Shown: one piece after another, positions 1 to 59,880 of the stretch | How the letters are laid out: the number at the start of each line of letters is the position of its first letter | Position numbering within the stretch: the first letter of the stretch is position 1 | IMG/VR virus record: IMGVR_UViG_3300030419_004277 | Span: 1-59,880 of that record | Direction: 5' to 3' (one strand) | DNA: 59,880 nt | Source: a virus | The notes under the pieces: generated by a model | What the model saw: the letters and a program-made list of their open reading frames with translations, nothing else | Told to the model about the DNA's origin: nothing | The model's database searches: none | Translations under genes and position numbers: made by a program

Positions 1-11
1 ATAATGATTAA

Positions 12-17
12 AGTCAA
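12..17 (-). promoter_or_regulatory. -35 half of a phage promoter at the window edge
   Basis: The minus strand carries the motif GCTTGACT, the same -35 block found in the promoter family described at 306-334. The expected -10 element lies beyond the left edge, so only half of the site is seen. It would drive a gene outside the window. Confidence 0.45.
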
Positions 18-47
18 GCATTTTCTGGAAGAAACTTAATATATCTT

Positions 48-278
48 CTAAAGCATTGATAATATATCTTCTATGGTAGTAGGGAATATTATATCTTCTA
101 TGGTATCCTTATCTTCTTGACTAAGAGCTTCGAACCACTCTGGATTTTCTATATCACCAACAAAACAAGCATCACTAAGCTCTTCAAGATCGATAGAACC
201 ATCTGCCATCACAGAAACAACTAATCCATTATTACTGTTAATGGCACTACCAACACTATCTAAATTAACTAAACTCAT
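48..278 (-). CDS. Small acidic hypothetical protein
   Basis: A 76-residue acidic protein with no family I recognise. The N-terminal half is rich in Val, Ser and Asn. The C-terminal half has clustered Glu and Asp and may be helical. It has its own upstream promoter (306-334), about 30 bp before the ATG, so it is a single-gene unit or the head of an operon leaving the window. The acidic character would suit an anti-host or DNA-mimic role, but nothing specific supports that. Confidence 0.6.
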   Translation of the reverse strand: MSLVNLDSVGSAINSNNGLVVSVMADGSIDLEELSDACFVGDIENPEWFEALSQEDKDTIEDIIFPTTIEDILSML

Positions 279-305
279 TATTTATTTCCCTTTTTTAACA
301 CTTAA

Positions 306-334
306 AGCTAAGTATAAATTGTAATATAAGTCAA
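306..334 (-). promoter_or_regulatory. Phage promoter, TTGACT-N17-TTAGCT type
   Basis: On the minus strand TTGACT (329-334) is separated by exactly 17 bp from TTAGCT (306-311), followed by TTAAG. The preceding GC and following TATAT are shared with the other copies. It points at the 76-residue gene at 48-278. Confidence 0.7.
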
Positions 335-360
335 GCATTATTCCAGTTTTTTTAAAATTT

Positions 361-680
361 TCATGGGGTGTCGCTCGTCAGTACACACCCCATATATCTT
401 GACTCGCACTATGGCCATTCTCGTCAGAACCCACCGTTCCGTTCAAGAAGCTTTGGTGGGACTCCTGAGGGTAGGTAATAACCAAACCCAGCAGTAGCTC
501 TTAACCCTAGTCCCACACTTCAATTTTTTGCCTGTGTCGACCGTTTCAAAGCTTCCACTCGTTACACAGGCTATATAACAATGGGAGACTCAATCTACTT
601 TATCTAATACGGCCGAAGGGGGCTTCTCCCTTACCATGTTATATATTTTTTAAATTCTTTTTTTCAATTCCCCATCAACA
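361..680 (-). ncRNA. Candidate structured non-coding RNA of about 320 nt
   Basis: There is no credible reading frame, but there are five strong helices: 363-371/385-393 (9 bp); 430-435/455-460 (6 bp); 457-463/509-515 with 468-472/504-508 stacked inside; 530-537/564-571 (8 bp); and 572-580/637-645 with 583-588/625-630 inside. The loops at 447-454 and 548-555 are perfectly complementary over 8 nt, as in a loop-loop kissing interaction. The octamer CTGACGAG occurs twice on the minus strand (374-381 and 420-427). A promoter at 686-714 lies just upstream on the minus strand and the next promoter (306-334) lies just after it, so it looks like an independent transcript. The helices at 430-460 and 457-515 share bases and may be alternative folds. 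It resembles large phage RNAs such as GOLLD or ROOL in style only; I do not recognise the class. Confidence 0.6.
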
Positions 681-685
681 GCTAA

Positions 686-714
686 AGCTAACGCTAAATA
701 GCAATATAAGTCAA
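686..714 (-). promoter_or_regulatory. Phage promoter upstream of the structured RNA
   Basis: TTGACT at 709-714 and TTAGCT at 686-691 are spaced 17 bp apart, with the extended TTAG after the -10. The first thing downstream is the structured RNA region, not a gene, so it probably drives an RNA. Confidence 0.7.
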
Positions 715-784
715 GCATTTTCTTGCATTTTTCTGGAATAATTGGCGTTCCCAATCCTAGCGTGTCACCTGTTGCATACTCCAA

Positions 785-813
785 ATATAACCCTAAAACA
801 GCATATAAGTCAA
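785..813 (-). promoter_or_regulatory. Phage promoter, TTGACT-N17-TTATAT
   Basis: TTGACT at 808-813 and TTATAT at 785-790 are separated by 17 bp. It would start a short transcript across 780-715, which holds a small hairpin (TTGG/CCAA around a GAACG loop, near 742-755) and no convincing ORF, before reaching the promoter at 686-714. Confidence 0.6.
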
Positions 814-815
814 GT

Positions 816-1108
816 AAAAAGCCTTAAAATGCTATAGGAAAAAGCTTTTTTTGAGGTGCGTGTGAGCACTAACTCCTGTAGTCTGTCAAATATTGTATTT
901 TAGGTGTTTTTGACAGAGAAATAGTCTTATATTGCTGCGAATTTAGGTGGGATTTTTTTCGAACACTTGTATATTACAAGTATTATAGTAAATAATGGTG
1001 TGTTAAAATTTGGTAAGGACTCAGCACCCCTCGCCAGAGGGTAAAATGTCTTTTAATTTATCAGTATTTGACCTATTATGTATCCACACATAATCGATAT
1101 AAACACTA
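816..1108. other. Non-coding stretch with inverted repeats
   Basis: I see no ORF here. It holds a perfect 7-bp inverted repeat with a 3-bp spacer at 965-981 (ACTTGTA/TACAAGT), a wider repeat CTGTCAA/TTGACAG near 882-916, and a small GC-rich hairpin (CCCTC/GAGGG) near 1028-1041. These may be operator or RNA structures. No clear promoter or poly-U terminator is visible. Confidence 0.4.
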
Positions 1109-1348
1109 CTATATAAAAGGTGGAATATCTCTCTTCATCCATTCTAAATGAGCATAACCTTTTTGTTTGCATAAGGTCTTTATATGTTCTTCATCGTCTC
1201 CCCATAGCCAGAATGGTACAGAAACTTCTTTTACTTTTAAGTAAAACCAACCAGCTCCATCGGGAGTTGGATGTTCATCATAAACAGGTATTTCTAAAGG
1301 AGGCTCGTCCTTATCCCATTTGAAGAAATCGTGTTTTTTATTCTCCAT
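1109..1348 (-). CDS. Hypothetical protein, aromatic-rich
   Basis: A 79-residue protein rich in Trp, Phe and Pro (DEPPLEIPVYDEHPTPDGAG early, VPFWLWGDDEE in the middle). No family recognised. Its ATG overlaps the end of the 27-residue membrane peptide upstream, so the two are probably translationally coupled. It is the last gene of the small-gene operon that runs from about 3.5 kb down to 1.1 kb. Confidence 0.6.
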   Translation of the reverse strand: MENKKHDFFKWDKDEPPLEIPVYDEHPTPDGAGWFYLKVKEVSVPFWLWGDDEEHIKTLCKQKGYAHLEWMKRDIPPFI

Positions 1349-1421
1349 ACCACCAATCTATAATTAAACTTAAAGTACAAATAGTTAAAAGGATTAATAA
1401 ACCCTCGAATTGATTACTCAT
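1338..1421 (-). CDS. Single-span membrane micropeptide (27 aa)
   Basis: A short reading frame starting with an ATG that overlaps the stop of the 91-residue gene upstream (ATGA) and ending inside the start of the next gene. Residues 8-23 form one strongly hydrophobic segment (GLLILLTICTLSLII), followed by WWYGE. The tight coupling on both sides supports it as a real gene. Function unknown; such peptides can act on host membranes. Confidence 0.5.
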   Translation of the reverse strand: MSNQFEGLLILLTICTLSLIIDWWYGE

Positions 1422-1693
1422 GATTTTGCTCCTACTTCTACACCTAATATAGTCATTAGTTCTTTTACAAGGATAGCATATCGAGGATACTTACTTAAGG
1501 TGCTTATTAGAGAACTTATATACTCGGCTGGTATCATTTCTATTTCGGGATGGTCAACAATCATTTTACCCGCTTTAAAAAATGTATCAATAGCTATACG
1601 AACATCTTCGGGATGGTCACCTTGTATTTTGCTCTTACCTTCGCTATATCGATTGATTAAAAACTCAAAATGTTTTCGATTAAATTTCTTCAT
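1418..1693 (-). CDS. Hypothetical protein
   Basis: A 91-residue basic, helix-rich protein with no family I recognise. I start it at the Met of MKKFNRKHFEF because that ATG overlaps the stop of the GIY-YIG gene. The longer upstream extension only reads through that gene. It is coupled by ATGA to the membrane micropeptide downstream. Confidence 0.55.
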   Translation of the reverse strand: MKKFNRKHFEFLINRYSEGKSKIQGDHPEDVRIAIDTFFKAGKMIVDHPEIEMIPAEYISSLISTLSKYPRYAILVKELMTILGVEVGAKS

Positions 1694-2225
1694 TCCATAT
1701 TTTCCTTTTATCTTCGGGTGATAATTGTTTAATACGATATTCTTCTTTAAGTGACTCACTTGCTGTAAAACCACCTTTACTCCACATCAATTGAAAAGGT
1801 AAACGGCTTCTTACATATTTACTACCTTTTCCATCTCGATGCTCCTTCATTCTTTTATCTAAATCTCCCTTACAAATACCTGTATAAATACTTTTATCAT
1901 TACACTCCAACATATAAACTATCCAATTTGACTCCATATACTTACCTGTAAATTCGTCTTTTTTTATAGTCGCATCGGGTTTAAGCATATTTAATTTATC
2001 GGTATTACTTAATAAACCAAGATGGTCTTTTATGTCAAGAAGTTGATTTTCTATATTCTCTACTCGTCCAATTAGCTTTTCCATGTCTCTATCGGATACA
2101 ACACCATGACCATAGACCTTATGAGGTTGTTTAAGTATTTGTAAGATTTCTCTAAGGGACTTCTCTACATTCATCTTTGGTCGTAAGCGATTTAATTTAT
2201 CAATTGACATCATCATCCCTTTCAT
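1680..2225 (-). CDS. GIY-YIG nuclease-domain protein
   Basis: A protein of up to 181 residues. The C-terminal half is a GIY-YIG domain of the UvrC/YhbQ type: WIVYMLECNDKSIYTGICKG supplies the GIY and YIG-like strands, followed by the KRMKEH helix and a conserved G-KY-R segment (GSKYVRSRLPFQLMW). The N-terminal half (about 1-95) is helical, has a coiled-coil-like stretch (ENIENQLLDIKDHLG) and may bind DNA. Such proteins can be homing or host-DNA-degrading nucleases. The start is uncertain: several Met codons follow one another (2225, 2216, 2213, 2210), all overlapping the upstream gene. Confidence 0.8.
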   Translation of the reverse strand: MKGMMMSIDKLNRLRPKMNVEKSLREILQILKQPHKVYGHGVVSDRDMEKLIGRVENIENQLLDIKDHLGLLSNTDKLNMLKPDATIKKDEFTGKYMESNWIVYMLECNDKSIYTGICKGDLDKRMKEHRDGKGSKYVRSRLPFQLMWSKGGFTASESLKEEYRIKQLSPEDKRKIWNEEI

Positions 2226-2424
2226 CCCAATAACGCTGGATTTGCTCTTCTTTACTTACATCATCCCAATCAACACCATAATTGAAATAATCTTGAACAT
2301 ATCCATCCAAGTCGCTTTTATTTATAAACAAACCTCGTACATTTTGTGGACGAGAATGTCGATAACGCTCTTGGTCTTGATTTATCCTTTTCCAAAGATA
2401 ATAACCAAGAAGATTTACACTCAT
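2200..2424 (-). CDS. Hypothetical protein
   Basis: A 74-residue protein rich in Tyr, Asp and Arg, with an acidic C-terminus (YWDERDDDVN). No family recognised. I start it at MSVNLLGYY because that ATG overlaps the TGA of the preceding gene (ATGA). It runs into the GIY-YIG gene with a further overlap. Confidence 0.55.
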   Translation of the reverse strand: MSVNLLGYYLWKRINQDQERYRHSRPQNVRGLFINKSDLDGYVQDYFNYGVDWDDVSKEEQIQRYWDERDDDVN

Positions 2425-2696
2425 TTTGCTCTTCTCCAAAAAGACTTCTTTGAAATGATTTTATTTGTTTTATTCGTCCATTTACCCTTTGTAATTTCAA
2501 CTTTACTTGCTGGAACCCATCTTCCCATACCGGAATCACCACCATCCATAATAAACATCATATCTACACCATCAACTTTTTTACGCTCTTGAGCATAACC
2601 TCGTCTTTCTTTCATACAAAAATGTCCCATGTTGTCATAGGACTCAATCATATACCTACACGGATTTCTTTTAGTCAATATTCTTACCTCGCTCAT
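2421..2696 (-). CDS. Hypothetical protein
   Basis: A 91-residue basic protein with several Met and Gly residues (MMFIMDGGDSGMGRWVPASK). No recognised domain. It is translationally coupled to the next gene by an ATGA overlap. Confidence 0.5.
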   Translation of the reverse strand: MSEVRILTKRNPCRYMIESYDNMGHFCMKERRGYAQERKKVDGVDMMFIMDGGDSGMGRWVPASKVEITKGKWTNKTNKIISKKSFWRRAK

Positions 2697-2727
2697 TGTT
2701 TATAACCTCTTATTTTGCTGTTAAATT

Positions 2728-2934
2728 TTAATACCCCAAATCAAATGTCATTATATCATCTTCATAATCCAATTTTTCATCTTCAATTTTTTGTTGAATA
2801 TGTGTCAATCGGCGAATCAACTCAATTTCACTTTTCTCGGGCTTTATTGAATGTAACTCTTGTGTTATATCAATACACTTCATTAAAAAATGAACTTGTT
2901 TATCGTTAAGTTGAACTTGGTGATTCTTTTTCAT
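2728..2934 (-). CDS. Hypothetical helical protein
   Basis: A 68-residue, charged, probably all-helical protein (LIRRLTHIQQKIEDEKLDYEDD). The start at MKKNHQVQ is chosen because GGAG sits at the right distance upstream. It overlaps the 3' end of the previous gene in another frame. No family recognised. Confidence 0.5.
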   Translation of the reverse strand: MKKNHQVQLNDKQVHFLMKCIDITQELHSIKPEKSEIELIRRLTHIQQKIEDEKLDYEDDIMTFDLGY

Positions 2935-3241
2935 TATTTTCTCCATCGCTATTCCAACTTGGTAAATTTAACCCTAAATTCCATATCATCTCGTCAAGAG
3001 ACATATCGATTGGCTCGCTATCTTTGTCCGGTTTGACACCTAAGTTTAATATAGGATCCACATCTAATTCCGGCGTGTCGTCAAAATGTGATTCATCAAA
3101 AGGATGAATATCATACATTTTGCTATAAAATGGCATAATCATTTCATTAAGTTCGGGATGTAACTTCATAAGATGTTTTACACAAAACATCATTTTAAGC
3201 CAATCGTTAGGCTTTATGTGTATGGAACGGTCTTTACGCAA
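2906..3241 (-). CDS. Hypothetical acidic protein
   Basis: A 111-residue protein. The first part is basic and helical (NDWLKMMFCVKHLMKLHPEL). The rest is acidic with several Pro/Asp runs. No recognised domain. Its start overlaps the end of the 74-residue gene upstream. Confidence 0.55.
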   Translation of the reverse strand: MRKDRSIHIKPNDWLKMMFCVKHLMKLHPELNEMIMPFYSKMYDIHPFDESHFDDTPELDVDPILNLGVKPDKDSEPIDMSLDEMIWNLGLNLPSWNSDGENNEKESPSST

Positions 3242-3458
3242 AAGCTAGATTATTATTTAAAATAGATTTCATTAATAGTTTTTCGTAGTCTTCCTTCTCT
3301 ATCTCACTCATACCTTTTTTGAGGATTTCTTTTAATTGGACATCATTCAAACTACTAACAATATGGTCAATCGCATCATCAAGTGAATCACGAGCTTCAT
3401 CGGGCATCTCGTTACAAGATAATTCAATTAGATTGTCAATTAATTCGGGTAGTGTCAT
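3234..3458 (-). CDS. Hypothetical acidic helical protein
   Basis: A 74-residue acidic protein with repeated leucine heptads (ELIDNLIELSCNEMPDEARD), likely helical. No family recognised. It begins the small-gene operon running to 1.1 kb. The 75 bp upstream are AT-rich, with no promoter of the TTGACT family. Confidence 0.5.
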   Translation of the reverse strand: MTLPELIDNLIELSCNEMPDEARDSLDDAIDHIVSSLNDVQLKEILKKGMSEIEKEDYEKLLMKSILNNNLAFA

Positions 3459-3534
3459 AGTAACTCCTTAATAATAAATATTGATAAATTTATATATACA
3501 CCACATTAAAAATTTTTTCTCCAAAACTCTCATT

Positions 3535-3957
3535 TTACTTTCCCATAGTTGTCCTTATTTTGTCCACATAATCTTTTCCTTCTCTCAATGATGGTATATT
3601 TCCAGTTTCCTTTTCTATCTCTTTCCTATAATGTTTAATAGCATTTATCACAGAGCCTTGCAGTATCATAGCTTCTAATTCACCATCTAATTGAGATTGC
3701 CAATTCCAATCAATTTCTCCGTTGTATACTTTTTTTCTGAACTTCCATATCTTATTAGCCTTTATCATTATTTCTCTTATTTGAACTGGAGACATATCAT
3801 TATAATAATCTTCCACATCAACAAGCATATCATAAGCATCTATGGTTGTTGGCATAAATAAATGAGTATTATTGTTAGGCTTTTCTGGTTCTGTAGCCTT
3901 ACATAACTTAACTAACCTATTAAGTTTTTTATACATCCATTCTTTTTTGTTACTCAT
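3535..3957 (-). CDS. Hypothetical protein downstream of the VWA gene
   Basis: A 140-residue basic protein, mostly helical with Trp-rich patches (IDWNWQSQLDGELEAM). No family recognised. It starts two bases after the stop of the VWA/HExxH gene, so the two are almost certainly co-transcribed and may work together. Confidence 0.6.
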   Translation of the reverse strand: MSNKKEWMYKKLNRLVKLCKATEPEKPNNNTHLFMPTTIDAYDMLVDVEDYYNDMSPVQIREIMIKANKIWKFRKKVYNGEIDWNWQSQLDGELEAMILQGSVINAIKHYRKEIEKETGNIPSLREGKDYVDKIRTTMGK

Positions 3958-3959
3958 TT

Positions 3960-5930
3960 TTACTTCTGAAGAAACTTGTTATTCATAGTTCTGGCGACAT
4001 TCATCATATTAGTCGGGTCGATGAAAGAGGCATCTTTACCATACATCTGAGAAAAATTATCTTTTTCACTACCATAACCACTACTATCACTAATAAAGTA
4101 ACTCATAATTTTAATGCCATTGTTTTTCATCATTTTAACCATTCTTCTGGCGTGTTCATTGGCTCTATCACCAGAGTACCAAACATCTTCCTTACCTTTT
4201 TTTCCATTGACACAAAAATAAGGAGCGCCATCTGAATAGTTGATAAAGTAATTATCCTCACCATTAACACCACCTAACCACTTCTTCATAATAGCTTCAT
4301 AACATAGTGACTCAGGCGTGACACCAGTAACTCTAAGTGTTTTCCACAGAGTTTTGATTTTTGATAACTTATCTTTTTTACTATTGTAAACTATCACTAC
4401 AACTGGCTTATTATTGTTAGTATATCTAACATCAACAGTAACACTAATATTACCAGCCATATCAGCAGCCTTAGACATCGCAACAGCAGAGGTAATGGCT
4501 TTTTCAAACTTTCTACCACTCATAGAGCCAGAACCATCAATCGACAAGTGTAAGTTAGCTTTGTTATATCTTTCTTTTTGAATTTGTGAAAAGACATTTT
4601 CATTACCAAAACCCAACTCAGAGATTAATCTCTTATTGATTTTACCAGTATTTTGTCTAGTAAAAATCAAATCTTTCTCTTCACCACGAATCTTAAGTTT
4701 TCTACCTAGAATCGCACCAAGTCTGAAACCTTCGTTAATCGCATCAACCATTTTCTTTCCATCACTCCAATATGAAGTGCCATCGTAATAATGGTCATCA
4801 AGAGAACGAAAGAAAGGAAAAGCACCACTCTCAATAAGTTCTTTGGTTAGTGATGGAATAACAACAGTTCCTACTTTACCAATTCTACTATCACCTACTT
4901 CAACCACCTCAGTATTTGAGTTAGACAAGGCATTGACAACTGACTGGTCTGCTTTAGTTAGTTTGGTTTTTCTAGTCTGACCATCCAAAAACTTCTGTTG
5001 GTCATCAAACATTTTTTGAATTTGATTTTGTTGTCTATCCGATAATTTCTTTCCATTATTTTGGTCATCACTTGAAGAAGTGTCATCTCCAGCAGAGTCA
5101 TCGTTATCCGAACCAGCACCAGGACTTGAGTCACCATCACTCTGATTTTCGCCATCTTCTGTATTTTCGGAGTTCTCATCATTACCCTCACCATTACCAG
5201 GAGCACTATCAATAATACCGAAAACAACCTCACACACAGACTTTGCCAACTCAATCGCATCATCTGTAGATTTTAATCTTGAAATATTTTTCATATCAAT
5301 TAAACGATAAATGTCAAGTAATCTTGGTAGAGCACCAAAATCAGTTTCTTCATTAGTGAAGTTGATGATACGAAACATATAAGAATCTAAGTCCAAGTCA
5401 CGATACATATCTGAAGCAAGACCTAAAGCAACTTTCTTACCATTGAAATACTTGTTATAAAGACTATGGTAGTAACCCTTGTAACCAGGTGAATTTCTGA
5501 AAACAATGTTGTCTACTCTTCTATCTTCAATGTAATTAATCATTCCACGAAAGAATTCTCTTTTTGAGGAGTCTAATTCATACTCCCTAATTTTACTATA
5601 ATTACGGGCATCACCAAAAGCATTAAAATCAGAGTAGGCTATGTGACTACCCTCGTGAAGAGCCAGACCAACTACATAGTCAAAATTCTTCTCATTGACA
5701 TTAGCACCGATAGTAACAGATTTACCATCAGTATAACTATCTCCACGAGTAGGAAACTTAACAGGAATATTTTGACCACTTACGATACGAACAAAATTAC
5801 CGATTGCCCTTTTGTGACCGGCAAGAGCAACATGGTCTTTACCTTTTTTTACTGGCTTGTCATCGGATAACAAGTCATCAACCAAACTTGTCCTACGACT
5901 ATCAAACCAAAAATCCGAATATTTACTCAC
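3960..5930 (-). CDS. VWA-domain protein with HExxH motif (CobT/VWA-peptidase-like)
   Basis: A 656-residue protein with two recognisable parts. Near residue 92 is HEGSH, a zinc-type HExxH motif in a region that looks like the metallopeptidase-like half of phage VWA proteins. Residues about 235-300 form a low-complexity acidic Asn/Asp/Ser/Glu linker. From about 455 there is a von Willebrand A domain with the metal-binding DGSGSMSG (MIDAS) motif. Related large-phage proteins are often annotated CobT-like or VWA peptidase, and they may work with AAA ATPases; none is adjacent here. The GTG start has GGAG upstream and follows the promoter at 5961-5989. Cobalt chelation is unlikely without other cobalamin genes. 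The true substrate is unknown. Confidence 0.8.
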   Translation of the reverse strand: MSKYSDFWFDSRRTSLVDDLLSDDKPVKKGKDHVALAGHKRAIGNFVRIVSGQNIPVKFPTRGDSYTDGKSVTIGANVNEKNFDYVVGLALHEGSHIAYSDFNAFGDARNYSKIREYELDSSKREFFRGMINYIEDRRVDNIVFRNSPGYKGYYHSLYNKYFNGKKVALGLASDMYRDLDLDSYMFRIINFTNEETDFGALPRLLDIYRLIDMKNISRLKSTDDAIELAKSVCEVVFGIIDSAPGNGEGNDENSENTEDGENQSDGDSSPGAGSDNDDSAGDDTSSSDDQNNGKKLSDRQQNQIQKMFDDQQKFLDGQTRKTKLTKADQSVVNALSNSNTEVVEVGDSRIGKVGTVVIPSLTKELIESGAFPFFRSLDDHYYDGTSYWSDGKKMVDAINEGFRLGAILGRKLKIRGEEKDLIFTRQNTGKINKRLISELGFGNENVFSQIQKERYNKANLHLSIDGSGSMSGRKFEKAITSAVAMSKAADMAGNISVTVDVRYTNNNKPVVVIVYNSKKDKLSKIKTLWKTLRVTGVTPESLCYEAIMKKWLGGVNGEDNYFINYSDGAPYFCVNGKKGKEDVWYSGDRANEHARRMVKMMKNNGIKIMSYFISDSSGYGSEKDNFSQMYGKDASFIDPTNMMNVARTMNNKFLQK

Positions 5931-5960
5931 TCAAACAACTCCTTTTTTAATTACAACTAA

Positions 5961-5989
5961 AGCTAATAATAAAACACTATATAAGTCAA
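5961..5989 (-). promoter_or_regulatory. Phage promoter for the VWA-protein operon
   Basis: TTGACT at 5984-5989 and TTAGCT at 5961-5966 are spaced 17 bp, with TTAG following. The VWA gene starts about 30 bp downstream. The spacer GTGTTTTAT is shared with the promoter at 10038-10066. Confidence 0.75.
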
Positions 5990-6002
5990 GCATTATTTGC
6001 AT

Positions 6003-6425
6003 TTATGGTAAAATTCTTTTACTAAATTGTTTATATAAATTGTTGGCATATTTTGCCTGTTTAGGTGTTAAAGTGCCTCGTGAATGGGCTCTTTTCGTCA
6101 AACTATCTAAAAATTCCATTTTTAATTCAATATAATAATCACTATATCCACAATGATGTAACATCTGTTTTAGTTTAGTTATTTTTGCCAACATTTTTTC
6201 TCTTTGGACTTTAATATCAGCCCTATTATAGTTATCGTAAAATTTCAAGCCAGTATTCACAGATTCTAACATTTTTTGGGTTAAATTTTTATTACTAATG
6301 AGTTGTTTGTGCATCTTAGCAAGAAAACCGTGATAACCGTGAGATAAAGTTCTTGTATATTCAAAGTCGTTTAATAACTTCCTTAGACCTATTATTTCTT
6401 TTTTGTATTTTTCTTTGTTTGACAT
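6003..6425 (-). CDS. Hypothetical basic helical protein
   Basis: A 140-residue, lysine-rich helical protein. The C-terminal segment TLTPKQAKYANNLYKQF resembles a small helical motif seen in many phage proteins that end in a KQ-A-LY helix, but I cannot assign a function. It has its own promoter (6433-6461), very close to the start codon. Confidence 0.55.
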   Translation of the reverse strand: MSNKEKYKKEIIGLRKLLNDFEYTRTLSHGYHGFLAKMHKQLISNKNLTQKMLESVNTGLKFYDNYNRADIKVQREKMLAKITKLKQMLHHCGYSDYYIELKMEFLDSLTKRAHSRGTLTPKQAKYANNLYKQFSKRILP

Positions 6426-6432
6426 ATACCTA

Positions 6433-6461
6433 AATTAACTCTAAATATAAATATAAGTCAA
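6433..6461 (-). promoter_or_regulatory. Phage promoter overlapping a stop codon
   Basis: TTGACT at 6456-6461 and TTAATT at 6433-6438 are spaced 17 bp. The TTGA of the -35 overlaps the TGA stop of the upstream 163-residue gene. The start codon at 6425 is only about 8 bp from the -10 box, so a transcript from here would be nearly leaderless. Confidence 0.65.
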
Positions 6462-6949
6462 GCACTTTCTTGATTTTTTTTCCAATATTTGCTATCTTTA
6501 ATTTTTCTCCAGGCATCGTTTAGTGATTTATGTGTTGTGATTGATGTTATAAAACAAGGAGCTCCAACTCTTGTTTTAACATCATTTCTTTTGACTTTTT
6601 CCCAAGGACTAAAACAAACGGCTCTTAAATGACCAAGACCTAAATAATCCATTTCATAAGTTACCCACTCTTGAAAATCTTTAGTCTTTTGTTTTTCTCC
6701 CCCGCGAAGATGTAAAAATAAAGCAGTAGTGTATTTTTCATCTTTGTCAAATTCCTTAATCATGTCGAACAAGGATTTTTCTTTATAGTCGTAAAAATCA
6801 ATAAGTAACTTATCTTGCTTTCGTTCAGGTGCTAAAAATGGACAAACTGGAAAGCCACCAAAGTCATCGTTTGGTGTTTCTAACCAATCCATCCATTCAT
6901 TTAGTTGTTCTATTATTTTATTGTGTGAATATAGACCAGACTTTATCAA
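6458..6949 (-). CDS. Hypothetical protein
   Basis: A 163-residue protein with an acidic N-terminus and a compact motif FGGFPVCPFLAPER followed by HLRGG and FSPWEKVKRNDV. No family recognised with confidence. Conserved-looking Trp, Cys and Pro residues suggest an enzyme-like fold. Its start overlaps the end of the coiled-coil membrane gene upstream. Confidence 0.55.
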   Translation of the reverse strand: MIKSGLYSHNKIIEQLNEWMDWLETPNDDFGGFPVCPFLAPERKQDKLLIDFYDYKEKSLFDMIKEFDKDEKYTTALFLHLRGGEKQKTKDFQEWVTYEMDYLGLGHLRAVCFSPWEKVKRNDVKTRVGAPCFITSITTHKSLNDAWRKIKDSKYWKKNQESA

Positions 6950-7202
6950 TTATTAGTCCTATAAAACCTATTCCAATAACACCTCTCCATTTTTGTGAGT
7001 TTTCTCTGAACTGAGTATTTTGTTTTGTTTCAGCCCAAAGTCCTTGATGTGGATTAAAGAGGTTTTCTTTCATAAACTTAAGAGACTCCTCTGTTTTATC
7101 GTGAGCTTTAGTCATCTCTTGTTTCATCTCATCAATATCTGACTTGATGTTGTCTATTTTATTGTGTATTAACTCGAATTCTTTTCTATCTGCAGCGTTC
7201 AT
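6918..7202 (-). CDS. Coiled-coil protein with C-terminal membrane span
   Basis: 94 residues. Positions 5-50 are a charged coiled coil (ELIHNKIDNIKSDIDEMKQE). Positions 73-92 are one hydrophobic span (GVIGIGFIGLIIDKVWSIF). This layout resembles XhlA-type phage membrane proteins associated with lysis, or a membrane anchor. The ATG is the last part of a perfect 16-bp palindrome (7200-7215), and no Shine-Dalgarno is visible. Confidence 0.55.
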   Translation of the reverse strand: MNAADRKEFELIHNKIDNIKSDIDEMKQEMTKAHDKTEESLKFMKENLFNPHQGLWAETKQNTQFRENSQKWRGVIGIGFIGLIIDKVWSIFTQ

Positions 7203-7215
7203 ATTTATAAATATG
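7200..7215. promoter_or_regulatory. Perfect 16-bp palindrome containing TATAAATA
   Basis: CATATTTATAAATATG reads the same on both strands, and its last three minus-strand bases are the start codon of the coiled-coil gene. It includes TATAAATA, the consensus of T4-type late promoters. In so AT-rich a genome this can be chance. Confidence 0.3.
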
Positions 7216-7232
7216 TTTTTATTTTAAGTTCG

Positions 7233-7298
7233 TTATATTTCTCCTGTAAGAAAATATAAATTATCTCCAAGGTAACATTTTGTCCGTAGTATTTTCAT
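7233..7298 (-). CDS. 21-residue peptide with a strong ribosome binding site
   Basis: A tiny frame (MKILRTKCYLGDNLYFLTGEI) whose ATG is preceded by GGAGGTAGTC, one of the best ribosome binding sites seen here. It follows the 22-residue membrane peptide directly. The strong RBS is the main evidence that it is translated. Confidence 0.4.
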   Translation of the reverse strand: MKILRTKCYLGDNLYFLTGEI

Positions 7299-7300
7299 GA

Positions 7301-7369
7301 CTACCTCCATCCATTTCTAATCTGTAAAATTAATATTAATAATATTGCTCCTAAGAATAAATATGTCAT
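7301..7369 (-). CDS. 22-residue single-span membrane micropeptide
   Basis: The ATG overlaps the TGA stop of the methyltransferase gene (ATGA). The peptide is one hydrophobic helix (MTYLFLGAILLILILQIRNG) with a basic tail. It resembles the micropeptide at 1338-1421 in layout. Function unknown. Confidence 0.45.
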   Translation of the reverse strand: MTYLFLGAILLILILQIRNGWR

Positions 7370-8589
7370 TTCTTCTCCCATATCCAAATTGGTTCACAAA
7401 ATCTCTTATCTTTATTTTCCTCAACAAATTTCATGGTTTTATCTTTAAACTGTATAGTGTCTTTTGCAGTTCCAGCACCACCACTATTAGGTCTTTTAGC
7501 CATTTCCATACCAATACAACCTCTGTATTCCATATCTCTGTACTCATCAAGAAATTCATTCATAGGATCACATATTTTTAACCAACTAGCACCCTTAGAT
7601 ATTTTCGCATTGACATCAGATATATTGACACACAACTTACCACCAGATTTTAATGTTGGTATCATACTATCAAGAGATTTCTGTAGAAACTGATAATTCC
7701 AACTATCTATGTCTTTATACCTAACCCAACTTTGATTGTCATCGTTACCATATCTTTCTATATTAAAATACGGTGGTGATGTGAATATAATATCAAAGGT
7801 ATCATCATACTCACTAAAGTCAAAGTCTTCAGCAGCCTCACAATAAAACTTAGTCTTCTTTTCTTTTTCAAAAAATGTTAAGTGATTATCGTAATATCTG
7901 GCTTGCCGTTCATAGATGGGATGATTTTCTTTTCTTGGATCTAATCCAACATATAATTCGGTGTTCATACTGGCATAAAATCCAGCCAATCTATCACCCC
8001 AACCCATTGAAAAATCCAACACATTCTTTACATTGTAGTAATCATACATAGCCTTTGCCACATTTGGTTTAAACTGACTACAAATATACTTACGAAGTCC
8101 AATCATAGTTCTCAGTATAGACCTATCTATTTTACTCAACTTCAATGAATACGCGGCACCCATTAAACTTTTCATAAAGTCAAATGTTTCCCATGTTCTT
8201 TTAGGACCTGGATAAGAACTTGATTCAACTGACCAACGATTCTCTTGTTGGAAATAATTACTAGCTTTATTACCGATGTTATTTCTAGCAAAATACCATT
8301 GTGAACCTTTATAATGTAAAGGGTAATCATAACCCTCTTCACTTCTAGCAAACCACTCTCCCTCTTTCAGAATATCGTAAACCCAAGTCCCTTTTAACTT
8401 GTTGAAATCCTTACGACAATCTTCTTCGGTCATCTCCATAGTCGGCATCGGATAAGTCATAGCGACTTTTGCCAGAGATTCTTTTACATCATCTTTATCA
8501 AATGTATCTTTGATATGAGTCCATTCTTTTTCATCGATGTGAAGATATGGTTCTTGGTTCTTAAACTTGTCAAAATAGTCAAGATACAT
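7366..8589 (-). CDS. DNA adenine-N6/cytosine-N4-type methyltransferase
   Basis: A 407-residue SAM-dependent methyltransferase. The SAM-binding motif I is VLDFSMGWGDRLAGF near residue 194. The catalytic motif is TSPPYF near 271, the (T/S)PPY form typical of amino-methyltransferases of DNA. The N-terminal 150 residues, rich in Trp and Tyr, probably hold target recognition. It belongs to the same family as the protein at 13273-14877. No restriction enzyme is adjacent, so self-protection or epigenetic modification of phage DNA is the likely role. Confidence 0.8.
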   Translation of the reverse strand: MYLDYFDKFKNQEPYLHIDEKEWTHIKDTFDKDDVKESLAKVAMTYPMPTMEMTEEDCRKDFNKLKGTWVYDILKEGEWFARSEEGYDYPLHYKGSQWYFARNNIGNKASNYFQQENRWSVESSSYPGPKRTWETFDFMKSLMGAAYSLKLSKIDRSILRTMIGLRKYICSQFKPNVAKAMYDYYNVKNVLDFSMGWGDRLAGFYASMNTELYVGLDPRKENHPIYERQARYYDNHLTFFEKEKKTKFYCEAAEDFDFSEYDDTFDIIFTSPPYFNIERYGNDDNQSWVRYKDIDSWNYQFLQKSLDSMIPTLKSGGKLCVNISDVNAKISKGASWLKICDPMNEFLDEYRDMEYRGCIGMEMAKRPNSGGAGTAKDTIQFKDKTMKFVEENKDKRFCEPIWIWEKK

Positions 8590-8598
8590 TTAATTTTC

Positions 8599-10008
8599 CT
8601 AAGAACATATTTTAACTATCCAATCAGAAGCCATAGTTTTACTTGGGTTTAGTTTACTTCTAACAACACGAATTGCTTCTTTCCACATATCATTGTTAGG
8701 AACACATACATCGTATGAGTTTAATTCTAATAAGTTATTTCTCTCCACAGAATTTAAGGACTTTACATACTCTGTCAAGTCATAACCCCAATCCCTTACA
8801 AATTCTCTATTTGAAACACCAGTCCATATTCTCATCATTCTACCTAAAGTTTGTATTGGAGTATCAACTATTTCTTTAGATTTTAGATTTGAACTTGTCT
8901 TTTTATCTGTTTTTCTAAAAGAAAAATAGCTTTTAATATTGTGGACATTCATTCCACACTTCCCCTTGTTCACAAAAAGGACAATATTTGATGGATGATC
9001 TGGATTGTTTAAGTTTTTAATCAATGTTTCCTCATCTGACCTTTCATATGATAACTCATAGGTGCCATTGTTAAAATTTGTATTTACAATATTTACATAT
9101 CCCTTGAAATTATTTGTGATTTGAACTATAGTTTGTGAGGTAAAATCCCCCAAACTAACATATTCACTCTTTAGCAACCCAAGTATATTTTCTATTGTAT
9201 AACCCATTGAACCATTTGCTGCTTCACAACTTATCATCATTGTTCTTTTTCCAAAGAGATTATTCTTCTCAATATGTTTATTAAAAAACTCAGAAAATAT
9301 GTGACCTACTTCATACGCATTTTCAATATCAAAATAGGTTACGCCACCCATCCATCCACAAACACTAATGATTTCATTCGTTGATGGGTAAGTATTAATG
9401 ATTTTGAACTTCATGTCACCAACAGGCTGAAGAAGATGTTTGTGTTCATTAGTAGGAGTTGCGGTTGTTCCAAAAACATAAGGAGTTGTGGCTGAAACTT
9501 TAGCAACCATTTTATATAAAACACCACCATATAGAGCATTATAATTACCAGTTACGTCTTTATAATTTTCAGGACTTGAACACCCCAACCAAGTATGAGG
9601 TTCATCTACAAACCAAGATGTTTTATATCCAATGCTAACAATCACATCAAGAAAGTGTTGATTTTGTAATATCATCTGATGAGTTACAGGAAGGAAAACT
9701 TTAAATCCTTGACCAAGATAATATAGTGCTTCATCTAAGTCTTTACAAAGTTGAACATTATTAGTCATCCTTAAAACCGCACACGCATCATCTTGATTAT
9801 AAACCTCTGTAGTTGGATATGAAAAGATAACCAAGTCTAAATCTTTTTTATTAAATAAATGTGGGATAAAAGTATTGAAAGTCGTATAGGTCTTACCTAA
9901 ACCGGTAGTACCGACAATCATATTAAAGACATTATTATCAGTAGAAAAACTCTTTTCAGTAATTCTTTTCATGAAAGGTTTTATTAAGTATTTATCGTTT
10001 AGATTCAT
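8599..10008 (-). CDS. SF2 DEAD/DEAH-type helicase or ATPase
   Basis: 469 residues with the superfamily 2 motifs in order: Walker A GTTGLGKT at 33-40, a DEPH Walker B near 135, motif III in GTTATPT near 180, and motif VI QTLGRMMR near residue 385. Position-specific domains beyond the helicase core are not obvious. It could unwind nucleic acid or move on DNA during replication or repair. It has its own promoter at 10038-10066, some 30 bp before the ATG. Confidence 0.8.
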   Translation of the reverse strand: MNLNDKYLIKPFMKRITEKSFSTDNNVFNMIVGTTGLGKTYTTFNTFIPHLFNKKDLDLVIFSYPTTEVYNQDDACAVLRMTNNVQLCKDLDEALYYLGQGFKVFLPVTHQMILQNQHFLDVIVSIGYKTSWFVDEPHTWLGCSSPENYKDVTGNYNALYGGVLYKMVAKVSATTPYVFGTTATPTNEHKHLLQPVGDMKFKIINTYPSTNEIISVCGWMGGVTYFDIENAYEVGHIFSEFFNKHIEKNNLFGKRTMMISCEAANGSMGYTIENILGLLKSEYVSLGDFTSQTIVQITNNFKGYVNIVNTNFNNGTYELSYERSDEETLIKNLNNPDHPSNIVLFVNKGKCGMNVHNIKSYFSFRKTDKKTSSNLKSKEIVDTPIQTLGRMMRIWTGVSNREFVRDWGYDLTEYVKSLNSVERNNLLELNSYDVCVPNNDMWKEAIRVVRSKLNPSKTMASDWIVKICS

Positions 10009-10037
10009 GATTTATTATCCTTATTAATTATAACTAA

Positions 10038-10066
10038 AGCTAATGATAAAACACTATACGAGTCAA
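10038..10066 (-). promoter_or_regulatory. Phage promoter for the helicase gene
   Basis: TTGACT at 10061-10066 and TTAGCT at 10038-10043 are spaced 17 bp, followed by TTAG. The site is nearly the same as the promoter of the VWA gene at 5961-5989. Confidence 0.75.
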
Positions 10067-10097
10067 GTCTTTTTTGCATTAATCTCCAAATAAGTCT

Positions 10098-11042
10098 TTA
10101 AATGTTATGTAACTCCATGTACTTTTTTACAGCAAGTTCTTTGTGTTTTGCCTCAATCATAATATCAACATCATTACCATAAGTGTCAATATAATCGTAG
10201 ACATAATCAGAATGGGCTTGAGGTCTAATTGACTCGTCAAGTCGTTCCTTACTGCGACTCTCGCTATAATGGACAACTGGTGTAATCCCCTCAGGCCAAG
10301 TTGATATAGCCATCTCCAAAGCCTCTTGTTCACTAAGCCCACCATCACAAAACCTGTGGTGATGGTAGTCAAACACGATGGGCACGCCAATATTTTTGTA
10401 CACTCCATTGTATAACTCCTTTACTGAATACATTGTTTGTTTGTCATCATTCTCTACCGTAAGACGAGATTTAACTCTGTTAGGTAGTCTTTCAAAATTT
10501 TTACAAAATCTCTCCATTGATTTAGGTTTATCGCCATATGCTCCACCAATATGAATATTGATTTTGTTGTATGGTGTACGACTCAAATTCATCATATCAA
10601 ACACATCACCGTGCATTGTCAAATCACCGATACAATTCTCAACAACATGGTCGTGTGGTGATGTTAGAACATTGAAAGGACCAGGATGAGATGTAATTCT
10701 AACGCCGTGTGTATCAACCTTAACACCAGCAGAATGTAAATACATCTTAATTTGTTTTAGGTCTTTTAAGTCTGTCCATTCATATTCAGACTTCCAAGGT
10801 GCTAGTCCACTTGTGATACGAAAAAACTTGTAACCATTTAGTATGTTCCAATCTATAATCTTATCTAAGTCCATAGAATTTGCTAGCGTAAGTTCACTAG
10901 CATAATCAACACCTTTAGTATCAAAGGTTCTCTTAATCATACTACGACCTGTAGTGATTGGTTTTACTCCTTTTTCTTTTCCACCCCACATTTGTGGATA
11001 AGAAAGTTGCATATTTATACACGCATAACCAAATTTATTCAA
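10098..11042 (-). CDS. uvsE: UV-damage endonuclease (UVDE/UvsE family)
   Basis: A 314-residue TIM-barrel nuclease that nicks DNA 5' of UV photoproducts. Family features are the N-terminal GYACINMQL, RITSGLAPW, the HGVRITSHPGPF strand, the metal-ligand segment LTVENDD and the IVFDYHHHRFC motif. The length matches the family. The start is TTG, with AAGGAG about 9 nt upstream. The promoter at 11112-11140 precedes it. A phage copy would repair sunlight damage, which suits a virus of surface waters. Confidence 0.9.
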   Translation of the reverse strand: MNKFGYACINMQLSYPQMWGGKEKGVKPITTGRSMIKRTFDTKGVDYASELTLANSMDLDKIIDWNILNGYKFFRITSGLAPWKSEYEWTDLKDLKQIKMYLHSAGVKVDTHGVRITSHPGPFNVLTSPHDHVVENCIGDLTMHGDVFDMMNLSRTPYNKINIHIGGAYGDKPKSMERFCKNFERLPNRVKSRLTVENDDKQTMYSVKELYNGVYKNIGVPIVFDYHHHRFCDGGLSEQEALEMAISTWPEGITPVVHYSESRSKERLDESIRPQAHSDYVYDYIDTYGNDVDIMIEAKHKELAVKKYMELHNI

Positions 11043-11111
11043 TATTCTGGTCTCCTTCCAAAGTTATTTTTATCTATTCTTTTTTTCAAATGTTTCTTAT
11101 ATCTATGTAAT

Positions 11112-11140
11112 AATATAAGGTTTTTTATTGACTTAATCAA
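11112..11140 (-). promoter_or_regulatory. Sigma-70-like promoter for the UVDE gene
   Basis: TTGATT at 11135-11140, 17 bp spacer, TATATT at 11112-11117. The -10 is closer to the bacterial consensus than in the TTAGCT family. It lies in the gap between the HD-protein gene and the UVDE gene. Confidence 0.6.
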
Positions 11141-11154
11141 GCTTTTTATCATTA

Positions 11155-11943
11155 TTAATTACCAAATAACTCTTTGAAGGCTTTATTAGCGGCTTTTGAT
11201 TGTTTAATTTTTTCTTGATTATCTTTATCTATCTTTTCCATCTCTTCTTTGGGTTTACCATTACCAAATTCTGTATTATATGGATATTGGTCGTGGTCGC
11301 CTCTAGCCCATTCATCATATTCAATCTTACTAGCCATCATATCAGCTTGGTGTAGAATATAAGCAATATTGGTCGCCAACTGATTGTCTTTGCTCCAATT
11401 CATGTAGTAAGTCTTGTTAGCTTCTTCATATAATCCGTCTGTCAATCTTAACCCAATATACTCATTCTCTGACATATTGATACCAAAATGTTGAAGTAAC
11501 CAACAGGCTCTATCAGTAACGGTCATATATTGTAACTTTGGGTTGTGTTTATAAATCATACCTTGATTCTTTCTGTGCCAGTCTGAATCATTATGTATAT
11601 AGTTATCCTCTGTTAAGTCTCCAACTTTACCTAAGTCGTGATGAAGAGCAGCAAATACAAGTTCTTCTTTTGTAAAGTTATTAACTGTAGCGCCATTCTT
11701 TTCCCAAACATCATATAATTGTTGGGCAAAATCAGTAATGTGTAAAATATGTTCTACATATCCACCAGGATGGGCATTGTGAAAATGTTCCTTACCACTA
11801 GCAGGTGCCAAACACATTCTTTCTTCAAAGTAGTCATACATCTCGTTCATTCTTTCAAGCCTCTCTCCGCTAAAATTATCAGTAATGATACTTCTTAATT
11901 TACTCCAATTATCTTGAATTTGTTCTGGTGTTAGTTCTTTCAT
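11155..11943 (-). CDS. HD-domain metal-dependent phosphohydrolase
   Basis: 262 residues with the HD signature: a distal His in HPGGYVEH (residues 58-65), HHDLGK at 101-106, and further acidic and His residues downstream. HD proteins cleave phosphate esters of nucleotides or cyclic nucleotides. The C-terminus is Lys-rich. It sits in a nucleotide and repair neighbourhood, so a role in dNTP supply or cyclic-nucleotide (anti-defence) hydrolysis is possible, but the substrate cannot be told from sequence. Confidence 0.8.
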   Translation of the reverse strand: MKELTPEQIQDNWSKLRSIITDNFSGERLERMNEMYDYFEERMCLAPASGKEHFHNAHPGGYVEHILHITDFAQQLYDVWEKNGATVNNFTKEELVFAALHHDLGKVGDLTEDNYIHNDSDWHRKNQGMIYKHNPKLQYMTVTDRACWLLQHFGINMSENEYIGLRLTDGLYEEANKTYYMNWSKDNQLATNIAYILHQADMMASKIEYDEWARGDHDQYPYNTEFGNGKPKEEMEKIDKDNQEKIKQSKAANKAFKELFGN

Positions 11944-11959
11944 TATAACCTCTTATTAT

Positions 11960-12583
11960 TTACCAAAATGTTTTAATACCTAAAAGTCCTAATATATCGC
12001 TATTTACATAGGTATCAACAACTAAATGTATCCTATCAACATCACTATTGTTTTGTACAGCGTGTGGCGCTCGGACATCTACATAGTAATAATGACCTAC
12101 TTCGAGATAGTTAGTTAACTTTTCTCTACTCTCCCAAAGATAAAATTCTACTTGGTCGTTAGTTCTAATCGGAACATGGATTCTAACAATCTTACCATCT
12201 TCTAATCCAAAGTCCTTATCAATTTTATCTGAGTGTTTTCCAATACCTGAGTTAGCTTTTATCTTCATCAATCTAACTCTTTCGAATGTCGATGGTATCT
12301 TTGCCAATACATCGTTGATAACTTGAAATCCCATTTCATTTATTAACGAAGTGTCTTGTAATTTTGCTTGTTCGTTAACTCCACTTTTCAACACATTTGG
12401 TTTTAGAATATCCAACGGGTCTGGTCCGTAACCTCGCAAAGATATTGCTGTCCAATCATCACCCTTACTATATTTTGTTTTAACCTTAGAAAATTCTGTG
12501 TTATCTATATAATCTAAAACGCCATTGAAGTTTAATAATGATGGTTCAATATCTAAATGTTTTATTACACCTAAGTCACTCAT
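11960..12583 (-). CDS. Aspartyl/asparaginyl beta-hydroxylase-like 2OG-Fe(II) oxygenase
   Basis: 207 residues. The fold signature is present: RVRLMKIKANSGIGKHSD with the metal pair H117 and D119, then RIHVPIRTND, EFYLW, and the third ligand H174 in RAPHAVQNNS. R184 in DRIHLVVD would bind 2-oxoglutarate. Family members hydroxylate Asp, Asn or Pro residues of proteins. The target is unknown. It overlaps the small membrane-protein gene upstream. Confidence 0.8.
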   Translation of the reverse strand: MSDLGVIKHLDIEPSLLNFNGVLDYIDNTEFSKVKTKYSKGDDWTAISLRGYGPDPLDILKPNVLKSGVNEQAKLQDTSLINEMGFQVINDVLAKIPSTFERVRLMKIKANSGIGKHSDKIDKDFGLEDGKIVRIHVPIRTNDQVEFYLWESREKLTNYLEVGHYYYVDVRAPHAVQNNSDVDRIHLVVDTYVNSDILGLLGIKTFW

Positions 12584-12801
12584 ATTACTCTTTCATCTAT
12601 CTTATTTTTTGGATTAGTTTTATTTCGTAGTGAGCGTAACTCTAAGAGTTGTTCTTCCATCTCAACACAAAGTTTGTATGCTCTATTTATAACTTGATTT
12701 GCCTGTTGTAAACTTGTTTGAAATAAAGCCCATAATAAAATAAAACCAAGAATGAAACCACCAGTAAAATTTATTATATCTTTTCTTTTATTTGTATTCA
12801 T
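12580..12801 (-). CDS. Small membrane-anchored protein
   Basis: 73 residues: a basic N-terminus, a hydrophobic helix at about 11-27 (NFTGGFILGFILLWALF), then a charged helical tail (LCVEMEEQLLELRSLRNKTN). No family recognised. It overlaps both neighbours and so is coupled to the GNAT and hydroxylase genes. Confidence 0.6.
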   Translation of the reverse strand: MNTNKRKDIINFTGGFILGFILLWALFQTSLQQANQVINRAYKLCVEMEEQLLELRSLRNKTNPKNKIDERVI

Positions 12802-13273
12802 ATCCCTCGTAGTGTGGTTTTTGCTCTAGTAAATATACTTTACCTTTAACTTGTTTTGTCTTTCCCCACTCTATGTCACTAACAACCCTAAATCCATAGT
12901 TTTCATAAAAAGCCCTAGCTCTATCATTCTCTGAACGAACCGAAAGTAAAACATCCCTCTCAAAGTTACCATCATTAATAAACTTCTCAAAAACTTTTTT
13001 AGCACTTCCATTACCTTGGTCACGAGCAGCAATTTGGTGTAATATACAATCACCCTTTTGTGCTTGATATTCACCGACTTTTTGTTTTCTTTTATATCGA
13101 TTCCAAGTTATCAAAACTCCATCTTCCCAAACGACATTTTTACTATCAATCATTCTTTTTATTTTATCTCCACGAATGTGTGGAAAGTAGGCTTTGTGTA
13201 ACTTGAATACATCCATTATTTGGTTGTAATCATCCTCTGTGGCGTGACTTAAAACTTTATGTATTCTATCCAT
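12788..13273 (-). CDS. GNAT-family N-acetyltransferase
   Basis: 161 residues with the acetyl-CoA-binding motif A (RDQGNGSAKKVFEKF at about 91-105) and the motif B segment SENDRARAFYENYGFR. It would transfer an acetyl group to an amine on a protein, antibiotic or nucleotide; the target cannot be predicted. Its stop and the start of the small membrane gene overlap, and it begins exactly where the methyltransferase ends. Confidence 0.85.
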   Translation of the reverse strand: MDRIHKVLSHATEDDYNQIMDVFKLHKAYFPHIRGDKIKRMIDSKNVVWEDGVLITWNRYKRKQKVGEYQAQKGDCILHQIAARDQGNGSAKKVFEKFINDGNFERDVLLSVRSENDRARAFYENYGFRVVSDIEWGKTKQVKGKVYLLEQKPHYEGYEYK

Positions 13274-14877
13274 TATGGTTTGTGAAAAATAAATATTGGT
13301 TCATATTTTAGTGTTACTCCATCTACATCAACTTTGTTTTTTACATTTGACTGGTCAACACCTATCATAGATGCCATAATCATTTTTAACTTACCTTTAT
13401 ACTGACCACCAAGTGCTTCTATAATATCAATAGAATCTTGCTCAAGTGGATGAAAATTATTTCCACTTAACTTTATGTCGGCGATATTCCAAAGTAAATA
13501 TCTATCACTTTTTAGACTCTCGTAAGCATTTGTTAATGTTGGTTTTAGGAAGTTATCTCTCCAATCGTGATACATCGGATAAGCCTTAAATGATTGTTCG
13601 TCATCATCAGAATATTGTTCTCTATCAAAATAAGGTGGTGAAGTAAATACCATATCTAACTTACCTTTGTATTGTTGAAAGTCAGGATGGTCACCAATAT
13701 GTTCAGAACCTAACTGAAAATAATGATAGGTATTCTTTGACTCTTCCCAAAATGGATTTGTTTCTAAACCGTGTTCATTAAAAAAGTCAGCAACATATTC
13801 GTATCTTGACTTATCTATCTCGTCTATCCAATTATCTGTATTCGGGTCTGTTCCAATATAATGTATTTTTTTCTTGGAAGCCATAGCACCAAGAATCCTA
13901 CCACCCCAACCACTTGAAGGATCGTAAATGTTAAGCGGTTCATCTTGTTCAATGTGGTCTGTATATTTTTCATACAGAAGTCTTGCTGTAAGTGGTGGAA
14001 AATTAACTGCTGGTTGTGAGTTCAAACTCAATCTAAATATCTGAAATGCTTTTGGAAACAATCTAGTCTTCAAATCATAATACCTAATCATGAAAACATT
14101 TTTTCTAACATTACCACCTTTTGTGGATACAGTATCAGTTAGGTCTTCCACAGATAATTTTGTTTTCAGAGTAGGGCACCATAAGTTAGTCACCATCTCA
14201 TCTGTGATTAATCCTTTGTCATAACCCAATTTTATTTCATCAGCATTTAATGTGACATAATGTTTAAGATATTTTTCTTGATGTGACTTAGCAATCCACA
14301 ACCTATGATTCTTAAACTTTAATTTGTTGTCTCGATAATATTCTAACCAAGTTAAGGCATCTTCTCCATTCCAATAAGGCAATTTATTCTTTGTATTTTC
14401 TTTCCTATCTAATGAAATAGACTTACTAAAAGTATACATTGAATCTCTACGAAGACCTCTTCTCATAGCTTTATAAAATAAATCTTTATTTACATCCTCT
14501 TTTATTCTGTCATAAATAGAATTTAATCCATCTCCCATATCTCCGATACGAGTCTTTAACATTGTAGGAAAGAACTGATTTACACCATTCGCAAACTTAT
14601 TAAAGTTTCTGATTACATTTCTTTGTCCATCATCAGCTTTTTCTATAAAGCCGTGTATGTCATATTCTCTCAGTTTTTTAAATGACTTAATTATGTCCTC
14701 GATTGATTGACCAACCATAGGAGGCGTTCCTCGCTCATCCCAATCTTCAATTATATATTGACGAACTTGTTCTATCCAATCATCAAGCTGCTCATCAGTT
14801 TTACAAAATAACTCATGATATGTAATATTGATTTTTGAATCTAAAATACCACTCTTTTCGTAGTAGTATTTATTCAC
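13273..14877 (-). CDS. Second DNA amino-methyltransferase
   Basis: A 534-residue relative of the enzyme at 7366-8589, with motif I YDPSSGWGGRILGA near 322 and catalytic TSPPYF near 413, followed by a matching segment with E-QYSDDDEQSF. The N-terminal 300 residues are longer and probably hold a different target-recognition region. Two differing N-termini on a shared core suggest two sequence specificities. The GTG start overlaps the end of the 57-residue gene. Confidence 0.8.
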   Translation of the reverse strand: MNKYYYEKSGILDSKINITYHELFCKTDEQLDDWIEQVRQYIIEDWDERGTPPMVGQSIEDIIKSFKKLREYDIHGFIEKADDGQRNVIRNFNKFANGVNQFFPTMLKTRIGDMGDGLNSIYDRIKEDVNKDLFYKAMRRGLRRDSMYTFSKSISLDRKENTKNKLPYWNGEDALTWLEYYRDNKLKFKNHRLWIAKSHQEKYLKHYVTLNADEIKLGYDKGLITDEMVTNLWCPTLKTKLSVEDLTDTVSTKGGNVRKNVFMIRYYDLKTRLFPKAFQIFRLSLNSQPAVNFPPLTARLLYEKYTDHIEQDEPLNIYDPSSGWGGRILGAMASKKKIHYIGTDPNTDNWIDEIDKSRYEYVADFFNEHGLETNPFWEESKNTYHYFQLGSEHIGDHPDFQQYKGKLDMVFTSPPYFDREQYSDDDEQSFKAYPMYHDWRDNFLKPTLTNAYESLKSDRYLLWNIADIKLSGNNFHPLEQDSIDIIEALGGQYKGKLKMIMASMIGVDQSNVKNKVDVDGVTLKYEPIFIFHKP

Positions 14878-15043
14878 CAGTCACCTCTTGTAAATTTTCT
14901 ATTGTTACAAGTTTACCTAAGTGACTCATATTTTCAAGATACTTAATAGCATCTTCTTTACTTTCAGCCAAAAATATAAAACCCTCGTTGGTTGTCCATT
15001 TTTTGTAATGAACGAACTGCTTATTGGTGTTTTTCTTTGTCAT
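14870..15043 (-). CDS. Small hypothetical protein (57 aa)
   Basis: The frame begins at an ATG with a GAGGA-type RBS and ends with a TAA overlapping the GTG start of the methyltransferase. The sequence (FVHYKKWTTNEGFIFLAESK then DAIKYLENM) looks like a compact alpha-beta domain. It is the first gene after the promoter at 15067-15095. Confidence 0.6.
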   Translation of the reverse strand: MTKKNTNKQFVHYKKWTTNEGFIFLAESKEDAIKYLENMSHLGKLVTIENLQEVTGE

Positions 15044-15066
15044 GGTTTATCCTCATTGTTTCTATT

Positions 15067-15095
15067 AATTTACTAAGATTTTGGTAATTTGTCAA
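15067..15095 (-). promoter_or_regulatory. Sigma-70-like promoter inside the nucleosidase gene end
   Basis: TTGACA at 15090-15095, a 17-bp spacer and TAAATT at 15067-15072. The -35 lies within the last codons of the nucleosidase gene. It would drive the 57-residue gene and the methyltransferase operon. Confidence 0.55.
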
Positions 15096-15777
15096 GCACT
15101 TTTTTCTTAAATTCTACAATACCATCAGCTAAATTTGCTTCCCAATCTTCGTGTGCCTGTTCATCTGCACCATCAGTAATATACTTAAATGATATAAAAG
15201 GAACATCATATAAATAACAAACCTTGGCTAGAGCATATGCTTCCATATCCACAACTTCACCATAGTAATTAGTTTTATCTTCTACAAAATTATCTCCTGT
15301 ACCACAAGTTGCATTTCTTCCAATTGGATTAAATTCTATATTTTGTTGTTGTATAATAACAGGTGGATCTTGTTCGAATGGCGTCTCACCTCTCATAAAT
15401 CCTAGACCTGTAACATCCATATCTCTTTGTACAAACTTTGTACAATCAACAAGCGTTTTTCTTTTTATTTTACGACTACCAGCAGTTCCATAGTTGATTA
15501 TCAAACTATAAGGAATATGGCTACCGTGTTTACCAAAATGTTTTGTTAATTCATATGTAGCATTTACTTTGCCGACACCTGTGTACAAAACATTGTAATC
15601 TTTTAACTTACCTTGTGTCTCTACTTCAAGAGCAGATACTATTAATATTTTTTTCTCTAAATTTCCATAACTCATAAGATTCTTATTCCCTTTTGTATGT
15701 TTAGGTTCGTATGGACACATTAAACAACCATGTCCACAACAATAACCTCTTTGTATTAAAAACTCTCTTGATAACAT
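15073..15777 (-). CDS. Cys-rich (DUF5522-like) domain fused to an MTA/SAH-nucleosidase-like domain
   Basis: 234 residues in two parts. Residues 8-27 carry four Cys (RGYCCGHGCLMCPYEP), which look like the short DUF5522 family usually found as a free-standing protein. Residues 40-234 form a PNP/UDP-phosphorylase fold like 5'-methylthioadenosine/S-adenosylhomocysteine nucleosidase: SALEVE supplies the base-contact Glu, VDMEAYALA the ribose-binding Met-Glu, and TDGAD the catalytic Asp. In a phage with two or more SAM methyltransferases it could clear SAH. The Cys domain may bind metal. The fusion is unusual. Confidence 0.75.
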   Translation of the reverse strand: MLSREFLIQRGYCCGHGCLMCPYEPKHTKGNKNLMSYGNLEKKILIVSALEVETQGKLKDYNVLYTGVGKVNATYELTKHFGKHGSHIPYSLIINYGTAGSRKIKRKTLVDCTKFVQRDMDVTGLGFMRGETPFEQDPPVIIQQQNIEFNPIGRNATCGTGDNFVEDKTNYYGEVVDMEAYALAKVCYLYDVPFISFKYITDGADEQAHEDWEANLADGIVEFKKKVLDKLPKS

Positions 15778-16502
15778 TAGTCATGACTTAAATCTACTTT
15801 ATGTTCATCTTCATATGTTTTTAAAATTCTTTTTACCAACGGATGCCTAACACAATCCTCTCTATTAAATGCCATATGATTTACGCCTTTTACACCTTTT
15901 AATCTAAACCACACATCGTAGAATCCACTCTTCTCGTAATTAGTGGCACCATTTGTTTTGTATTTATCACATTGACTCATATCACCTTGAATAATCATTT
16001 TACAATTATCTGATATTCTGGTCATTAGGGTTTTGATTTGCATTGGTGATACATTTTGAGCTTCATCTAATATTACATAACAATTTTCTAAGTTAACTCC
16101 TCTTAGAAAGTTTAACACTCCAATTTCCAATTTACCATCAGAAATCATCTTTGTGGCTCTAGCTTTACCAATAATTTTATCTAAAATTGTAAATGTAGAT
16201 TCGTTATATTGTTGTATCTTCGCTGATAACTCACCTGGTAAAAAACCTAACTTATCTTCGTTGCCAACATCTACTGTTGGATTTATTATTATTAGTTTTT
16301 TATATGGTGTTCCCCTTCTCAAAACATCTTGTAGAGCTTTATAAACAGACACATAAGTTTTGCCTGTTCCGGCTATTCCGTGACATAAAATAAGTTGAGT
16401 TTCATCATCACCAATTATGTTGTAAAATAAATTTTGATTACTTGTTTTAGGAGCAAAATTATTAACGATTTTAGGTATTACTCCAAGTTGTTTTTTATCC
16501 AT
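15777..16502 (-). CDS. phoH: PhoH-like ATPase
   Basis: 241 residues with Walker A GIAGTGKT at 42-49, Walker B CYVILDEAQN near 147, and the PhoH sensor segment MIIQGDMSQCD. PhoH-like proteins are common in marine phages. The proposed roles are RNA or nucleotide metabolism, and the function is not settled. It overlaps the apt gene upstream and abuts the nucleosidase gene. Confidence 0.9.
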   Translation of the reverse strand: MDKKQLGVIPKIVNNFAPKTSNQNLFYNIIGDDETQLILCHGIAGTGKTYVSVYKALQDVLRRGTPYKKLIIINPTVDVGNEDKLGFLPGELSAKIQQYNESTFTILDKIIGKARATKMISDGKLEIGVLNFLRGVNLENCYVILDEAQNVSPMQIKTLMTRISDNCKMIIQGDMSQCDKYKTNGATNYEKSGFYDVWFRLKGVKGVNHMAFNREDCVRHPLVKRILKTYEDEHKVDLSHD

Positions 16503-17010
16503 ATTGTATTAAACTTTTAACTTCTGATGTAAACCAATCAACTCTCGGAACATATTGTAAATCAATTAAAACTAATTTATCTATCACTAAATAACCAGCA
16601 GCTCTACACAAATTGTTTACTGTTTGTAAAGTTCCACCAGTGGCTAAAACATCGTCAACTATTATTACTTTACCATTCCCACTTTTCATTTCTAATTCAT
16701 CTGTACTATATTCAGTTTTATACTTGTAACTTACAGTAGGACCTGGTAACTTACCTCTCTTCCTACACATTAAAACTCCACCACCAAATATGATTGAAAG
16801 TGCGGAGGCAAATATAAAACCCCTAGCATCTACCCCAACCCAATAATCTGGTTTTTCATCTGATGGATGAGGTTCAATTAAATTACCCATATCTTTCACA
16901 GCAGACCTAAATGTTTCTTGATTTCCTAATAATTCCGATATGTCTTTAAACGACACACCATCTATTGGAAAATCAGGTACTTCTTTTATATATTTCTTAT
17001 ACCCATCCAT
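16495..17010 (-). CDS. apt: Adenine phosphoribosyltransferase
   Basis: 171 residues, the usual length. The PRPP-binding motif VIIVDDVLATGGT (about 114-126) and the N-terminal FPIDGVSFKDI are typical of APT. The enzyme makes AMP from adenine and PRPP. Together with the MTA/SAH nucleosidase it would salvage the adenine released from SAH or MTA, which ties two neighbouring genes into one short pathway. Confidence 0.9.
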   Translation of the reverse strand: MDGYKKYIKEVPDFPIDGVSFKDISELLGNQETFRSAVKDMGNLIEPHPSDEKPDYWVGVDARGFIFASALSIIFGGGVLMCRKRGKLPGPTVSYKYKTEYSTDELEMKSGNGKVIIVDDVLATGGTLQTVNNLCRAAGYLVIDKLVLIDLQYVPRVDWFTSEVKSLIQYG

Positions 17011-17704
17011 GTGCTTTACTCCATATTTTTGTTGTTTTTGGAAATGTTTGATTCATAAATTTTAATAAAACCTTTGCATATTCTTGTATTTCTATTTGTG
17101 CTGTTTTTTCATTTCTTAACTCTATAAAGTTCATAACGGCTTGAAATGATGCCGTCCAATATACTTCAGTATATAAAGTTAATGGCAATATACATCTGGC
17201 TTGTTCTTTTGCCATACCTTTTTCAATTAAACCTTGATAAGATGTTAATGCCATATAATGTGATTGTTTCCATTTAGCTTGAATATCTAGAAGTTCATCT
17301 CTATCTTCAAAATGCCCCTCACTGGCTTGTTTATTGTCTTTTGATTGTTTTCTCCAAACATCAGGCTCGTAAAAATCTTGATATTGAACATAACGACCAC
17401 TTATTTCATTCCAAGCGTGATCTTTAACAGAACTATTAGATGTGGTTTCGATACCTACAATATGTTTGTACCATTGTCTCATTACAAACTCAGGTGCTTT
17501 GATGTGAAACTGAATCTGTAAATGTCTAAATGGAGAATAGTGTTTATGTTTAGCGAGATAATTAACCAGCTTTTCATCTGATTTATCCCAATATTTTTTT
17601 CTTTTACCGAATGATACACGAGCTGAATTGACAACTGTTAAATCATTTCCTAATGAATCTACAACCTCAACAAAACCCTTGTCTAAAACATTAATTTTTA
17701 GCAT
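16997..17704 (-). CDS. thyX: Flavin-dependent thymidylate synthase, divergent motif
   Basis: 235 residues. It makes dTMP from dUMP with FAD. The family landmarks FRHLQIQFHIKAP, FVMRQWYKH and WNEISGRY are present. The classical RHRxxSxNE signature is altered: the first part reads RQWYKH and about 15 extra residues precede NEISGRY. This may be a real phage subfamily or a shift in the substrate loop. It overlaps apt downstream, and follows the SelW gene and a 33-residue ORF. Confidence 0.85.
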   Translation of the reverse strand: MLKINVLDKGFVEVVDSLGNDLTVVNSARVSFGKRKKYWDKSDEKLVNYLAKHKHYSPFRHLQIQFHIKAPEFVMRQWYKHIVGIETTSNSSVKDHAWNEISGRYVQYQDFYEPDVWRKQSKDNKQASEGHFEDRDELLDIQAKWKQSHYMALTSYQGLIEKGMAKEQARCILPLTLYTEVYWTASFQAVMNFIELRNEKTAQIEIQEYAKVLLKFMNQTFPKTTKIWSKAHGWV

Positions 17705-17711
17705 TAAAACC

Positions 17712-17813
17712 TCATCGTCTTTTTTTGAAATATACTTTTGGTGGTCCTACTCTTTTTTTTAATTCTAATAATGTCGTTTTTTTGGACATTTTACCTTTTT
17801 GTTTTTTTGTCAT
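17712..17813 (-). CDS. 33-residue basic peptide coupled to the SelW gene
   Basis: The ATG overlaps the TGA stop of the SelW gene (ATGA). The peptide is lysine-rich (MTKKQKGKMSKKTTLLELKK) and ends in FKKRR. The junction is typical for real genes in this genome, but such a low-complexity peptide could be fortuitous. Confidence 0.4.
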   Translation of the reverse strand: MTKKQKGKMSKKTTLLELKKRVGPPKVYFKKRR

Positions 17814-18043
17814 GTTACTTTTTGATAGCCCTCTAATAAATCCTCTATTTCATTTTTAGTTGGAAACCTACCTAAATCTTTTTTACTAAAAATTAAGCTG
17901 TTATTTAGTGTGACTTCGAATACACCACCAGAACTTTCAATCATTTTGGCTTTAATACCAAATTGTTTTTTTAGTGATTCTCTCAAACTGAGAGCTCTAG
18001 GTTCATAGTTTCACATCATACAATATTCAATTGTAATGTCCAT
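17810..18043 (-). CDS. SelW/Rdx-family selenoprotein (in-frame TGA as Sec)
   Basis: Reading through one TGA (18011-18013) gives a complete 77-residue Rdx-family protein: MDITIEYCMMUNYEPRA, then ESSGGVFEVTLNN and LIFSKKDLGRFPT. Selenoprotein W and relatives have CxxC or CxxU near residue 10, followed by Y-PRA, G-FEV and SK--GRFP; all are here. The TGA falls exactly at U (residue 11). The ATG has GGAG 6 nt upstream. The protein continues in the same frame to its TGA stop at 17810. A SECIS-like hairpin follows the Sec codon (17980-17994). The family is a thioredoxin-like thiol-selenol redox protein. Host or phage Sec machinery is needed to make it. Confidence 0.85.
17980..17994 (-). promoter_or_regulatory. 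Bacterial SECIS-like hairpin of the SelW gene
   Basis: On the mRNA, CTCTCA pairs with TGAGAG (6 bp) around the loop GTT. The loop begins 22 nt after the TGA. Bacterial SECIS elements have a short stem with a G at the start of the apical loop, about 16-37 nt past UGA. The hairpin is within coding sequence, as expected. Confidence 0.7.
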
Positions 18044-18056
18044 TGTGTCTCCTATG

Positions 18057-18185
18057 TTAGTCAAATATTTTCATACACCTTAGAAATCTTTTAATAACCC
18101 TTTCAATGATATGTGGTTTATCGTAATTTCTAGCAATCATGAGAATAGCCTGACTCCGCACAGCAGATTCTTCTCTTTCGCTCAT
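18057..18185 (-). CDS. Small hypothetical protein (42 aa)
   Basis: A short frame (MSEREESAVRSQAILMIARN and on to a basic C-terminus RVIKRFLRCMKIFD), helical and amphipathic. It has GGAG upstream of the ATG and lies between the nuclease and SelW genes with tight spacing, so it is probably co-transcribed. Confidence 0.5.
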   Translation of the reverse strand: MSEREESAVRSQAILMIARNYDKPHIIERVIKRFLRCMKIFD

Positions 18186-18188
18186 TAT

Positions 18189-18686
18189 TTACTCCTCTGA
18201 TGGTTTATCAACTAAATCTTCTTTTTTAGCCGCTTTTTCTGTTTCAATTTCTTTTACAAAAGCTTTCTTTTTCTCGCCGTGATATTCGTAAGCGTGTCCC
18301 TCAGCCATAAGTATGCCATTCACGCTAATCAATCCTTCTTTGGTTTGATTTACACCATAATACTTTGCCTCAGACTCCATAATACCTACTGACTTTGGCT
18401 CTACAAATATCTCACCAAGAACTCTACCAAATTTACCTGTGCCATAAGATACAATCTTAAATATACCAGCCTCTAACAACTCTTTGTTACGAGCCTTAGC
18501 AGCAAGTCCTTTGACTTTCTCTTCTTTATCTCTTGTCCTTGATTCCCAGGTGTCAATTCCCATGTACCTAATTCTTTTTTTAATTTTTAAATCGAAACCC
18601 AAATCAATCCAACAATCAATTGTGTCCCCATCTAAAACTTTAATTAATGTTCCGTTATATTCAAACGAAGCTGGTTTTTTAGCCAT
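18189..18686 (-). CDS. Thermonuclease-like (SNase) nuclease
   Basis: 165 residues of the staphylococcal-nuclease fold: GTLIKVLDGDTIDCWIDLGF holds the Asp ligands, RIRYMGIDTWESRTRD the first catalytic Arg region and Glu, and KFGRVLGEIFV the second Arg. There is no signal peptide, so it may act in the host cytoplasm, for example on host DNA or RNA. The C-terminus is Lys/Glu-rich. Confidence 0.85.
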   Translation of the reverse strand: MAKKPASFEYNGTLIKVLDGDTIDCWIDLGFDLKIKKRIRYMGIDTWESRTRDKEEKVKGLAAKARNKELLEAGIFKIVSYGTGKFGRVLGEIFVEPKSVGIMESEAKYYGVNQTKEGLISVNGILMAEGHAYEYHGEKKKAFVKEIETEKAAKKEDLVDKPSEE

Positions 18687-18689
18687 TTT

Positions 18690-18971
18690 TTATCTCCAAA
18701 GGTTTTTATCTTGTTTTAACTTACAGACATATTCTAACAATCTTCCACACACCTCACAAGAGACAGGTGTAATTTTTTCGGTGTTAGAATAAATTCTTAA
18801 TTGTTCTTCTATGTAATCCTCTATAAGTTTCCAATCGTGTTTACTTTTTACATTTAAAATGTCACGGCTCGTATCCAATCCACAACAAGATGTAAAATCT
18901 TTATCACTCTCTCTTTTCGGTCTATCTTTGTATTTAAAATAGTCCCTATCTAGAGGCTTATTGCCTTTCAA
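18690..18971 (-). CDS. Hypothetical protein with Cys pairs
   Basis: 93 residues. Cys pairs FTSCCGL and SCEVCGRLLEYVC could bind zinc. The N-terminus (KGNKPLDRDYFKYKDRPKRE) is basic. No family recognised. Confidence 0.55.
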   Translation of the reverse strand: MKGNKPLDRDYFKYKDRPKRESDKDFTSCCGLDTSRDILNVKSKHDWKLIEDYIEEQLRIYSNTEKITPVSCEVCGRLLEYVCKLKQDKNLWR

Positions 18972-19380
18972 TTTTCTTACTCAACTTCTTCTTCGCTTTT
19001 CTTAAAACTTCTTTCTTTTTGTTATGTCTATCAAGAAGTATTTGCTCTTTACTTCTTCTTTTTGTTTTCTTTTTAGGTTTTATTTTAGTAGGTGGGAGTG
19101 TGCCTTTCAATTTAGGTTGTTCTACACCTTTATGAAACACATTACCATTTACATCTACAAACTCTACCATAAAATGCCAACCCGCAGGTCTACCTGTAGA
19201 TTTTCTTTTAGGTTTATCTTCGTGTAACTCAGGAAAATTAATCATTATTTTTCTATTTACACAAGTTGGACAGGTTACTGATACAGCAGTTTCTCCTACT
19301 GATATATAGTTACCACATGAACACATCATATAACGAACTCCTTTTTCTTCATATGTTGGTGATTGTTGTTTTCTTTTCAT
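18958..19380 (-). CDS. Zinc-ribbon protein with basic C-terminal tail
   Basis: 140 residues. YMMCSCGNYISVGETAVSVT followed by CPTCVNRK gives a C-x-C / C-x2-C zinc ribbon at about 19-41. The C-terminal 40 residues are a dense Lys/Arg tail. A DNA- or RNA-binding role is plausible. Its promoter is at 19393-19421. Confidence 0.6.
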   Translation of the reverse strand: MKRKQQSPTYEEKGVRYMMCSCGNYISVGETAVSVTCPTCVNRKIMINFPELHEDKPKRKSTGRPAGWHFMVEFVDVNGNVFHKGVEQPKLKGTLPPTKIKPKKKTKRRSKEQILLDRHNKKKEVLRKAKKKLSKKIERQ

Positions 19381-19392
19381 TATGTTAACTTA

Positions 19393-19421
19393 ATATAGTC
19401 ATATATAACTATATAAGTCAA
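19393..19421 (-). promoter_or_regulatory. Phage promoter for the zinc-ribbon operon
   Basis: TTGACT at 19416-19421 is followed after 18 bp by TATATT (19392-19397), or after 17 bp by CTATAT. It is a diverged member of the family. Downstream are the zinc-ribbon gene and the SelW, ThyX, APT and PhoH genes. Confidence 0.55.
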
Positions 19422-19439
19422 GCATTAAATCTCATAATT

Positions 19440-19604
19440 TTATACATCTATTGTTTTCATACAGACATATAGTTTGTTATCTTTTTGTAAAATCGTGTCG
19501 GCCAATGTCCATTGTGATTTTAATTCATCACTATTATAATGGGTATCAGCCGACACAATGCCGAGAACGATGTAACCGTTATCACCTATGGTGATAAGTT
19601 TCAC
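19440..19604 (-). CDS. Small hypothetical protein (54 aa) coupled to Hsp20
   Basis: A GTG start overlaps the TGA stop of the Hsp20 gene (GTGA). The sequence MKLITIGDNGYIVLGIVSAD then NSDELKSQWTLADTIL looks like a small beta-rich domain. No family recognised. The coupling supports translation. Confidence 0.55.
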   Translation of the reverse strand: MKLITIGDNGYIVLGIVSADTHYNSDELKSQWTLADTILQKDNKLYVCMKTIDV

Positions 19605-20077
19605 CCGATTTTAACTGAGTGTTTTTTTGGCTTGGCAGGCTCTATTTTTGGAATTTCTATAGATAAAACCCCATCTTTGAAATTAGCTTTGATGTCATTA
19701 CCATCAAGCATCTCACCTAAAGTGAAAGACCTTTTAAAAGAAGATTGTTTCAATTCTCTACGAAGCACTTTAGCCTTCGCATCATCCCAAACACTATGTT
19801 TGTCGCCTGAAATGGTTAACACACTATCTTCTACTTCCACATTAAGTTGTTTTTTTGATAGACCTGGAATCTCAGCAACAATACCAATTTTATCATCGTA
19901 TTCGTATACATTGACTTTTGGATATGCTGAACCTTGGTAGGGTTTGACACCGACTTGTTTAACCACCTCAGGAAACTGACTTTCCACAAGATTATCAAAC
20001 ATCTTATCAAATGGCGTTAAAAACTCATCCCTATCTAGTAAAGGGAAATTAGCTGTGTGAAGCATTAATTTTGTCAT
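19601..20077 (-). CDS. Small heat-shock protein (Hsp20/alpha-crystallin)
   Basis: 158 residues. The alpha-crystallin domain spans about 50-145: VNVYEYDDKIGIVAEIPGL, VEVEDSVLTISGDK, the SFKRSFTLGE strand and ANFKDGVLSIEIPK with the conserved A-x-x-GVL. A C-terminal segment follows. Hsp20 proteins hold unfolding proteins; T4-like phages often carry one, perhaps for virion assembly. GGAG lies upstream, and a palindrome at 20174-20190 lies in its leader region. Confidence 0.9.
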   Translation of the reverse strand: MTKLMLHTANFPLLDRDEFLTPFDKMFDNLVESQFPEVVKQVGVKPYQGSAYPKVNVYEYDDKIGIVAEIPGLSKKQLNVEVEDSVLTISGDKHSVWDDAKAKVLRRELKQSSFKRSFTLGEMLDGNDIKANFKDGVLSIEIPKIEPAKPKKHSVKIG

Positions 20078-20173
20078 TTGTTTCTCCTATGTTATTCATT
20101 TGAACTAACTACATCCCACTTTGTGGCGATGTTCTTGATATAATATTTACAATATCTATACCAAATCTTTATT

Positions 20174-20190
20174 TATGACAAAATGTCATA
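20174..20190. promoter_or_regulatory. Inverted repeat upstream of Hsp20
   Basis: A perfect repeat TATGACA, AAA, TGTCATA in the 125-bp gap before the Hsp20 gene. It could be an operator or an mRNA hairpin. A TTGACT-type promoter is not present in this gap. Confidence 0.4.
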
Positions 20191-20202
20191 TAACTTTAAT
20201 TA

Positions 20203-20466
20203 TTAAAATTTGTCTATGTCAGGATTAGTGTGTTCGTCTTTCCACCACTTATATTTTAACTTGCCCATCTGTCTGTTTTGTAAAGTGGTTTGGAATTTTG
20301 TTTCATATTCTTTTTCACTCATCACTTCCCATAACTTGTCAAATTCTTCCTCTTTTACCCTCTTTCTACCAACAAAATACATCTTAGCAGAATTTTTACC
20401 ATAATCAGAATGTAAATCGGTTCTACTAACAATATTATCATACTTATCAACAAGAAACCATTTCAT
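20203..20466 (-). CDS. Hypothetical protein
   Basis: An 87-residue basic, aromatic-rich protein (MKWFLVDKYDNIVSRTDLHS). No family recognised. It starts 10 bp after the lipoprotein gene and is probably in its operon. Confidence 0.55.
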   Translation of the reverse strand: MKWFLVDKYDNIVSRTDLHSDYGKNSAKMYFVGRKRVKEEEFDKLWEVMSEKEYETKFQTTLQNRQMGKLKYKWWKDEHTNPDIDKF

Positions 20467-20476
20467 AACTTATCTC

Positions 20477-20896
20477 CTACTCATTATCAACTACTTTCAC
20501 TTTTACTGAGTTTAAAAAATTATGACCACAATCATCTGTGTAAGTGCCGTAAATAGTAATTGTCTCACCAATAAATTCTTCCCAAACAGCAAAAACAATT
20601 TTGCCATTACCATCTTCATCTGTCATACTTGCTGGATTAACCAAACTTGTCCACTCACCACTAATTTGTATTTGCCAATCAGAGTCCCATTTTATATGTT
20701 GATTAACACCACACTCGGTTGTACAACTCAACACAGAATAAGTTTGTGCTAAATCTTGATTGTACTCTATTTCATAAACTCCATTAAATTTTGGTAAATC
20801 GGATGATATTTCAAACGAACAATCGCAATCCTCAGGCATCATTGTGTTTGAACATCCAATAACAAATAACCATGTTAATAAAAATAACCTTTTCAT
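20477..20896 (-). CDS. Predicted lipoprotein
   Basis: 139 residues. MKRLFLLTWLFVIGCSNTMM is a lipoprotein signal peptide with the lipobox ending at Cys15. The mature part is Cys-rich (CDCSFEIS, SCTTECG, TDDCGHNF) and beta-rich, like a small extracellular Ig-like domain. It would be anchored in the host envelope. A surface-exclusion or superinfection role is possible but unproven. Confidence 0.75.
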   Translation of the reverse strand: MKRLFLLTWLFVIGCSNTMMPEDCDCSFEISSDLPKFNGVYEIEYNQDLAQTYSVLSCTTECGVNQHIKWDSDWQIQISGEWTSLVNPASMTDEDGNGKIVFAVWEEFIGETITIYGTYTDDCGHNFLNSVKVKVVDNE

Positions 20897-20898
20897 TT

Positions 20899-21114
20899 TT
20901 ACTCCTTTTCTATTTCTATATCTTTCATTTTAATGATTTTTATTTTGGTTTCCTCTAACCAACTAATCCATTCATCAATTTGTGTAATGATTTTCATCTT
21001 ATCTACATCGTGGTCTTCATTATCAAGTATTTTATCAACCCATTTTTTAATCATAGCAAGATAACCTGATAACCAAGTAGCAATCTCTTTTCTCTCTGTT
21101 GTCCATACACTCAT
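20899..21114 (-). CDS. Hypothetical helical protein
   Basis: 71 residues, amphipathic and Trp-rich (SVWTTERKEIATWLSGYLAM). The start at MSVWTTER is chosen because AGGAG lies just upstream; a longer frame would run into the promoter. The promoter at 21129-21157 precedes it. Confidence 0.55.
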   Translation of the reverse strand: MSVWTTERKEIATWLSGYLAMIKKWVDKILDNEDHDVDKMKIITQIDEWISWLEETKIKIIKMKDIEIEKE

Positions 21115-21128
21115 AATGTTACTCCTAA

Positions 21129-21157
21129 AGCTAACTAACATTACCTATATTAGTCAA
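21129..21157 (-). promoter_or_regulatory. Phage promoter inside a gene end
   Basis: TTGACT at 21152-21157 and TTAGCT at 21129-21134 are 17 bp apart, with TTAG after. The -35 covers the last codons of the 38-residue gene (CTT GAC TAA). It drives the 71-residue gene, the lipoprotein gene and those after them. Confidence 0.7.
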
Positions 21158-21266
21158 GCACTTTATAAACTAATTTATAGTTTATTTGTTGTGAAGAGGT
21201 TTTCACCCACTTCTTTATGAACGGAGTAAAGGATTGTGTCGCTGAGTTTTTTATTTTATATTTCAT
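21150..21266 (-). CDS. Small basic protein (38 aa)
   Basis: A short frame (MKYKIKNSATQSFTPFIKKW) ending at a TAA that lies in the next promoter. The upstream GGTAAG is a weak RBS. No family recognised. Confidence 0.4.
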   Translation of the reverse strand: MKYKIKNSATQSFTPFIKKWVKTSSQQINYKLVYKVLD

Positions 21267-21283
21267 TTTCTTACCTATAAATA

Positions 21284-21874
21284 TCAAAAAGTGTACTCTA
21301 AACCAACCTTACCCTTGTAAAATTGTTTTGCTTGTAGTTTAGAGACTTCTCCCAAATTATACAACCTTATTTTATCAGTTAGTTTCCAAGATACTTTAAA
21401 TTTGTCTTCAAATTCAAATGTAGTATTTTCACCATTTTCGTCTGGTGGTAAGTAACCATCAAAAGATACCTCAACCTCAACCTTACCATCTTTATATGTT
21501 TTCTTTTTGATGATACCTATGGAGGCAAAAGTTTTAAATTTTAAACTAAATACATCGTCTTCATTATTACGGCTAGTGAATCCCCAACTTATACCTCTCC
21601 ATTTTTTTCGCCAGTCTATTTTCAAATACTTAACATTTTGACTCTCTTTATTCATATATTCTGGTTTAAAATATAAATCATTATCATACTTCAACCAAAT
21701 TAAATCGTCAAGATAGTATTCACCAAGTTCTCGTTCCCATTGTCGATTAATATAAAAGTTGTTATGACTTAGACCAACACTAACTTCATAATCATCAGGA
21801 TTTGGTTGAACATTAGGTGTTCTAACAGCAAATGAGTTGAAAAACATTACGCCTACTAACAAACTGTCTAGCAT
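21284..21874 (-). CDS. Secreted beta-rich protein, possibly outer membrane
   Basis: 196 residues. The first 17 residues are a short hydrophobic signal-like segment. The remainder alternates charged and aromatic residues in beta-strand pattern and ends VGLEYTF, the terminal aromatic typical of outer-membrane beta-barrels. It sits between a signal-peptide protein and a small ORF. Function unknown; altering the host cell surface is one possibility. Confidence 0.6.
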   Translation of the reverse strand: MLDSLLVGVMFFNSFAVRTPNVQPNPDDYEVSVGLSHNNFYINRQWERELGEYYLDDLIWLKYDNDLYFKPEYMNKESQNVKYLKIDWRKKWRGISWGFTSRNNEDDVFSLKFKTFASIGIIKKKTYKDGKVEVEVSFDGYLPPDENGENTTFEFEDKFKVSWKLTDKIRLYNLGEVSKLQAKQFYKGKVGLEYTF

Positions 21875-22123
21875 TTATTTCTCCTTATCTTTGACATATT
21901 TTACAGAGTAAGATGACTTCCATTTTTTGGTGTTTTTGTTTCTAATTTTAGTAACAACTATTTTTTCCCATTTTTTGTGCAACATACAAAATTGAGTTAA
22001 TTTTTCATTGTCTAATGGCAAAAATAATTCGTCCAAGTTATCTTGATATTGATGCATCGTGTCATCGATAGCTTTAACAGAATAAAGATTAGCCTGAATT
22101 AGAAGAAAAACCAGATAAATCAT
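21875..22123 (-). CDS. Small exported protein
   Basis: 82 residues starting with a signal peptide (MIYLVFLLIQANLYSVKA), then a basic mature part with KKWEKIVVTKIRNKNTKKWK. Its ATG overlaps the stop of the 45-residue gene. No family recognised. Confidence 0.6.
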   Translation of the reverse strand: MIYLVFLLIQANLYSVKAIDDTMHQYQDNLDELFLPLDNEKLTQFCMLHKKWEKIVVTKIRNKNTKKWKSSYSVKYVKDKEK

Positions 22124-22257
22124 TTTTTTCTTCTTTGGTCTAACCTTTTTTCATTTTTACGCTTTCTTGGTTTCTTAATCCTTCGGTCATCACCACTTCT
22201 TTTATCAACGCCAATCCATCGTTTTAATGTTTCAATTGCTTTAATAAATTTACTCAT
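22120..22257 (-). CDS. Small very basic protein (45 aa)
   Basis: A frame dominated by Lys and Arg (VDKRSGDDRRIKKPRKRKNE). The TGA overlaps the ATG of the exported protein (ATGA). A nucleic-acid-binding role is possible. The start is the only ATG in frame. Confidence 0.5.
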   Translation of the reverse strand: MSKFIKAIETLKRWIGVDKRSGDDRRIKKPRKRKNEKRLDQRRKK

Positions 22258-22470
22258 TTATTTACTCCTAGTTGTTTTATCGATTTCTGACAGGTCAATT
22301 TCATAAGGACCACCATTCTTATCTATCTTACAAGCATTAGTGCTGTAAACTTGTCTCTTACTTGAACCTGTTGTATTAAATATCTTTTCCCACCTTTTAT
22401 CCCATTCTTTAGGTGAAATATTTCTTCTTAATTTATCTCCCTTTCCTGCATCGCTATATTTATTTTTCAT
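22258..22470 (-). CDS. Small hypothetical protein (70 aa)
   Basis: Starts at MKNKYSDAGKGDKLRRNISP, where the ATG overlaps the stop of the upstream membrane gene. The SDAGKGDKLR motif and Trp-rich middle (KEWDKRWEKIF) resemble short phage proteins of unknown role. The longer upstream frame overlaps that gene and is rejected. Confidence 0.6.
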   Translation of the reverse strand: MKNKYSDAGKGDKLRRNISPKEWDKRWEKIFNTTGSSKRQVYSTNACKIDKNGGPYEIDLSEIDKTTRSK

Positions 22471-22625
22471 AAATTCCAGCCCATAATAACAAAATGAAAA
22501 TAAGTATAACCAAAAACAATCCACAAAAACATTTTGAAATTTTCCCATTTAACATCTGAGTCTGTTGCCCTTGCTTTATCGTGTGCATCTCTTATAATTT
22601 TTTGACCTAACCAATTTCTAGCCAT
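22467..22625 (-). CDS. Small membrane protein (52 aa)
   Basis: MARNWLGQKIIRDAHDKARA then a hydrophobic span KMFLWIVFGYTYFHFVIMGW. It is coupled to the next gene by an ATGA overlap and follows the coiled-coil membrane gene directly. Function unknown. Confidence 0.55.
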   Translation of the reverse strand: MARNWLGQKIIRDAHDKARATDSDVKWENFKMFLWIVFGYTYFHFVIMGWNL

Positions 22626-23174
22626 TTAGTCTCCTAATAACTTAGAACCCATTTTCGAGTTTTTTATTTTATTCAAATCACTTTTTATATCGGCTAAACC
22701 AACTTCTATTTTTTTAATCTTTTTGTTAAAGTTATTATTTATCTTATCTAAATCAGCTGATAACTCTTCAATTAAGTCATATTGATCGTCATCATCGTGT
22801 TTACTTGCACCTAACCTAAAATCATTTTGAACTGTGTAAGCTTTATACTCCTCTAAAGTTACCATATCACCTAATTTTTTGTTAAGTTTTTGTTGTTGAT
22901 TTAGTATATCTATTAGAGCATTATCTAACTCTTGACCACTCTCTATAATTTTACCAAGTCTACTCATATTATCTAACATATCATTTAATTGTTTTATATA
23001 AGAACGAACTGTGTTAGGATCTGACACTTCTACAAACGCAGAAACTTTATCATCTGTTTCTTTATATTTTACATCCCATTTAGCCGTTTGCTCTTCAACT
23101 TTTGTAACGCCAAGGTATAAACCACCTACAAAACAAAATAAACACCCTAGTGAAATAATTATCATATTTTTCAT
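22626..23174 (-). CDS. Membrane-anchored coiled-coil protein
   Basis: 182 residues. A hydrophobic anchor at 4-24 (MIIISLGCLFCFVGGLYLGV) is followed by long heptad-type helices (LNDMLDNMSRLGKIIESGQE, then LIEELSADLDKINNNFNKKI). It may span from the inner membrane into the periplasm, as spanins or envelope spacers do, but no lysis gene is next to it. Confidence 0.6.
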   Translation of the reverse strand: MKNMIIISLGCLFCFVGGLYLGVTKVEEQTAKWDVKYKETDDKVSAFVEVSDPNTVRSYIKQLNDMLDNMSRLGKIIESGQELDNALIDILNQQQKLNKKLGDMVTLEEYKAYTVQNDFRLGASKHDDDDQYDLIEELSADLDKINNNFNKKIKKIEVGLADIKSDLNKIKNSKMGSKLLGD

Positions 23175-23182
23175 AATTTACC

Positions 23183-24304
23183 TTACTTTAATATTGTTAT
23201 CTTTACAGCATCATTATCATTTATGATGTAATAAATACCAGCAGGTAAATTGCCTGTATTCCAAACATATTTACCCTCTAAGTCGAATTGTTTTATTAAT
23301 CTACCAGTAATATCATAAATAATTGTATAGCCGTTGCCAAAAATACTCACATTATTATTTGATGGGTTAGGAAAAGCAATAACTTTAGATTCACTCAATA
23401 ATGAGTATTGTTTTGTTAACCGCTCAAATTCTGATGGTGATACTATTGATTCAAGGTATCTAATAGCTCGTTGTTGATTTCCACCTATAACCTGTTGTAA
23501 TAAAAAAATAACATCTAAAACATTTATTGTACCGTCATCATTAATATCCGCACTTTCTATTGAACACTCATTATTAGCATAACCTAACACTAAATCTACT
23601 AACATCAATATGTCAAATAAATTAACAAAATTATCACCATTTAAGTTACCTACATAAAAAGAAATGTTATCACAAGGATCACAATAATCACCAATGCCGT
23701 CTAAATCATAATCCTCTTGGTTAGGATTGTATTCCTCTACACAATTATCAACATCATCTAATACACCATCCTCATCCATATCTAATATTAGCGTAGATAA
23801 ACCTGTTTCTATTGCCGTAATTATAGCACTTTGATTAAAACCAGATTGGGAATATATAACTTGACCAGCACCATTAATAACGATATTATGTGGCACATAT
23901 CCAACACCAAATAAAGAATAGATATTACTACCATTATTATCATCTAAAACCGGTAATGTTTGACCAAATGATGTCGCCCATCCCTCACAACTGTAAGGTT
24001 GATTCCAATCCATACCTGCTGTAACTACTTCCACTCTTTGTCCTAAATACTCTTGATAAATATACTCAATGATCGGAGCCTCCGATTGACAAGGTCCTCA
24101 CCAAGTTGCGAATGAAGCTATGAATACAACTTTGTTATGTCCAACAGAATCATAAGACCAATAACCATCGCCGTTGTAACATATTTCCGCACCAAAATCT
24201 TCTACAAAATCACCCTCAACATATGTTTGTGCTAAAACTAAATCTGATAAACCAGAAAACAAAATGAACCCAATCATCCAATATAATATTTTTTTGATTA
24301 TCAA
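23183..24304 (-). CDS. Secreted TlpA-like selenothioredoxin with dockerin and T9SS sorting domain
   Basis: A single 373-codon frame interrupted by one in-frame TGA at 24098-24100. Signal peptide at 1-26. Thioredoxin domain at about 27-165: VVFIASFATWUGPCQSEAPI, where the TGA replaces the first Cys of WCGPC (residue 69), and the cis-Pro in GYVPHNIVING (138). Thrombospondin-3-like calcium repeats at 174-213 (DMDEDGVLDDVDNC). Two dockerin-type calcium loops at about 218-275 (NGDNFVNLFDI, NDDGTINVLDV). Type IX sorting domain at 307-373 (FPNPSNNNVSIFGNG, YDITGRLIK, LPAGIYYI). The TTG start has AAGGAG at a good distance. A SECIS-like hairpin follows. It should be exported and attached or released at the outer surface. 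Confidence 0.85.
24072..24086 (-). promoter_or_regulatory. Bacterial SECIS-like hairpin of the thioredoxin gene
   Basis: ATCGGA pairs with TCCGAT around loop GGC. The loop starts 17 nt after the TGA codon and begins with G. An alternative fold adds TCAAT/ATTGA below with a bulge. The position matches bacterial SECIS elements. Confidence 0.65.
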
Positions 24305-24408
24305 AATATTCTCCTTATTAAATTAATTAACAGATACCAAAGTGTAAATGAAGTCGTGGGTAACAAAATTACCCAAACAAATAAATTAAACCAGTCTATT
24401 TTTCTCAC
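24301..24408 (-). CDS. Small membrane protein (35 aa)
   Basis: A GTG start overlaps the deformylase TGA. Two hydrophobic stretches (DWFNLFVWVILLP and FTLWYLLINLI) make it a one- or two-span peptide. Its stop overlaps the TTG start of the thioredoxin gene. The coupling on both sides supports translation. Confidence 0.5.
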   Translation of the reverse strand: MRKIDWFNLFVWVILLPTTSFTLWYLLINLIRRIF

Positions 24409-25028
24409 TCCATTACCCATCCTTGATTTAACAGGTTATGTGCCTTTTTGTATTTTAATACTTTAACAGCATCACCTCTTTTAATCGTTACTAACTGATT
24501 TCTACCTATTTTCTTTTCCACTTTAACAGTTGTTTCTCGTTTTCTATCTTGAACAGTTTTACCATTCAAGTGATCTATTTCATGTTGAATACAAACAGAC
24601 TCAAGTAATCTTTGTTCTTGGTCGTGTTTAGACGAAACTTCCCAAGTGCCTTTGGTATCTTTTGAAGACTCAGCTCCACTAAAATACCATTTTGATTCTT
24701 CTTGCTCTGTACTTATAATTATATCCCTATACCTTTTTGTGGATACTGCTCTGCCAGGAAAAGATAAACAACCTTCATAATAATTAACCTCATTTTCCTT
24801 TGATATAATCTTCGGATTGATGAGAACCAAAGGTTTACGAACATTGACAACGGCCACTTGTGCATCAATTCCCACTTGATTAGCTGCCAACCCAATACCG
24901 TCCCCTCTTTTGTTAAGTATTTGAAATAGTTCTGTCGCGATAACCAATCCTTCTTCAACTGTAACCTCACGAAGTTTTTTGTTAATGATAGGGTTGTGTT
25001 CTTTTATACAATTTATTACTTTCTTCAT
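24405..25028 (-). CDS. def: Peptide deformylase
   Basis: 207 residues. All three motifs are complete: GIGLAANQ at 44-51, EGCLS with metal Cys87, and QHEIDH with metal His149 and His153. Motifs 2 and 3 are about 20 residues further apart than in the E. coli enzyme, because of an inserted Ser/Glu-rich loop at about 108-140. It removes N-formyl groups from new proteins. Phage forms are known in marine viruses. The promoter at 25035-25063 is close to the ATG. Confidence 0.9.
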   Translation of the reverse strand: MKKVINCIKEHNPIINKKLREVTVEEGLVIATELFQILNKRGDGIGLAANQVGIDAQVAVVNVRKPLVLINPKIISKENEVNYYEGCLSFPGRAVSTKRYRDIIISTEQEESKWYFSGAESSKDTKGTWEVSSKHDQEQRLLESVCIQHEIDHLNGKTVQDRKRETTVKVEKKIGRNQLVTIKRGDAVKVLKYKKAHNLLNQGWVME

Positions 25029-25034
25029 TCCTAT

Positions 25035-25063
25035 AAATTACGAAGAAATAATCAATTTGTCAA
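25035..25063 (-). promoter_or_regulatory. Sigma-70-like promoter for the deformylase gene
   Basis: TTGACA at 25058-25063, 17-bp spacer, TAATTT at 25035-25040. The -35 overlaps the TGA stop of the 56-residue gene, and the ATG of def lies only 6 bp from the -10, suggesting a leaderless or nearly leaderless mRNA. Confidence 0.55.
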
Positions 25064-25230
25064 GGTATTTTTTTTATAATATGGGATGGTATTACATAAA
25101 CAGTACCTGTACCAGTAACTATTCTGGTGAATCCCTCAGCAGCCTGTCCCTCAATAACAACTTTCTCTCCACGATGAAGAGCACCTTTGTCATTATAAAA
25201 GTCTTTAATTAATATTGCTTTTTGTTTCAT
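25060..25230 (-). CDS. Small hypothetical protein (56 aa)
   Basis: A beta-rich sequence (ILIKDFYNDKGALHRGEKVV, then TRIVTGTGTVYVIPSHII) like a small SH3- or KOW-like barrel. Its ATG overlaps the TGA of the HNH-like gene. The -35 of the def promoter lies over its stop codon. Confidence 0.55.
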   Translation of the reverse strand: MKQKAILIKDFYNDKGALHRGEKVVIEGQAAEGFTRIVTGTGTVYVIPSHIIKKIP

Positions 25231-25733
25231 TTATAAAACCTCTCTGATGAAGGCATATGACCATTGTGTGATAGAAAACAATTCGGGCATAACAATCTAA
25301 GATTATCAAGATGATTGTTAGTAACATCACCATCTATATAATCTAATCGAAGAGCAACTGAGTCTTTGCCTATTACCATTTCATTATATCCACAAGAGCT
25401 ACACTCCTCTTCAACCCATTTTTCTTTTATAAGTCTTCTTTTAATATACCCAGCTCTCATTCGATATTTCTTACTTCCATCTAGTATTTGGTCAAGTGAT
25501 TTTATCCACCTTCCATAACCTTTTTTTATTCCCACACCTGCTGGATTCAGGTGTTTTTCAAATAAACCGTATATTCTAGCGTACTTACGATAAGTTAAAT
25601 AGCTTACACCAAGCCATCTCGCAGCTGCCATATTTGATTTAGTTTGTGATTGAGCATCTTCAATCATTTTTTTAGTTACGACTAAACGATGTCCTTTGAT
25701 TCGTATTGGTTTTTGAAAATTACGACTTGACAT
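25227..25733 (-). CDS. HNH-like endonuclease, degenerate first motif
   Basis: 168 residues. The N-terminus carries a helix-turn-helix-like segment (NMAAARWLGVSYLTYRKYAR). The C-terminus has a zinc-type HNH core: CSSCGY, then LDYIDGDVTNNHLDNLRLLC and PNC. The usual His of DHIDG is Tyr and the His after CPNC is Phe, so the nuclease may be inactive or bind DNA only. The start MSSRNF overlaps the end of the upstream gene. Confidence 0.7.
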   Translation of the reverse strand: MSSRNFQKPIRIKGHRLVVTKKMIEDAQSQTKSNMAAARWLGVSYLTYRKYARIYGLFEKHLNPAGVGIKKGYGRWIKSLDQILDGSKKYRMRAGYIKRRLIKEKWVEEECSSCGYNEMVIGKDSVALRLDYIDGDVTNNHLDNLRLLCPNCFLSHNGHMPSSERFYK

Positions 25734-25941
25734 AAATTTTTTCGTTAGGATCAAATTGTATTTCAACTCCCTCTTTCAAATCAAGAGCAAAGTTATCATT
25801 TGTTTTTCTATATATTTTTGAGTCATTATTCATGAATAAACGAAAAACTTCACCAGGATTTATTTCAGAGAATCTATCCTCATCAAACTCACTACCCACA
25901 CTCGGTGGATCGTATCTATCTTTAGCGTGATCATTTGCCAT
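25720..25941 (-). CDS. Acidic hypothetical protein
   Basis: 73 residues rich in Asp, Glu and Asn (EFDEDRFSEINPGEVFRLFM). No family recognised. It overlaps the HNH-like gene start. Confidence 0.5.
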   Translation of the reverse strand: MANDHAKDRYDPPSVGSEFDEDRFSEINPGEVFRLFMNNDSKIYRKTNDNFALDLKEGVEIQFDPNEKIYVKS

Positions 25942-25943
25942 AA

Positions 25944-26159
25944 TTAATCAACCACCCTTTCAGAGTCCTGTAAGTCTCTTATTGTTTTTGAAATATATTC
26001 AAAATTTTCAGATATTAAATCAAATGGATTTACCTCTGAATAACTAACCTTAGCAGCCCTATTCTTTTTATAAAGTGAAACATTCAATTTATTATAGGCA
26101 TCGTCCATAGCTGCTCTAATTTTTTTTAGTTCTACGCTGGCATCATTACTTATTTTCAT
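25944..26159 (-). CDS. Hypothetical helical protein
   Basis: 71 residues, starting at MKISNDASV, preceded by GGAGAC. A helical, charged protein (LKKIRAAMDDAYNKLNVSLY). The start overlaps the zinc-type protein gene upstream in another frame. Confidence 0.5.
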   Translation of the reverse strand: MKISNDASVELKKIRAAMDDAYNKLNVSLYKKNRAAKVSYSEVNPFDLISENFEYISKTIRDLQDSERVVD

Positions 26160-26493
26160 TTTTGTCTCCAAAGTTAAATTCTAATTGTTTTTCTTCCATT
26201 TCCTCTCTCAACACACAACTTAAATGGTCTGTGCCTGATAAATTTTCATATTCTATTTTATGTGTTGGTTTTTTACATACATCACAAGTCCAATACTCTT
26301 TGTAGTTTTTATCACCTATTTTCATTTCAGGTTTGTTATTCAAAACTTCATCATATTTTATTAAAAAACTACCAATGTCGTGATTTATTTTTTGTAATTC
26401 ATTTAAAGCTAGTTTTCTGCTGAAGTTTCTTTCATCATCATCAATTATTGTAGCCATTAAGTTACTAACATATAAACCTAATTTATCTTTCAT
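26146..26493 (-). CDS. Hypothetical protein with Cys/His cluster
   Basis: 115 residues. A helical N-terminus is followed by YWTCDVCKKPTHKIEYENLS then DHLSCVLREEME, giving C-x2-C and H-x2-C ligands for a possible zinc site. The tail EKQLEFNFGD is acidic. Function unknown. Confidence 0.55.
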   Translation of the reverse strand: MKDKLGLYVSNLMATIIDDDERNFSRKLALNELQKINHDIGSFLIKYDEVLNNKPEMKIGDKNYKEYWTCDVCKKPTHKIEYENLSGTDHLSCVLREEMEEKQLEFNFGDKNENK

Positions 26494-26521
26494 TATAACC
26501 TCTTATTACACTTATAAATAG

Positions 26522-27754
26522 TTAGTTAGTCTTACAAACAATCAAGTTTTTTTCGTAAGTCTTTAATGATTTTATGTAAAATTTAAAAATATCAAACTCC
26601 ATCTCTCCGATCTCACCACTATCTTTTAGCATTTCTGACAAATTCACTAAAACTTGAAAGTTTTCATTATTCAATTTGCTAGCATCAAATTCTACACAAA
26701 TATCATGTATATTAGATATTTTGTTGTTACCATACAATTTTATTCTTTCATTTAAATCAAAAGATGTGTTTGGTTGTTCTTCCTCTCTATACTCATTCAT
26801 ATAATCTGAACCAGCGTCTAGATATATAACATTACACCAAGGCTCTAATTCATACAACATCTGTTTATTACAATTGTAAGCAACGAAACCAATATCGTAT
26901 TTCGGTGGGACTATCGGTTTTAAGTAATCGTCATGTTTAACCATATGTCCCCACTTACGAATAAAATTTCGTGTTGACCTTAGATTCTGAGCTAACCACT
27001 CTGATGATTCTCTACCTTTCATGAAGACTTGACCTGCTGGGTTTCTCATAGCACCATCTTTGAATCTACTACCTCTACAAGTCATATGATAAACATAACC
27101 TTCCCAAGTTTGTATTGTCTCGTAACCAGCTAATTGAAACCTATTGAATATATCAGAGTCCTCTTTGGATTGTGGAGCATACAACTGGTCATGCCCACCT
27201 ATACTAGTAAAATCATCTTTGTATATTGCCCAAGGAGCAAAGATACCCTCAGTAGTTTTATCTTCTGGCATTCCTTCCCAAGTCTGATTTATAAAATTTA
27301 ATAATCCTTGTTCATCGAACTCCTCAGGCTCTATACCAAAGTCTTGTAATACCTTTTCAGGACCATCTGGATGTAGTGGTGGTTCTATTCGTGTTGCACT
27401 CACTACTTTACCTGGTTCTAAATGTTTCAACACTTCTTCATCTAATTTAGGACAGGCGTACATATCAGCGTGATATATCATCACGATGTCACTTGTAGCA
27501 TATTCATTGATTAGTGTATCGTAAAGTATCGTGTGACCTAATCTTGTAGGACCTTCATTACGATGTATCTTAACATTTCTATCTTTCTTTGCTACCTCGT
27601 TCATCCACTCCCAAGTCCCATCATTTGAGAAATCATCAGCCCAACATATTTCATGTCGATACCCTAAGTTTTTACGAATACTATTATACGACCATTTCAA
27701 ATACTTTAAATTATTTCTACTTGGTTGTATAAAACTTATTACTTTGTCACTCAT
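26522..27754 (-). CDS. GT2-family glycosyltransferase
   Basis: 410 residues. A GT-A nucleotide-sugar-binding fold: VISFIQPSRNNLKYLKWSYN, ICWADDFSNDGTWEW, and YHADMY as the DxD-like metal site near 115. It is the last gene of the glycan cluster. It overlaps the dehydrogenase gene upstream. The acceptor is unknown. Confidence 0.8.
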   Translation of the reverse strand: MSDKVISFIQPSRNNLKYLKWSYNSIRKNLGYRHEICWADDFSNDGTWEWMNEVAKKDRNVKIHRNEGPTRLGHTILYDTLINEYATSDIVMIYHADMYACPKLDEEVLKHLEPGKVVSATRIEPPLHPDGPEKVLQDFGIEPEEFDEQGLLNFINQTWEGMPEDKTTEGIFAPWAIYKDDFTSIGGHDQLYAPQSKEDSDIFNRFQLAGYETIQTWEGYVYHMTCRGSRFKDGAMRNPAGQVFMKGRESSEWLAQNLRSTRNFIRKWGHMVKHDDYLKPIVPPKYDIGFVAYNCNKQMLYELEPWCNVIYLDAGSDYMNEYREEEQPNTSFDLNERIKLYGNNKISNIHDICVEFDASKLNNENFQVLVNLSEMLKDSGEIGEMEFDIFKFYIKSLKTYEKNLIVCKTN

Positions 27755-28631
27755 CTATTATTGCCCTTCCCTTTAAATTTTTCCAATCTTGTTCTGGTCT
27801 AACCTCTAAGTTTTTTTCCCAAACTCCATACAAAACGGTTGGCTCTATTCCAATAGTCTCTGCAAAATCAATCATGGCCTGTATATCTTTTGGAAAACAA
27901 CTACCACCAAATCCAAACTTACCATCGTGACCTGGCACACCCAAGTGTGAGTGTCCAATCCTACCGTCAGATACAAATCCACTTACAGCCGCATTCCAAT
28001 CAGCACCTATCTTTTCTGCTATCTGATACATCTCATTCATAAAAGATACTTTTGTAGCAAAAAAACAATTACTCATATATTTGATCATCTCAGCAGTTTC
28101 ATAACTTGTCTCTAAGATAGCCACACAATCACCAAACCTATCTTTTATTAAATTTTTAAAACTTTTAGATTGTTGTTTACTTAAATCAGAATCATCACTA
28201 CCAATAATAAAACGACTTTGATTTATAAAATCAAAATTAGCAGATCTTTCGGTTAAAAATTCAGGATTAAATAATAAATTTAGATTACTATATTTTTGTT
28301 GTAAAGACCAAGTAGTTCCTGGAACAACAGTAGACCTGATTAAAATAACACCTGAATGGCTTTGGGTTTGTTCAATTTGATTTATTTCAGACAACACATC
28401 GTCTAAAATGTCTATGTTAATTGAACCATCTTTGTTTGCTGGAGTTGGAACTGATAAGAAAATAAAATCCGATTTATTTATTGTTTCCTCTAAAGTGTGA
28501 GTAGAGCGGTTTGGGTTTTTGTCATAAACTCTTACCTCGGCATCACATCCCACATTTGGTGAAAATCCGTATTGAACTGCTCCACCTACAAATCCGTTAC
28601 CTACTACTCCTATTTTCTGTTTTAGTTTCAT
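27747..28631 (-). CDS. UDP-glucose/GDP-mannose dehydrogenase-like protein, short form
   Basis: 294 residues. The Rossmann motif GVVGNGFVGGAV is followed by FLSVPTPANKDGS, RSTVVPGTT, NPEFLTE and the catalytic Cys in GFGGSCFPKD. The usual C-terminal UDP-binding domain (about 120 residues) is missing. It may oxidise an NDP-sugar C6 hydroxyl to the uronic acid, or be a shortened phage form. No frameshift is visible. Confidence 0.8.
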   Translation of the reverse strand: MKLKQKIGVVGNGFVGGAVQYGFSPNVGCDAEVRVYDKNPNRSTHTLEETINKSDFIFLSVPTPANKDGSINIDILDDVLSEINQIEQTQSHSGVILIRSTVVPGTTWSLQQKYSNLNLLFNPEFLTERSANFDFINQSRFIIGSDDSDLSKQQSKSFKNLIKDRFGDCVAILETSYETAEMIKYMSNCFFATKVSFMNEMYQIAEKIGADWNAAVSGFVSDGRIGHSHLGVPGHDGKFGFGGSCFPKDIQAMIDFAETIGIEPTVLYGVWEKNLEVRPEQDWKNLKGRAIIDE

Positions 28632-29297
28632 TTATACAACCTCATAATATCCACCTATACCAAACGGTATCTTAGTGTTAATTGTTAAGTGATTACTCTC
28701 TATGTATCTTGATTTGGGTATTACTCTAAAATCAAAACTAACTCTTGTTACTTTAGTAACATTTTGTTTATTCCCATGTGTTAATTTACTAGCATTCCAT
28801 TCTACACATTCACCATAATTAGCTCGCATCTCTTTAAAATCACCCCTATCTTCTTCTGTTTCTGCCCAAATCGTGTTAGTTCCATAAGCTTTGGTTAAAG
28901 GTACAAAATAGTTTAGTTCTTGTACCTTATTAGCCCACTCCTCATTACGATAGTGTTTGTCTTTATGAAACTCACCTACTGCTATATTTCCAGGTAAATG
29001 AACCCTAAATGTTGGTATCTTTTGGTAAACTATTTGCTCGTTAAATCTTGGTTTAATTACATCATTTAAAAAATCAACATATACCTCATCAAAACTACTA
29101 TCTTCTCTAATGTTTTTGTAAAAACATTTATGCCATATTGTTGATTGGTCATTTTTTCTCTCGAACAAATCATAAGTTCTTTTGATGTGTAAATTAGAAA
29201 TACCACCTGTTGGTAACATATCGTCATTCAAAAACCAACTCTCAACTATATTAAGAAACTGGTAAGTTGTTACATCATAATTTATTTTATCCACCAC
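28632..29297 (-). CDS. Putative 2OG-Fe(II) oxygenase-like protein
   Basis: 221 residues. HLPGNIAVGEFHKDKHYRNE and the later HGNKQNVTKVTRVSFDFR are consistent with an HxD...H...R iron site of 2-oxoglutarate oxygenases. It resembles phage proteins annotated StrG-like. The start is the first of two adjacent GTG codons (29297 or 29294). It may hydroxylate a sugar or nucleotide-sugar. Confidence 0.55.
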   Translation of the reverse strand: MVDKINYDVTTYQFLNIVESWFLNDDMLPTGGISNLHIKRTYDLFERKNDQSTIWHKCFYKNIREDSSFDEVYVDFLNDVIKPRFNEQIVYQKIPTFRVHLPGNIAVGEFHKDKHYRNEEWANKVQELNYFVPLTKAYGTNTIWAETEEDRGDFKEMRANYGECVEWNASKLTHGNKQNVTKVTRVSFDFRVIPKSRYIESNHLTINTKIPFGIGGYYEVV

Positions 29298-30120
29298 GCA
29301 AATCTCTCTGTTTTTTCCACTCTACAACATCATTTGATATTTTACCATAGTTATCAAAAACTTCAAATGTGGACACACCCTTATAGTGAAAAATAAAAGA
29401 TGTTTTACAAACTCCTGGAAAATCATTGTTAGGAATTAACTTACTCCAATTAAATTCATCTTCATTCTTGGTCATATTGAAGTCAGGATTAAATAAAACA
29501 TCATTATCATGTTCATAATTAATTATATTTCTGTTCATCATAAAGAAAAAACCATTAAACATCTTCATTCTAGTTGTGTCTAGCATATACAGATTGTTAG
29601 ACTTTTTGATATTCTTTTTGACATCTAACATTCTATCTTGTATCTCTTGATAATAATTAGGATCGTTACAAGATGGTCCTATACCCTCATAATAATTTTC
29701 TACAGACTGAAATTGAGCATTAGAACCGGCACCATAGGTTGTAGATAATGGAACTATCAATGAATAAGGCCATTGATAAAATGATTCAAGTAGTTCATTT
29801 ATAGCTCCATTTGGAATTAATATATCATTATTAGCTATGATTAAATACTCATATTGGTCATCCATGCCATTTGAGTTACAAAACCAATGTCTCTTAAATC
29901 TCTGATACCCTAAATTCCAAGAGTGAGTTAAACCTTTACCCTCACTTTTTGTTATAACCTCATATCCATATTCACTACAAAGTTCAACAGTATTATCTGT
30001 ACTATAATCATCAACCACTAACACATCAAAGTTGTCGTCTAATTTTTTTAAAGAGTCAAAACACAACTTAGTATATTCAGATTGATTATAAGTTGTTATT
30101 ACTAATAATGTTTTACTCAT
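29287..30120 (-). CDS. GT2-family glycosyltransferase
   Basis: 277 residues. GT-A fold: LLVITTYNQSEYTKLCFDSL, VLVVDDYSTDNTVEL, and ANNDILIPNGA as the DxD region. The ATG at 30120 has GGAG upstream. It overlaps the methyltransferase gene. Confidence 0.8.
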   Translation of the reverse strand: MSKTLLVITTYNQSEYTKLCFDSLKKLDDNFDVLVVDDYSTDNTVELCSEYGYEVITKSEGKGLTHSWNLGYQRFKRHWFCNSNGMDDQYEYLIIANNDILIPNGAINELLESFYQWPYSLIVPLSTTYGAGSNAQFQSVENYYEGIGPSCNDPNYYQEIQDRMLDVKKNIKKSNNLYMLDTTRMKMFNGFFFMMNRNIINYEHDNDVLFNPDFNMTKNEDEFNWSKLIPNNDFPGVCKTSFIFHYKGVSTFEVFDNYGKISNDVVEWKKQRDLRGG

Positions 30121-30769
30121 CACCTTCTCCTCGTAGAACTAATACTGCTAAGGACTCTTCCTCATCTATTTTTTTAAACCACTTTAATATACCGTGATAA
30201 TATGGTCGGTTATTGAAATCGTGAAATAAAAGAAAACCATTTTCTTTTATCAAGTCTTTAGCAACATAACCACACATAGCCCTCGCTCTACCATCGATTA
30301 AAATTGTATCATATTTTTTATAAGGCAACTCTAACGGTTTCCTTATATAATCCATATAACAATGCCAATCTTGTTTCCCTCTAGTTGTCCAATAAACTAA
30401 GTCACCATCTTCAGGTGTCGTATTATAAGGAACACCACCTAAATTTTTTATTGTGTAAAGTTCCTTAATGTTCACACCATCACCTTTTAGTATGTCAAAC
30501 GCATTATCATCTAACTCTTTATTAAATTTTTTAGAATGATATGGCACTAAATGAACCTCTGTATTATTATTTTTATGTGACAAGATAATATCATACCAAG
30601 ACTTGTTATCTTCAACAGACACAAATTTGTTAACCATATTAGAAAAATATAAAGTGCTTCCACCAGCACCCCATTCTAACATTAAATCTTTACCCTCTAG
30701 ATACTCCTCACATTTTAATATTTCCCAATCAGACATTGAAAAATCTATAGGCACATCTGATTTATTCAT
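30113..30769 (-). CDS. SAM-dependent methyltransferase-like protein
   Basis: 218 residues. Motif I is LMLEWGAGGSTLYFSN, with VSVEDNKSWYD and TILIDGRARAMC following. It would methylate a sugar in this cluster. The start MNKSDV overlaps the stop of the upstream gene by ATGA. Confidence 0.65.
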   Translation of the reverse strand: MNKSDVPIDFSMSDWEILKCEEYLEGKDLMLEWGAGGSTLYFSNMVNKFVSVEDNKSWYDIILSHKNNNTEVHLVPYHSKKFNKELDDNAFDILKGDGVNIKELYTIKNLGGVPYNTTPEDGDLVYWTTRGKQDWHCYMDYIRKPLELPYKKYDTILIDGRARAMCGYVAKDLIKENGFLLFHDFNNRPYYHGILKWFKKIDEEESLAVLVLRGEGDE

Positions 30770-31641
30770 TTTCTGCTCCATCTACCAGTACCACCTTGTT
30801 TTACACAAAAACGCTGTCCACAAAATGAGTTGTCATGTAGTTGACTAGTTTTTTTAGTGTTCGGATTATCTTCTATATACTTTTTTATTTTTTCCATCTC
30901 TTTCTCACTATAATATTCATATCCTCTTATATTGCTTTCTCTATCTCTATTAAAAACATCTCTACCTTCAGTTGAGGTTATGTCCTGTTTATTAGTTCTC
31001 CAAACATTATTATGTCTCACTTCCCAATCTAAAACGACTCTTGTGTTTTTCGGTAATATTTTACAAATCTCTTCATACCACCAATCATCTAATACATTAG
31101 GGCACAATCTATTATTAATAATAAACCATTTTTTTGGTAAACTTATAGGACCAACAGCTGGTTTTCTTTTACGATTTGCATCACGAAAGAAAAATATATA
31201 ATTTTGCCCACGACCTTCTCTTATCAATGTATCCCAACCTGAATATTTTTCGTTATGTAAAAGTTCAAAATCATCTGTCCAATGAAATAAATATTCACCT
31301 TTGGCAACATACATTGACTCATCGTTACATCTATTCAACAAAGAATAACCCCATCGTTTACCATATATAAATCGCATAGATACATTAAACTTTTTAGAAA
31401 AAGTATTTATAACTTTAAAACGAGAAGAACCCCACTTAAAAGCGTGATTAACTGTATCGGTAGATATTTTATCCACATTGTAGTATCTCATCACTTTTTT
31501 CATAGTTGAAATATCATCAACATCAAACCTGAATAAAAATTCGATATTAGATAAATTATCAGCATTATTTATGATAGAATCTATACCTTTGGTTAACATT
31601 TTGTATCTTTTTCTTGTCGGAGTAAAAACAGATATTTTCAT
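30766..31641 (-). CDS. Putative glycosyltransferase
   Basis: 291 residues. MKISVFTPTRKRYKMLTKGI and FLFRFDVDD are like a GT-A N-terminal half, with FHWTDDFELLH as a possible DxD region near 130. It starts with a TAATG overlap with the preceding glycosyltransferase gene. Confidence 0.6.
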   Translation of the reverse strand: MKISVFTPTRKRYKMLTKGIDSIINNADNLSNIEFLFRFDVDDISTMKKVMRYYNVDKISTDTVNHAFKWGSSRFKVINTFSKKFNVSMRFIYGKRWGYSLLNRCNDESMYVAKGEYLFHWTDDFELLHNEKYSGWDTLIREGRGQNYIFFFRDANRKRKPAVGPISLPKKWFIINNRLCPNVLDDWWYEEICKILPKNTRVVLDWEVRHNNVWRTNKQDITSTEGRDVFNRDRESNIRGYEYYSEKEMEKIKKYIEDNPNTKKTSQLHDNSFCGQRFCVKQGGTGRWSRK

Positions 31642-32540
31642 TAAAAAGGCCACTCTATTCGGTTTGGATTATTAGTTCCCCTTATTGGTACTACAAATGA
31701 TTCTTCATCTTCTTGTGGTAGTCTGCCCCATTTTTGTATAAATCTCTCTGTTGCTCTTCTCTCCCACTCTATCAGATGTGGTGGTCTTTTATTATTATCT
31801 AACTCTCTTGTACCATTAGGAAACCTCGAAGTTCTTGATGTAAAATGCCAAATAACAGATTTACTTGTCATTATAAATTTATATCCTTCCATTTGCATTC
31901 TCATAAACAAATCTTTATCTTCCCAATACATTGGTTCAAATATCGGGTCATTACCACCAATGTAAATGTGATCTTCAACCCTACAGAAGTAACCAGCTCC
32001 ACCAGCTTTTCTGACATGAATATCATTATCATGTGTAAATTCAGCAGCCCAATCATCAAAATAATTCTGTTCAAAATTATCCTCGTGTTCACCAAATTTG
32101 TCAAATGGAACAAAAACTGTTCCAGGTCTATAAGGAGGATCGTTTGGAAATATGTTCGGTTGAACTCTGAATGAAGAAGCTATTAATCTCTCACCTGGTT
32201 TTATGTCATCATATAATTTTAATAGTTCAATATCTTGATTAGGACCTAACCAAAAATCTGAATGTAAGATATTAACAAACTCTGTCTTTACTTGACTAAC
32301 ACATAAATCAATACCACCACCGATACCTCGTTGTTCCTTATTGTCTGTTTCTATATAATATTGTAAACTAAGTTTGTCAGCATTTTCTGCTAACCATTCG
32401 TTTGTACCATCAGTACAATTTTCAGCAAATATAAAGATAGGCATATCATTATAATAACAATTTTGTCTAACAGATGTAACTGTTAATTTTAGAAATGGTA
32501 AGTTGTTGTAAGTTGGAATTACCGATGTAATTTTATGCAT
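31641..32540 (-). CDS. GT2-family glycosyltransferase
   Basis: 299 residues. HKITSVIPTYNNLPFLKLTV, IFIFAENCTDGTNEW and ILHSDFWLG give the fold and metal site, with WEDKDLFMRMQMEGYK typical of the C-terminal helix. I use the ATG at 32540; the longer frame reads into the gene upstream. Confidence 0.8.
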   Translation of the reverse strand: MHKITSVIPTYNNLPFLKLTVTSVRQNCYYNDMPIFIFAENCTDGTNEWLAENADKLSLQYYIETDNKEQRGIGGGIDLCVSQVKTEFVNILHSDFWLGPNQDIELLKLYDDIKPGERLIASSFRVQPNIFPNDPPYRPGTVFVPFDKFGEHEDNFEQNYFDDWAAEFTHDNDIHVRKAGGAGYFCRVEDHIYIGGNDPIFEPMYWEDKDLFMRMQMEGYKFIMTSKSVIWHFTSRTSRFPNGTRELDNNKRPPHLIEWERRATERFIQKWGRLPQEDEESFVVPIRGTNNPNRIEWPF

Positions 32541-33573
32541 TGACCACCCCACTCATGTCACAAAAAAAATTATACCAATACATACAAAAATTATGAGCTG
32601 AATATAATTCATCATAAACCTTTCGATTATTATCAATAATATACGATAATTTATTGGGATTGTCAAGCATTTTTAATACTATTTCATTTAAATTACTCCA
32701 ATCTAAATTTACTGGTATGTAAGTTTCATTTTCTATATATGGGTTGGGATGAGTATTAACTCTCTCCATAGTAGGTTTAATCATAACAACACCAAACTCT
32801 GGTATTTCAAAATCACGGTAACAGACTTCTCCTTGACCAAATGGTGAAAGAGCCATTTTAGATTGATACAAAGATTGAATATATTCTTGGTAAGGTAATT
32901 TATCTTTACGAAAAGTATAACCTGGATTGTCACCTATGACTTTCCAAGCTCCATGTCTGTGGTTCATATAATAAGAAGCATTCTCAGCATTATGATCACT
33001 ACTCGGCTTGTGGTCAGCAGAATATATAGCAGATAAATCAATGGTCTTATTTGGATTAACAGGATGCCATTTTTGAACCATAGGTCTGAATCCATTTGGT
33101 GCCATGTAACCTAAGTTCCAACCTGATAGTTTTATCCTATCCCAATTTTCTTTTGGTATGTCATACCCTAAGTCCAAACCAGAACCATTACCAAAGAACC
33201 ACTTATTGAATGATGTCTTTTCTTTGTAATCCTCTCTGTTTTTTAACAACTGATTTTTAAATAAAAACATGGCATTGGATTGTTCAAGAACCTCATATGA
33301 ACCCATTAAGGAAGTTGAATCAGAACCATCAAATATAAAACAATCACCACCACGAGCATACTTGTCGATGTTTTTCAATCCATACTCGATGCTCTCTTGT
33401 AGTCCAATTGACTTGTCAAGTATGTCATCAGCACCCAAGAAAGCATAATCAAAATCATCTGACTCAGTTAATTCAATACTGTAGTCTCTCAACATATCTC
33501 TCATAGCCACAAAACCTTGAAAAGATATTCTGTTTTTACCAGCTAAAGGATTAAATATTTTTATTTTAATCAT
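32533..33573 (-). CDS. Exostosin-like glycosyltransferase candidate
   Basis: 346 residues. The C-terminal half has the arrangement of retaining GT-B enzymes: KMALSPFGQGEVCYRDFEIPEFGVV near 240-265, where a Glu binds the sugar. No clear N-terminal signature. It overlaps the gmd gene. Confidence 0.6.
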   Translation of the reverse strand: MIKIKIFNPLAGKNRISFQGFVAMRDMLRDYSIELTESDDFDYAFLGADDILDKSIGLQESIEYGLKNIDKYARGGDCFIFDGSDSTSLMGSYEVLEQSNAMFLFKNQLLKNREDYKEKTSFNKWFFGNGSGLDLGYDIPKENWDRIKLSGWNLGYMAPNGFRPMVQKWHPVNPNKTIDLSAIYSADHKPSSDHNAENASYYMNHRHGAWKVIGDNPGYTFRKDKLPYQEYIQSLYQSKMALSPFGQGEVCYRDFEIPEFGVVMIKPTMERVNTHPNPYIENETYIPVNLDWSNLNEIVLKMLDNPNKLSYIIDNNRKVYDELYSAHNFCMYWYNFFCDMSGVVNA

Positions 33574-34532
33574 TTAAGTAATTCCAAATCGTTTTGTACC
33601 ATTTTAGAAACCATTTGTTCAAAAGATGTTCTTGGATACCAACCTAACATCTCACGAGCTTTTGTAGAATCTCCACAGAGAACAGCAACTTCTGCTGGTC
33701 GCATAAAACGAGGATCTTGCTTTACATATTTTTCCCAATCAGTAATATCAACTGAATTAAAAGCAGCACTTAAGAAATCTCGTATAGAATGTTCTACACC
33801 TGTAGCAATAACATAGTCATCTGGCGCGTCTTGTTGTAACATCATCCACATTGACTCCACATAATCAGGTGAATATCCCCAATCTCTTTTAGAATCCAAG
33901 TTACCTAGTGTTATATAATCCTCTAAACCAAGTTTTATTTTGGCGACACCATCTGTAATCTTTCTTGTTACAAATTCAATCCCTCGTCTTTCCGATTCGT
34001 GATTAAATAGAATACCACTAACATTAAACATATCATAAGACTCTCTATAATTTTTGGTAATCCAATGACCATATAATTTAGCAACACCATAAGGACTTCT
34101 TGGATAAAATGGTGTAGTTTCTTTTGCTGGATTCTCAATCATTCTACCGTACAATTCAGAGGTTGATGCTTGATAAAATCTCACATCTTTAAGTTTGGAC
34201 TCTCGTATTGCTTCTAACATTCTTAAAGCTCCAAGACCTGTAACATCACCTGTTTGCTCAGGTGTGTTCCAACTCTCACCTACAAATGACATAGCAGCGA
34301 GGTTATAAACCTCATGAGGATCAGATTTTACTAAACACCTAACCAGTGAATTTTGATCCGTTAAGTCACCATTCAAAAATGTTATCTTACCCTCTAAATG
34401 TTTGGTGTTGATTCTGTTAGGACTTGATGTTCGCCTTTCCATACCATACACTTCGTACCCCTTTTCTAAAAGAAAATCCGCAAGGTGACTTCCATCCATA
34501 CCGTTAATACCTGTAATTAATACTCTTTTCAT
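33570..34532 (-). CDS. gmd: GDP-mannose 4,6-dehydratase
   Basis: 320 residues of the extended SDR family. Rossmann motif LITGINGMDGSHLADFLLEK; substrate motif RRTSSPNRI; catalytic S/T-Y-K (STSELYG and YGVAKLYGHW); FNHESERRG and RDWGYSPDYV are typical Gmd segments. It makes GDP-4-keto-6-deoxymannose, the branch point to fucose, perosamine or colitose. A PMP-dependent 3-dehydratase at 44697-45860 could continue toward colitose. Confidence 0.9.
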   Translation of the reverse strand: MKRVLITGINGMDGSHLADFLLEKGYEVYGMERRTSSPNRINTKHLEGKITFLNGDLTDQNSLVRCLVKSDPHEVYNLAAMSFVGESWNTPEQTGDVTGLGALRMLEAIRESKLKDVRFYQASTSELYGRMIENPAKETTPFYPRSPYGVAKLYGHWITKNYRESYDMFNVSGILFNHESERRGIEFVTRKITDGVAKIKLGLEDYITLGNLDSKRDWGYSPDYVESMWMMLQQDAPDDYVIATGVEHSIRDFLSAAFNSVDITDWEKYVKQDPRFMRPAEVAVLCGDSTKAREMLGWYPRTSFEQMVSKMVQNDLELLK

Positions 34533-35533
34533 TTTAACTCCAATATTTTTTTTAAATCATCATACTCTTTAAATTTACCTTGTTCTGTGACAAGAGTTTG
34601 TATATTTTGTTTTGACATACTTAAAAACTTTTGAAAATTATCATTTTTATCACCAATAAAAGAGTAAGGATTGTCTTCACCTTTGACATACATTCTCTTT
34701 TGAGGGTGTCTCCTAGCGTGAACATGCAACACATTTTTAACAACAAATTGAATAAACTTTTCTCCAAGTAATTTTTGTGACATTACCGATAAACCTTCAT
34801 CATCATTGTATAACAAACAAGGTGGTATGTTTACACCAGACTTAATTAAATCAGATGATAACACTAAACAAGCACCACTTATCTTCGGATATTTTATGTA
34901 AGAAAAGTCAAAGTCATCAGCCTTCGAGTTTATTTCATTCATTTTTTCTATAGACATCGGTGATTTAGCTTGATTTGGATTTAAGTGACCTTTGTCATCA
35001 TCTATAAATTTTAAATTAACATAATCATTATGAACTAAAGCATCCCAGCTAGCATCCCACATCTTTCTATCAGAAAAACTAAGTAAATATCTATGTATAT
35101 TTTGTTCATCTGTGTATTTTGCTAGGGCTTCTACCACTTGAAACGCCTCTTTTGGAAAAAAACTGTCTGTTTCCCCCCACATCACATAGTCCACTTTCTT
35201 ACAATAGTTATAATTTAAGTCTCTTCTATAATCCGCGTGAAAATAAAACTCGTCATTATCTTTTATTTTCGAATTAACCCAATAACCTAACTCTTCTAAC
35301 TTGGCAACACCTTTTTTAAACTTTATAACTATTTCATGCTTCTTAATTTTATCGGTATCAATTTTTTCAAAGTGTTGTAGTAAATTTAAACACAAATCAA
35401 TTGTCACATTCTCTTTGTTCTCTACGGTTTCTAATAGATTTAACATACCATCAATAAAGTCTGCATACATCTCAATTTCAAACCACATTACATGAGTTCC
35501 AATTACATATGTCTTGTCTAATTTAACTCCCAT
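34529..35533 (-). CDS. Putative glycosyltransferase-like protein
   Basis: 334 residues. VDYVMWGETDSFFPKEAFQV looks like a metal-binding E-T-D site, and FSYIKYPKISGACLVLSSDL fits a GT acceptor region. No clear family. It lies between gmd and a methyltransferase gene. Confidence 0.5.
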   Translation of the reverse strand: MGVKLDKTYVIGTHVMWFEIEMYADFIDGMLNLLETVENKENVTIDLCLNLLQHFEKIDTDKIKKHEIVIKFKKGVAKLEELGYWVNSKIKDNDEFYFHADYRRDLNYNYCKKVDYVMWGETDSFFPKEAFQVVEALAKYTDEQNIHRYLLSFSDRKMWDASWDALVHNDYVNLKFIDDDKGHLNPNQAKSPMSIEKMNEINSKADDFDFSYIKYPKISGACLVLSSDLIKSGVNIPPCLLYNDDEGLSVMSQKLLGEKFIQFVVKNVLHVHARRHPQKRMYVKGEDNPYSFIGDKNDNFQKFLSMSKQNIQTLVTEQGKFKEYDDLKKILELK

Positions 35534-36032
35534 AAATAACTCCTGTATATAGATCTATAGTTTCGTAGTCTCTACCAATATGTTCTGAAATATATTCCAT
35601 AACATCTGAATCTTGTGTTCTATGTATATCATCAAAAATCATAGGTACATCGGTGTTGAAGTTATCTATATGTTTATAAAAACCACCTCTACCCCATCTT
35701 CCACCTGGTCCGTCCACCAAAATTAAATCATACTCCTTCGGTAAGTTAGGGAACAAATCATCAGGATCATACCATCCTGTTTGGTTAAATATATTTTCTG
35801 GTGCTGGATAGTTTGAGTCATAATATCTTATCTTACAATTTATATATGTGGTATGATTTGGAAACTTATCCATCCATTCTGGTTGATTTTCAACTGAGTA
35901 CATTTTGTAACCAGCATCAGCTAACCAAGTCGTTCCCTCTCCACTACCAAACTCTAATATAGTGCCACCACTAGGTAACAATCTTTTAATTAAATTGACA
36001 CAATTTTCGTTTATTGATATTCCTTCGGCCAT
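35523..36032 (-). CDS. SAM-dependent methyltransferase-like protein
   Basis: 169 residues. TILEFGSGEGTTWLADAGYK is motif I, MYSVENQPEWMD motif II, and DLILVDGPGGRWGRGG the post-I acidic site. It is a short Rossmann methyltransferase, similar in organisation to the one at 30113-30769, and probably methylates a glycan. Confidence 0.65.
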   Translation of the reverse strand: MAEGISINENCVNLIKRLLPSGGTILEFGSGEGTTWLADAGYKMYSVENQPEWMDKFPNHTTYINCKIRYYDSNYPAPENIFNQTGWYDPDDLFPNLPKEYDLILVDGPGGRWGRGGFYKHIDNFNTDVPMIFDDIHRTQDSDVMEYISEHIGRDYETIDLYTGVIYGS

Positions 36033-36811
36033 TATTTACCCTTCCATAGATGATTATAAGTTTTTTCCATCCAATGAAATGTCAATTTATCATCCACATT
36101 ATTTGGAATGCTATTATACTGATAAATCCATCCCCACTTAGTAAAAGTTAAATCTTCATCTAATAATTCTTTTCTGAACATATCACACATATTGTATTCA
36201 TATGGTAATCGTTTATAATTTATATCTAAAATATGTGTCAAAAAATTAACAGGTGTTTGATCTGTTCCAGCGTGCCATTGACTTTCGACCTTCAGTAAAT
36301 TATCTCTGTTATCATGAAAAAAATTTATTATTTTTTGAAAAAATTCCTTATGTTCTTTATTGAATATCAACATACCTGAATCAAAATAATCTGTCCAAGG
36401 TATCATATAACCATCAAAAAAATATTTACTGTAATTTTCTATACTTCGCAAAATCCAATCATAACTACCTTCATTGTGAACAAAACAGAACTTTCTTTCG
36501 CTCATTTCAAATACATTAGGACAATTAGGATGTGGGATAGTATCAGCGTCCACATACATAACTTGGTCGTAATTTATATTATTTGCCTCTAATAAATCAA
36601 ATACATAATATCTTTGCCAAGACACTGGCATTGTGTCATGAGGTAAGACTTCTTCATTTAAGACAAACAACTCACAATCATTTTTATCACACCATTTCTT
36701 CCAAGACTTAGTGCAAAACACATATGGATCACTACGAGTTTCAGCCCATCTGCCAACATCTCTTTGTGAGCCTTTTAGTGTTATGTCTACTATAAAAACT
36801 ACATTTTTCAT
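36032..36811 (-). CDS. Glycosyltransferase, GT8-like
   Basis: 259 residues with DQVMYVDADTIPHPNCPNVF as the DxD metal motif and later YNSIPNN. The family is close to GT8/GT34-type enzymes that use UDP-sugars. Residues 105-220 resemble the N-terminal half of the next gene (36808-38154), so the two arose by duplication. Confidence 0.65.
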   Translation of the reverse strand: MKNVVFIVDITLKGSQRDVGRWAETRSDPYVFCTKSWKKWCDKNDCELFVLNEEVLPHDTMPVSWQRYYVFDLLEANNINYDQVMYVDADTIPHPNCPNVFEMSERKFCFVHNEGSYDWILRSIENYSKYFFDGYMIPWTDYFDSGMLIFNKEHKEFFQKIINFFHDNRDNLLKVESQWHAGTDQTPVNFLTHILDINYKRLPYEYNMCDMFRKELLDEDLTFTKWGWIYQYNSIPNNVDDKLTFHWMEKTYNHLWKGK

Positions 36812-38154
36812 AAGTTACAAATTACTCCCTCTCTACCTGTAAATGAAATCCGTTCATTATTCATATTATAACAAACAAAACCATTATATTCGCCAATATG
36901 TCTACTAATTGGTAAATTACTTTTTCTTATAGCATTTTTTATTGAGCCGTCTTCCTGTCCATAATCATCGAATATCAAAATCATCTTTGAATTATTCTCT
37001 AACAATCGCCTAATGTCATACGATACCAAATCAGTTGAGTGACCAGCATCAACAAATGCTACATCTATATTATTTGGTATTGTAAAATCAGAGCTATATA
37101 CATCCATTTGATTATACTCTACATTATCAACATCAAAACATTTCTCTTTCATGTGTTTTATATTTTCTTCAGACCTTTCAAATGAATGAACTTTTTTGAA
37201 ACATTCAGCAAATACTCTTGTCGTATCACCTTTACATGAACCCAACTCTAAACAAACTAAATCTTTTCTACCAGTAAATATTCTAAGTATGTCCTCTTTA
37301 AATTTTCTCGAAGTTGTTTTACACCACTCGCCCTTGTGAACTAGCTTATTCAAAAAATGATTTTCGTCATAATTATGTTTTACCAAGTCCCAAGTTTGAC
37401 TAATTATTTCAGTTCTTTGGTCTTTCGGCAATCCGCTAAAACCCCATACATATCCATATTTGATAAAAAAAGGTGTACGATCTTCATTCAACTGCCAACT
37501 AAAATTAAACATTTCTTTACGATGAATATGACATAATTTATAGCTGAATGGTAAATCTAAATTTATATCGACATTATTAATCTGTAACCAATAGTTTAAA
37601 GGTGTTTGTTCAGTTCCCTTTCTCACAGTTTTATCTTGTAACTCAACAAATTTGTCTACATTATCATGATATAATTTTTTAAAAGAATTGAAAACATCTT
37701 TGTGTTGTTCGTTAAAAATTATTAGACCTGAACTAAAATATTTTTCTTTGTCAAATTTATAACCATCAAAAAAATAGTTATAACCAACTATACTTTTGTA
37801 TGTCCACCCTAAATTATCTGTGTCTCTCCAAGCAGTAAACTTATGGTTTGTTAATTCAAATACATTTGGTGTGTCCCACTTTATTATATTCATACCATCT
37901 ACTAAATATATTTGGTCGTAATTAACACCAGCATCATCCAATATATCAAAACAATATATAGCTTTTTGCCAGTTTATTCTAAATTTTGTTAAGTCTTTTT
38001 CTATTGGTTCTTCCATAGGGAAAAATATGACATCGTGTTTTTTACACCAATACTCCCAAGACTTTCTAGTGATGTCCATCCATTCCCACCCACCGTATTT
38101 CTCAGAGTATTGTTCATTTTTGACTCCCACCCAAAAAACTACATTCTTTTTCAT
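36808..38154 (-). CDS. Bifunctional glycosyltransferase-methyltransferase
   Basis: 448 residues. The first 260 are a paralogue of the gene at 36032-36811, with IYLVDGMNIIKWDTPNVFEL in place of the DxD strand. There the second Asp is changed (VDGMN instead of VDADT), so the transferase half may be inactive or use another ligand. Residues about 285-440 are an FkbM-type methyltransferase (VCLELGSCKGDTTRVFAECF; VDVAFVDAGHS-like site). A fusion of glycosyl transfer and methylation on one chain. Confidence 0.65.
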   Translation of the reverse strand: MKKNVVFWVGVKNEQYSEKYGGWEWMDITRKSWEYWCKKHDVIFFPMEEPIEKDLTKFRINWQKAIYCFDILDDAGVNYDQIYLVDGMNIIKWDTPNVFELTNHKFTAWRDTDNLGWTYKSIVGYNYFFDGYKFDKEKYFSSGLIIFNEQHKDVFNSFKKLYHDNVDKFVELQDKTVRKGTEQTPLNYWLQINNVDINLDLPFSYKLCHIHRKEMFNFSWQLNEDRTPFFIKYGYVWGFSGLPKDQRTEIISQTWDLVKHNYDENHFLNKLVHKGEWCKTTSRKFKEDILRIFTGRKDLVCLELGSCKGDTTRVFAECFKKVHSFERSEENIKHMKEKCFDVDNVEYNQMDVYSSDFTIPNNIDVAFVDAGHSTDLVSYDIRRLLENNSKMILIFDDYGQEDGSIKNAIRKSNLPISRHIGEYNGFVCYNMNNERISFTGREGVICNL

Positions 38155-39074
38155 ACAACGACCTCGTTATAATATCTTAAAACAGTTATTTCTTTTGGGT
38201 AAGGTGGATTAATATTTTTTCCATCAATTAATTTTAATATCATCTCAACAAAATTTATTCCGGCTAAACTAGCAAAATAAGTACCACCACCAAATCTTGG
38301 ATTTATCTCAACAAATTTAAGGTTAGCATTAATATCTTCTTTCATCTGCAAACATATCGATCCCTTTAACTTTAAAAATCTACATATGTCAGAACAAGTT
38401 TTTTCTATATAACTATTCCTAACAACTTTAGCTTTTGTTGAAACACCTTCTTTGGTTTGTAACCTTTTTCTAGGGACTATCGAAAGTGGATTTGAATTCA
38501 TATCACACAAAACATCAATGGTATATTCTTGACCAGGTAAATATTCTTGGTATATGTATTCTTTTTTATTAACATCCAAACAATTAATATCCTCTTTGCG
38601 ATAGCAAACTTTAATACCTCTGCTACCAGCAGAATGTTTTCTTGGTTTAGCAAAAAGAGGAAATCCAATATCTTTCACATCTAAAGAAGTCTTTGGTAAT
38701 GAAAAGTTACTTTTACATTTATTATAAAAATCTAATTTATCAGAGCAAGTCATAATTGATTCGTGACTAGACATAAATAAATGAACATCAAGATGTTCAA
38801 ACATCTGTGAATGTTTAGAAATAGTTATTATTTCGTTAGAGCTGGTGGGTAATATTAAGTTTATATGTTCTTTCTTAACTATATTTAATAATACCCCTAT
38901 GTAATCATCATCAAAGGCATTTGGTACTGTGTAAAAACTATCTGATAAGTAAAACCCAGCAGACATTTTATTTGAGTCAACACTAACTATGTTTCCACCA
39001 AAGTTAATATCTCTTAACGATTTTATAACACCGTGTGAAGCAGGTCCGCCAGCACTAAGAACTAATATGTTCAT
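38151..39074 (-). CDS. ATP-grasp enzyme
   Basis: 307 residues. The N-terminal pre-ATP-grasp fold (MNILVLSAGGPASHGVIKSL) is followed by ATP-binding segments FPLFAKPRKHSAGSRGI, YIYQEYLPGQEY and the metal motif FVEINPRFGGG. ATP-grasp enzymes join a carboxylate to an amine. In this cluster it may add an amino acid to a sugar. It overlaps the following HAD-like gene. Confidence 0.75.
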   Translation of the reverse strand: MNILVLSAGGPASHGVIKSLRDINFGGNIVSVDSNKMSAGFYLSDSFYTVPNAFDDDYIGVLLNIVKKEHINLILPTSSNEIITISKHSQMFEHLDVHLFMSSHESIMTCSDKLDFYNKCKSNFSLPKTSLDVKDIGFPLFAKPRKHSAGSRGIKVCYRKEDINCLDVNKKEYIYQEYLPGQEYTIDVLCDMNSNPLSIVPRKRLQTKEGVSTKAKVVRNSYIEKTCSDICRFLKLKGSICLQMKEDINANLKFVEINPRFGGGTYFASLAGINFVEMILKLIDGKNINPPYPKEITVLRYYNEVVV

Positions 39075-39379
39075 TTACTTAAACCTTCTATCTTATACCA
39101 CTCCTCATTATTGATGCCTTTATCATCAATAAACAAATCATAATCTGGTTTACCTAACTTGACACTATGGTACTTAACACCCCAATCATCTAATTGATCT
39201 AATGTGAACTTAAACCAATCTATTTTAGATTTAGTACCCCTTGATGAAAAAAACTGAATGTGATGGCCTTCATCGTATTTTTTATTTATCCACTCGATAA
39301 CCTCAAGATATGGGACAGCATCTTTATATTCACAATTAGTGCTACATATAGTACCATCTATGTCAAAACAATATCTCAT
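39071..39379 (-). CDS. HAD-like phosphatase
   Basis: 102 residues. CFDIDGTIC is the HAD nucleophile motif, QFFSSRGTKSKI motif II, and LFIDDKGIN the terminal acidic motif. Small HAD enzymes of this size are common in capsule and LPS clusters and remove phosphate from sugar phosphates. Confidence 0.75.
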   Translation of the reverse strand: MRYCFDIDGTICSTNCEYKDAVPYLEVIEWINKKYDEGHHIQFFSSRGTKSKIDWFKFTLDQLDDWGVKYHSVKLGKPDYDLFIDDKGINNEEWYKIEGLSK

Positions 39380-39987
39380 TATATAACAACTCTTATCGCT
39401 TCATAACATTCAGCATATTCACAACCAACTTGTAAACCCCTAGTTCTAGCAACATCAAAAATATACTCTTTACTCATAAAAACTCTTTCACCTTGAGTTT
39501 TATAACAATCAACCATCTCATATTTTTTATCAATATCTATCTTGCTTAATTTAATAAAAATATCTGTAGAAAATGTTCTGTTATTCCAAGGCATCTCATA
39601 GCCAAAAATATTTGTTCTTTTAAAAGCACGAAAACACTCTTGATATAAAACCTGGTGGTCTTGGTGATTGTCATATGATGATGGACATAGAACTAAATCA
39701 TAATTATTGTCTTTATTTCTGTTCCAAAGAAAATCTAAAATATCTTGTCTTTGTTGGTGGAACATACGAGGAGTAAAATCTAAAAACTCTCCTTCGATAT
39801 TTAAAATAGACATAGCAGATTTAAATTCTTCAACCGGATCTCCAATTGATAATGGTTGAGCTGAAGAAAATGAAATAGAATGAATTTCTATGTTTGGGTT
39901 TTCATTTTTTAGTTTAGATAAAAAACCACCACATCCTAATTCTATATCATCTGTATGTGGCGCTAATGCTAAGACCTTATTATACAT
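39379..39987 (-). CDS. PIG-L/LmbE-type deacetylase
   Basis: 202 residues. ALAPHTDDIELGCGG holds the H-x2-DD zinc ligands, and SSYDNHQDHQVLYQE a later His ligand pair. Such enzymes remove acetyl groups from N-acetyl sugars. It fits the heptose-kinase-like and aminotransferase-like neighbours. Confidence 0.85.
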   Translation of the reverse strand: MYNKVLALAPHTDDIELGCGGFLSKLKNENPNIEIHSISFSSAQPLSIGDPVEEFKSAMSILNIEGEFLDFTPRMFHQQRQDILDFLWNRNKDNNYDLVLCPSSYDNHQDHQVLYQECFRAFKRTNIFGYEMPWNNRTFSTDIFIKLSKIDIDKKYEMVDCYKTQGERVFMSKEYIFDVARTRGLQVGCEYAECYEAIRVVI

Positions 39988-40021
39988 TTATAACCTTTAC
40001 TTTGTATATATATAAATATAG

Positions 40022-40795
40022 TTAAATAGTTGAAACACCATGTTTTTGAACCACTATTTTAGTGCAATCTTGAGCAAATGATATTGCTGAAAAAATATTT
40101 TTTGTTTTAACATATTCTTTGGTTAATCCAGCAAGAAAGGTATCACCAGCACCAGAAATGTCTTTGACTGGAACATCATCAGTTGAATAAATTTTACCTT
40201 GAAATTCACAACCATTTCTTCCCTTAGTTATTATAGTTTTCTTAAGAATATGATGATTGCCAGGTGTTTCAAAAAAATCTTTGTTTTGTTCATACTCTAA
40301 ATCATTAATTTTTAAATAGTCACAATCTACTATCCACTTACCTAATCTCTTTTTTGTGTCAACAAAGACATTAGTATTATTTTCACATATAAATTTAATA
40401 TCATCTTCAAGTAAAAACCCTTTATCATAATCTGATATAATTATGGCGTCTACCTCTATTTCACCTGTCATTGGTATATGACATTTATTATTTTGAATAG
40501 TTGATAAGATAACCTCATCTATCCTATCACAATAATCATGATTGTCTACCCTTAAAACCAATTGATTAGATTTATCATCAACATATCTTACTTTTTCAAT
40601 ACTATTTGTATTAGTTATGGTATGAATGGTTACACCCAAAGCCTCAATATTTTTAGATACATTACGAGCCATGCCATCATTTGTCCTTGTCTTTATTGGA
40701 TTAAAAACTGCAACAGGAGCTTCTGGTGCTAATCTTTTTACTTTGCCGTATATGAATACATCTTTACAACTATCACCAACCACTAATATCTTCAT
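40022..40795 (-). CDS. PfkB-family sugar kinase, HldE/RfaE-like
   Basis: 257 residues. KILVVGDSCKDVFIYGKVKR and KRLAPEAPVAVF are characteristic of the heptose-7-phosphate kinase branch, and VKDISGAGDTFLAGLT is the PfkB ATP/catalytic motif with Asp in GAGD. The bacterial enzyme also carries a nucleotidyltransferase domain; here only the kinase is present. Confidence 0.8.
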   Translation of the reverse strand: MKILVVGDSCKDVFIYGKVKRLAPEAPVAVFNPIKTRTNDGMARNVSKNIEALGVTIHTITNTNSIEKVRYVDDKSNQLVLRVDNHDYCDRIDEVILSTIQNNKCHIPMTGEIEVDAIIISDYDKGFLLEDDIKFICENNTNVFVDTKKRLGKWIVDCDYLKINDLEYEQNKDFFETPGNHHILKKTIITKGRNGCEFQGKIYSTDDVPVKDISGAGDTFLAGLTKEYVKTKNIFSAISFAQDCTKIVVQKHGVSTI

Positions 40796-41226
40796 AATAA
40801 AAAGTCCTCTTTTTTTAACTTGTCGTAAACTTCTTTTTGGCTATCACCTGGTGAAACCCTATAAGAATCTGAATCTTTATGATGAGTTGATACTTCAAAT
40901 ATCTTACCATCAGTAAGAGCTTCTAATTGATGTGGTTGTCCTGGATATTGTCTAACTACCCAACCTGGTGATATTGTCATAGATTGTTTAAGTGCAGTTT
41001 CAGTATCTATAAAAGAATAATAAAAATTTCCTTTTTCTACCCACCAAGTTTCATCTTTTTCCATATGAAAATGCATTGAAAACTTACAACCCTTTTTAAA
41101 CTCTAATATCTTACCACAATACATTTCATTGTTTTCTATGATAATTTCTCTCCCCCAACCTTTTGGTATTGTACAACACTCCTCTACAAGCGCATCGGTT
41201 CTTATTTCACCATTTCTCATTGTCAC
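40792..41226 (-). CDS. Cupin (mannose-6-phosphate isomerase-like)
   Basis: 144 residues. KGWGREIIIENNEMYCGKIL and CKFSMHFHMEKDETWWVEKG give the HxH metal site of a cupin; a later His is in GQPHQLEA. Such sugar cupins act as isomerases or epimerases on phosphorylated sugars. It directly overlaps the kinase gene. Confidence 0.7.
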   Translation of the reverse strand: MTMRNGEIRTDALVEECCTIPKGWGREIIIENNEMYCGKILEFKKGCKFSMHFHMEKDETWWVEKGNFYYSFIDTETALKQSMTISPGWVVRQYPGQPHQLEALTDGKIFEVSTHHKDSDSYRVSPGDSQKEVYDKLKKEDFLL

Positions 41227-41618
41227 CAGCTAACCTCCCAATCTTTAAACTCAGCAGCGATACAATCTATTTTATAATCTTTCCTACTATTATCATTAAC
41301 ATGATCTTGTATAATGTTTTTTGCTGTATTTCTAATACCATTCAATCCGTGAGTTAAACCAAGATTCCCATCCCCCTCACCTGCTCTATACTTTGTTTCG
41401 TTGTGCCATATATGTAAATTCATCTGAGCTAAAACAATAATTGCTCTTATCATTTCACCACTTGGTTTTTCCCAATTCATCAACATATCTATATCATGAA
41501 CTATATCCTTAATCTCTTTTGCATATTCTTTTTTATGTTCTGGAATAAAAACCTCTTTCAACTGAATAATAGAAAGTCTATCTATCAACTCAGCCAGAGT
41601 TGGTAAGTATTTTCTCAT
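41223..41618 (-). CDS. Hypothetical protein in the glycan cluster
   Basis: 131 residues, all helical. The motif NLHIWHNETKYRAGEG and N-terminal TLAELIDRLSIIQLKE resemble helical proteins found next to glycan genes (DUF4254-like), but the match is weak. It overlaps the transketolase C-terminal gene. Confidence 0.5.
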   Translation of the reverse strand: MRKYLPTLAELIDRLSIIQLKEVFIPEHKKEYAKEIKDIVHDIDMLMNWEKPSGEMIRAIIVLAQMNLHIWHNETKYRAGEGDGNLGLTHGLNGIRNTAKNIIQDHVNDNSRKDYKIDCIAAEFKDWEVSW

Positions 41619-42472
41619 TTAATATTGTCCTCTATTGTTTTAGTTATGCTTTCAACATCCAAACCAAAATATTTTCTAGCGTCATTAACATCGCCGTATT
41701 TTGTATAAAACTCATCTCTTATACCAAACTTTTTTACTTTATCTTCTGAAACTTCATTTATTGCTTCATACAATCCGTTTACATCTTGAAAAACAATAAT
41801 ATTAGTATTATTATATTTTTGTATTAAATCTTTGTCTATCGGTTTGATAGTATGAAAATAAAGTAAATTAACATCTAACCATTTAGCTGCTTCGTATACA
41901 TTAGTTAATATAGGACCAGAAGTAGCTATTGTTGTTTTAGATCCTTTATTAATCATTTCTACTCCTTTACCAAACTCAACATCAATATTTATTTCATGTG
42001 GAAAGTCTGATAGTCTGTAGTATGTAGTCTTTTCATTATCGTACTGACTTCTAACTAAAGTGTCAACCTCTTTATTAGATCCTGGTTGTAATACCTCTAT
42101 ATTAGGTAACATTCTTAAATTAGAAATATCATTATGACAATGGTGTGAAGCACCATCATAAGCATAATCAAATGTAGCACCACAGGTCACTATGTTACCA
42201 TTAAAATCATTATAAAGCATATCTAATTTTATTTGTTCATAACTTCTGTCGGACAAAAAGGGATTGATAGTGTGAACAAATGGAATTAATCCTTGAGATG
42301 ACAGTCCAGCAGAAACACTAACCAATGAATTTTCCCCAATAGCTAAATTAAAAACTTTATTTGGATTTTTTATTTTAAAATCATCGAAAAGATAAACACT
42401 AACATCACCAAGTATTAAAACTATTTTTTCATCGTTTATATCTATAATAGTTTCTTTAAATTGTTTTCTCAT
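41615..42472 (-). CDS. Split transketolase, C-terminal subunit (first pair)
   Basis: 285 residues holding the pyrimidine-binding and C-terminal parts: VFNLAIGENSLVSVSAGLSS, then TCGATFDYAYDGASHHCHND and DVNLLYFHTIKPID. The E--N of AIGEN is the TPP-activating Glu. It pairs with 42456-43241. Together the two give the length of one transketolase. Confidence 0.8.
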   Translation of the reverse strand: MRKQFKETIIDINDEKIVLILGDVSVYLFDDFKIKNPNKVFNLAIGENSLVSVSAGLSSQGLIPFVHTINPFLSDRSYEQIKLDMLYNDFNGNIVTCGATFDYAYDGASHHCHNDISNLRMLPNIEVLQPGSNKEVDTLVRSQYDNEKTTYYRLSDFPHEINIDVEFGKGVEMINKGSKTTIATSGPILTNVYEAAKWLDVNLLYFHTIKPIDKDLIQKYNNTNIIVFQDVNGLYEAINEVSEDKVKKFGIRDEFYTKYGDVNDARKYFGLDVESITKTIEDNIK

Positions 42473-43241
42473 TTAACTCATCCATAAAAATTTTATAATA
42501 ATCATCATTTGGAACTTTACTATGCCACTCAAACTTGTTTTCAATCAGAGTTCTACAAGGATAGCCTTTTATAGTTTCAGCAACTATAACAAGTGGTTTA
42601 TTTTTTTTCCCACATTTAAAAGCGTTTTTAATTTTATTTACATCATGTCCAAATATTTTTTCAACGGCACAACCAAATTCTTTACACACTCCATCGATGT
42701 TACTTAATTGTAAACCCCTTGTTTGAGATTTATTAACATCGAAAATTATAACTAAATTATCTAATTTTTCATTAACAGCAATCATTATTGATTCCCAAAC
42801 AGAACCTTCGTTTGCTTCGCCATCACCTACTAAGACATAAACTTTTCTATAACTTTTTTTTATTTTAAATGCTAGTGCCATACCTACAGCAATTCCAATA
42901 CCATGACCTAAAGAGCCAGTAGAAGACTCCACGCCAGGAACTTTTAGTCTATCTGGATGACCACCAAATTTACTGTTATATTTTTTTAATGTTTTTATAT
43001 CATCTAATGCAAAGTAACCATGATGTGATAGTATGGTATAATAAGAAAGAGAAGCGTGCCCTTTACTTAAAATAAAAATGTCTCTACCTTCCCAATTTGT
43101 ATTTTTTGGATTGTGATTCATATGATTATAAACAGAATCGATAAGTTCAACTACAGAGTAATCTGTCCCTAACCTACCTTGAGTAGTTGTTCTAGCAAGA
43201 TTTAATATATCTTTTCTAATATCAATATACTTTTGTTCCAT
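42456..43241 (-). CDS. Split transketolase, N-terminal subunit (first pair)
   Basis: 261 residues with the TPP-binding motif VGDGEANEGSVWESIMIAVN to FDVNKSQ, and N-terminal LSKGHASLSYYTILSHHGYF. It would form a heteromer with the gene downstream, with which it overlaps by about 17 bp. The reaction is a two-carbon ketol transfer. Confidence 0.85.
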   Translation of the reverse strand: MEQKYIDIRKDILNLARTTTQGRLGTDYSVVELIDSVYNHMNHNPKNTNWEGRDIFILSKGHASLSYYTILSHHGYFALDDIKTLKKYNSKFGGHPDRLKVPGVESSTGSLGHGIGIAVGMALAFKIKKSYRKVYVLVGDGEANEGSVWESIMIAVNEKLDNLVIIFDVNKSQTRGLQLSNIDGVCKEFGCAVEKIFGHDVNKIKNAFKCGKKNKPLVIVAETIKGYPCRTLIENKFEWHSKVPNDDYYKIFMDELNEKTI

Positions 43242-43735
43242 TATCTATCTCTCTTAGACAGTATTGGATTATCTATAGGCCAATCTATACCTATTCTCTT
43301 ATCATTCCATTTAAGGGTAAATTGATCACTAACATCAGGATAGTCACCATCATATGACCATTTATATGTTAAAACAGAATGTTCACTCATCACACAAAAA
43401 CCATTTACAAAGTAAGGTGGAACTAAAACCATTTTTTTGTTATGTTGTGATAGCATAACCCAATCCCATTGTAAATATGTTGGGGAATTTTTTCTGTAAT
43501 CCACTACTACATAATACAATTCGCCGTGTAAACAAGTTGCTAATTTCCAAGATTTAGTATCACCGTGTAATCCTCTAATGACATTCTTACGAGAAGTTGA
43601 AACTTTATCATGATTGAATTTTATGGGATAATCCCACTCATCTTCTTTCCAAGTAGTCCACAACTCGCCTCTGTAATCTACAAAAGAACTTGGTTGTATT
43701 ACGCTAACTAAACCTTCGAATATTCGTTTGTTCAT
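43241..43735 (-). CDS. rfbC: dTDP-4-dehydrorhamnose 3,5-epimerase-like protein
   Basis: 164 residues. VDYRGELWTTW, VIRGLHGDTKSWKLATCLHG and FVNGFCVMSEHSVLTYKWS match the RfbC family, including the catalytic His in GLHGD. It would epimerise a 4-keto-6-deoxy NDP-sugar at C3/C5. The start at MNKRIFEG overlaps the gene upstream. Confidence 0.85.
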   Translation of the reverse strand: MNKRIFEGLVSVIQPSSFVDYRGELWTTWKEDEWDYPIKFNHDKVSTSRKNVIRGLHGDTKSWKLATCLHGELYYVVVDYRKNSPTYLQWDWVMLSQHNKKMVLVPPYFVNGFCVMSEHSVLTYKWSYDGDYPDVSDQFTLKWNDKRIGIDWPIDNPILSKRDR

Positions 43736-44700
43736 AATACTTTTCTCCAATATTCTAATAAATCTTCACATACATTAGTTAAATTTTTTCTAGGCGTCCA
43801 CCCAAACTGATTTCTGAATTTATTAGTATCTGGTATCTGTAAAGTAATATCTGTAGGTCTTACTCTATCTTTGTCTAATTTTTTTTGTAATCCATCCTTA
43901 GTAGACATACTAATTAGTTTATCTAAAGCATCACCAACTGTACAAGTTTCACTCCCACCGATATTGTAAACCTCTCCAAATTTATTACTATTAGAGCACA
44001 CCCAATAAGCACTTATAGCATCATCAATGTGAGCGTAAGTTCTTGTAGATTCTAAATTACCGTGTCTTATAAATCCATCACCCTTGCCTTTTTCGTTTAA
44101 TACGATTTGATGAGCAAATGAAGATAGAGCAAATTGCTTACCCCTACGAGCACCCTCATGACTAAACATACGAGTTATGATAATTTTCATACCGAATGCT
44201 TTATGATAATACTGAGACATTAGATCATGTCCAACTTTTGAAATTGAATATGGATTAGCTGCTCTGATAGGGTTTGTTTCTTTAATTGGAACTTCACTCT
44301 CTTCTGGCATACCATAAACTTCACTGGTTGATACGCTAACAATTATAGGATCATATTCAGAATCTTTTATTGATTCTAACAAATGTGTCGTACCAACGGT
44401 ATTGGTTTGTAAAGTTATGACTGGTGTCTTAAAACTTACTTCAGGAAAACTTTGAGCAGCAAAATGAAATATTTTACTTGGTTTAGATATATCTACCGCT
44501 CTCTTAATACTTAGACTATCCAATAAATCACAATCAATAAATTCTAATCTATCGTCATCAATATGATCTAAATTTTTAGTGTCTTCCATCCATCGTTTTG
44601 TACAATATATTTTTTGGTTTGGTTTTATGGCGTATTCTAAAATGTAATCAATCATGTGACTACCGACAAAACCTGTACCACCAGTTATTAATATATTCAT
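43732..44700 (-). CDS. NAD-dependent epimerase/dehydratase, GDP-sugar type
   Basis: 322 residues of the extended SDR family: LITGGTGFVGSHMIDYIL, FHFAAQSFPEVSFKTP, STSEVYG with Ser, and the catalytic Tyr-Lys in PYSISKVGHD. MFSHEGARRGKQF is like the Gmd substrate loop. It may be a GDP-sugar reductase, epimerase or second dehydratase. Its stop overlaps the RfbC-like gene. Confidence 0.8.
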   Translation of the reverse strand: MNILITGGTGFVGSHMIDYILEYAIKPNQKIYCTKRWMEDTKNLDHIDDDRLEFIDCDLLDSLSIKRAVDISKPSKIFHFAAQSFPEVSFKTPVITLQTNTVGTTHLLESIKDSEYDPIIVSVSTSEVYGMPEESEVPIKETNPIRAANPYSISKVGHDLMSQYYHKAFGMKIIITRMFSHEGARRGKQFALSSFAHQIVLNEKGKGDGFIRHGNLESTRTYAHIDDAISAYWVCSNSNKFGEVYNIGGSETCTVGDALDKLISMSTKDGLQKKLDKDRVRPTDITLQIPDTNKFRNQFGWTPRKNLTNVCEDLLEYWRKVL

Positions 44701-45860
44701 AACGAATTTAACTCCTCACACAAACTAAGAATATCTTCTCTAACTAATTCAGGATGATTACCAATATATAAACCAAACGAATGTATGTGATCTACATTCT
44801 TCAAATCATGTTTGATTATATCATACCCCTCTAAATAAGGTTGTCTAGCTTGGTTACCACCACCAGCAGTTCCAACTCTATACTCTATCTTTTTTTCAGC
44901 TAATAATTTACAACATTTATTGAACAAATCCAAATCTTTTTTAGTCAAAATTAATGGTAATGCAAAATTACTATTCCCATTTTTTTCATAGTCAACCATA
45001 AACTTATCAGAATTTAAATTATCAACCCAAACAATAAAGTTTTTTGACCTTTGTTCACAATTAAAATCCAATCTTTTTAATTGTTGTAAACCTAATACAG
45101 CATTAATTTCTTGATTTCTAAAATTATAACCAGGCACAGCAAAAGTAAACAATGGATTTAAATCAGAATACTTTTTTTTGTATTCATTTATTAATGAAGG
45201 CGAGGCTTCTCTTGTCATACCGTGTGACCTAAACAATTTAGCTAAATCATATATGTCACTATTATTAGTACATACCATACCACCCTCAATAGTGGTTATA
45301 TGATGACCAAAGTAAAAAGAAAAATTAGAAACATCACCAAAGTTACCAACTTTAATTCCGTTGTGTTCAACTCCATGAGATTCACAACAATCTTCCATCA
45401 AAAATAAACTGTTCTTTTTACAAAAATCTACCAATTCCTCACTTATAGCATTGAAACCCAACACATGAACTAAACAAACACCAACAGTATAGTCGGTAAC
45501 TGCTGCTTTTATATTCTCTAAAGTAATGGACATATTTTTAAAATCAACATCAACAAATACAGGAGTAAATCCTAGATTTATTAAAGGAGCTACATCTGAA
45601 ACCCATCCTAAAGGCGAAACAATTACCTCTCCCAACCCATGTGTTTCTTTCATTATAGAAGTCATCATATAATTCGCAGAAGCACCTGAGTTTACAAAAA
45701 CAGAATGCTCACATCCTAAATATTTAGACCAGGCCTTTTCAAACTCCTTTACTTTAGCACCATTAGTGAATCGTTGATTAGGTGTATTAATAAAATCCAC
45801 CATCGCTTTTTTATCACCGCTTGTTATACTATCATTTATTAATTGCCATTTAAATTCCAT
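44697..45860 (-). CDS. PMP-dependent sugar 3-dehydratase (ColD/RfbH-like)
   Basis: 387 residues of the DegT/DnrJ/EryC1 fold. The residue that is Lys in aminotransferases is His here: FSFYFGHHITTIEGGM near 208. That His is the mark of 3-dehydratases such as ColD and E1/RfbH, which use PMP to remove the 3-hydroxyl of 4-keto-6-deoxy sugars. CCESHGV and SHGMTREA are also typical. With Gmd, GDP-colitose is one logical product. No CDP-sugar ferredoxin partner is seen, which favours the ColD type. Confidence 0.8.
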   Translation of the reverse strand: MEFKWQLINDSITSGDKKAMVDFINTPNQRFTNGAKVKEFEKAWSKYLGCEHSVFVNSGASANYMMTSIMKETHGLGEVIVSPLGWVSDVAPLINLGFTPVFVDVDFKNMSITLENIKAAVTDYTVGVCLVHVLGFNAISEELVDFCKKNSLFLMEDCCESHGVEHNGIKVGNFGDVSNFSFYFGHHITTIEGGMVCTNNSDIYDLAKLFRSHGMTREASPSLINEYKKKYSDLNPLFTFAVPGYNFRNQEINAVLGLQQLKRLDFNCEQRSKNFIVWVDNLNSDKFMVDYEKNGNSNFALPLILTKKDLDLFNKCCKLLAEKKIEYRVGTAGGGNQARQPYLEGYDIIKHDLKNVDHIHSFGLYIGNHPELVREDILSLCEELNSL

Positions 45861-45864
45861 ATTA

Positions 45865-46785
45865 TTACCCTATTTCTATTGTATCGTGGATATAAGATAC
45901 TGGTATTTTATCGTATTTATCATCTTTAAATCTATTATAACATTCTTGTAAAGTTTCATTAGCTTTAACAAATGTTTTTTTGCCAACCTTTAAAATTTCA
46001 CTTATGTCAATCTGACTCATCTTTCTACCACTATCTTTTTGTTTTAATATACCATCTGAACTTTTTAGTTTTAATCCGATGTCTATGGAAACTCTTAACC
46101 CACCGTTATTTTTGAGTGTTCTATGTAGACAAGCGTGATCGAAAATAGTTATAGTTCCAAATTTCAAGTTACTAATATGTTCAAAATCTGTAAAAGTTTT
46201 TTGTCCATTAGAATAATTAGGTTGAGTATCAAAAAATGATGGTTGAACTTCACCGATTACTTTATTAAATTCTAAAGATGTAGTTTTATCTCCTAACACA
46301 CCAATAGTTAATATAGCGTCACCCTTATGACCAGCCCACGCATCGGAGTGTAATCTTGATGTTGCTGACAATCTTGAATCTGCATTGGAAACTTTACCAT
46401 CAACTATTCTTACTGTAGTAAGATCAAAAGAACTAAACTGATTAACTAAGTTTTTTTTAATTAAAATATCATTAATGTGACTTTGTATTTTATTATAAAC
46501 ATCTACATTTTCAACTTTTGGGTAAAAAGCACCATTTGGCGTTCTATTTGGTAAATTTAAAATATTATTTTTATACTCTTTTAAAAAATTATCTGATTTT
46601 TTAAATGTTTTTTTGTAGAACTCATTACAAGTTTTTATTATGTATTCTTCAAGTAAGTTTTTTAATTTTTTATTGTCAACTTCATCTATTAATAATTCTA
46701 AACAGACACCGCCGTCAAAAGATACCTCACATTCTCTACGAATATCATCGTATAATTTCTCTCTATCACTAAGATTATTCAACAT
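45865..46785 (-). CDS. Putative 2OG-Fe(II) oxygenase
   Basis: 306 residues. SRLHSDAWAGHKGDAILTIG holds an H-x-D pair, and later FDHACLHRTLKNNGGLRVSI the second His and an Arg. The layout fits a 2-oxoglutarate oxygenase. Sugar or amino acid hydroxylation within the glycan cluster is likely. The N-terminal 100 residues are Lys-rich and of unknown role. Confidence 0.6.
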   Translation of the reverse strand: MLNNLSDREKLYDDIRRECEVSFDGGVCLELLIDEVDNKKLKNLLEEYIIKTCNEFYKKTFKKSDNFLKEYKNNILNLPNRTPNGAFYPKVENVDVYNKIQSHINDILIKKNLVNQFSSFDLTTVRIVDGKVSNADSRLSATSRLHSDAWAGHKGDAILTIGVLGDKTTSLEFNKVIGEVQPSFFDTQPNYSNGQKTFTDFEHISNLKFGTITIFDHACLHRTLKNNGGLRVSIDIGLKLKSSDGILKQKDSGRKMSQIDISEILKVGKKTFVKANETLQECYNRFKDDKYDKIPVSYIHDTIEIG

Positions 46786-47722
46786 CTATAAAATCCTTAA
46801 TTTTATTAAAAATTGAATCAGCCGATAAGCCATTTTTTTCTAAATGATAATCTCTATCACCATTTTCAAAAATATATCTCTCTGGTAAACCTAATCTAAG
46901 AACGGGTTTTAAAGTTTTATTGTCTGACAAACCCTCTAAAATTACAGAACCAACTCCTCCTGATAAAGTTTGTTCCTCAACAGATACAATGTGTGTGTAA
47001 TCAGTAAAAGTTTTTTTACTTATTGGATTAGGTTTTAATTGATGTAAGTCATAAAGACTAACTTGATAATTTTCACTCTGTAATTTATCCCATACATCTA
47101 AACATCTTCCAAGAATATAACCGTGTGAAACTAAAGCTATTCTTGGATCATTAAATATGCTAAGACTGTCATATAATCCTGGTTTTAGTAACTCGATACC
47201 AGAACCTAAACCATCTGTATCGTTGTCAAATCTTGTATCATAATTTCTCTCTAAGCGGATGTATCTTAATTTTTGTTTTTCATACGATAATTTAACTAAC
47301 TCTTTTGTTTTGTATATGTTACGAGGACAATTAATCTCTATACCTAATAAAGATCTCATATAGGCAATATCCTCAGTTGGAGCGTGTGCAGGACCTGCTG
47401 GCATATAACCCAACCCAACACCCGATCCTAAGATGGTGATTGGATTGTTTCCCATGGCACACGAGTATCTAATTTGTTCAAAACATCTGGCAACCCAAGC
47501 TCCCATAAAATAAACATATACTTTCTTACCTTGGGCAGATAATCCAGCAGCGAAGTTTATTGTGTGTTGTTCTGAAATACCAGTAGCAAAAAACTGACTT
47601 GGTAATTCATCTCTCCATTGATCTAACGCGGGCGCTCCCATGTCAACACTAAGCATTAAAACATCTTTATCTTTTTTAGCTATTTTAAATAAATCATCTA
47701 TAAAAGTATCCCTCTGTGTCAT
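46775..47722 (-). CDS. Split transketolase, C-terminal subunit (second pair)
   Basis: 315 residues: MLSVDMGAPALDQW, FFATGISEQHTINFAAGLSA with the activating Glu, and the C-terminal SVEEQTLSGGVGSVILEGLS. It pairs with 47719-48489. It is clearly different from the first pair at 41615-43241. Confidence 0.85.
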   Translation of the reverse strand: MTQRDTFIDDLFKIAKKDKDVLMLSVDMGAPALDQWRDELPSQFFATGISEQHTINFAAGLSAQGKKVYVYFMGAWVARCFEQIRYSCAMGNNPITILGSGVGLGYMPAGPAHAPTEDIAYMRSLLGIEINCPRNIYKTKELVKLSYEKQKLRYIRLERNYDTRFDNDTDGLGSGIELLKPGLYDSLSIFNDPRIALVSHGYILGRCLDVWDKLQSENYQVSLYDLHQLKPNPISKKTFTDYTHIVSVEEQTLSGGVGSVILEGLSDNKTLKPVLRLGLPERYIFENGDRDYHLEKNGLSADSIFNKIKDFIDVE

Positions 47723-48489
47723 GATAACTCCTCTAATCCTGTTTTTATATCTTCATCTTTTTTTGGTATTATAGTGTGGTATTGCCAAACACCTTCCATA
47801 TAACTAACACCCTTGCCTTTAATTGTATTTGCTATAATAACCTGTGGTTTATTATTAGTTTGCGCAAATACAGTTCTCATTTTGTCAAAATCATGACCAT
47901 CAACACTAACAACATCAAACCCAAAGCTTTTAAATTTATCCTCAAGTGGGTTTAATTTTAATAATTCTTCAGTATTACCCAAAATGCCTAATTGATTTCT
48001 GTCTACAATTAATTTTATATTATTCAAATTGTGATGGGATATAAACATTAAAGTTTCCCATACTGAACCCTCGTATAACTCGGCATCACCTAACATCACA
48101 TATACATTTTTGTCACTATCATATGCTAATCCACAAGCATAACCTATGTTATTTCCTAAAGAACCACCAACATGGTAACAACCAGGTATTGTCCAATCTG
48201 AGTGTAGTCTTAAAATACCCTCTGGTGTACAATATTTTTCTAACTCGTCTTTTGGAAAATATCCCAAATCGGATAATATAGGATAAACTGCTGGAGAGCC
48301 GTGAGCTTTACTGAATATCATTATGTCTTCTTCATGGTTAAAGATAGTTTTTTCATCACAGTATAATGAAACTAATATGTCAACATTAGACAAACAACTT
48401 GCTAGATGACCTATTCCACTTTTTGTTTTAAAGTTAAAAATTCTTTTTCTAACTGATTTTGCTTTATCTTTTAATATTTCATTAGACAT
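47719..48489 (-). CDS. Split transketolase, N-terminal subunit (second pair)
   Basis: 256 residues with TPP motif VMLGDAELYEGSVWETLMFI and VDRNQLG, plus SKAHGSPAVYPILSDLGYFP. The GDxE...N spacing is intact. It overlaps its partner by a few bases, as usual for coupled subunits. Confidence 0.85.
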   Translation of the reverse strand: MSNEILKDKAKSVRKRIFNFKTKSGIGHLASCLSNVDILVSLYCDEKTIFNHEEDIMIFSKAHGSPAVYPILSDLGYFPKDELEKYCTPEGILRLHSDWTIPGCYHVGGSLGNNIGYACGLAYDSDKNVYVMLGDAELYEGSVWETLMFISHHNLNNIKLIVDRNQLGILGNTEELLKLNPLEDKFKSFGFDVVSVDGHDFDKMRTVFAQTNNKPQVIIANTIKGKGVSYMEGVWQYHTIIPKKDEDIKTGLEELS

Positions 48490-48505
48490 TTCTACCCTCT
48501 TAATA

Positions 48506-49177
48506 TTAATTGTTAAAAATAATTCCTATACCTCTAGAATCACCAGATGATTTATAACCTTGATTGTATTCTATTCTATGTGTCGGACTCCAATCCATCA
48601 AAGCGTCTTTAATATATTCGTAATCAAATCTTTGTTCTTTACCATCGACTATGTAAGTATCATAACCTAATCTATTAGAATCATCTTTATCTAATTCACC
48701 CCACACTGGAACAAATATATCATGGACCATAATTATCCCTTTATTTTTAGGTAAAACTTTTATTTCATCATTTATAGGCCAATAAGATTCAGCTTTACTC
48801 CCAAGACCAGCAGCACTCATATGAGCATCTAAAAAGAAAATCGTATTATCAAAGTTCATTGTATCCACTAATTTAGATAAAACATCTGGCGAATTTCCAT
48901 TAAAAATTTTAAAGTTACTTCTTGAATTGTTTAATAATCTATTCGTTGTTTCTTTTACATACTTTTCTGAAATTTCTATACCTATTATTTCATCAACCAA
49001 AAAAGATAATTCAGTAGTTGATCTACCCTCATATGTGCCACACTCTACTATCGTGTCTATGTTATACTCCTTTATTATCTCATAAACTCTATCTAAAAAA
49101 TAAGTATCGGCAGTAGCATATCCTTTATTATTCGGCCTATCATAAGTTTGTTTAATAAAATTTTTTGGTAGATTCAA
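48506..49177 (-). CDS. SAM-dependent methyltransferase, CmcI-like
   Basis: 223 residues. TIVECGTYEGRSTTELSFLV is motif I, IIGIEISEKYVKET motif II, and NTIFFLDAHMSAAGLGSK a metal-site-like loop. It resembles sugar O-methyltransferases with an Asp/His metal site. It is next to the radical-SAM gene. Confidence 0.7.
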   Translation of the reverse strand: MNLPKNFIKQTYDRPNNKGYATADTYFLDRVYEIIKEYNIDTIVECGTYEGRSTTELSFLVDEIIGIEISEKYVKETTNRLLNNSRSNFKIFNGNSPDVLSKLVDTMNFDNTIFFLDAHMSAAGLGSKAESYWPINDEIKVLPKNKGIIMVHDIFVPVWGELDKDDSNRLGYDTYIVDGKEQRFDYEYIKDALMDWSPTHRIEYNQGYKSSGDSRGIGIIFNN

Positions 49178-49178
49178 A

Positions 49179-50711
49179 TTATTCTCCTAATATTTTTCTT
49201 TTCAATTTTACTTTAGTATTTTCTAAAATGTTATTAGCAGCTACATCACCATATTTTTTTCTTACTTTATCTAAAAATGGTTTGTAAGTATGATACTCCA
49301 AGTAAGCTTCATCCCTAAATTTTAATATTTCCTCTGGTGTTAATTCATCAGTAGGTAAAGGTTTTGTGGTGTAAGCATGAAAAGAATATCCAGCATAATC
49401 TTCAGGCATTTCTACACCAGCATCGACTGCCTCCTTATACAACTGACTGCCTGGTAAAGGCATAGCAGCATAGGCATTCCAAGCCATAGAGCACAACTCC
49501 TTACTTAAATCTAAAGTTTTTCTCATAGTTTCATGTGTATCTCCTGGTAAACCGAACATATAATTAGCCATAACATTTATACCAGCATCCTCTATTCTTT
49601 TTACAACATCAGTTATATCTACATCTTTAAACTTACCCTTAGATACTTCTAGTCTTACATTTCTATCGGCACTTTCAATTCCAAGACACAACCACTTTAT
49701 ACCAGCTTTTCTAACTAATTTTAAAATTTCAGGCTTACTTATTGTATCAACTCTTGAATAAGTCCACATAATTAAATCATCAGAGTATTCTCTTTCAGAT
49801 AATAATTTTATTAGAGGTAGATAATACTTTTTGTTAAACAAAAACATTTCATCAGCTATCCGGATAGTTTTTACACCCATATTATTAAGTTTATCAAATT
49901 CTTTAATAATAAAATCAGGTGACCAGAATCTCATCTTATTGTAATTACTCGCGACACCCGTTTCCTCTAAATCGTCTCTATTTAGGATATTAATCATACA
50001 GAATGAACATTGAAAAACACATCCTAAAGAAGTATAAAGAGCAGCATATGGTGTTCTTTTTTTATGGTCGTATTCTCCATGCCACATCGGTGAACGATAC
50101 AAATCAAGTGGTTTTTCTTTATAAGGTAATAAATCCCAAGCGTAACCTGGTAAATCTAAATCCATCCTCTCTTGTGGCACTATCTTTTCTGGCGCGGTTA
50201 AAAATGGTTTACCATCTTTTACAAACCCAATTCCCTTTATGTTCTCTAATTCTCTTAGATCTGTTAAATCTTCTAATTTTAGTACATTCCATAAAGAATA
50301 AACACCTTCGTTTGTAAAAATAATGTCTATGTTCGGCTCCTCATCTAAAACTTTGTAAGGTAATGCTTGAACATGAGAACCAACAAATGAGACTGGTATT
50401 TTTATGCCTTTATCTTTAATCGCATTTGCCAATCTAACCGCACCACTCATCTGTGTAGTTCCAGAATTTACATTTTCTCCATATACACAAAAAGTAATTA
50501 GTCTAGGATTTACTTTTTCAATATGTTTTACGGCATCGTCTATCAACATTTTTTCTGCCAGAACATCTAATACACCGACATCATAACCTTGTGATCTACA
50601 AGATTGTGAGAGTAATAACAACCAATAAGGCGTCCCTATACCAGAATAATCAGTAGATAATCCTTGATAAACATCCTTAGCACTTCCAGGATTTATAAAT
50701 AAAACATCCAC
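49179..50711 (-). CDS. B12-binding radical-SAM enzyme
   Basis: 510 residues. The N-terminal Rossmann-like cobalamin domain (VLFINPGSAKDVYQGLS, ITFCVYGENVN) lacks the usual DxHxxG base-off motif. The radical-SAM CxxxCxxC is in LGCVFQCSFCM at about 231-238. Such enzymes methylate unreactive carbons or rearrange sugars. I take the GTG at 50711 as start, because it overlaps the TAG of the gene upstream and has GGGGAG before it. Confidence 0.8.
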   Translation of the reverse strand: MDVLFINPGSAKDVYQGLSTDYSGIGTPYWLLLLSQSCRSQGYDVGVLDVLAEKMLIDDAVKHIEKVNPRLITFCVYGENVNSGTTQMSGAVRLANAIKDKGIKIPVSFVGSHVQALPYKVLDEEPNIDIIFTNEGVYSLWNVLKLEDLTDLRELENIKGIGFVKDGKPFLTAPEKIVPQERMDLDLPGYAWDLLPYKEKPLDLYRSPMWHGEYDHKKRTPYAALYTSLGCVFQCSFCMINILNRDDLEETGVASNYNKMRFWSPDFIIKEFDKLNNMGVKTIRIADEMFLFNKKYYLPLIKLLSEREYSDDLIMWTYSRVDTISKPEILKLVRKAGIKWLCLGIESADRNVRLEVSKGKFKDVDITDVVKRIEDAGINVMANYMFGLPGDTHETMRKTLDLSKELCSMAWNAYAAMPLPGSQLYKEAVDAGVEMPEDYAGYSFHAYTTKPLPTDELTPEEILKFRDEAYLEYHTYKPFLDKVRKKYGDVAANNILENTKVKLKRKILGE

Positions 50712-51724
50712 TATACATCTCCCCAATATCTTTCAATTTCATTTGATACTGATTTAAAACTATTCAGTTCATTAACTTTTTTCCATGCGTGTTGCACAAC
50801 TTCAAATCTTTTGGTGGGATTATTCATATACTCGACCATTTTCTTTTCTAAAATATCTTCATCAATAGTCGCTGTTTCAGGATAGTATATATGATGGTGA
50901 TGATTTAATCCACCTATATTAATAGAACCTACCATAGCAACTTGAACAACTTGTGTGCCTGGATGTATGGTGGTAGGATCTAAATTAAAATGATACAAAT
51001 AAGGACTCCATAAGTCTATAAATTCTTTATGCCCTAAGTGTGCAAAATCTTGTCCACCTTTAAGTGGTTTTGTTTTTACTGGTAAATTATATTTATCACC
51101 TATATAATTAGCAAATTCGTATGTCCTACCCCTACGATGTAATGGATTGGGTATGTACGCATAAATACCATTAATTTTTTCATCAGAATAAAAATTATCA
51201 TAATAGTAATCAATATTCTGTGGTTGTTTGAAAAATTTGATTTTCATGCCAGTATACTCTTCTATAGGACCGAACACTTTCATCGTTTCCTCATTCTTAG
51301 GACACTCAGCGTGTAAATCATCACAAGATTTTAAAAACTTAAATCTATTTTGAACTCTATGTTCCTTGACATTAACTTCTTTTAAAGAACCTATAACTCT
51401 AGCACTAGGATACCTTTTCTTTATTCTTTCAACACTATAATCATTCCAACAATGGTTATCTAGTCCTTGTCTTTCACAAGCATAAAATATTAAGTCTACA
51501 TCCAAATCAGGAAAATTTATCCCTTTATCAACCCACTCACTTAAGTTTAAAAAACTACTTCCCTTTCCAAACCATTGATAATTATGAATTACTGGAAAAC
51601 ATTTTGACGACATAGAATGATGAAAGCTATAGGGTTTGTTCGTCCAATAGCTAAACGCCTCTCCATTCTTAACATAATAAGAATCTATGTTGATTGCCGA
51701 ATCCCAAAAAACCGCTACTTTCAT
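50711..51724 (-). CDS. Putative GT-B glycosyltransferase
   Basis: 337 residues. It contains a C-terminal nucleotide-sugar-like half (GIYAYIPNPLHRRGRTYEFA, then FNLDPTTIHPGTQVVQVAMV with GG-NHHHHI). I cannot assign a family with confidence. It is translationally coupled to the radical-SAM gene. Confidence 0.5.
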   Translation of the reverse strand: MKVAVFWDSAINIDSYYVKNGEAFSYWTNKPYSFHHSMSSKCFPVIHNYQWFGKGSSFLNLSEWVDKGINFPDLDVDLIFYACERQGLDNHCWNDYSVERIKKRYPSARVIGSLKEVNVKEHRVQNRFKFLKSCDDLHAECPKNEETMKVFGPIEEYTGMKIKFFKQPQNIDYYYDNFYSDEKINGIYAYIPNPLHRRGRTYEFANYIGDKYNLPVKTKPLKGGQDFAHLGHKEFIDLWSPYLYHFNLDPTTIHPGTQVVQVAMVGSINIGGLNHHHHIYYPETATIDEDILEKKMVEYMNNPTKRFEVVQHAWKKVNELNSFKSVSNEIERYWGDV

Positions 51725-52599
51725 TTATTTACTACTTTACTTATATACTCAGATAGTTTTTTCTTTGGTGACCAATCTAATGTTTGATTTGCTTTTGAAT
51801 AATCACATAATGTAACATCATATTCGCCAGGTCTTGCTGGAATGTACTCAACCACATCTTGACCGAACATTTCAGTTACTTCCAAAATTGAATGATTAAC
51901 TCCACTACCTAATTCAAATATTTCTCCAGCATATCTCATATCAACAACACCATGCATAGCTTCGTGACATTTTACAATCCCATCAACTATATCGTCTATG
52001 TGTGTAAAATCTCGTCTTTGTTCTCCATCACCTGTAACTGTAAATGGTTTACCCTCACGATATTGTTTTTCAAAAATCCCTATTACTGTTGCATAAGTTC
52101 CACTCTCTAACTGATGAGGACCATAAACATTATAAAACCTGCAGATTGTTGTTGGTAAACCATAAACTTTACTGTAAAGTTCGCACAATTGTTCTCCACC
52201 AAACTTAGACCAAGCATAAGGACTACCCCACAATCCGTGATGAAAAGAACTAGAACCAGCAAAAACAAGAGGACATTGTTTACTTCTAGCCCACTCTAAT
52301 ATATTAAGTGTACTATCAAAATTATTTTGAATAGCAGTTACTGGATCTTCGATAGATGGTTGTATTCTAGCAAGTGCTGCTAAATGGAATATTGTATCTG
52401 GTTTTTCCATAAAAAAATCATAGTCATAAACATGACATAAATCCACATCAAAGTATTGAACATTTTTATGTTTTATCTCGTTACTTTTTTTACCAGTTGA
52501 ATAATTATCTAAACACACGACTTTATGGTCATCAGCCAACAATCTCTTTATTAGGTTTGTTCCTACAAATCCAACTCCACCTGTGACTATTATTTTCAT
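51721..52599 (-). CDS. NAD-dependent epimerase, UDP-sugar 4-epimerase-like
   Basis: 292 residues. TGGVGFVGTNLIKRLLADDH, DNYSTGKKSNEI, IFHLAALARIQPSIEDP and the catalytic YAWSKFGGEQL are typical of the GalE/WbpP branch. It would change the configuration at C4 of a UDP-sugar. The C-terminus is complete. Confidence 0.85.
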   Translation of the reverse strand: MKIIVTGGVGFVGTNLIKRLLADDHKVVCLDNYSTGKKSNEIKHKNVQYFDVDLCHVYDYDFFMEKPDTIFHLAALARIQPSIEDPVTAIQNNFDSTLNILEWARSKQCPLVFAGSSSFHHGLWGSPYAWSKFGGEQLCELYSKVYGLPTTICRFYNVYGPHQLESGTYATVIGIFEKQYREGKPFTVTGDGEQRRDFTHIDDIVDGIVKCHEAMHGVVDMRYAGEIFELGSGVNHSILEVTEMFGQDVVEYIPARPGEYDVTLCDYSKANQTLDWSPKKKLSEYISKVVNK

Positions 52600-53219
52600 T
52601 TCAAAATCTCTGAATATTTTTTGTTTTGCTCCATTTGTCTATCTATTGTTTTTGGGTGAATAATAGAGTATTTTTGTTCCATTGGTAAGTGAGCATAAGT
52701 TTGAAAACCTGTTATCATCTCGTGAACTGGTCTTTCCCAACGAATATTTGGTCTGTTACGAAAAACACGACCTTGCCAGTCGGGATAATTTACCCAACCT
52801 TTTTCATTTACTTGCCAACGCCAATAACGAATATGTTCCTCTGTTAAACCCTCTACAGTATTTATTCTAGGCAAGTAAATTAAATCAACTTGATTACCCT
52901 CTAATATCTCATGAATATCCTTCATAAACCAGTGAGATATTAATTCATCCGCATCTAAATTAAAACTGTAATCGCCTGAACACATATTTTTTAAGTAGTT
53001 CTTTTGTGTGGCAAAATCACCTAAAAGATTTCTTTGCTCAAAAACTATGTTTTGAGTGGACACATAAAAATCTAAAATTGATTTAGTTTTTTTATTATCA
53101 GAGAAGTCGTCAAGTATTACAATTTCATCTTGTGGTTCTTTATATTTAACCAAACAATCTAATAGCTTTTCAAGACTATCTGTTTCATTATGAACTAATA
53201 TAGAATAACTAATTTTCAT
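52596..53219 (-). CDS. GT2-family glycosyltransferase
   Basis: 207 residues. ISYSILVHNETDSLEKLLDC, EIVILDDFSDNKKT and FNLDADELISHWF, with DADE as the metal site, and a late RVFRNRPNIRW segment. It is close to the WaaE/KdtX-like branch that adds sugars to LPS core. Confidence 0.8.
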   Translation of the reverse strand: MKISYSILVHNETDSLEKLLDCLVKYKEPQDEIVILDDFSDNKKTKSILDFYVSTQNIVFEQRNLLGDFATQKNYLKNMCSGDYSFNLDADELISHWFMKDIHEILEGNQVDLIYLPRINTVEGLTEEHIRYWRWQVNEKGWVNYPDWQGRVFRNRPNIRWERPVHEMITGFQTYAHLPMEQKYSIIHPKTIDRQMEQNKKYSEILK

Positions 53220-53674
53220 TGAATAAATTCTGAATTTATTTGTGTAACCTTTAATGATGATAACTTAGTAAGTTTATACGACCTATATGCTTGCTGAAAA
53301 TATTTATCAGATGATACAACATCACTATAAAATCTATTAGGTGACATAGCACTTCTTTTCTTTGAATTAGATATTTGAATACGAAAATAATCTTCTTTTA
53401 AAGATAATAGATTTTCAACCTCGTCTATCTCAGTTTTTTTAAAGTCAGTAACTTGAAATAATTTTTTTAATTTAGTTGGATTAAGATAATTTAAATTTAG
53501 TCCATCTAAATTTTTATTTTTTTTATTATTATTTAAAAAAAGAAGTATAGGTCTTGAATCAGTTACACCTTGCTCTGAATAATTAAATGTAAGTATCATA
53601 CCAGGTAATAACCTACTAGCAGCAATAGTTTGAATAGATTTAATTATTCTTCTGTTGTTGTATCTTGTGGCCAA
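53216..53674 (-). CDS. Phage protein of unknown function
   Basis: 152 residues. RLLPGMILTFNYSEQGVTDS and RPILLFLNNNKK resemble a conserved phage protein pattern (PGM-L-FNY...RP-LLFL...LNLNYL) that I have seen only as hypothetical. The start is uncertain: the frame begins at TTG with no ATG nearby, and it overlaps the zinc-type gene. Confidence 0.5.
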   Translation of the reverse strand: MATRYNNRRIIKSIQTIAASRLLPGMILTFNYSEQGVTDSRPILLFLNNNKKNKNLDGLNLNYLNPTKLKKLFQVTDFKKTEIDEVENLLSLKEDYFRIQISNSKKRSAMSPNRFYSDVVSSDKYFQQAYRSYKLTKLSSLKVTQINSEFIQ

Positions 53675-54056
53675 TTAACTTCTCCAATTTTTCTACCATT
53701 TTAAAAGCATCTGTAAATAATGGTACTACCACTTCTGTTTTAGGATCTAAATGAGCAAAAACCCTCCACTTTAATTCTTTTTCTTTAACCATAGGTACGA
53801 CTTGATAATTTTCTGTAGTAAATACAGACGGTGCCCAAAATCTTTTACCTAGTTTTCTACAAACATCCTTAAACTCTTGTGGAAATGGATTATCACTTAT
53901 GTGGTCTTTCATATTATTATTAGAACCAAACCCACAACCCAAGCACTGCATATTCTGTTCCTCATCTCCAAGTAAAACAAGATTATCTCCAGTATTTTCC
54001 TCTCCATCGTCTTCTAAACATACAGGACATTTGACTCTTAGTATAAAGTCTTCCAT
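53640..54056 (-). CDS. Cys-rich phage protein
   Basis: 138 residues. CPVCLEDDGEENTG and QCLGCGFGSNNNM form a C-x2-C...C-x2-C zinc ribbon at about 10-45. The rest is Trp- and Pro-rich with ELKWRVFAHLDPKTEVVV. No function known. Confidence 0.6.
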   Translation of the reverse strand: MEDFILRVKCPVCLEDDGEENTGDNLVLLGDEEQNMQCLGCGFGSNNNMKDHISDNPFPQEFKDVCRKLGKRFWAPSVFTTENYQVVPMVKEKELKWRVFAHLDPKTEVVVPLFTDAFKMVEKLEKLIGHKIQQQKNN

Positions 54057-55411
54057 TATGTTACCTTTTTTAGTTTAGGTAATTTTAACTTCTGTGGTTT
54101 TGGAGATTTTCCACTTACTTTTTTAAGTTTAGGTAATTTTAAGTTGACTGATTGAGGAACTGACTTTAAACATTCATCTAAAATTTTATTAAACTCTTTT
54201 GCCATAGCACCTAAAGAAAACTCTCGTCTATTTTTCTTACCCAAACGGTTAGCCTTTTTCTGTATTAATTTTCTTTTCTTGTAAAAAGTTCTAATCTTTC
54301 TAACCACATCAGCCTCATTTACATTAAACCATTTTGATGGTTCAATGATGATGTTTTCCCATAAAACACTTTTTGGAACTTCTTTAATAAAACCATCAAT
54401 CAACATGGATTCTGAATCAGTAAGAAAGTCAAGATGACCACTCCACTTTGAAGCAATCACAGGCAAGTCACAACAACTAGCCTCTAACATTGGTCTTCCA
54501 AATCCCTCACCATGAGTACAAGTAATGAAAGCACCAATTTTTGGATGATTATAAAGAGTTGACATTTCCTCTATCGTAAAATCACCGTGTATCAAGTAAA
54601 CATTTGGCAAGTTAACACCTGAAAACATATCTTTAACTTGTTGTATTTTCTTTTTTATTTCATGTTTATCAAGAATACTAAAATTGGCTCCATTTGTTTT
54701 TAAAACTAACGCAGGAGCGTTTTTTATATTGGCAAAGGCTTTAAAAAACGATTTAATTAAAATACCAATATTTTTTCTGTCTTCTCCAAATCTTTGTTGT
54801 CCCCATTGACCAACATGAAGATAAGCAAATTCCTCTTTAATAAGTTTATCTAATTCTTCGTATAAATTTTTCTCTAAATCATGTTTTTTCTTCGGACTAT
54901 ACACATCAACATCAATACCCTCGAATAAAACTTTGATAGGTCTTTCATTTTTTACCACGCCAACTCTTTGTTTTTGACCATTAGGTAAATCTTCCATTTT
55001 GTCGTAACTACACTTATTAAAAGTATTCGCAGTAAATCTAGATGGAACAATATTTAAGTTCATTCGGTTCATTCCATCCAAAAATTGTGGCGAAACAACA
55101 TCGGTTTCCACACCAGCAGTTATACCAATATTTACCTTTGCCCCATTCGCAAACTCGTTAGGTATTCTAATATCAATTAAAACATCTGGTTGTCCTTGTA
55201 TTTTATCACTAGAGGTAAAACAATCTAATAACTTTTTGTGTCTTGGGACTTCTGGTCGTAAGTGGTTTCTTGGAGTGCTTCCCCACCTAACATCGAGACA
55301 TTGAATATTTAAATCCTCTCTATCCATAATCGAATAAAATATAGAACGAGCATGGTCACCATAACCACTACGAGTGTTAAAAGGTGCAATCATAACTACT
55401 GAGCGTTTCAT
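54056..55411 (-). CDS. GT4-family glycosyltransferase with Lys-Pro tail
   Basis: 451 residues with a GT-B fold: VVMIAPFNTRSGYGDHARSI as the N-terminal loop, FITCTHGEGFGRPMLEASCC as the donor E-x7-E signature, and SKWSGHLDFL. The last 30 residues repeat LKLPKLKKV (PKPQKLKLPKLKKVT), a positively charged tail that may bind a membrane or nucleic acid. It begins after the next GT4 gene with a small overlap. Confidence 0.85.
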   Translation of the reverse strand: MKRSVVMIAPFNTRSGYGDHARSIFYSIMDREDLNIQCLDVRWGSTPRNHLRPEVPRHKKLLDCFTSSDKIQGQPDVLIDIRIPNEFANGAKVNIGITAGVETDVVSPQFLDGMNRMNLNIVPSRFTANTFNKCSYDKMEDLPNGQKQRVGVVKNERPIKVLFEGIDVDVYSPKKKHDLEKNLYEELDKLIKEEFAYLHVGQWGQQRFGEDRKNIGILIKSFFKAFANIKNAPALVLKTNGANFSILDKHEIKKKIQQVKDMFSGVNLPNVYLIHGDFTIEEMSTLYNHPKIGAFITCTHGEGFGRPMLEASCCDLPVIASKWSGHLDFLTDSESMLIDGFIKEVPKSVLWENIIIEPSKWFNVNEADVVRKIRTFYKKRKLIQKKANRLGKKNRREFSLGAMAKEFNKILDECLKSVPQSVNLKLPKLKKVSGKSPKPQKLKLPKLKKVT

Positions 55412-56766
55412 ACTGCCTCCATCACATATTTTTTCTTAGGTGTCCAATTATCAAACGCACCATTCATAGACTTAATAAAATTTTCACCCATAGCTTTTGA
55501 TGTCATCATATTTTCTTTACAAAAATCTATTCCCATTGAGCCTAATCTTTTTCTTTGTTCTCTGCCCATATCATATAAATTTTTTAACTGAACAGCGGCA
55601 TCTTCAGGCTTACACCTATCATCCCAAATATAAGGAGTCATGGGTGAACCTTGTAATGACCTATTAGAAGGATAGACAGGAAAAACCCACTCACCGTGGT
55701 CTGTATATGTTGCTTCATGATTAGATCCTAACTCCACATAGTCTTCAGGTGTTAAATATTTTTTATTCTTTTTAAATCCACATTGGTCTTGAAGTCCACC
55801 TGTAACATTTACTATAATTGGTGTTCCTACTGTCATCGCTTCACAACTACCTAAACCAAATCCCTCATTACTAGCTAAATTAATATAAACATCAGCCGAA
55901 TTGAATAATGTATTCATTTCTCCATCATTAAAAGCTCTATCATCGGTATTATAAGTAAAACAAACATCATAATTAGGAATTAAATGTTTGTGAACTCTTG
56001 GTAAATCTGTTCCATTTTCATCACTTGGTTGACAATGAAATATTAACACACATTCTTTTTGTTGTTTTGGTGTTAATTCGTCCATAAAGTATTTATAAGC
56101 AAGTAAAACATCACCTGGTTGTTTTCTTCTAATGTTCCTATTACTATAAAGTATCTTAAACTTTTTGTCGGTCAGATTGTGTTTAGCATCAAAGTCCAAA
56201 ATTTTAACATCATCATCTTCCATCTTAAAGAACCTTCTAGGAGAAATACCGTGTGGAACATATGTTATTTGCCAATCTTCATACTCCGGTAATAATCTTT
56301 TATTAATACCGTAAGTTTGTTTGGATATTCCCATCAATAAATCAGAACTCTTGTAGTAGTTTGTATTGTACTGTGGATCTGGTAAATCGTCCCAAATATT
56401 GTAATAAAATATTGGCATGGTTTGTCTGATTTCAGCTTCCATATTATAAAACCAAATCCAAAAACGAGGATCTGTATAATGAAGAATAGCATCAGGTTTC
56501 TCTATTTGAATAACTTCTCTTAATATATCTTCATTACCATATCCATCCACAGGATATATTTTTAAATAACCATTTTTGATACCAAAGTCTTCAAGACCTT
56601 GAGACATATCAATAATTTTACCTTTTTCAGGATGATTTATGGCACCACCTATCTGAACCCAATCATATTCATTTAATGTTTCAAATACAATGTCTTTAGA
56701 TACAGTAGCAACTCCACTATGCATCCTTAAATCATCTGACATTAGTAATATTTTTTTCTTAGCCAT
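55408..56766 (-). CDS. GT4-family glycosyltransferase
   Basis: 452 residues. KKILLMSDDLRMHSGVATVS, SNRNIRRKQPGDVLLAYKYF and NLASNEGFGLGSCEAMTVGT show the GT-B fold and the E-x7-E donor site. It is the first gene of the glycan cluster. Its ATG overlaps the small 80-residue gene. Confidence 0.85.
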   Translation of the reverse strand: MAKKKILLMSDDLRMHSGVATVSKDIVFETLNEYDWVQIGGAINHPEKGKIIDMSQGLEDFGIKNGYLKIYPVDGYGNEDILREVIQIEKPDAILHYTDPRFWIWFYNMEAEIRQTMPIFYYNIWDDLPDPQYNTNYYKSSDLLMGISKQTYGINKRLLPEYEDWQITYVPHGISPRRFFKMEDDDVKILDFDAKHNLTDKKFKILYSNRNIRRKQPGDVLLAYKYFMDELTPKQQKECVLIFHCQPSDENGTDLPRVHKHLIPNYDVCFTYNTDDRAFNDGEMNTLFNSADVYINLASNEGFGLGSCEAMTVGTPIIVNVTGGLQDQCGFKKNKKYLTPEDYVELGSNHEATYTDHGEWVFPVYPSNRSLQGSPMTPYIWDDRCKPEDAAVQLKNLYDMGREQRKRLGSMGIDFCKENMMTSKAMGENFIKSMNGAFDNWTPKKKYVMEAV

Positions 56767-57001
56767 TTATAAGTTTCCTCGTATCATCTCCACTATAATC
56801 TTTTGGAAAATATTTGTTTAAAACACTTAATTTATCATCATATTCTGCTATTACTGCTAACTCTTTTTCAATTGTCTCCATTATGTCAGGATGTTCGGCA
56901 ACACCTACTGTATTTTGTAGTAAGTTTTCAACATTCATACGATGTTTTTCAATCTCTCCTTCAAAATTAATCTTACAAGCTCTTATTAGTTCATATCTCA
57001 T
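56759..57001 (-). CDS. Hypothetical helical protein
   Basis: 80 residues, helical (CKINFEGEIEKHRMNVENLL), with a small acidic C-terminus. No family recognised. It is coupled to the genes on both sides. Confidence 0.55.
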   Translation of the reverse strand: MRYELIRACKINFEGEIEKHRMNVENLLQNTVGVAEHPDIMETIEKELAVIAEYDDKLSVLNKYFPKDYSGDDTRKLING

Positions 57002-57204
57002 TAAAACTGACTCCCACTCGTGTAGAGTTTATCGTAACTTTCAATTTGTTCTCTAATAGAGTTGTCGTGGATATATTGATGAACAGACCTATTCACTAAC
57101 TTTTGTAAATTCATTGATGTATTCACAGTTTTAAACTTAAATTGTTCATATAATGATTTAATTATTTTAACAGAAGTTAGTTTTGTTAAATTATCTTTTT
57201 TCAT
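57001..57204 (-). CDS. Small basic protein, possible ribbon-helix-helix
   Basis: 67 residues. LTSVKIIKSLYEQFKFKTVN and LQKLVNRSVHQYI are like the strand and helices of a ribbon-helix-helix DNA-binding protein, but the match is weak. Confidence 0.5.
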   Translation of the reverse strand: MKKDNLTKLTSVKIIKSLYEQFKFKTVNTSMNLQKLVNRSVHQYIHDNSIREQIESYDKLYTSGSQF

Positions 57205-57248
57205 AACCCATTCCTTGTTATTATAACTCGTATATATAAATATATAAA

Positions 57249-57665
57249 TTAATTAATAACAATAGTTTTTTTTCCAAATTTTTTAGCATAACCTATCGTA
57301 GACATAGAACCTGGTGAATCAACTCCTCTTGGAATAAATGCCACTACATATTCTGAATAGATAGCAATCTGTTTATTACGAGCAAAAAAGTTTTTTACAC
57401 TATATGGTTTTCCATAATTTCTTTTATGTAGGGGACAATATAAATTGTGTGCTTTATGTGCTGGTGGATATTCTTCATATTGTAAACCTAACTCAAGAGC
57501 ATATTTCTTAGCATAAAAATCAGCTCCTTGCCGACATCCACCACTCACTATTATAGTGTCATCACCTTTATCATGTTTTAACTTAAATATAAACTCTTTA
57601 ATTTTCTTTCGGTTTTCGTATTCACGACTACCTACTATTCCCACCTTTAAAGGATTTTCCCCCAT
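57249..57665 (-). CDS. SLOG-family (DUF2493-like) protein
   Basis: 138 residues. KVGIVGSREYENRKKIKEFI, TIIVSGGCRQGADFYAKKYA and FIPRGVDSPGSMSTIGYAKK are typical of the SLOG/LOG superfamily that binds nucleotide-like ligands. The partner is not clear. Confidence 0.75.
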   Translation of the reverse strand: MGENPLKVGIVGSREYENRKKIKEFIFKLKHDKGDDTIIVSGGCRQGADFYAKKYALELGLQYEEYPPAHKAHNLYCPLHKRNYGKPYSVKNFFARNKQIAIYSEYVVAFIPRGVDSPGSMSTIGYAKKFGKKTIVIN

Positions 57666-58510
57666 TTACAATGCTCCGTATCATAAAATTCACAAAACTT
57701 ACAAACCTTACCTGGTTTGGCCGCATAAGTCCTCTCTAATAAATAATTACCTTTCTCATCAAATACACTAGTTCTAAACTCCTCAAACTTTTTCATTGTT
57801 TTATTTATACTTGGAACTCCATTTGCTGGTTCAAATTTTTGTAGCCTTATAACAGGAAAGTCAGGATCTTTTGGTATTTTTCTTTTTAAAATCAAAAACA
57901 TCACATCAATTTTGTCCAAAGAAACATCAAATAGCTCAGAATAGTATTTTTTGTAAAGTAATAATTGAGATTTTTTGTTGAAATCTTTTTTCTGAAAGTC
58001 TGTCCAACCACGAGTCGCAGTTTTTAAATCAATAATAACAATTCTACCAGATATTTTGTTTCTCAATACAACATCTAAAAAGCCCATCATTTGGACACCC
58101 TCTTGAATATCTTTAAGTATAGGAAACTCTATGCCGACTAACTCCCAATTCTGTTTCATAAAATATTTATTACGATATTTTCTGAAGTGTCCTAATATAG
58201 AAACTCCATCTTGATAAAACTCCATCATCTCATCTTGAGTACAAGGTAATATATCTTGGCTTTCTTTTATCTTAGTAAATTCTATAACCATCTCTTCCTT
58301 TAAACGAGACTCCATATCAAGTTTGTCCGCCGCAACGATAGATTTGTTATACATTACAGATAAATACTCTTGTATGACCGTATGCATAGCAGAGCCAAAT
58401 AATGTATGTATGTTACCTACGAACACTCCTAGCTTATCTATATACCGAAGTTTCCATTTAAGGTTACAATCGTTATAAGTGGTAAACTGACTATGTGATA
58501 TATGTGCCAT
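57647..58510 (-). CDS. PD-(D/E)XK nuclease, Cas4/RecB-like
   Basis: 287 residues. SQFTTYNDCNLKWKLRYIDK, GSAMHTVIQEYL, GFLDVVL and IIDLKTA form the nuclease site. One Cys at the N-terminus (NDC) and three at the end (KVCKFCEFYDTEHCKW) match a 4Fe-4S cluster as in Cas4 and AddB. Likely a recombination exonuclease. Confidence 0.85.
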   Translation of the reverse strand: MAHISHSQFTTYNDCNLKWKLRYIDKLGVFVGNIHTLFGSAMHTVIQEYLSVMYNKSIVAADKLDMESRLKEEMVIEFTKIKESQDILPCTQDEMMEFYQDGVSILGHFRKYRNKYFMKQNWELVGIEFPILKDIQEGVQMMGFLDVVLRNKISGRIVIIDLKTATRGWTDFQKKDFNKKSQLLLYKKYYSELFDVSLDKIDVMFLILKRKIPKDPDFPVIRLQKFEPANGVPSINKTMKKFEEFRTSVFDEKGNYLLERTYAAKPGKVCKFCEFYDTEHCKWGKIL

Positions 58511-59109
58511 TAAATAATCTCGTCAATCATTCCATACTTTAAACAAGTCTCGGCATCCCACATTAAATCATGTTTTAGTATTTCGTCCAATTTTTTCATA
58601 GGTAGTTTTGTGTATTGTTTGTAAATATTTTTTATAGATTTCATCATCAAATCAAGGTTCTGTTTTTCATCCTCAAAATTAGAGTATGTACCCCAAAAAC
58701 CAGTTGACAATTGATGAATTAACATATAAGAGTTTCTACTCATGAACCTTTTCGTTCCAACTACTGTCATAAAAGTAGCAGCACTTGCCGAGAATCCATC
58801 AACATAAGTCCACACAGGTACTTTACACCTTATGATTGTGTCCATCGAAGCAATCCCACTCACAATCGTTCCACCACCAGAGTTTATCAAAAGTTTTATA
58901 GGTGGTTTTTCAATATCAAGAGTGTTGGATAAAGTAATTGATTTAGTTTCTAATTCACTCACTTTTTTGTTTAATTCACTACAAGCATTTCTATTTACAC
59001 TCGAATAAAAGTAAATTTTATTATCCTGAACTGATATGTGTTTTTCAACGGCTTCACCAGCAGTTTTCCTAATTGGTTTTACTTTTTTTTCACCCCAATG
59101 TCTTTCCAT
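58510..59109 (-). CDS. clpP: ClpP-like serine protease
   Basis: 199 residues. PIKLLINSGGGTIVSGIASM, VDGFSASAATFM with catalytic Ser109, YMLIHQL with His132, and the final GMIDEI. No chaperone is next to it. Phage ClpP-like proteases can serve in host protein turnover or in prohead processing. Confidence 0.85.
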   Translation of the reverse strand: MERHWGEKKVKPIRKTAGEAVEKHISVQDNKIYFYSSVNRNACSELNKKVSELETKSITLSNTLDIEKPPIKLLINSGGGTIVSGIASMDTIIRCKVPVWTYVDGFSASAATFMTVVGTKRFMSRNSYMLIHQLSTGFWGTYSNFEDEKQNLDLMMKSIKNIYKQYTKLPMKKLDEILKHDLMWDAETCLKYGMIDEII

Positions 59110-59519
59110 TATTTACCCCATTTTTCATTTTTAACGATTGTTGCCATAATACCATAGTTAGATACATCAAGATAAGCATCTTCTAGTGGTTCGTCTACTG
59201 CTGATTCTCTATCATTCATTAACAAGGTTTTTAACCTTTGTATTTTATCATTCATCCTAAACCAAAGACCTGTGAGTGATAACTTTATTTCCTCTGGTGT
59301 TTGTAAGTTAGTTCCAACCGAAATATTACCTGGACCATAATCGTGTTGTTTGTGTAGAAACAATTCGTATTGTTCTCGTTGTAATCTACGAAACTCAGCG
59401 GTCATAACAGGCCACTCTCTCTCCATCATCGTAATTATATCTTCTTTTTTATTTTGTTTTTTTGAAGAATTATTTTTCGTATCTTCAATTACTCCAAGTT
59501 CTTTTTCTTTTATTTGCAT
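59109..59519 (-). CDS. DUF1599-like protein (nucleotide modification associated)
   Basis: 136 residues. KQHDYGPGNISVG and TGLWFRMNDKIQRLKTLL are the signatures of the Nmad1/DUF1599 family, which is often near modified-nucleotide genes in phages. The N-terminal 30 residues are Lys-rich. Confidence 0.75.
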   Translation of the reverse strand: MQIKEKELGVIEDTKNNSSKKQNKKEDIITMMEREWPVMTAEFRRLQREQYELFLHKQHDYGPGNISVGTNLQTPEEIKLSLTGLWFRMNDKIQRLKTLLMNDRESAVDEPLEDAYLDVSNYGIMATIVKNEKWGK

Positions 59520-59527
59520 TATAACCT

Positions 59528-59872
59528 CTACTTTATAATTAAATGTGATAATTGTATAATAATAATAATAACTGACAAAAACAAGGAAATAATTGTTCTT
59601 GTATCAGGTAACTCGTTCAAAACCAACCAAGTTAATATACCCATTGTTAATGTTGCCATACCAAATCCTATCGGTCTTACATACCAATAGTTTTGAAAGT
59701 ATTCGTAATACCACTTTGTTCCATAGAAAAAACAAAAACTTATAGGTATCCCACCAAGAACTATCCACCATAAACTTTTCATCCACTCATATCTAAATTG
59801 ACCTTGCATATGAAACCAGGCTATAATATGACCAACAAGAGATATAGACATAGCCATAAGTAACTTACTCAT
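59528..59872 (-). CDS. Small multi-span membrane protein
   Basis: 114 residues with four hydrophobic spans (about 5-22, 33-52, 68-86 and 92-111). It resembles a DUF486/DMT-like membrane protein seen in several phages. No clear function. Confidence 0.65.
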   Translation of the reverse strand: MSKLLMAMSISLVGHIIAWFHMQGQFRYEWMKSLWWIVLGGIPISFCFFYGTKWYYEYFQNYWYVRPIGFGMATLTMGILTWLVLNELPDTRTIISLFLSVIIIIIQLSHLIIK

Positions 59873-59880
59873 AATTTCTC

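What the first reader, a model, noticed from the sequence alone, without database searches (positions are those of the whole stretch)
17810..18043. Phage-borne SelW-like selenoprotein hidden by an in-frame TGA
A complete Rdx-family protein appears only when the TGA at 18011-18013 is read as an amino acid. The TGA is at the U of CxxU (YCMMU), the known selenocysteine site. The rest (Y-PRA, GGVFEV, SKKDLGRFP) is intact, the ATG has GGAG before it, and a SECIS-like hairpin follows 22 nt later. Selenoproteins carried by phages are rarely reported, and standard gene callers miss this gene.
Basis: partly seen in the sequence, partly recalled or inferred. Interest (0 to 1): 0.93.

Follow-up and report, generated by a model that had tools for sequence, protein, structure and literature searches.

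The report
Selenocysteine proteins encoded by marine phages
A bacterial virus carries a small redox-protein gene whose apparent stop codon is almost certainly read as the rare amino acid selenocysteine; related phages keep the same stop codon and RNA signal, and this phage has a second gene of the same kind, so some phages appear to draw on their host's selenium machinery.

Summary
On the minus strand (18043-17810) an intact 77-residue Rdx/SelW protein exists only if the TGA at 18011-18013 is read through (Pfam Rdx 1.1e-18; model matches solved SelW-family structures).

It is not a sequencing error. Twenty-six related viral loci cover the codon and all have TGA, none Cys; an exact Cys version of the motif is absent from 2.9 million viral contigs. 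Twenty distinct viral genes carry a 6-bp hairpin with a G-first triloop at a fixed distance from the UGA. Its stem is kept through two-sided compensatory changes (0/500 shuffles as good). Four SelW-carrying contigs encode a T4-type capsid, so the carriers are tailed phages. None of 20 viral records searched (most are fragments) encodes SelB, SelD or tRNA-Sec, so host machinery is presumably borrowed.

The window also holds a second, unreported selenoprotein gene (24304-23183): a secreted UGPC thioredoxin-like protein with a type IX secretion tail. Its nearest relatives are TGA-containing genes of Neomarinimicrobiota, the likely host. Seventeen other viral contigs carry WUGPC thioredoxins.

No phage selenoprotein was found in the literature searched. 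The family and recoding mechanism are known; the setting is new. Sec insertion and the protein's role are inferred, not measured.

The parts
17810..18043 (-). SelW-like (Rdx family) selenoprotein gene, 77 residues with Sec11, ATG start, TGA stop
   Evidence: Pfam Rdx 67.7 bits, E 1.1e-18, against 38.8 bits for the truncated TTG ORF; Foldseek to SelW-family structures
18011..18013 (-). In-frame UGA at the U of CxxU, read as selenocysteine (inferred)
   Evidence: TGA in 26/26 viral loci covering the codon; exact-Cys motif absent from viral contigs
17980..17994 (-). SECIS hairpin in the coding region: CUCUCA-GUU-UGAGAG, loop beginning 22 nt after the UGA
   Evidence: 97.5% of cells paired in 20 distinct viral sequences, 4 pairs with changes on both sides, covariation 0.435 against 0.155 shuffled (0/500)
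18049..18053 (-). AGGAG ribosome-binding site, 5 nt before the ATG
   Evidence: read directly
23183..24304 (-). Second selenoprotein gene: signal peptide, TlpA/AhpC-TSA-like domain with UGPC, TSP3 repeat, dockerin, type IX secretion (Por_Secre_tail) C-terminus; TTG start, 373 residues
   Evidence: (AhpC-TSA 1.2e-8 across the TGA; neither half alone hits it)
24098..24100 (-). In-frame UGA at the U of UGPC in the second gene
   Evidence: kept in 4 viral relatives plus the G016 paralogue and in the 14 best Neomarinimicrobiota matches
24072..24086 (-). SECIS-like hairpin of the second gene: AUCGGA-GGC-UCCGAU
   Evidence: same register in 23 of 24 TGA genes (4-6 of 6 pairs), with C-G to U-A compensation in four; 0, 1 and 3 of 6 pairs in three Cys homologues
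24311..24315 (-). AGGAG ribosome-binding site, 6 nt before the TTG start of the second gene
   Evidence: read directly

Best explanation
This is a real phage-encoded selenoprotein gene of the bacterial SelW-like (Rdx) family. During infection the host's SelB, carrying Sec-tRNA(Sec), would recognise the hairpin just downstream of the UGA and insert selenocysteine at position 11, giving a 77-residue thioredoxin-fold protein with a CxxU redox centre. The most likely job is thiol/selenol redox chemistry in the infected cell, comparable with the glutaredoxins and thioredoxins many phages carry: protection from oxidative stress, or electron supply to nucleotide-synthesis enzymes. The phage belongs to a group of T4-like tailed phages and probably infects Neomarinimicrobiota (SAR406), which have the Sec machinery. 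Shown here: an intact frame across the UGA, conservation of the UGA, a covarying SECIS hairpin, the Rdx fold (predicted), viral context, and no Sec machinery detected in the viral records. Inferred: actual Sec insertion, host identity, role in infection.
For: Frame and family; structure model pLDDT 87, best PDB matches all SelW/Rdx family, TM 0.80-0.89 for the crystal structures; profile match to the bacterial SelW-related family 2.5e-14 and to mouse SelW 1.7e-6. Not an error: an independent contig 96% identical over 6,166 bp keeps the TGA, as do 26/26 viral loci at 44-97% protein identity. Exact-Cys motif: 0 viral hits. SECIS; L186/L191 keep the stem with U-A replaced by G-C although the residue changes from Leu to Arg, and L035 has a wholly different stem at the same place. 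Not a general recoding: 25 of 82 minus-strand ORFs of 70 aa or more end in TGA and 307 TGG Trp codons are used. Viral context: T4-type major capsid at E about 1e-77 in four SelW-carrying records; terminase in three of these. Second Sec gene in the same phage; record G016, with a T4-type capsid, also carries both kinds of Sec gene. Host: the closest relatives of the second gene are Neomarinimicrobiota genes, best 55% identity, E 2.9e-105, the top 14 with one or more TGA; the six such genomes tested encode SelB.
Against: No expression, proteomic or selenium-labelling data. A single-sequence fold of the hairpin is little better than shuffles. The SelW tree, only 79 columns, puts the phage genes next to Alphaproteobacteria (SH-aLRT 86, not strong), not next to the Neomarinimicrobiota SelW sequences sampled, so the SelW genes may have another bacterial source than the present host. 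The window itself shows no capsid or terminase gene. Most records are fragments, so missing sel genes are not proof of absence.
Confidence: 0.93

Rival explanations
1. Pseudogene or sequencing/assembly error: the TGA is an accidental stop and the gene is dead or misread.
For: Formally, any in-frame stop invites this reading; the window sequence alone could not exclude it.
Against: TGA kept in all 26 viral loci that cover it, down to 44% protein identity, in contigs of many sample series; frame intact on both sides in every one; hairpin covariation.
Confidence: 0.01
2. The UGA ends a 10-residue leader and the working protein is the downstream 58-aa ORF started at the internal TTG (17986).
For: The 58-aa ORF exists and still matches Rdx at 38.8 bits.
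Against: The TTG is not conserved (TTA in L167, L180, L186, L191; different in L035) and lies inside the hairpin; the upstream part is conserved, with Tyr7 and Cys8 invariant and the UGA at codon 11 in register; the truncated form loses the first strand and the whole CxxU centre.
Confidence: 0.03
3. UGA is read through as Trp, Cys or another standard residue by an altered code or suppressor tRNA of this phage.
For: Some phages use recoded stop codons (general knowledge).
Against: UGA is a normal stop in many window genes, including this one; TGG is common; no tRNA gene in the window; the UGA occurs at the redox positions of two selenoprotein-type motifs; a covarying SECIS hairpin would be unneeded.
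Confidence: 0.02
4. The Sec gene is real but cellular: the contig or its relatives are bacterial DNA misfiled as viral.
For: SelW-Sec genes are common in marine bacteria (PMC2398784); the window lacks capsid and terminase genes.
Against: T4-type capsid and terminase genes in SelW-carrying records; the window shares several otherwise uncharacterised proteins with record G016, which has the capsid gene; 19 of 21 phage SelW sequences form one cluster apart from the bacterial ones, and the label needs only 2 changes against 20 by chance; the window has PhoH-like, ThyX, RecB-like nuclease and UvdE-like genes and nearly all genes on one strand.
Confidence: 0.03

Closest known systems
Bacterial SelW-like selenoproteins (Rdx family, PF10262), the most abundant marine selenoprotein family (PMC2398784: 427 Sec and 56 Cys genes in GOS; PMC9402790)
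   Same: Same fold, CxxU centre, conserved motifs and in-gene SECIS at a like distance.
   Different: Encoded by tailed phages; 19 of 21 form a separate sequence cluster; only Sec forms, no Cys form, found in viruses.
Bacterial SECIS / SelB recoding as in E. coli fdhF (general knowledge)
   Same: Short hairpin directly downstream of the UGA inside the coding region, G and U in the apical loop.
   Different: No machinery detected in the viral records, so it presumably acts with the host's SelB and tRNA-Sec.
Secreted Sec-containing TlpA-like proteins of Neomarinimicrobiota (found here)
   Same: Up to 55% identity, UGA at the same place, same CGGAGGCUCCG hairpin, thioredoxin-like plus dockerin regions aligned.
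   Different: The second gene of this window is the phage copy.
tRNA-Sec genes of Basilisk-like Bacillus phages (PMC6145125, described there as the first in phages)
   Same: A link between phages and selenocysteine.
   Different: Those phages were reported to carry the tRNA; here the reverse, selenoprotein genes without any tRNA-Sec found.
Poxvirus glutathione peroxidase selenoproteins (general knowledge)
   Same: A virus-encoded selenoprotein using host machinery.
   Different: Eukaryotic virus, eukaryotic SECIS in the 3' UTR, different protein family.

Membership tests
SelW-like / Rdx family (PF10262) | Profile match over the curated cut-off across the whole domain | tested here: met
   67.7 bits against cut-off 22.6, profile positions 2-72 of 74
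SelW-like / Rdx family (PF10262) | CxxC/CxxU redox motif after the first strand | tested here: met
   YCMMU; Y7, C8 and position 11 invariant in 17 viral sequences
SelW-like / Rdx family (PF10262) | Thioredoxin-like SelW fold | tested here: met
   predicted model pLDDT 87; the 23 PDB matches with E<=0.001 are all SelW/Rdx family chains
Bacterial selenoprotein genes | In-frame UGA at a position that is Cys/Sec in homologues, frame continuing to a normal stop | tested here: met
Bacterial selenoprotein genes | SECIS hairpin just after the UGA with G/U in the apical loop | tested here: met
   20 distinct viral sequences, compensatory changes, 0/500 shuffles; bacterial SelW genes have a like hairpin at the same place (by eye)
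Bacterial selenoprotein genes | Host with selA, selB, selC and selD | tested here: inconclusive
   SelB over the cut-off in all six Neomarinimicrobiota genomes tested; host assignment is inferred; selA, selC and selD not checked in the host
Bacterial selenoprotein genes | Selenocysteine present in the protein | not testable with these tools
   needs mass spectrometry or Se-75 labelling
T4-like tailed phages | Gp23-type major capsid protein and large terminase | tested here: inconclusive
   both present in related SelW-carrying records G002, G014 and G020, capsid also in G016; not in the 59.9-kb window fragment
Phage auxiliary metabolic gene | Cell-type metabolic gene carried by a virus and used in infection | tested here: inconclusive
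   carried by viruses; use in infection not testable here

The most novel reading that the evidence does not exclude
Some T4-like phages carry a standing selenoproteome: SelW, WUGPC thioredoxins in other viral contigs, and a selenoprotein exported by the host's type IX secretion system. Their infection would then depend on host selenium, and part of the marine SelW pool counted as bacterial would be viral. That selenium matters to infection is the unproven step.
Probability: 0.5. Interest if true: 0.92.

Novelty: new variant of a known kind. Interest (0 to 1): 0.83.

Why it matters
Selenocysteine is costly and needs a dedicated host pathway. A Cys version of the gene would work in any host, yet every viral relative found keeps Sec. 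That implies selection for selenium chemistry during infection and ties these phages to Sec-using hosts. Standard annotation truncates or splits such genes, so they go uncounted, and marine selenoprotein censuses may count phage genes as bacterial. It gives concrete, testable cases: two Sec genes in one phage, with a predicted host phylum.

Tried and rejected
Cultured-phage records (INPHARED) by tblastn: no match, so no isolate is available in that collection. tRNA-Sec matches in three large viral records scored below the family cut-off; the two loci examined coincide with ordinary tRNA-Cys and tRNA-Ala genes. Rfam gave nothing in the window. Energy of single hairpins is uninformative. The SelW tree is too short to fix the donor. 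Viral pattern hits SYCHCUNY*, YCDVUYYIPRA and similar and L216 look like chance matches without the domain. L218 has UGPC but only 1 of 6 pairs of the usual hairpin; an alternative CUGA/UCAG stem is possible, untested. Foldseek against viral models found no SelW-like viral structure at E <= 0.001. Searches failed on input rules; the script had a faulty filter and was repeated.

Full report
OBSERVATION. The finding lies on the minus strand. ATG (18043-18041), preceded by AGGAG, opens a frame that meets TGA at codon 11 (18013-18011) and runs on to a normal stop at 17812-17810. The read-through product MDITIEYCMMUNYEPRALSLRESLKKQFGIKAKMIESSGGVFEVTLNNSLIFSKKDLGRFPTKNEIEDLLEGYQKVT matches Pfam Rdx at 67.7 bits (E 1.1e-18); the TTG-started remnant that a gene caller could report scores 38.8 bits and lacks the CxxU centre.

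NOT AN ERROR. A contig from another sample series (L002) is 96% identical over 6,166 bp and keeps the TGA. A scan for YCxxU-x-Y-x-PRA with TGA in 2.9 million viral contigs returned 42 stretches, about half of them real SelW genes. A family search using two peptide patterns, one of them (FSKxxxxRFP) independent of the codon, returned 27 viral loci; the 26 that reach the codon all read TGA. The exact motif with Cys in place of the TGA gave no viral contig at all. The published background differs: in ocean metagenomes SelW has 427 Sec and 56 Cys genes (PMC2398784).

SECIS. In 20 distinct viral sequences a 6-bp stem with a G-first triloop (GUU, once GGU, once GUC) sits at the same place, loop beginning 22 nt after the UGA. 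Counted on the ungapped alignment, 97.5% of cells pair; four of six pairs show changes on both sides; 13 cells are changed on both sides against 2.3 by shuffling; covariation 0.435 against 0.155; no shuffle in 500 reaches these values except for the number of pairs (4/500); slid partners pair in at most 59% of cells. L186 and L191 keep the stem while the protein changes Leu to Arg, and L035 has an unrelated stem sequence. Bacterial SelW genes have a like hairpin in the same position with different sequence (by eye). Single-sequence energies are unremarkable, so the argument rests on covariation.

FOLD. AlphaFold with 17 window and locus sequences: pLDDT 87. The PDB matches with E <= 0.001 are all SelW/Rdx-family chains, including mouse SelW. 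A profile search of PDB sequences gives the same family.

THE CARRIERS ARE PHAGES. Four SelW-carrying records (77-216 kb) encode a T4-type Gp23 major capsid at E about 1e-77, and three of those a large terminase. The window is a 59.9-kb virus record without those genes, but it has PhoH-like, ThyX, UvdE-like, RecB-like nuclease and Hsp20 genes and shares otherwise uncharacterised proteins with G016, one of the capsid-bearing records. In a 138-row tree 19 of 21 phage SelW sequences fall together; the label needs 2 changes against 20 by chance.

MACHINERY. No SelB, SelD or tRNA-Sec over cut-off in 20 viral records, most of them fragments; the sub-threshold tRNA matches examined are ordinary tRNAs. 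UGA is otherwise a stop in this phage: 25 of 82 minus-strand ORFs of 70 aa or more end in it. The phage therefore probably relies on host machinery (inference).

A SECOND SEC GENE IN THE WINDOW. Scanning the window for in-frame TGAs next to Cys found one more strong case: TGA 24100-24098 joins a 68-codon signal-peptide segment to 304 codons, giving ...FIASFATWUGPCQSEAP..., then TSP3, dockerin and a Por_Secre_tail. AhpC-TSA matches at 1.2e-8 across the TGA and neither half alone does. Four viral relatives (64-92% identity) have the same TGA. Record G016, with the T4-type capsid, carries both a SelW-TGA gene and a paralogue reading FTSW-U-PSC, next to what look by eye like DNA polymerase and ribonucleotide reductase genes.

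HOST. Among 20 Sec-using bacterial genomes of many phyla, the second gene's best relatives were all Neomarinimicrobiota. In 199 genomes of that phylum 82 match at 1e-12, the best 55% identical (E 2.9e-105), and the 14 best matches contain TGA. Aligned at the Sec position, 19 loci read TGA and 15 Cys (the Cys set includes distant thioredoxins of other phyla). TGA genes carry the hairpin CGGAGGCUCCG or its compensated form UGGAGGCUCCA; three Cys homologues have it broken (0, 1 and 3 of 6 pairs). The six Neomarinimicrobiota genomes tested encode SelB over the cut-off. Type IX tails are typical of the Bacteroidota/FCB group (general knowledge), which agrees. Only six of 34 viral records searched show such a tail, so the other SelW phages may have other hosts. 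The sampling habitats of the contigs were not available; 'marine' is inferred from the host phylum and the literature.

WIDER. A scan for FxA[ST]WUGPC found 17 viral contigs with convincing thioredoxins read through TGA, most with a GAGC-AGGU-GCUC-type hairpin. None of the eight such records tested also holds SelW.

LITERATURE. Searches of the held library found no report of a selenoprotein gene in a bacteriophage. The nearest is tRNA-Sec in Basilisk-like Bacillus phages (PMC6145125). Most subscription papers and all bioRxiv preprints are outside the library, so priority is not proven.

FUNCTION. Redox chemistry by CxxU is the family expectation. A role in keeping nucleotide-synthesis or other enzymes reduced, or in oxidative stress during infection, is inference. 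The second protein would act outside the cytoplasm and be secreted by the host's type IX system (inference from its domains).

VERDICT. The finding stands and is larger than stated. Known family, known mechanism, new setting.

Noticed in passing
window 23183-24304 (-): Second selenoprotein gene in the same phage: secreted UGPC thioredoxin-like protein with dockerin and type IX secretion tail; gene callers would split it at TGA 24098-24100.
   Followed up: yes
L197-L213 (17 viral contigs): Thioredoxin genes with WUGPC read through a TGA, most with a hairpin downstream; a further viral selenoprotein kind, in contigs other than those with SelW.
   Followed up: partly
L269 (record G016, near 98.5 kb): A capsid-bearing T4-like record holds SelW-TGA and a UPSC secreted paralogue next to apparent DNA polymerase and ribonucleotide reductase genes.
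   Followed up: partly
L035, reverse strand near 460: Very divergent SelW-like reading frame (YCVLUNYKPRA) with an unrelated stem (AGAAA-GUC-UUUCU) at the same SECIS position and an unusual C-terminus.
   Followed up: no
L218 near 5002-5025: Viral UGPC gene whose hairpin does not fit the usual register (1 of 6 pairs); may use another stem.
   Followed up: no
window about 26500-56800 (-): Long block of apparent sugar-nucleotide, glycosyltransferase, epimerase and transketolase-like genes, about half of the fragment, suggesting a surface glycan or modification cassette (judged by eye).
   Followed up: no
window 7366-8589 and 13273-14877 (-): Two related methyltransferase-like proteins (phrog_12517/phrog_498).
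   Followed up: no
L255 (Neomarinimicrobiota): Two tandem TGA codons at the redox site (W-U-U-P-C) with an intact hairpin.
   Followed up: no

What the first reader, a model, noticed from the sequence alone, without database searches (positions are those of the whole stretch)
23183..24304. Second candidate selenoprotein: secreted thioredoxin with U-G-P-C, dockerin and T9SS domain
A TGA at 24098-24100 replaces the first Cys of the WCGPC redox motif in an otherwise intact secreted TlpA-like protein. Reading through joins two ORFs in frame with no frameshift. A SECIS-like hairpin follows 17 nt later. The domain chain signal-thioredoxin-TSP3-dockerin-T9SS would put a selenol redox enzyme on the outside of an infected cell. 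I know of no described phage protein of this kind.
Basis: partly seen in the sequence, partly recalled or inferred. Interest (0 to 1): 0.95.

Follow-up and report, generated by a model that had tools for sequence, protein, structure and literature searches.

The report
Phage-borne secreted selenium thioredoxin gene
A marine bacterial virus carries a gene, taken from its probable host (the ocean bacterial phylum Neomarinimicrobiota), whose internal "stop" codon is almost certainly read as the rare amino acid selenocysteine, giving a selenium-based redox enzyme that is probably shown on the surface of the infected cell.

Summary
On the minus strand (24304..23183) one in-frame TGA (24098-24100) stands at the first redox position of a WxGPC thioredoxin motif, inside an otherwise intact 373-codon gene: signal peptide, TlpA/ResA-like domain, TSP3, dockerin, type IX sorting tail. 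It is not a lesion. All four other viral relatives (58-87% identity) and 53 cellular relatives from the Neomarinimicrobiota phylum have TGA at the same codon; 16 cellular relatives have Cys. A hairpin (loop GGC, starting 17 nt after TGA) recurs in 49 of 57 distinct TGA sequences, with compensatory base-pair changes, and in 0 of 16 Cys genes. The three closest host genomes encode SelA, SelB, tRNA-Sec and the type IX translocon SprA; no tRNA-Sec was found in the window or the related viral records. A second selenoprotein gene (SelW-like, TGA 18011) lies in the same phage. Best reading: a host-derived selenoprotein, decoded by the host's selenocysteine machinery and exported to the surface as a thiol-disulfide oxidoreductase. 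TlpA/Prx-like UxxC selenoproteins are known in bacteria; I found no described phage selenoprotein. Surface location and benefit to the phage are inferred.

The parts
23183..24304 (-). Selenoprotein gene: start TTG at 24304..24302, stop TAA at 23185..23183, 373 codons with one in-frame TGA
24311..24316 (-). Shine-Dalgarno-like AAGGAG upstream of the TTG start
   Evidence: upstream sequence ...TAATAAGGAGAATATT|TTG
24230..24304 (-). N-terminal signal peptide, about residues 1-25 (KKILYWMIGFILFSGLSDLVLA|Q)
   Evidence: sequence; hydrophobic helix 2-18 in the full-length model; no dedicated signal-peptide program was run
23789..24229 (-). TlpA/ResA-type thioredoxin domain (residues 26-172)
   Evidence: Pfam; AlphaFold2 pLDDT 85, pTM 0.85; best PDB match ResA, TM 0.78-0.83
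24098..24100 (-). TGA (Sec) codon 69, first redox position of WUGPC
24072..24086 (-). SECIS-type hairpin ATCGGA-GGC-TCCGAT; loop GGC at 24078-24080, starting 17 nt after TGA
23666..23782 (-). Thrombospondin type 3 (calcium-binding) repeats, residues 175-213
23483..23644 (-). Dockerin type I domain, residues 221-274
23186..23374 (-). T9SS type A C-terminal sorting domain, residues 311-373
   Evidence: TIGR04183 25.9 bits (cut-off 23); PF18962 26.3 bits (cut-off 27)
17810..18043 (-). Companion selenoprotein gene: SelW-like, CMMU motif (Sec TGA at 18011-18013), with its own hairpin CTCTCA-GTT-TGAGAG
   Evidence: (NF041051 95.8 bits, cut-off 88)

Best explanation
A genuine selenoprotein gene that a marine phage lineage (T4-like by its gene content) took from Neomarinimicrobiota (SAR406) bacteria. 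During infection host SelB with Sec-tRNA(Sec) (charged through host SelA and presumably SelD) binds the hairpin just downstream of UGA-69 and inserts selenocysteine. The full-length protein is exported through the inner membrane by its signal peptide and then through the outer membrane by the host type IX system, whose sorting tail is removed as the protein is anchored at, or released from, the cell surface. There it acts as a ResA/TlpA-type thiol-disulfide oxidoreductase in which Sec-69 is the attacking nucleophile and Cys-72 the resolving residue. TSP3 and dockerin modules act as calcium-stabilised spacer or docking parts. Shown by computation: TGA conservation, hairpin covariation, homology to host selenoproteins, host Sec machinery and SprA, thioredoxin fold. 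Inferred: actual Sec insertion, export, surface location and benefit to the phage (most likely protecting the infected cell's envelope or surface thiols from oxidants).
For: TGA at the same codon in 5 of 5 viral and 53 of 69 retrieved cellular homologue rows (57 distinct TGA sequences), Cys in the other 16. Hairpin pairs in 49/57 TGA sequences and 0/16 Cys sequences, Fisher p=1.4e-10. Covariation 0.36 against 0.128 shuffled (0/500) and at most 0.15 slid; RNAalifold finds the same hairpin unprompted. It fits the published bSECIS rules on loop size, stem length, G in the first two loop positions and 16-37 nt spacing (PMC13188914). Host genomes: SelB, SelA next to SelB, tRNA-Sec, SprA. TGA-carrying genomes have SelA in 48/51 against 129/194 of the rest, p=3e-5. 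Purifying selection after the TGA: dN 0.068, dS 0.70 between window and L001. Viral copies nest inside host copies. A nucleosidase of the same phage has relatives in only 3 of 245 phylum genomes, two of them the genomes with the nearest selenoproteins. A second, independent selenoprotein is in the same contig.
Against: No proteomic or selenium-labelling evidence. The single-sequence MFE of the 45-nt region prefers another pairing (-7.8 against -5.9 kcal/mol), so the hairpin alone misses the -7.5 kcal/mol bSECIS energy rule; support for it is comparative. L014 forms its hairpin in a shifted register, and seven other TGA homologues lack the canonical register. Host assignment is indirect. Whether the phage gene is expressed is unknown.
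Confidence: 0.9

Rival explanations
1. TGA is a nonsense mutation or sequencing error in an ordinary WCGPC thioredoxin gene (pseudogene or artefact).
For: One base separates TGA from TGT/TGC; Cys homologues exist.
Against: The same TGA is in 57 distinct sequences from many assemblies, including 5 viral contigs; the downstream frame is under purifying selection; a covarying hairpin follows.
Confidence: 0.02
2. TGA is read as tryptophan, cysteine or glycine by a reassigned code or a suppressor tRNA in this phage or host.
For: Some phages and bacteria reassign TGA (general knowledge).
Against: TGA ends 23 of 66 long frames in the window; no tRNA was found in the window; TGA occurs at this redox position followed by a SECIS-type hairpin; hosts carry SelA, SelB and tRNA-Sec.
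Confidence: 0.02
3. Selenocysteine is inserted, but the gene in the phage is a passenger or cargo gene with little role in infection.
For: At least two separate viral placements among host genes could be repeated chance capture.
Against: Kept by a group of phages with low dN/dS; the phage protein is shorter than the three nearest host proteins (373 against about 490 residues), suggesting trimming rather than decay; the phage carries a second selenoprotein whose viral relatives all keep TGA.
Confidence: 0.1
4. Dual product: most ribosomes stop at UGA giving a 68-residue secreted peptide, and Sec readthrough is a regulated minor product responding to selenium supply.
For: Low efficiency of Sec insertion at UGA is reported for many selenoprotein mRNAs, e.g. 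glutathione peroxidases (PMC8310308).
Against: No sign that the 68-residue piece is a functional unit; it lacks most of the thioredoxin fold.
Confidence: 0.1

Closest known systems
Neomarinimicrobiota (SAR406/Fidelibacterota) secreted WUxxC proteins (L010, L011, L012 and relatives)
   Same: Same thioredoxin domain, TGA codon and hairpin; the three full-length relatives L010-L012 also carry TSP3, dockerin-like part and T9SS tail. The phage gene nests among them.
   Different: The phage copies have a shorter C-terminal part. I found no published description of this family, and no NCBIfam model covers its Sec domain above cut-off.
Known prokaryotic UxxC selenoproteins of the TlpA/Prx-like kind (thiol-disulfide isomerase-like cd02966; Prx-like PF00578; redoxin PF08534), listed in PMC13188914
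   Same: Thioredoxin fold with Sec at the first redox position and Cys at the second.
   Different: The listed families are cellular; the words phage, virus and viral do not occur in that review. I could not compare sequences with the listed accessions.
NF045500 Omp28-related selenoprotein (hypothetical protein GOS_C)
   Same: A UxxC selenoprotein whose C-terminal part matches residues 158-273 of the phage protein (97 bits).
   Different: Below the 200-bit cut-off and the match leaves out the Sec-bearing domain, so it is not this family.
ResA / CcmG / DsbE thiol-disulfide oxidoreductases
   Same: Fold and motif position: ResA TM 0.78-0.83, about 22% identity.
   Different: These use Cys; here Sec replaces the first Cys, and extracellular TSP3, dockerin and T9SS modules are added.
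Poxvirus glutathione peroxidases (molluscum contagiosum, fowlpox)
   Same: Selenoprotein genes captured by viruses from hosts (PMC8310308).
   Different: Eukaryotic viruses with the eukaryotic SECIS system and a different enzyme.
tRNA-Sec gene reported in Basilisk-like Bacillus phages (PMC6145125)
   Same: A link between phage and selenocysteine decoding.
   Different: There the phage carries a tRNA; here it carries selenoproteins and no tRNA-Sec was found.

Membership tests
Bacterial selenoprotein | In-frame TGA aligning with a Cys of homologues | tested here: met
   57 TGA and 16 Cys sequences at the same codon
Bacterial selenoprotein | bSECIS: 3-9 nt loop, 4-16 bp stem, G in first two loop positions, 16-37 nt after UGA | tested here: met
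   Loop GGC, 6 bp, 17 nt; rules from PMC13188914
Bacterial selenoprotein | bSECIS minimum free energy at most -7.5 kcal/mol | tested here: inconclusive
   45-nt region -7.8, but by an alternative pairing; the hairpin itself -5.9. Covariation supports the hairpin
Bacterial selenoprotein | SelA, SelB and tRNA-Sec available in the cell | tested here: met
   All three nearest host genomes; host identity itself is inferred
Bacterial selenoprotein | Selenium found in the protein | not testable with these tools
   Needs mass spectrometry or 75Se labelling
TlpA/ResA-type thioredoxin | Thioredoxin fold with [C/U]xxC at the N-end of the first long helix | tested here: met
   Motif at domain residues 44-47, helix 45-61; ResA best match
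T9SS cargo | Signal peptide plus C-terminal type A sorting domain | tested here: met
   TIGR04183 over cut-off; signal peptide by inspection only
T9SS cargo | Host has the T9SS translocon | tested here: met
   SprA_N over cut-off in the 3 nearest host genomes, 0 of 14 controls
NF045500 Omp28-related selenoprotein | Score over 200 bits across the Sec domain | tested here: not met
   97 bits, only profile positions 257-376
Phage gene | Lies among phage genes | tested here: met
   Head maturation protease, PhoH, ThyX, Hsp20 in the window; endolysin next to the homologue in L014

The most novel reading that the evidence does not exclude
First described selenoproteins of prokaryotic viruses: phages of Neomarinimicrobiota carry two (an extracellular T9SS-exported TlpA-like WUGPC protein and a SelW-like protein), use the host's selenocysteine machinery to make them, and use the surface enzyme to alter the redox state of the infected cell's exterior.
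Probability: 0.6. Interest if true: 0.85.

Novelty: new variant of a known kind. Interest (0 to 1): 0.78.

Why it matters
Selenocysteine use had been described in cells and a few animal viruses; here bacterial viruses carry selenoprotein genes while no selenocysteine-decoding tRNA was found in them, so their redox genes would depend on host selenium metabolism. It shows a broad, apparently unlisted family of exported selenoproteins in an ocean phylum, three members of which were once listed as having only 'orphan SelD' (PMC5029168). It also warns that automatic phage annotation splits such genes at TGA and misses them.

Tried and rejected
Family search for AhpC-TSA on the window found nothing, probably because the frame is split by TGA or falls under the first-look filter. 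Rfam on the window: no hit at gathering scores. INPHARED phages: only two weak, distant hits (31-36% identity over about 100 residues) for the thioredoxin and none for SelW. Of seven viral stretches with a W-TGA-GPC pattern, three (L004, L005, L009) are chance matches in unrelated frames and were discarded. The full-length AlphaFold2 model was poor (pLDDT 56), so only the thioredoxin domain was modelled with confidence. PHROGs has no family for the protein. Synonymous conservation around the hairpin (0.74 against 0.52 elsewhere) is raised but not unique in sliding windows, so I do not lean on it. Literature searches for phage selenoproteins found none; the library is open-access only, so absence is not proof.

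Full report
What is there. The window is an IMG/VR viral record of 59,880 bases, 31.7% GC. Reading 24304..23183 on the minus strand gives one frame of 373 codons with a single TGA at codon 69, in FIASFATW-U-GPCQSEAP. TGA is an ordinary stop codon elsewhere (23 of 66 long frames). Start TTG with AAGGAG upstream. Domain order: signal peptide (by inspection), AhpC-TSA/Redoxin/thioredoxin domain, TSP3, dockerin type I, T9SS type A tail. The tail passes NCBIfam's cut-off and just misses Pfam's; TSP3 is below its Pfam cut-off.

Is the TGA real and meaningful? A first scan of viral contigs gave L001 (87% identity) and L002/L015 (58%), both with TGA. A pattern scan for W-TGA-GPC added L003/L016 and L008/L014, plus three chance matches that I discarded. 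A scan by protein alignment found no further viral copy and none with Cys. The genome scan gave three Candidatus Neomarinimicrobiota records (L010 NZHK01000043, L011 PAPB01000031, L012 JAAZYX010000021), again all TGA. A search of 245 genomes of that phylum found relatives in 79. Of 73 distinct motif sequences retrieved, 57 have TGA and 16 have Cys at the first redox position. A sequencing error or pseudogene is excluded. Between window and L001, dN is 0.068 and dS 0.70 after the TGA, so the part downstream is under selection as protein.

The hairpin. Counting T of TGA as 1, positions 15-20 pair with 24-29 around loop GGC (21-23). The four inner pairs with G in the loop are present in 49 of 57 TGA sequences and 0 of 16 Cys sequences, p=1.4e-10 (the sequences are related, so the p-value is optimistic). 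In 40 TGA sequences that I chose because they align without gaps in this register, the helix has 38 cells changed on both sides against 13 expected from shuffles, and covariation 0.36 against 0.128 shuffled (0 of 500) and at most 0.15 in slid controls. RNAalifold returns the same helix. Pair 17-27 appears as C-G, U-A and G-C. L014 forms its hairpin in a shifted register with a bulged U. The loop, stem, G and spacing rules of the published bacterial SECIS model are met (PMC13188914). The energy rule is met only by the 45-nt region through another pairing (-7.8 kcal/mol); the hairpin itself is -5.9.

Host and machinery. The three nearest cellular genomes carry SelB, SelA adjacent to SelB, tRNA-Sec (UCA anticodon read in the sequence), and the T9SS protein SprA. 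Across the phylum SelA passes its cut-off in 175 of 245 genomes (177 at E up to 1e-60); genomes with a TGA homologue have it in 48 of 51, the others in 129 of 194, p=3e-5. No tRNA was found in the window and no tRNA-Sec above cut-off in the window or the four related viral records, some of which are fragments. A DUF5522-nucleosidase protein of the phage has relatives in only 3 of 245 phylum genomes, two of which are those with the nearest selenoproteins. This supports Neomarinimicrobiota as host; it remains an inference.

Origin. In the domain tree the five viral sequences lie inside a 16-row clade of TGA genes (SH-aLRT 99) and are interleaved with L010 and L011 (97 and 92); well-supported branches force at least two changes of the viral label. 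Repeated transfer is likely, direction mostly host to phage, since viral rows are few and nested. The window virus has a head maturation protease, PhoH, ThyX and Hsp20; in L014 the homologue lies beside an endolysin gene.

Fold and likely action. The domain model (pLDDT 85, pTM 0.85) matches ResA, DsbE and CcmG (TM about 0.75-0.86), with the UGPC motif at the start of the first long helix. By analogy Sec-69 attacks a disulfide or oxidant and Cys-72 resolves. Export by signal peptide and T9SS would place it at the surface. That Sec is inserted is strongly supported by comparison; export is supported by domains plus SprA; the benefit (protection of surface thiols or envelope from oxidants, or another surface redox task) is a guess.

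Companion selenoprotein. The 'first' candidate is a SelW-like protein (NF041051, 95.8 bits, cut-off 88) with CMMU, TGA at 18011. Thirteen viral relatives all have TGA and nearly all share a CTCAGTTTGAG hairpin with loop GTT. Two independent selenoprotein genes in one phage make each more credible.

Known or new. Bacterial UxxC selenoproteins of the TlpA/Prx-like kind are known, as are marine SelW-like ones (PMC1088965, PMC2398784, PMC13188914). Virus selenoproteins are known in poxviruses (PMC8310308) and a phage tRNA-Sec has been reported (PMC6145125). My searches found no described phage selenoprotein. The protein is not a member of NF045500: below cut-off and outside the Sec domain. I therefore call it a new variant of a known kind.

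Noticed in passing
17810-18043 (-): SelW-like selenoprotein with CMMU (TGA 18011) and hairpin CTCTCA-GTT-TGAGAG; 13 relatives in other viral contigs all keep TGA, none found in INPHARED phages.
   Followed up: partly
L028-L097: Large family of secreted WUxxC proteins in Neomarinimicrobiota, up to four matches per genome (G121, G122, G123), with motif variants WUPSC, WUGGC, WUSPC, WUTVC and repeated Sec/Cys exchange on the tree.
   Followed up: partly
L055, L076, L088, L093, L095, L096: TGA homologues without the canonical GGC-loop hairpin; their SECIS may differ or lie elsewhere.
   Followed up: no
phylum of G001: SelA in 175 of 245 genomes, whereas three SAR406 single-cell genomes were listed as having orphan SelD in PMC5029168 Table 1.
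   Followed up: partly
15073-15777 (-): DUF5522 fused to a nucleosidase; relatives in only 3 of 245 phylum genomes; also in viral locus L002.
   Followed up: partly
26522-56766 (-): About 30 kb of tightly packed minus-strand genes, several of which match glycosyltransferase, UDP-glucose dehydrogenase and epimerase families; possibly surface glycan modification.
   Followed up: no
10098-11042 (-): UV endonuclease UvdE carried by the phage.
   Followed up: no

What the first reader, a model, noticed from the sequence alone, without database searches (positions are those of the whole stretch)
41615..48489. Two different split transketolases within one phage glycan cluster
Two pairs of N- and C-terminal transketolase subunits (42456/41615 and 47719/46775) lie among NDP-sugar genes. 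Ordinary transketolase in sugar phosphate metabolism is a single chain and one would suffice. Pairs here suggest ketol transfer onto NDP-sugars to make branched or chain-extended sugars.
Basis: inference. Interest (0 to 1): 0.7.

Follow-up and report, generated by a model that had tools for sequence, protein, structure and literature searches.

The report
Phage transketolases for branched surface sugars
A phage sugar-making gene cluster carries two unrelated two-part transketolases whose phosphate-gripping residues are altered and which sit beside enzymes that make keto-deoxy nucleotide sugars, so they probably build branched surface sugars instead of serving ordinary sugar-phosphate metabolism.

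Summary
Two intact split transketolase pairs lie where stated: TK1 (47719-48489 plus 46775-47722) and TK2 (42456-43241 plus 41615-42472). Both keep the thiamine-diphosphate core and catalytic Glu411. They are not recent duplicates (about 34% and 25% identical).

Being split proves nothing, because most housekeeping transketolases sampled in Patescibacteria are split too. Better evidence replaces that argument. Phosphate-site residues are lost in both (His461 to Gly; Ser385 to Pro in TK1 and Tyr in TK2; Arg520 to Asp in TK2; Asp469 to Ala in TK1). A tree built without those columns places both outside the housekeeping clade (AU p 0.0001 for TK1, 0.037 for TK2).

TK1 defines an all-viral family of 16 related records plus the window. 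It is always within three genes of a B12 radical-SAM protein, and in 13 of the 16 within five genes of a ColD-like 3-dehydrase. All 11 distinct DegT-family proteins in these records are His-type dehydrases, against 8 of 32 in background.

Best reading: TK1 adds a two-carbon ketol to C4 of a nucleotide 4-keto-3,6-dideoxy sugar, a transketolase counterpart of YerE. TK2's substrate is uncertain. No activity has been shown.

The parts
47719..48489 (-). TK1-N: ThDP-binding (PP) subunit of split transketolase 1
   Evidence: Pfam Transketolase_N 1.7e-15; best PDB 6yak chain N 5.5e-44; H26, H66, H100, H261, GD..N kept
46775..47722 (-). TK1-C: pyrimidine plus C-terminal subunit; overlaps TK1-N by 4 bases
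   Evidence: Pfam Transket_pyr 6e-24; best PDB 6yaj 6.9e-22; E411 and H473 kept, S385P, H461G, D469A
42456..43241 (-). TK2-N: ThDP-binding subunit of split transketolase 2
   Evidence: Pfam 1.3e-38; PDB 6yak 3e-50; H26R
41615..42472 (-). TK2-C: pyrimidine plus C-terminal subunit; overlaps TK2-N by 17 bases
   Evidence: Pfam 1.6e-15; PDB 6yaj 1.5e-26; S385Y, H461G, R520D; D469 kept
44697..45860 (-). ColD-like PLP 3-dehydrase (DegT fold, His186 in place of the aminotransferase Lys)
   Evidence: best PDB 2gms (ColD) 2.2e-48; motif FGHHITTIEGG aligned with the ColD His that is N or K in entries 3b8x and 2r0t
43732..44700 (-). NDP-sugar 4,6-dehydratase-like SDR (SDR2)
   Evidence: best PDB 7us5 GDP-heptose 4,6-dehydratase 2.4e-59
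43241..43750 (-). RmlC-like 3,5-epimerase
   Evidence: Pfam dTDP_sugar_isom 5.1e-40
45865..46785 (-). Possible PhyH-type 2OG-Fe(II) dioxygenase between TK1-C and the 3-dehydrase
   Evidence: no Pfam hit; HxD...H aligns with the PhyH protein beside TK1 in L013; fold prediction failed, pLDDT 33
49179..50726 (-). B12-binding radical SAM protein, constant partner of TK1
   Evidence: Pfam Radical_SAM 3e-19 and B12-binding 2e-11; within 3 genes of TK1 in all 16 related records; only solved relatives by profile are AprD4 (6fd2, 6e-13) and 9ccb
48506..49177 (-). Class I methyltransferase-like protein between rSAM and TK1-N
   Evidence: weak Pfam methyltransferase hits; same place in L003 and L004
33570..34532 (-). 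GDP-mannose 4,6-dehydratase, a source of GDP-4-keto-6-deoxymannose
   Evidence: NCBIfam gmd 417.1 bits, cut-off 415

Best explanation
TK1 is a heterotetrameric split transketolase that takes a two-carbon ketol unit (hydroxyacetyl) from a ketose or hydroxypyruvate and adds it to the C4 ketone of a nucleotide-activated 4-keto-3,6-dideoxy sugar, giving a 4-C-branched sugar for a phage-directed surface glycan. Proposed path: GDP-mannose or GDP-heptose is 4,6-dehydrated (SDR2 and/or the GMD-like protein), 3-dehydrated by the ColD-like protein, possibly epimerised by the RmlC-like protein, then branched by TK1. The B12 radical-SAM protein, and here perhaps the dioxygenase-like protein, would finish the branch. 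TK2 is a second, independently acquired member of the same glycan-type group; it probably acts on a different keto sugar or at another position. Shown here: gene content, the catalytic core, loss of phosphate-site residues, phylogenetic separation from housekeeping enzymes, and constant gene partners. Inferred: substrate, donor, position of attack, order of steps and the final sugar.
For: Residues (E. coli TktA numbering): H461G in both, S385P in TK1 and S385Y in TK2, R520D in TK2, D469A in TK1, while E411, H66, H100, H261 and H473 are kept. S385 contacts substrate phosphate, and S385Y/D469T/R520Q was evolved in the laboratory to move TktA from phosphorylated to bulky non-phosphorylated acceptors (PMC5073344). 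In Patescibacteria, transketolases lacking H461 often lie beside NDP-sugar genes and those keeping it rarely do (7 of 16 against 1 of 29 with two or more such neighbours, Fisher p 0.0016; the 16 include several rows that are not typical transketolases). The tree without active-site columns keeps the glycan-type set apart (SH-aLRT 99); AU rejects TK1 with housekeeping (p 0.0001) and TK2 with housekeeping (p 0.037). TK1 in 16 records: rSAM within 3 genes in 16, RmlC-like within 5 in 15, ColD-like within 5 in 13, with gene order reshuffled. DegT proteins in these records: 11 of 11 non-redundant are His-type, background 8 of 32, p 1.3e-5. The same trio (transketolase, His-type dehydrase, B12 rSAM) recurs at 28-44% identity in a Patescibacteria genome, L091. 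CDP-4-keto-3,6-dideoxyglucose is the acceptor of YerE and ErwE, and split transketolases were already proposed to transfer hydroxyacetyl to keto sugars (PMC12247030).
Against: No activity data exist, and no transketolase has been shown to use an NDP-keto-sugar (PMC12247030). Three TK1 records (L004, L005, L015) show no 3-dehydrase, though two of them are short fragments. TK1 keeps R358 and R520, so some phosphate contact may remain, perhaps for the donor. TK2 is a long branch whose exact place is unsure; no relative of it was found in IMG/VR and it has lost H26. The role of the B12 radical-SAM protein is unknown.
Confidence: 0.55

Rival explanations
1. The pairs are ordinary sugar-phosphate transketolases carried as auxiliary metabolic genes, feeding the pentose phosphate pathway or making sedoheptulose-7-phosphate for heptose synthesis.
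For: An HldE-like kinase lies at 40022-40795 and SDR2 best matches a GDP-heptose dehydratase. In relative L005 a second transketolase pair keeps H461, D469 and R520 and sits beside a GmhA-like gene, so this use does occur in phages.
Against: Phosphate-site residues are lost in both window pairs; the tree separates them from housekeeping enzymes. No GmhA-like gene in the window or in any record except that of L005, and no NTP-transferase-type sugar nucleotidyltransferase in any of the viral records searched.
Confidence: 0.15
2. They are DXS-like or pyruvate-type enzymes: the donor is pyruvate and an acetyl group is transferred, as by YerE or the AviB1/AviB2 type.
For: TK1-C and TK2-C score almost as well to DXS as to transketolase; known sugar-branching enzymes use pyruvate or other keto acids.
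Against: N subunits match transketolase far better than DXS or E1 models. His100 is kept in both pairs and is Phe in E. coli DXS; the tree puts DXS far outside.
Confidence: 0.15
3. They extend an aldehyde (chain extension or a precursor unit made off the nucleotide), and the ColD and dehydratase genes serve a separate sugar in the same glycan.
For: Transketolases normally use aldehydes; TK2 keeps D469, and TK-like pairs L020-L022 lie in phage clusters without a 3-dehydrase. The cluster is large enough for several sugars.
Against: The tight recurring link of TK1 to a His-type 3-dehydrase and RmlC-like protein across rearranged clusters.
Confidence: 0.15

Closest known systems
Split-gene transketolases proposed to branch keto sugars (miharamycin and amipurimycin clusters, 13 candidates, all Streptomyces; PMC12247030)
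   Same: Split transketolase beside genes that make a keto sugar; hydroxyacetyl transfer to a ketone proposed; not shown in vitro
   Different: Here in phage glycan clusters, beside an NDP-sugar 4,6-dehydratase and a ColD-like 3-dehydrase, with a constant B12 radical-SAM partner.
YerE / ErwE (yersiniose, erwiniose)
   Same: Thiamine enzyme working on a nucleotide 4-keto-3,6-dideoxy sugar made by a His-type PLP 3-dehydrase (by inference here)
   Different: YerE belongs to the decarboxylase (acetolactate-synthase-like) superfamily and uses pyruvate; here a transketolase fold
Split transketolase of Carboxydothermus hydrogenoformans (6yak, 6yaj; PMC7661550)
   Same: Same two-chain architecture; best solved match for all four subunits
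   Different: It is that organism's only transketolase; the phage pairs have altered phosphate-site residues
Campylobacter jejuni GDP-3,6-dideoxy-heptose pathway (PMC10440746)
   Same: GDP-heptose 4,6-dehydratase, PLP C3-dehydratase and epimerase in series
   Different: The published four-enzyme pathway ends with a C4 reductase and contains no carbon-carbon bond-forming enzyme

Membership tests
Split transketolase (ThDP-dependent) | PP domain on one chain, Pyr plus C domain on the next | tested here: met
Split transketolase (ThDP-dependent) | Catalytic Glu411 and ThDP/metal motif GD..N | tested here: met
   both pairs
Split transketolase (ThDP-dependent) | Ketol-transfer activity | not testable with these tools
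   needs purified protein
Central-metabolism transketolase | Phosphate-site residues S385, H461, R520 and acceptor residue D469 | tested here: not met
   TK1: S385P, H461G, D469A (R520 kept); TK2: S385Y, H461G, R520D (D469 kept)
Central-metabolism transketolase | Groups with housekeeping transketolases | tested here: not met
   AU p 0.0001 (TK1) and 0.037 (TK2, long branch)
DXS | Sequence grouping; no transketolase His100 | tested here: not met
   His100 kept; DXS is an outgroup
Keto-sugar-branching split transketolase (miharamycin type) | Co-located with enzymes that make a nucleotide keto sugar | tested here: met
   ColD-like, SDR2, RmlC-like
Keto-sugar-branching split transketolase (miharamycin type) | Sequence kinship to the Streptomyces candidates | tested here: inconclusive
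   a Streptomyces split transketolase next to a DegT gene (L081) falls in the same clade in the tree, but the named candidates were not available
Keto-sugar-branching split transketolase (miharamycin type) | Ketone as acceptor | not testable with these tools
   not shown for any transketolase (PMC12247030)
ColD-type 3-dehydrase (neighbour) | His replaces the PLP-binding Lys | tested here: met
   His186
YerE-like (acetolactate synthase fold) | TPP_enzyme N/M/C architecture | tested here: not met
   Transketolase_N and Transket_pyr architecture instead

The most novel reading that the evidence does not exclude
A virus-borne pathway class in which a phosphate-independent split transketolase and a B12 radical-SAM enzyme together build a previously undescribed 4-C-branched 3,6-dideoxy hexose or heptose, and in this phage a second, unrelated transketolase adds a further ketol unit to the same or another keto sugar.
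Probability: 0.25. Interest if true: 0.8.

Novelty: new variant of a known kind. Interest (0 to 1): 0.62.

Why it matters
A 2025 review lists transketolase-made branched sugars as proposed but unproven and known only from Streptomyces candidates. This phage family gives compact modules with the likely acceptor-making enzymes next door, so the question becomes directly testable. The natural changes fall at the positions that engineers mutated to widen transketolase acceptors (S385, D469, R520; S385Y is identical in TK2). It would also show that phages carry carbon-carbon bond-forming enzymes to make unusual surface sugars, a possible way to alter host receptors.

Tried and rejected
TK2 relatives in IMG/VR by back-translated patterns: none with either chain, so its conservation could not be tested. 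GenBank phages: only 24-30% identical transketolases in unannotated faecal or Listeria-labelled records and in bacterial-like contigs, of no use. The one 'bacterial' TK1 hit (Parcubacteria MAG, L013) was rejected as cellular: its 85.7-kb contig has PHROG matches to phage-type nicotinamide phosphoribosyl transferase, a 2-aminoadenylosuccinate-synthetase-like protein, ribonucleotide reductase and RNA ligase. AlphaFold of the 306-aa neighbour failed (pLDDT 33). 'Split chain means special' was rejected. TK1 and TK2 as a recent duplication was rejected by low identity; the AU test of a TK1-TK2 sister pair did not finish. A two-chain structure model could not be made, so residue claims rest on alignment. 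Literature searches for split transketolase with B12 radical SAM, or for phage glycan transketolases, gave nothing relevant.
Full report
The observation. The window is a 59,880-base linear virus record. All four reported ORFs are present on the minus strand, intact and overlapping. Pfam, NCBIfam and PDB searches agree that 47719-48489 and 42456-43241 are ThDP-binding subunits, and that 46775-47722 and 41615-42472 are pyrimidine plus C-terminal subunits of split transketolases. For all four the closest solved structure is the split transketolase of Carboxydothermus hydrogenoformans. The two pairs are about 34% (N) and 25% (C) identical (figures from the comparisons), so they are not a recent duplication.

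The surroundings. Between the pairs lie a DegT-family protein, an SDR, an RmlC-like protein and a 306-aa protein without a Pfam match. The DegT protein is closest to ColD, with His at the position of the aminotransferase Lys, so it should be a 3-dehydrase and not an aminotransferase. The SDR is closest to GDP-heptose 4,6-dehydratase, and a separate protein at 33570-34532 passes the cut-off for GDP-mannose 4,6-dehydratase. The cluster can therefore plausibly make a GDP-4-keto-3,6-dideoxy sugar. The same dehydratase, C3-dehydratase and epimerase series makes 3,6-dideoxy-heptoses in Campylobacter (PMC10440746). The 306-aa protein aligns its HxD...H residues with a PhyH protein that lies beside TK1 in L013; this is a lead, not a proof.

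Relatives. Two scans of viral contigs and one of genome contigs gave 16 related records with TK1 at 49% identity or more, several of them near-copies. In all 16 a B12 radical-SAM protein (59-88% identical to the window's) is within three genes of TK1. An RmlC-like protein is within five in 15, and a ColD-like protein within five in 13. The gene order differs between groups of records, so the link is not mere shared descent of one block. The single hit in a named bacterial genome (Parcubacteria MAG) sits on a contig with phage-type genes, so the TK1 family is so far viral. T4-type gp23 was found in three of the larger records. A Patescibacteria genome (L091) has the same trio at much greater distance: transketolase 44% (N subunit), His-type dehydrase 34%, B12 radical SAM 37%.

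His-type dehydrases. Across the TK1 records every DegT-family protein has the dehydrase His: 11 of 11 after removing sequences over 80% identical. In a Patescibacteria background sample it is 8 of 32 (p 1.3e-5). The background is another lineage and the viral sequences are related, so the p-value is indicative only.

Active site. On E. coli TktA numbering both pairs keep E411, the GD..N metal motif, H66, H100, H261 and H473. Both lose H461 (Gly). S385 is Pro in TK1 and Tyr in TK2. D469 is Ala in TK1 (Ser in two relatives) and kept in TK2. R520 is kept in TK1 and Asp in TK2. H26 is Arg in TK2. Published work says S385 contacts the substrate phosphate, and that S385Y, D469T and R520Q together moved TktA towards bulky non-phosphorylated acceptors (PMC5073344). 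From my own knowledge, H461 also belongs to the phosphate site, and D469 contacts the acceptor's alpha-hydroxyl. If so, D469A would fit an acceptor whose C3 has lost its hydroxyl; this is inference. In line with it, the Patescibacteria transketolases lying beside a His-type dehydrase (L091, L097, L127, L128) also lack D469. This is suggestive only, since the TK1 members without a dehydrase also have Ala.

A wider test. In 60 regions from Patescibacteria, transketolases that keep H461 rarely have NDP-sugar or glycosyltransferase neighbours (1 of 29 with two or more), and those that lost it often do (7 of 16; Fisher p 0.0016). The 'lost' row contains several sequences that are not typical transketolases, and the neighbour detection used only homologues of window proteins, so both error types are possible.

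Phylogeny. A tree of 64 sequences put TK1, TK2, the other viral pairs and the glycan-type Patescibacteria enzymes in one group apart from housekeeping enzymes (SH-aLRT 98). After removing the active-site columns and three odd rows it stayed (SH-aLRT 99). AU tests rejected TK1 with housekeeping (p 0.0001) and TK2 with housekeeping (p 0.037), and did not reject the glycan-type set as one clade (p 0.66). TK2 is a long branch, so its exact position is unsure.

An internal control. In relative L005 a second transketolase pair keeps the phosphate-site residues H461, D469 and R520, and lies beside a GmhA-like gene, the only one in the viral records searched. That pair probably makes sedoheptulose-7-phosphate. 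The residue pattern thus seems to separate a sugar-phosphate transketolase from the glycan type within one phage, and the window's two pairs are both of the glycan type. No NTP-transferase-type sugar nucleotidyltransferase was found in the viral records, so the phage presumably uses host GDP-sugars.

Mechanism and novelty. The best reading is ketol transfer by TK1 to C4 of a GDP-4-keto-3,6-dideoxy sugar, with later steps by the B12 radical-SAM protein. Its only solved relatives by profile are the sugar diol-dehydratase AprD4 and one other radical-SAM protein, and its best NCBIfam match is HpnJ, far below that family's cut-off. A 2025 review states that split transketolases were proposed to transfer hydroxyacetyl to keto sugars, that 13 candidates are all from Streptomyces, and that none is characterised (PMC12247030). 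The finding is therefore a new variant of a proposed kind, in phages, with a distinctive gene set; the chemistry remains untested. Confidence 0.55 for TK1's role in branching an NDP-keto-sugar, lower for TK2.

Noticed in passing
L005:342-2665: A second split transketolase pair with housekeeping-type phosphate residues, next to a GmhA-like (SIS_2) gene and a shikimate-dehydrogenase-like protein, in a phage glycan cluster: looks like phage-encoded sedoheptulose-7-phosphate supply.
   Followed up: partly
L012:7065-8206; L020:7992-9175; L021:7953-9169: Short E1_dh alpha-like plus Transket_pyr-only protein pairs without a transketolase C domain, beside TK1 (L012) or another split transketolase (L020, L021): another thiamine enzyme type in phage glycan clusters.
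   Followed up: partly
window 41223-41618: A 131-aa protein without a Pfam family is 53-82% identical across most of these phage clusters, at varying places; function unknown.
   Followed up: no
L013 = QZIP01000015.1 (85.7 kb): Contig assigned to a Candidatus Parcubacteria MAG carries phage-type Nampt, PurZ-like, RNR and RNA-ligase genes, nearly all genes on one strand; probably a phage contig binned with the MAG.
   Followed up: partly
L079 (Streptomyces aurantiacus plasmid NZ_CP114282.1): Split transketolase between an aminotransferase and PEP mutase / phosphonopyruvate decarboxylase genes: a possible transketolase acting on a phosphonate aldehyde, with position 461 Tyr and 469 Glu.
   Followed up: no
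window 39379-39987, 38151-39074, 40022-40795: PIG-L-type deacetylase, PylC-like ATP-grasp and HldE-like kinase form another conserved block in relative L004 at 69-88% identity.
   Followed up: no
L018:10902-13430: The radical-SAM ORF is 842 aa, matching the window's protein over only part of its length; a fusion or an assembly effect.
   Followed up: no
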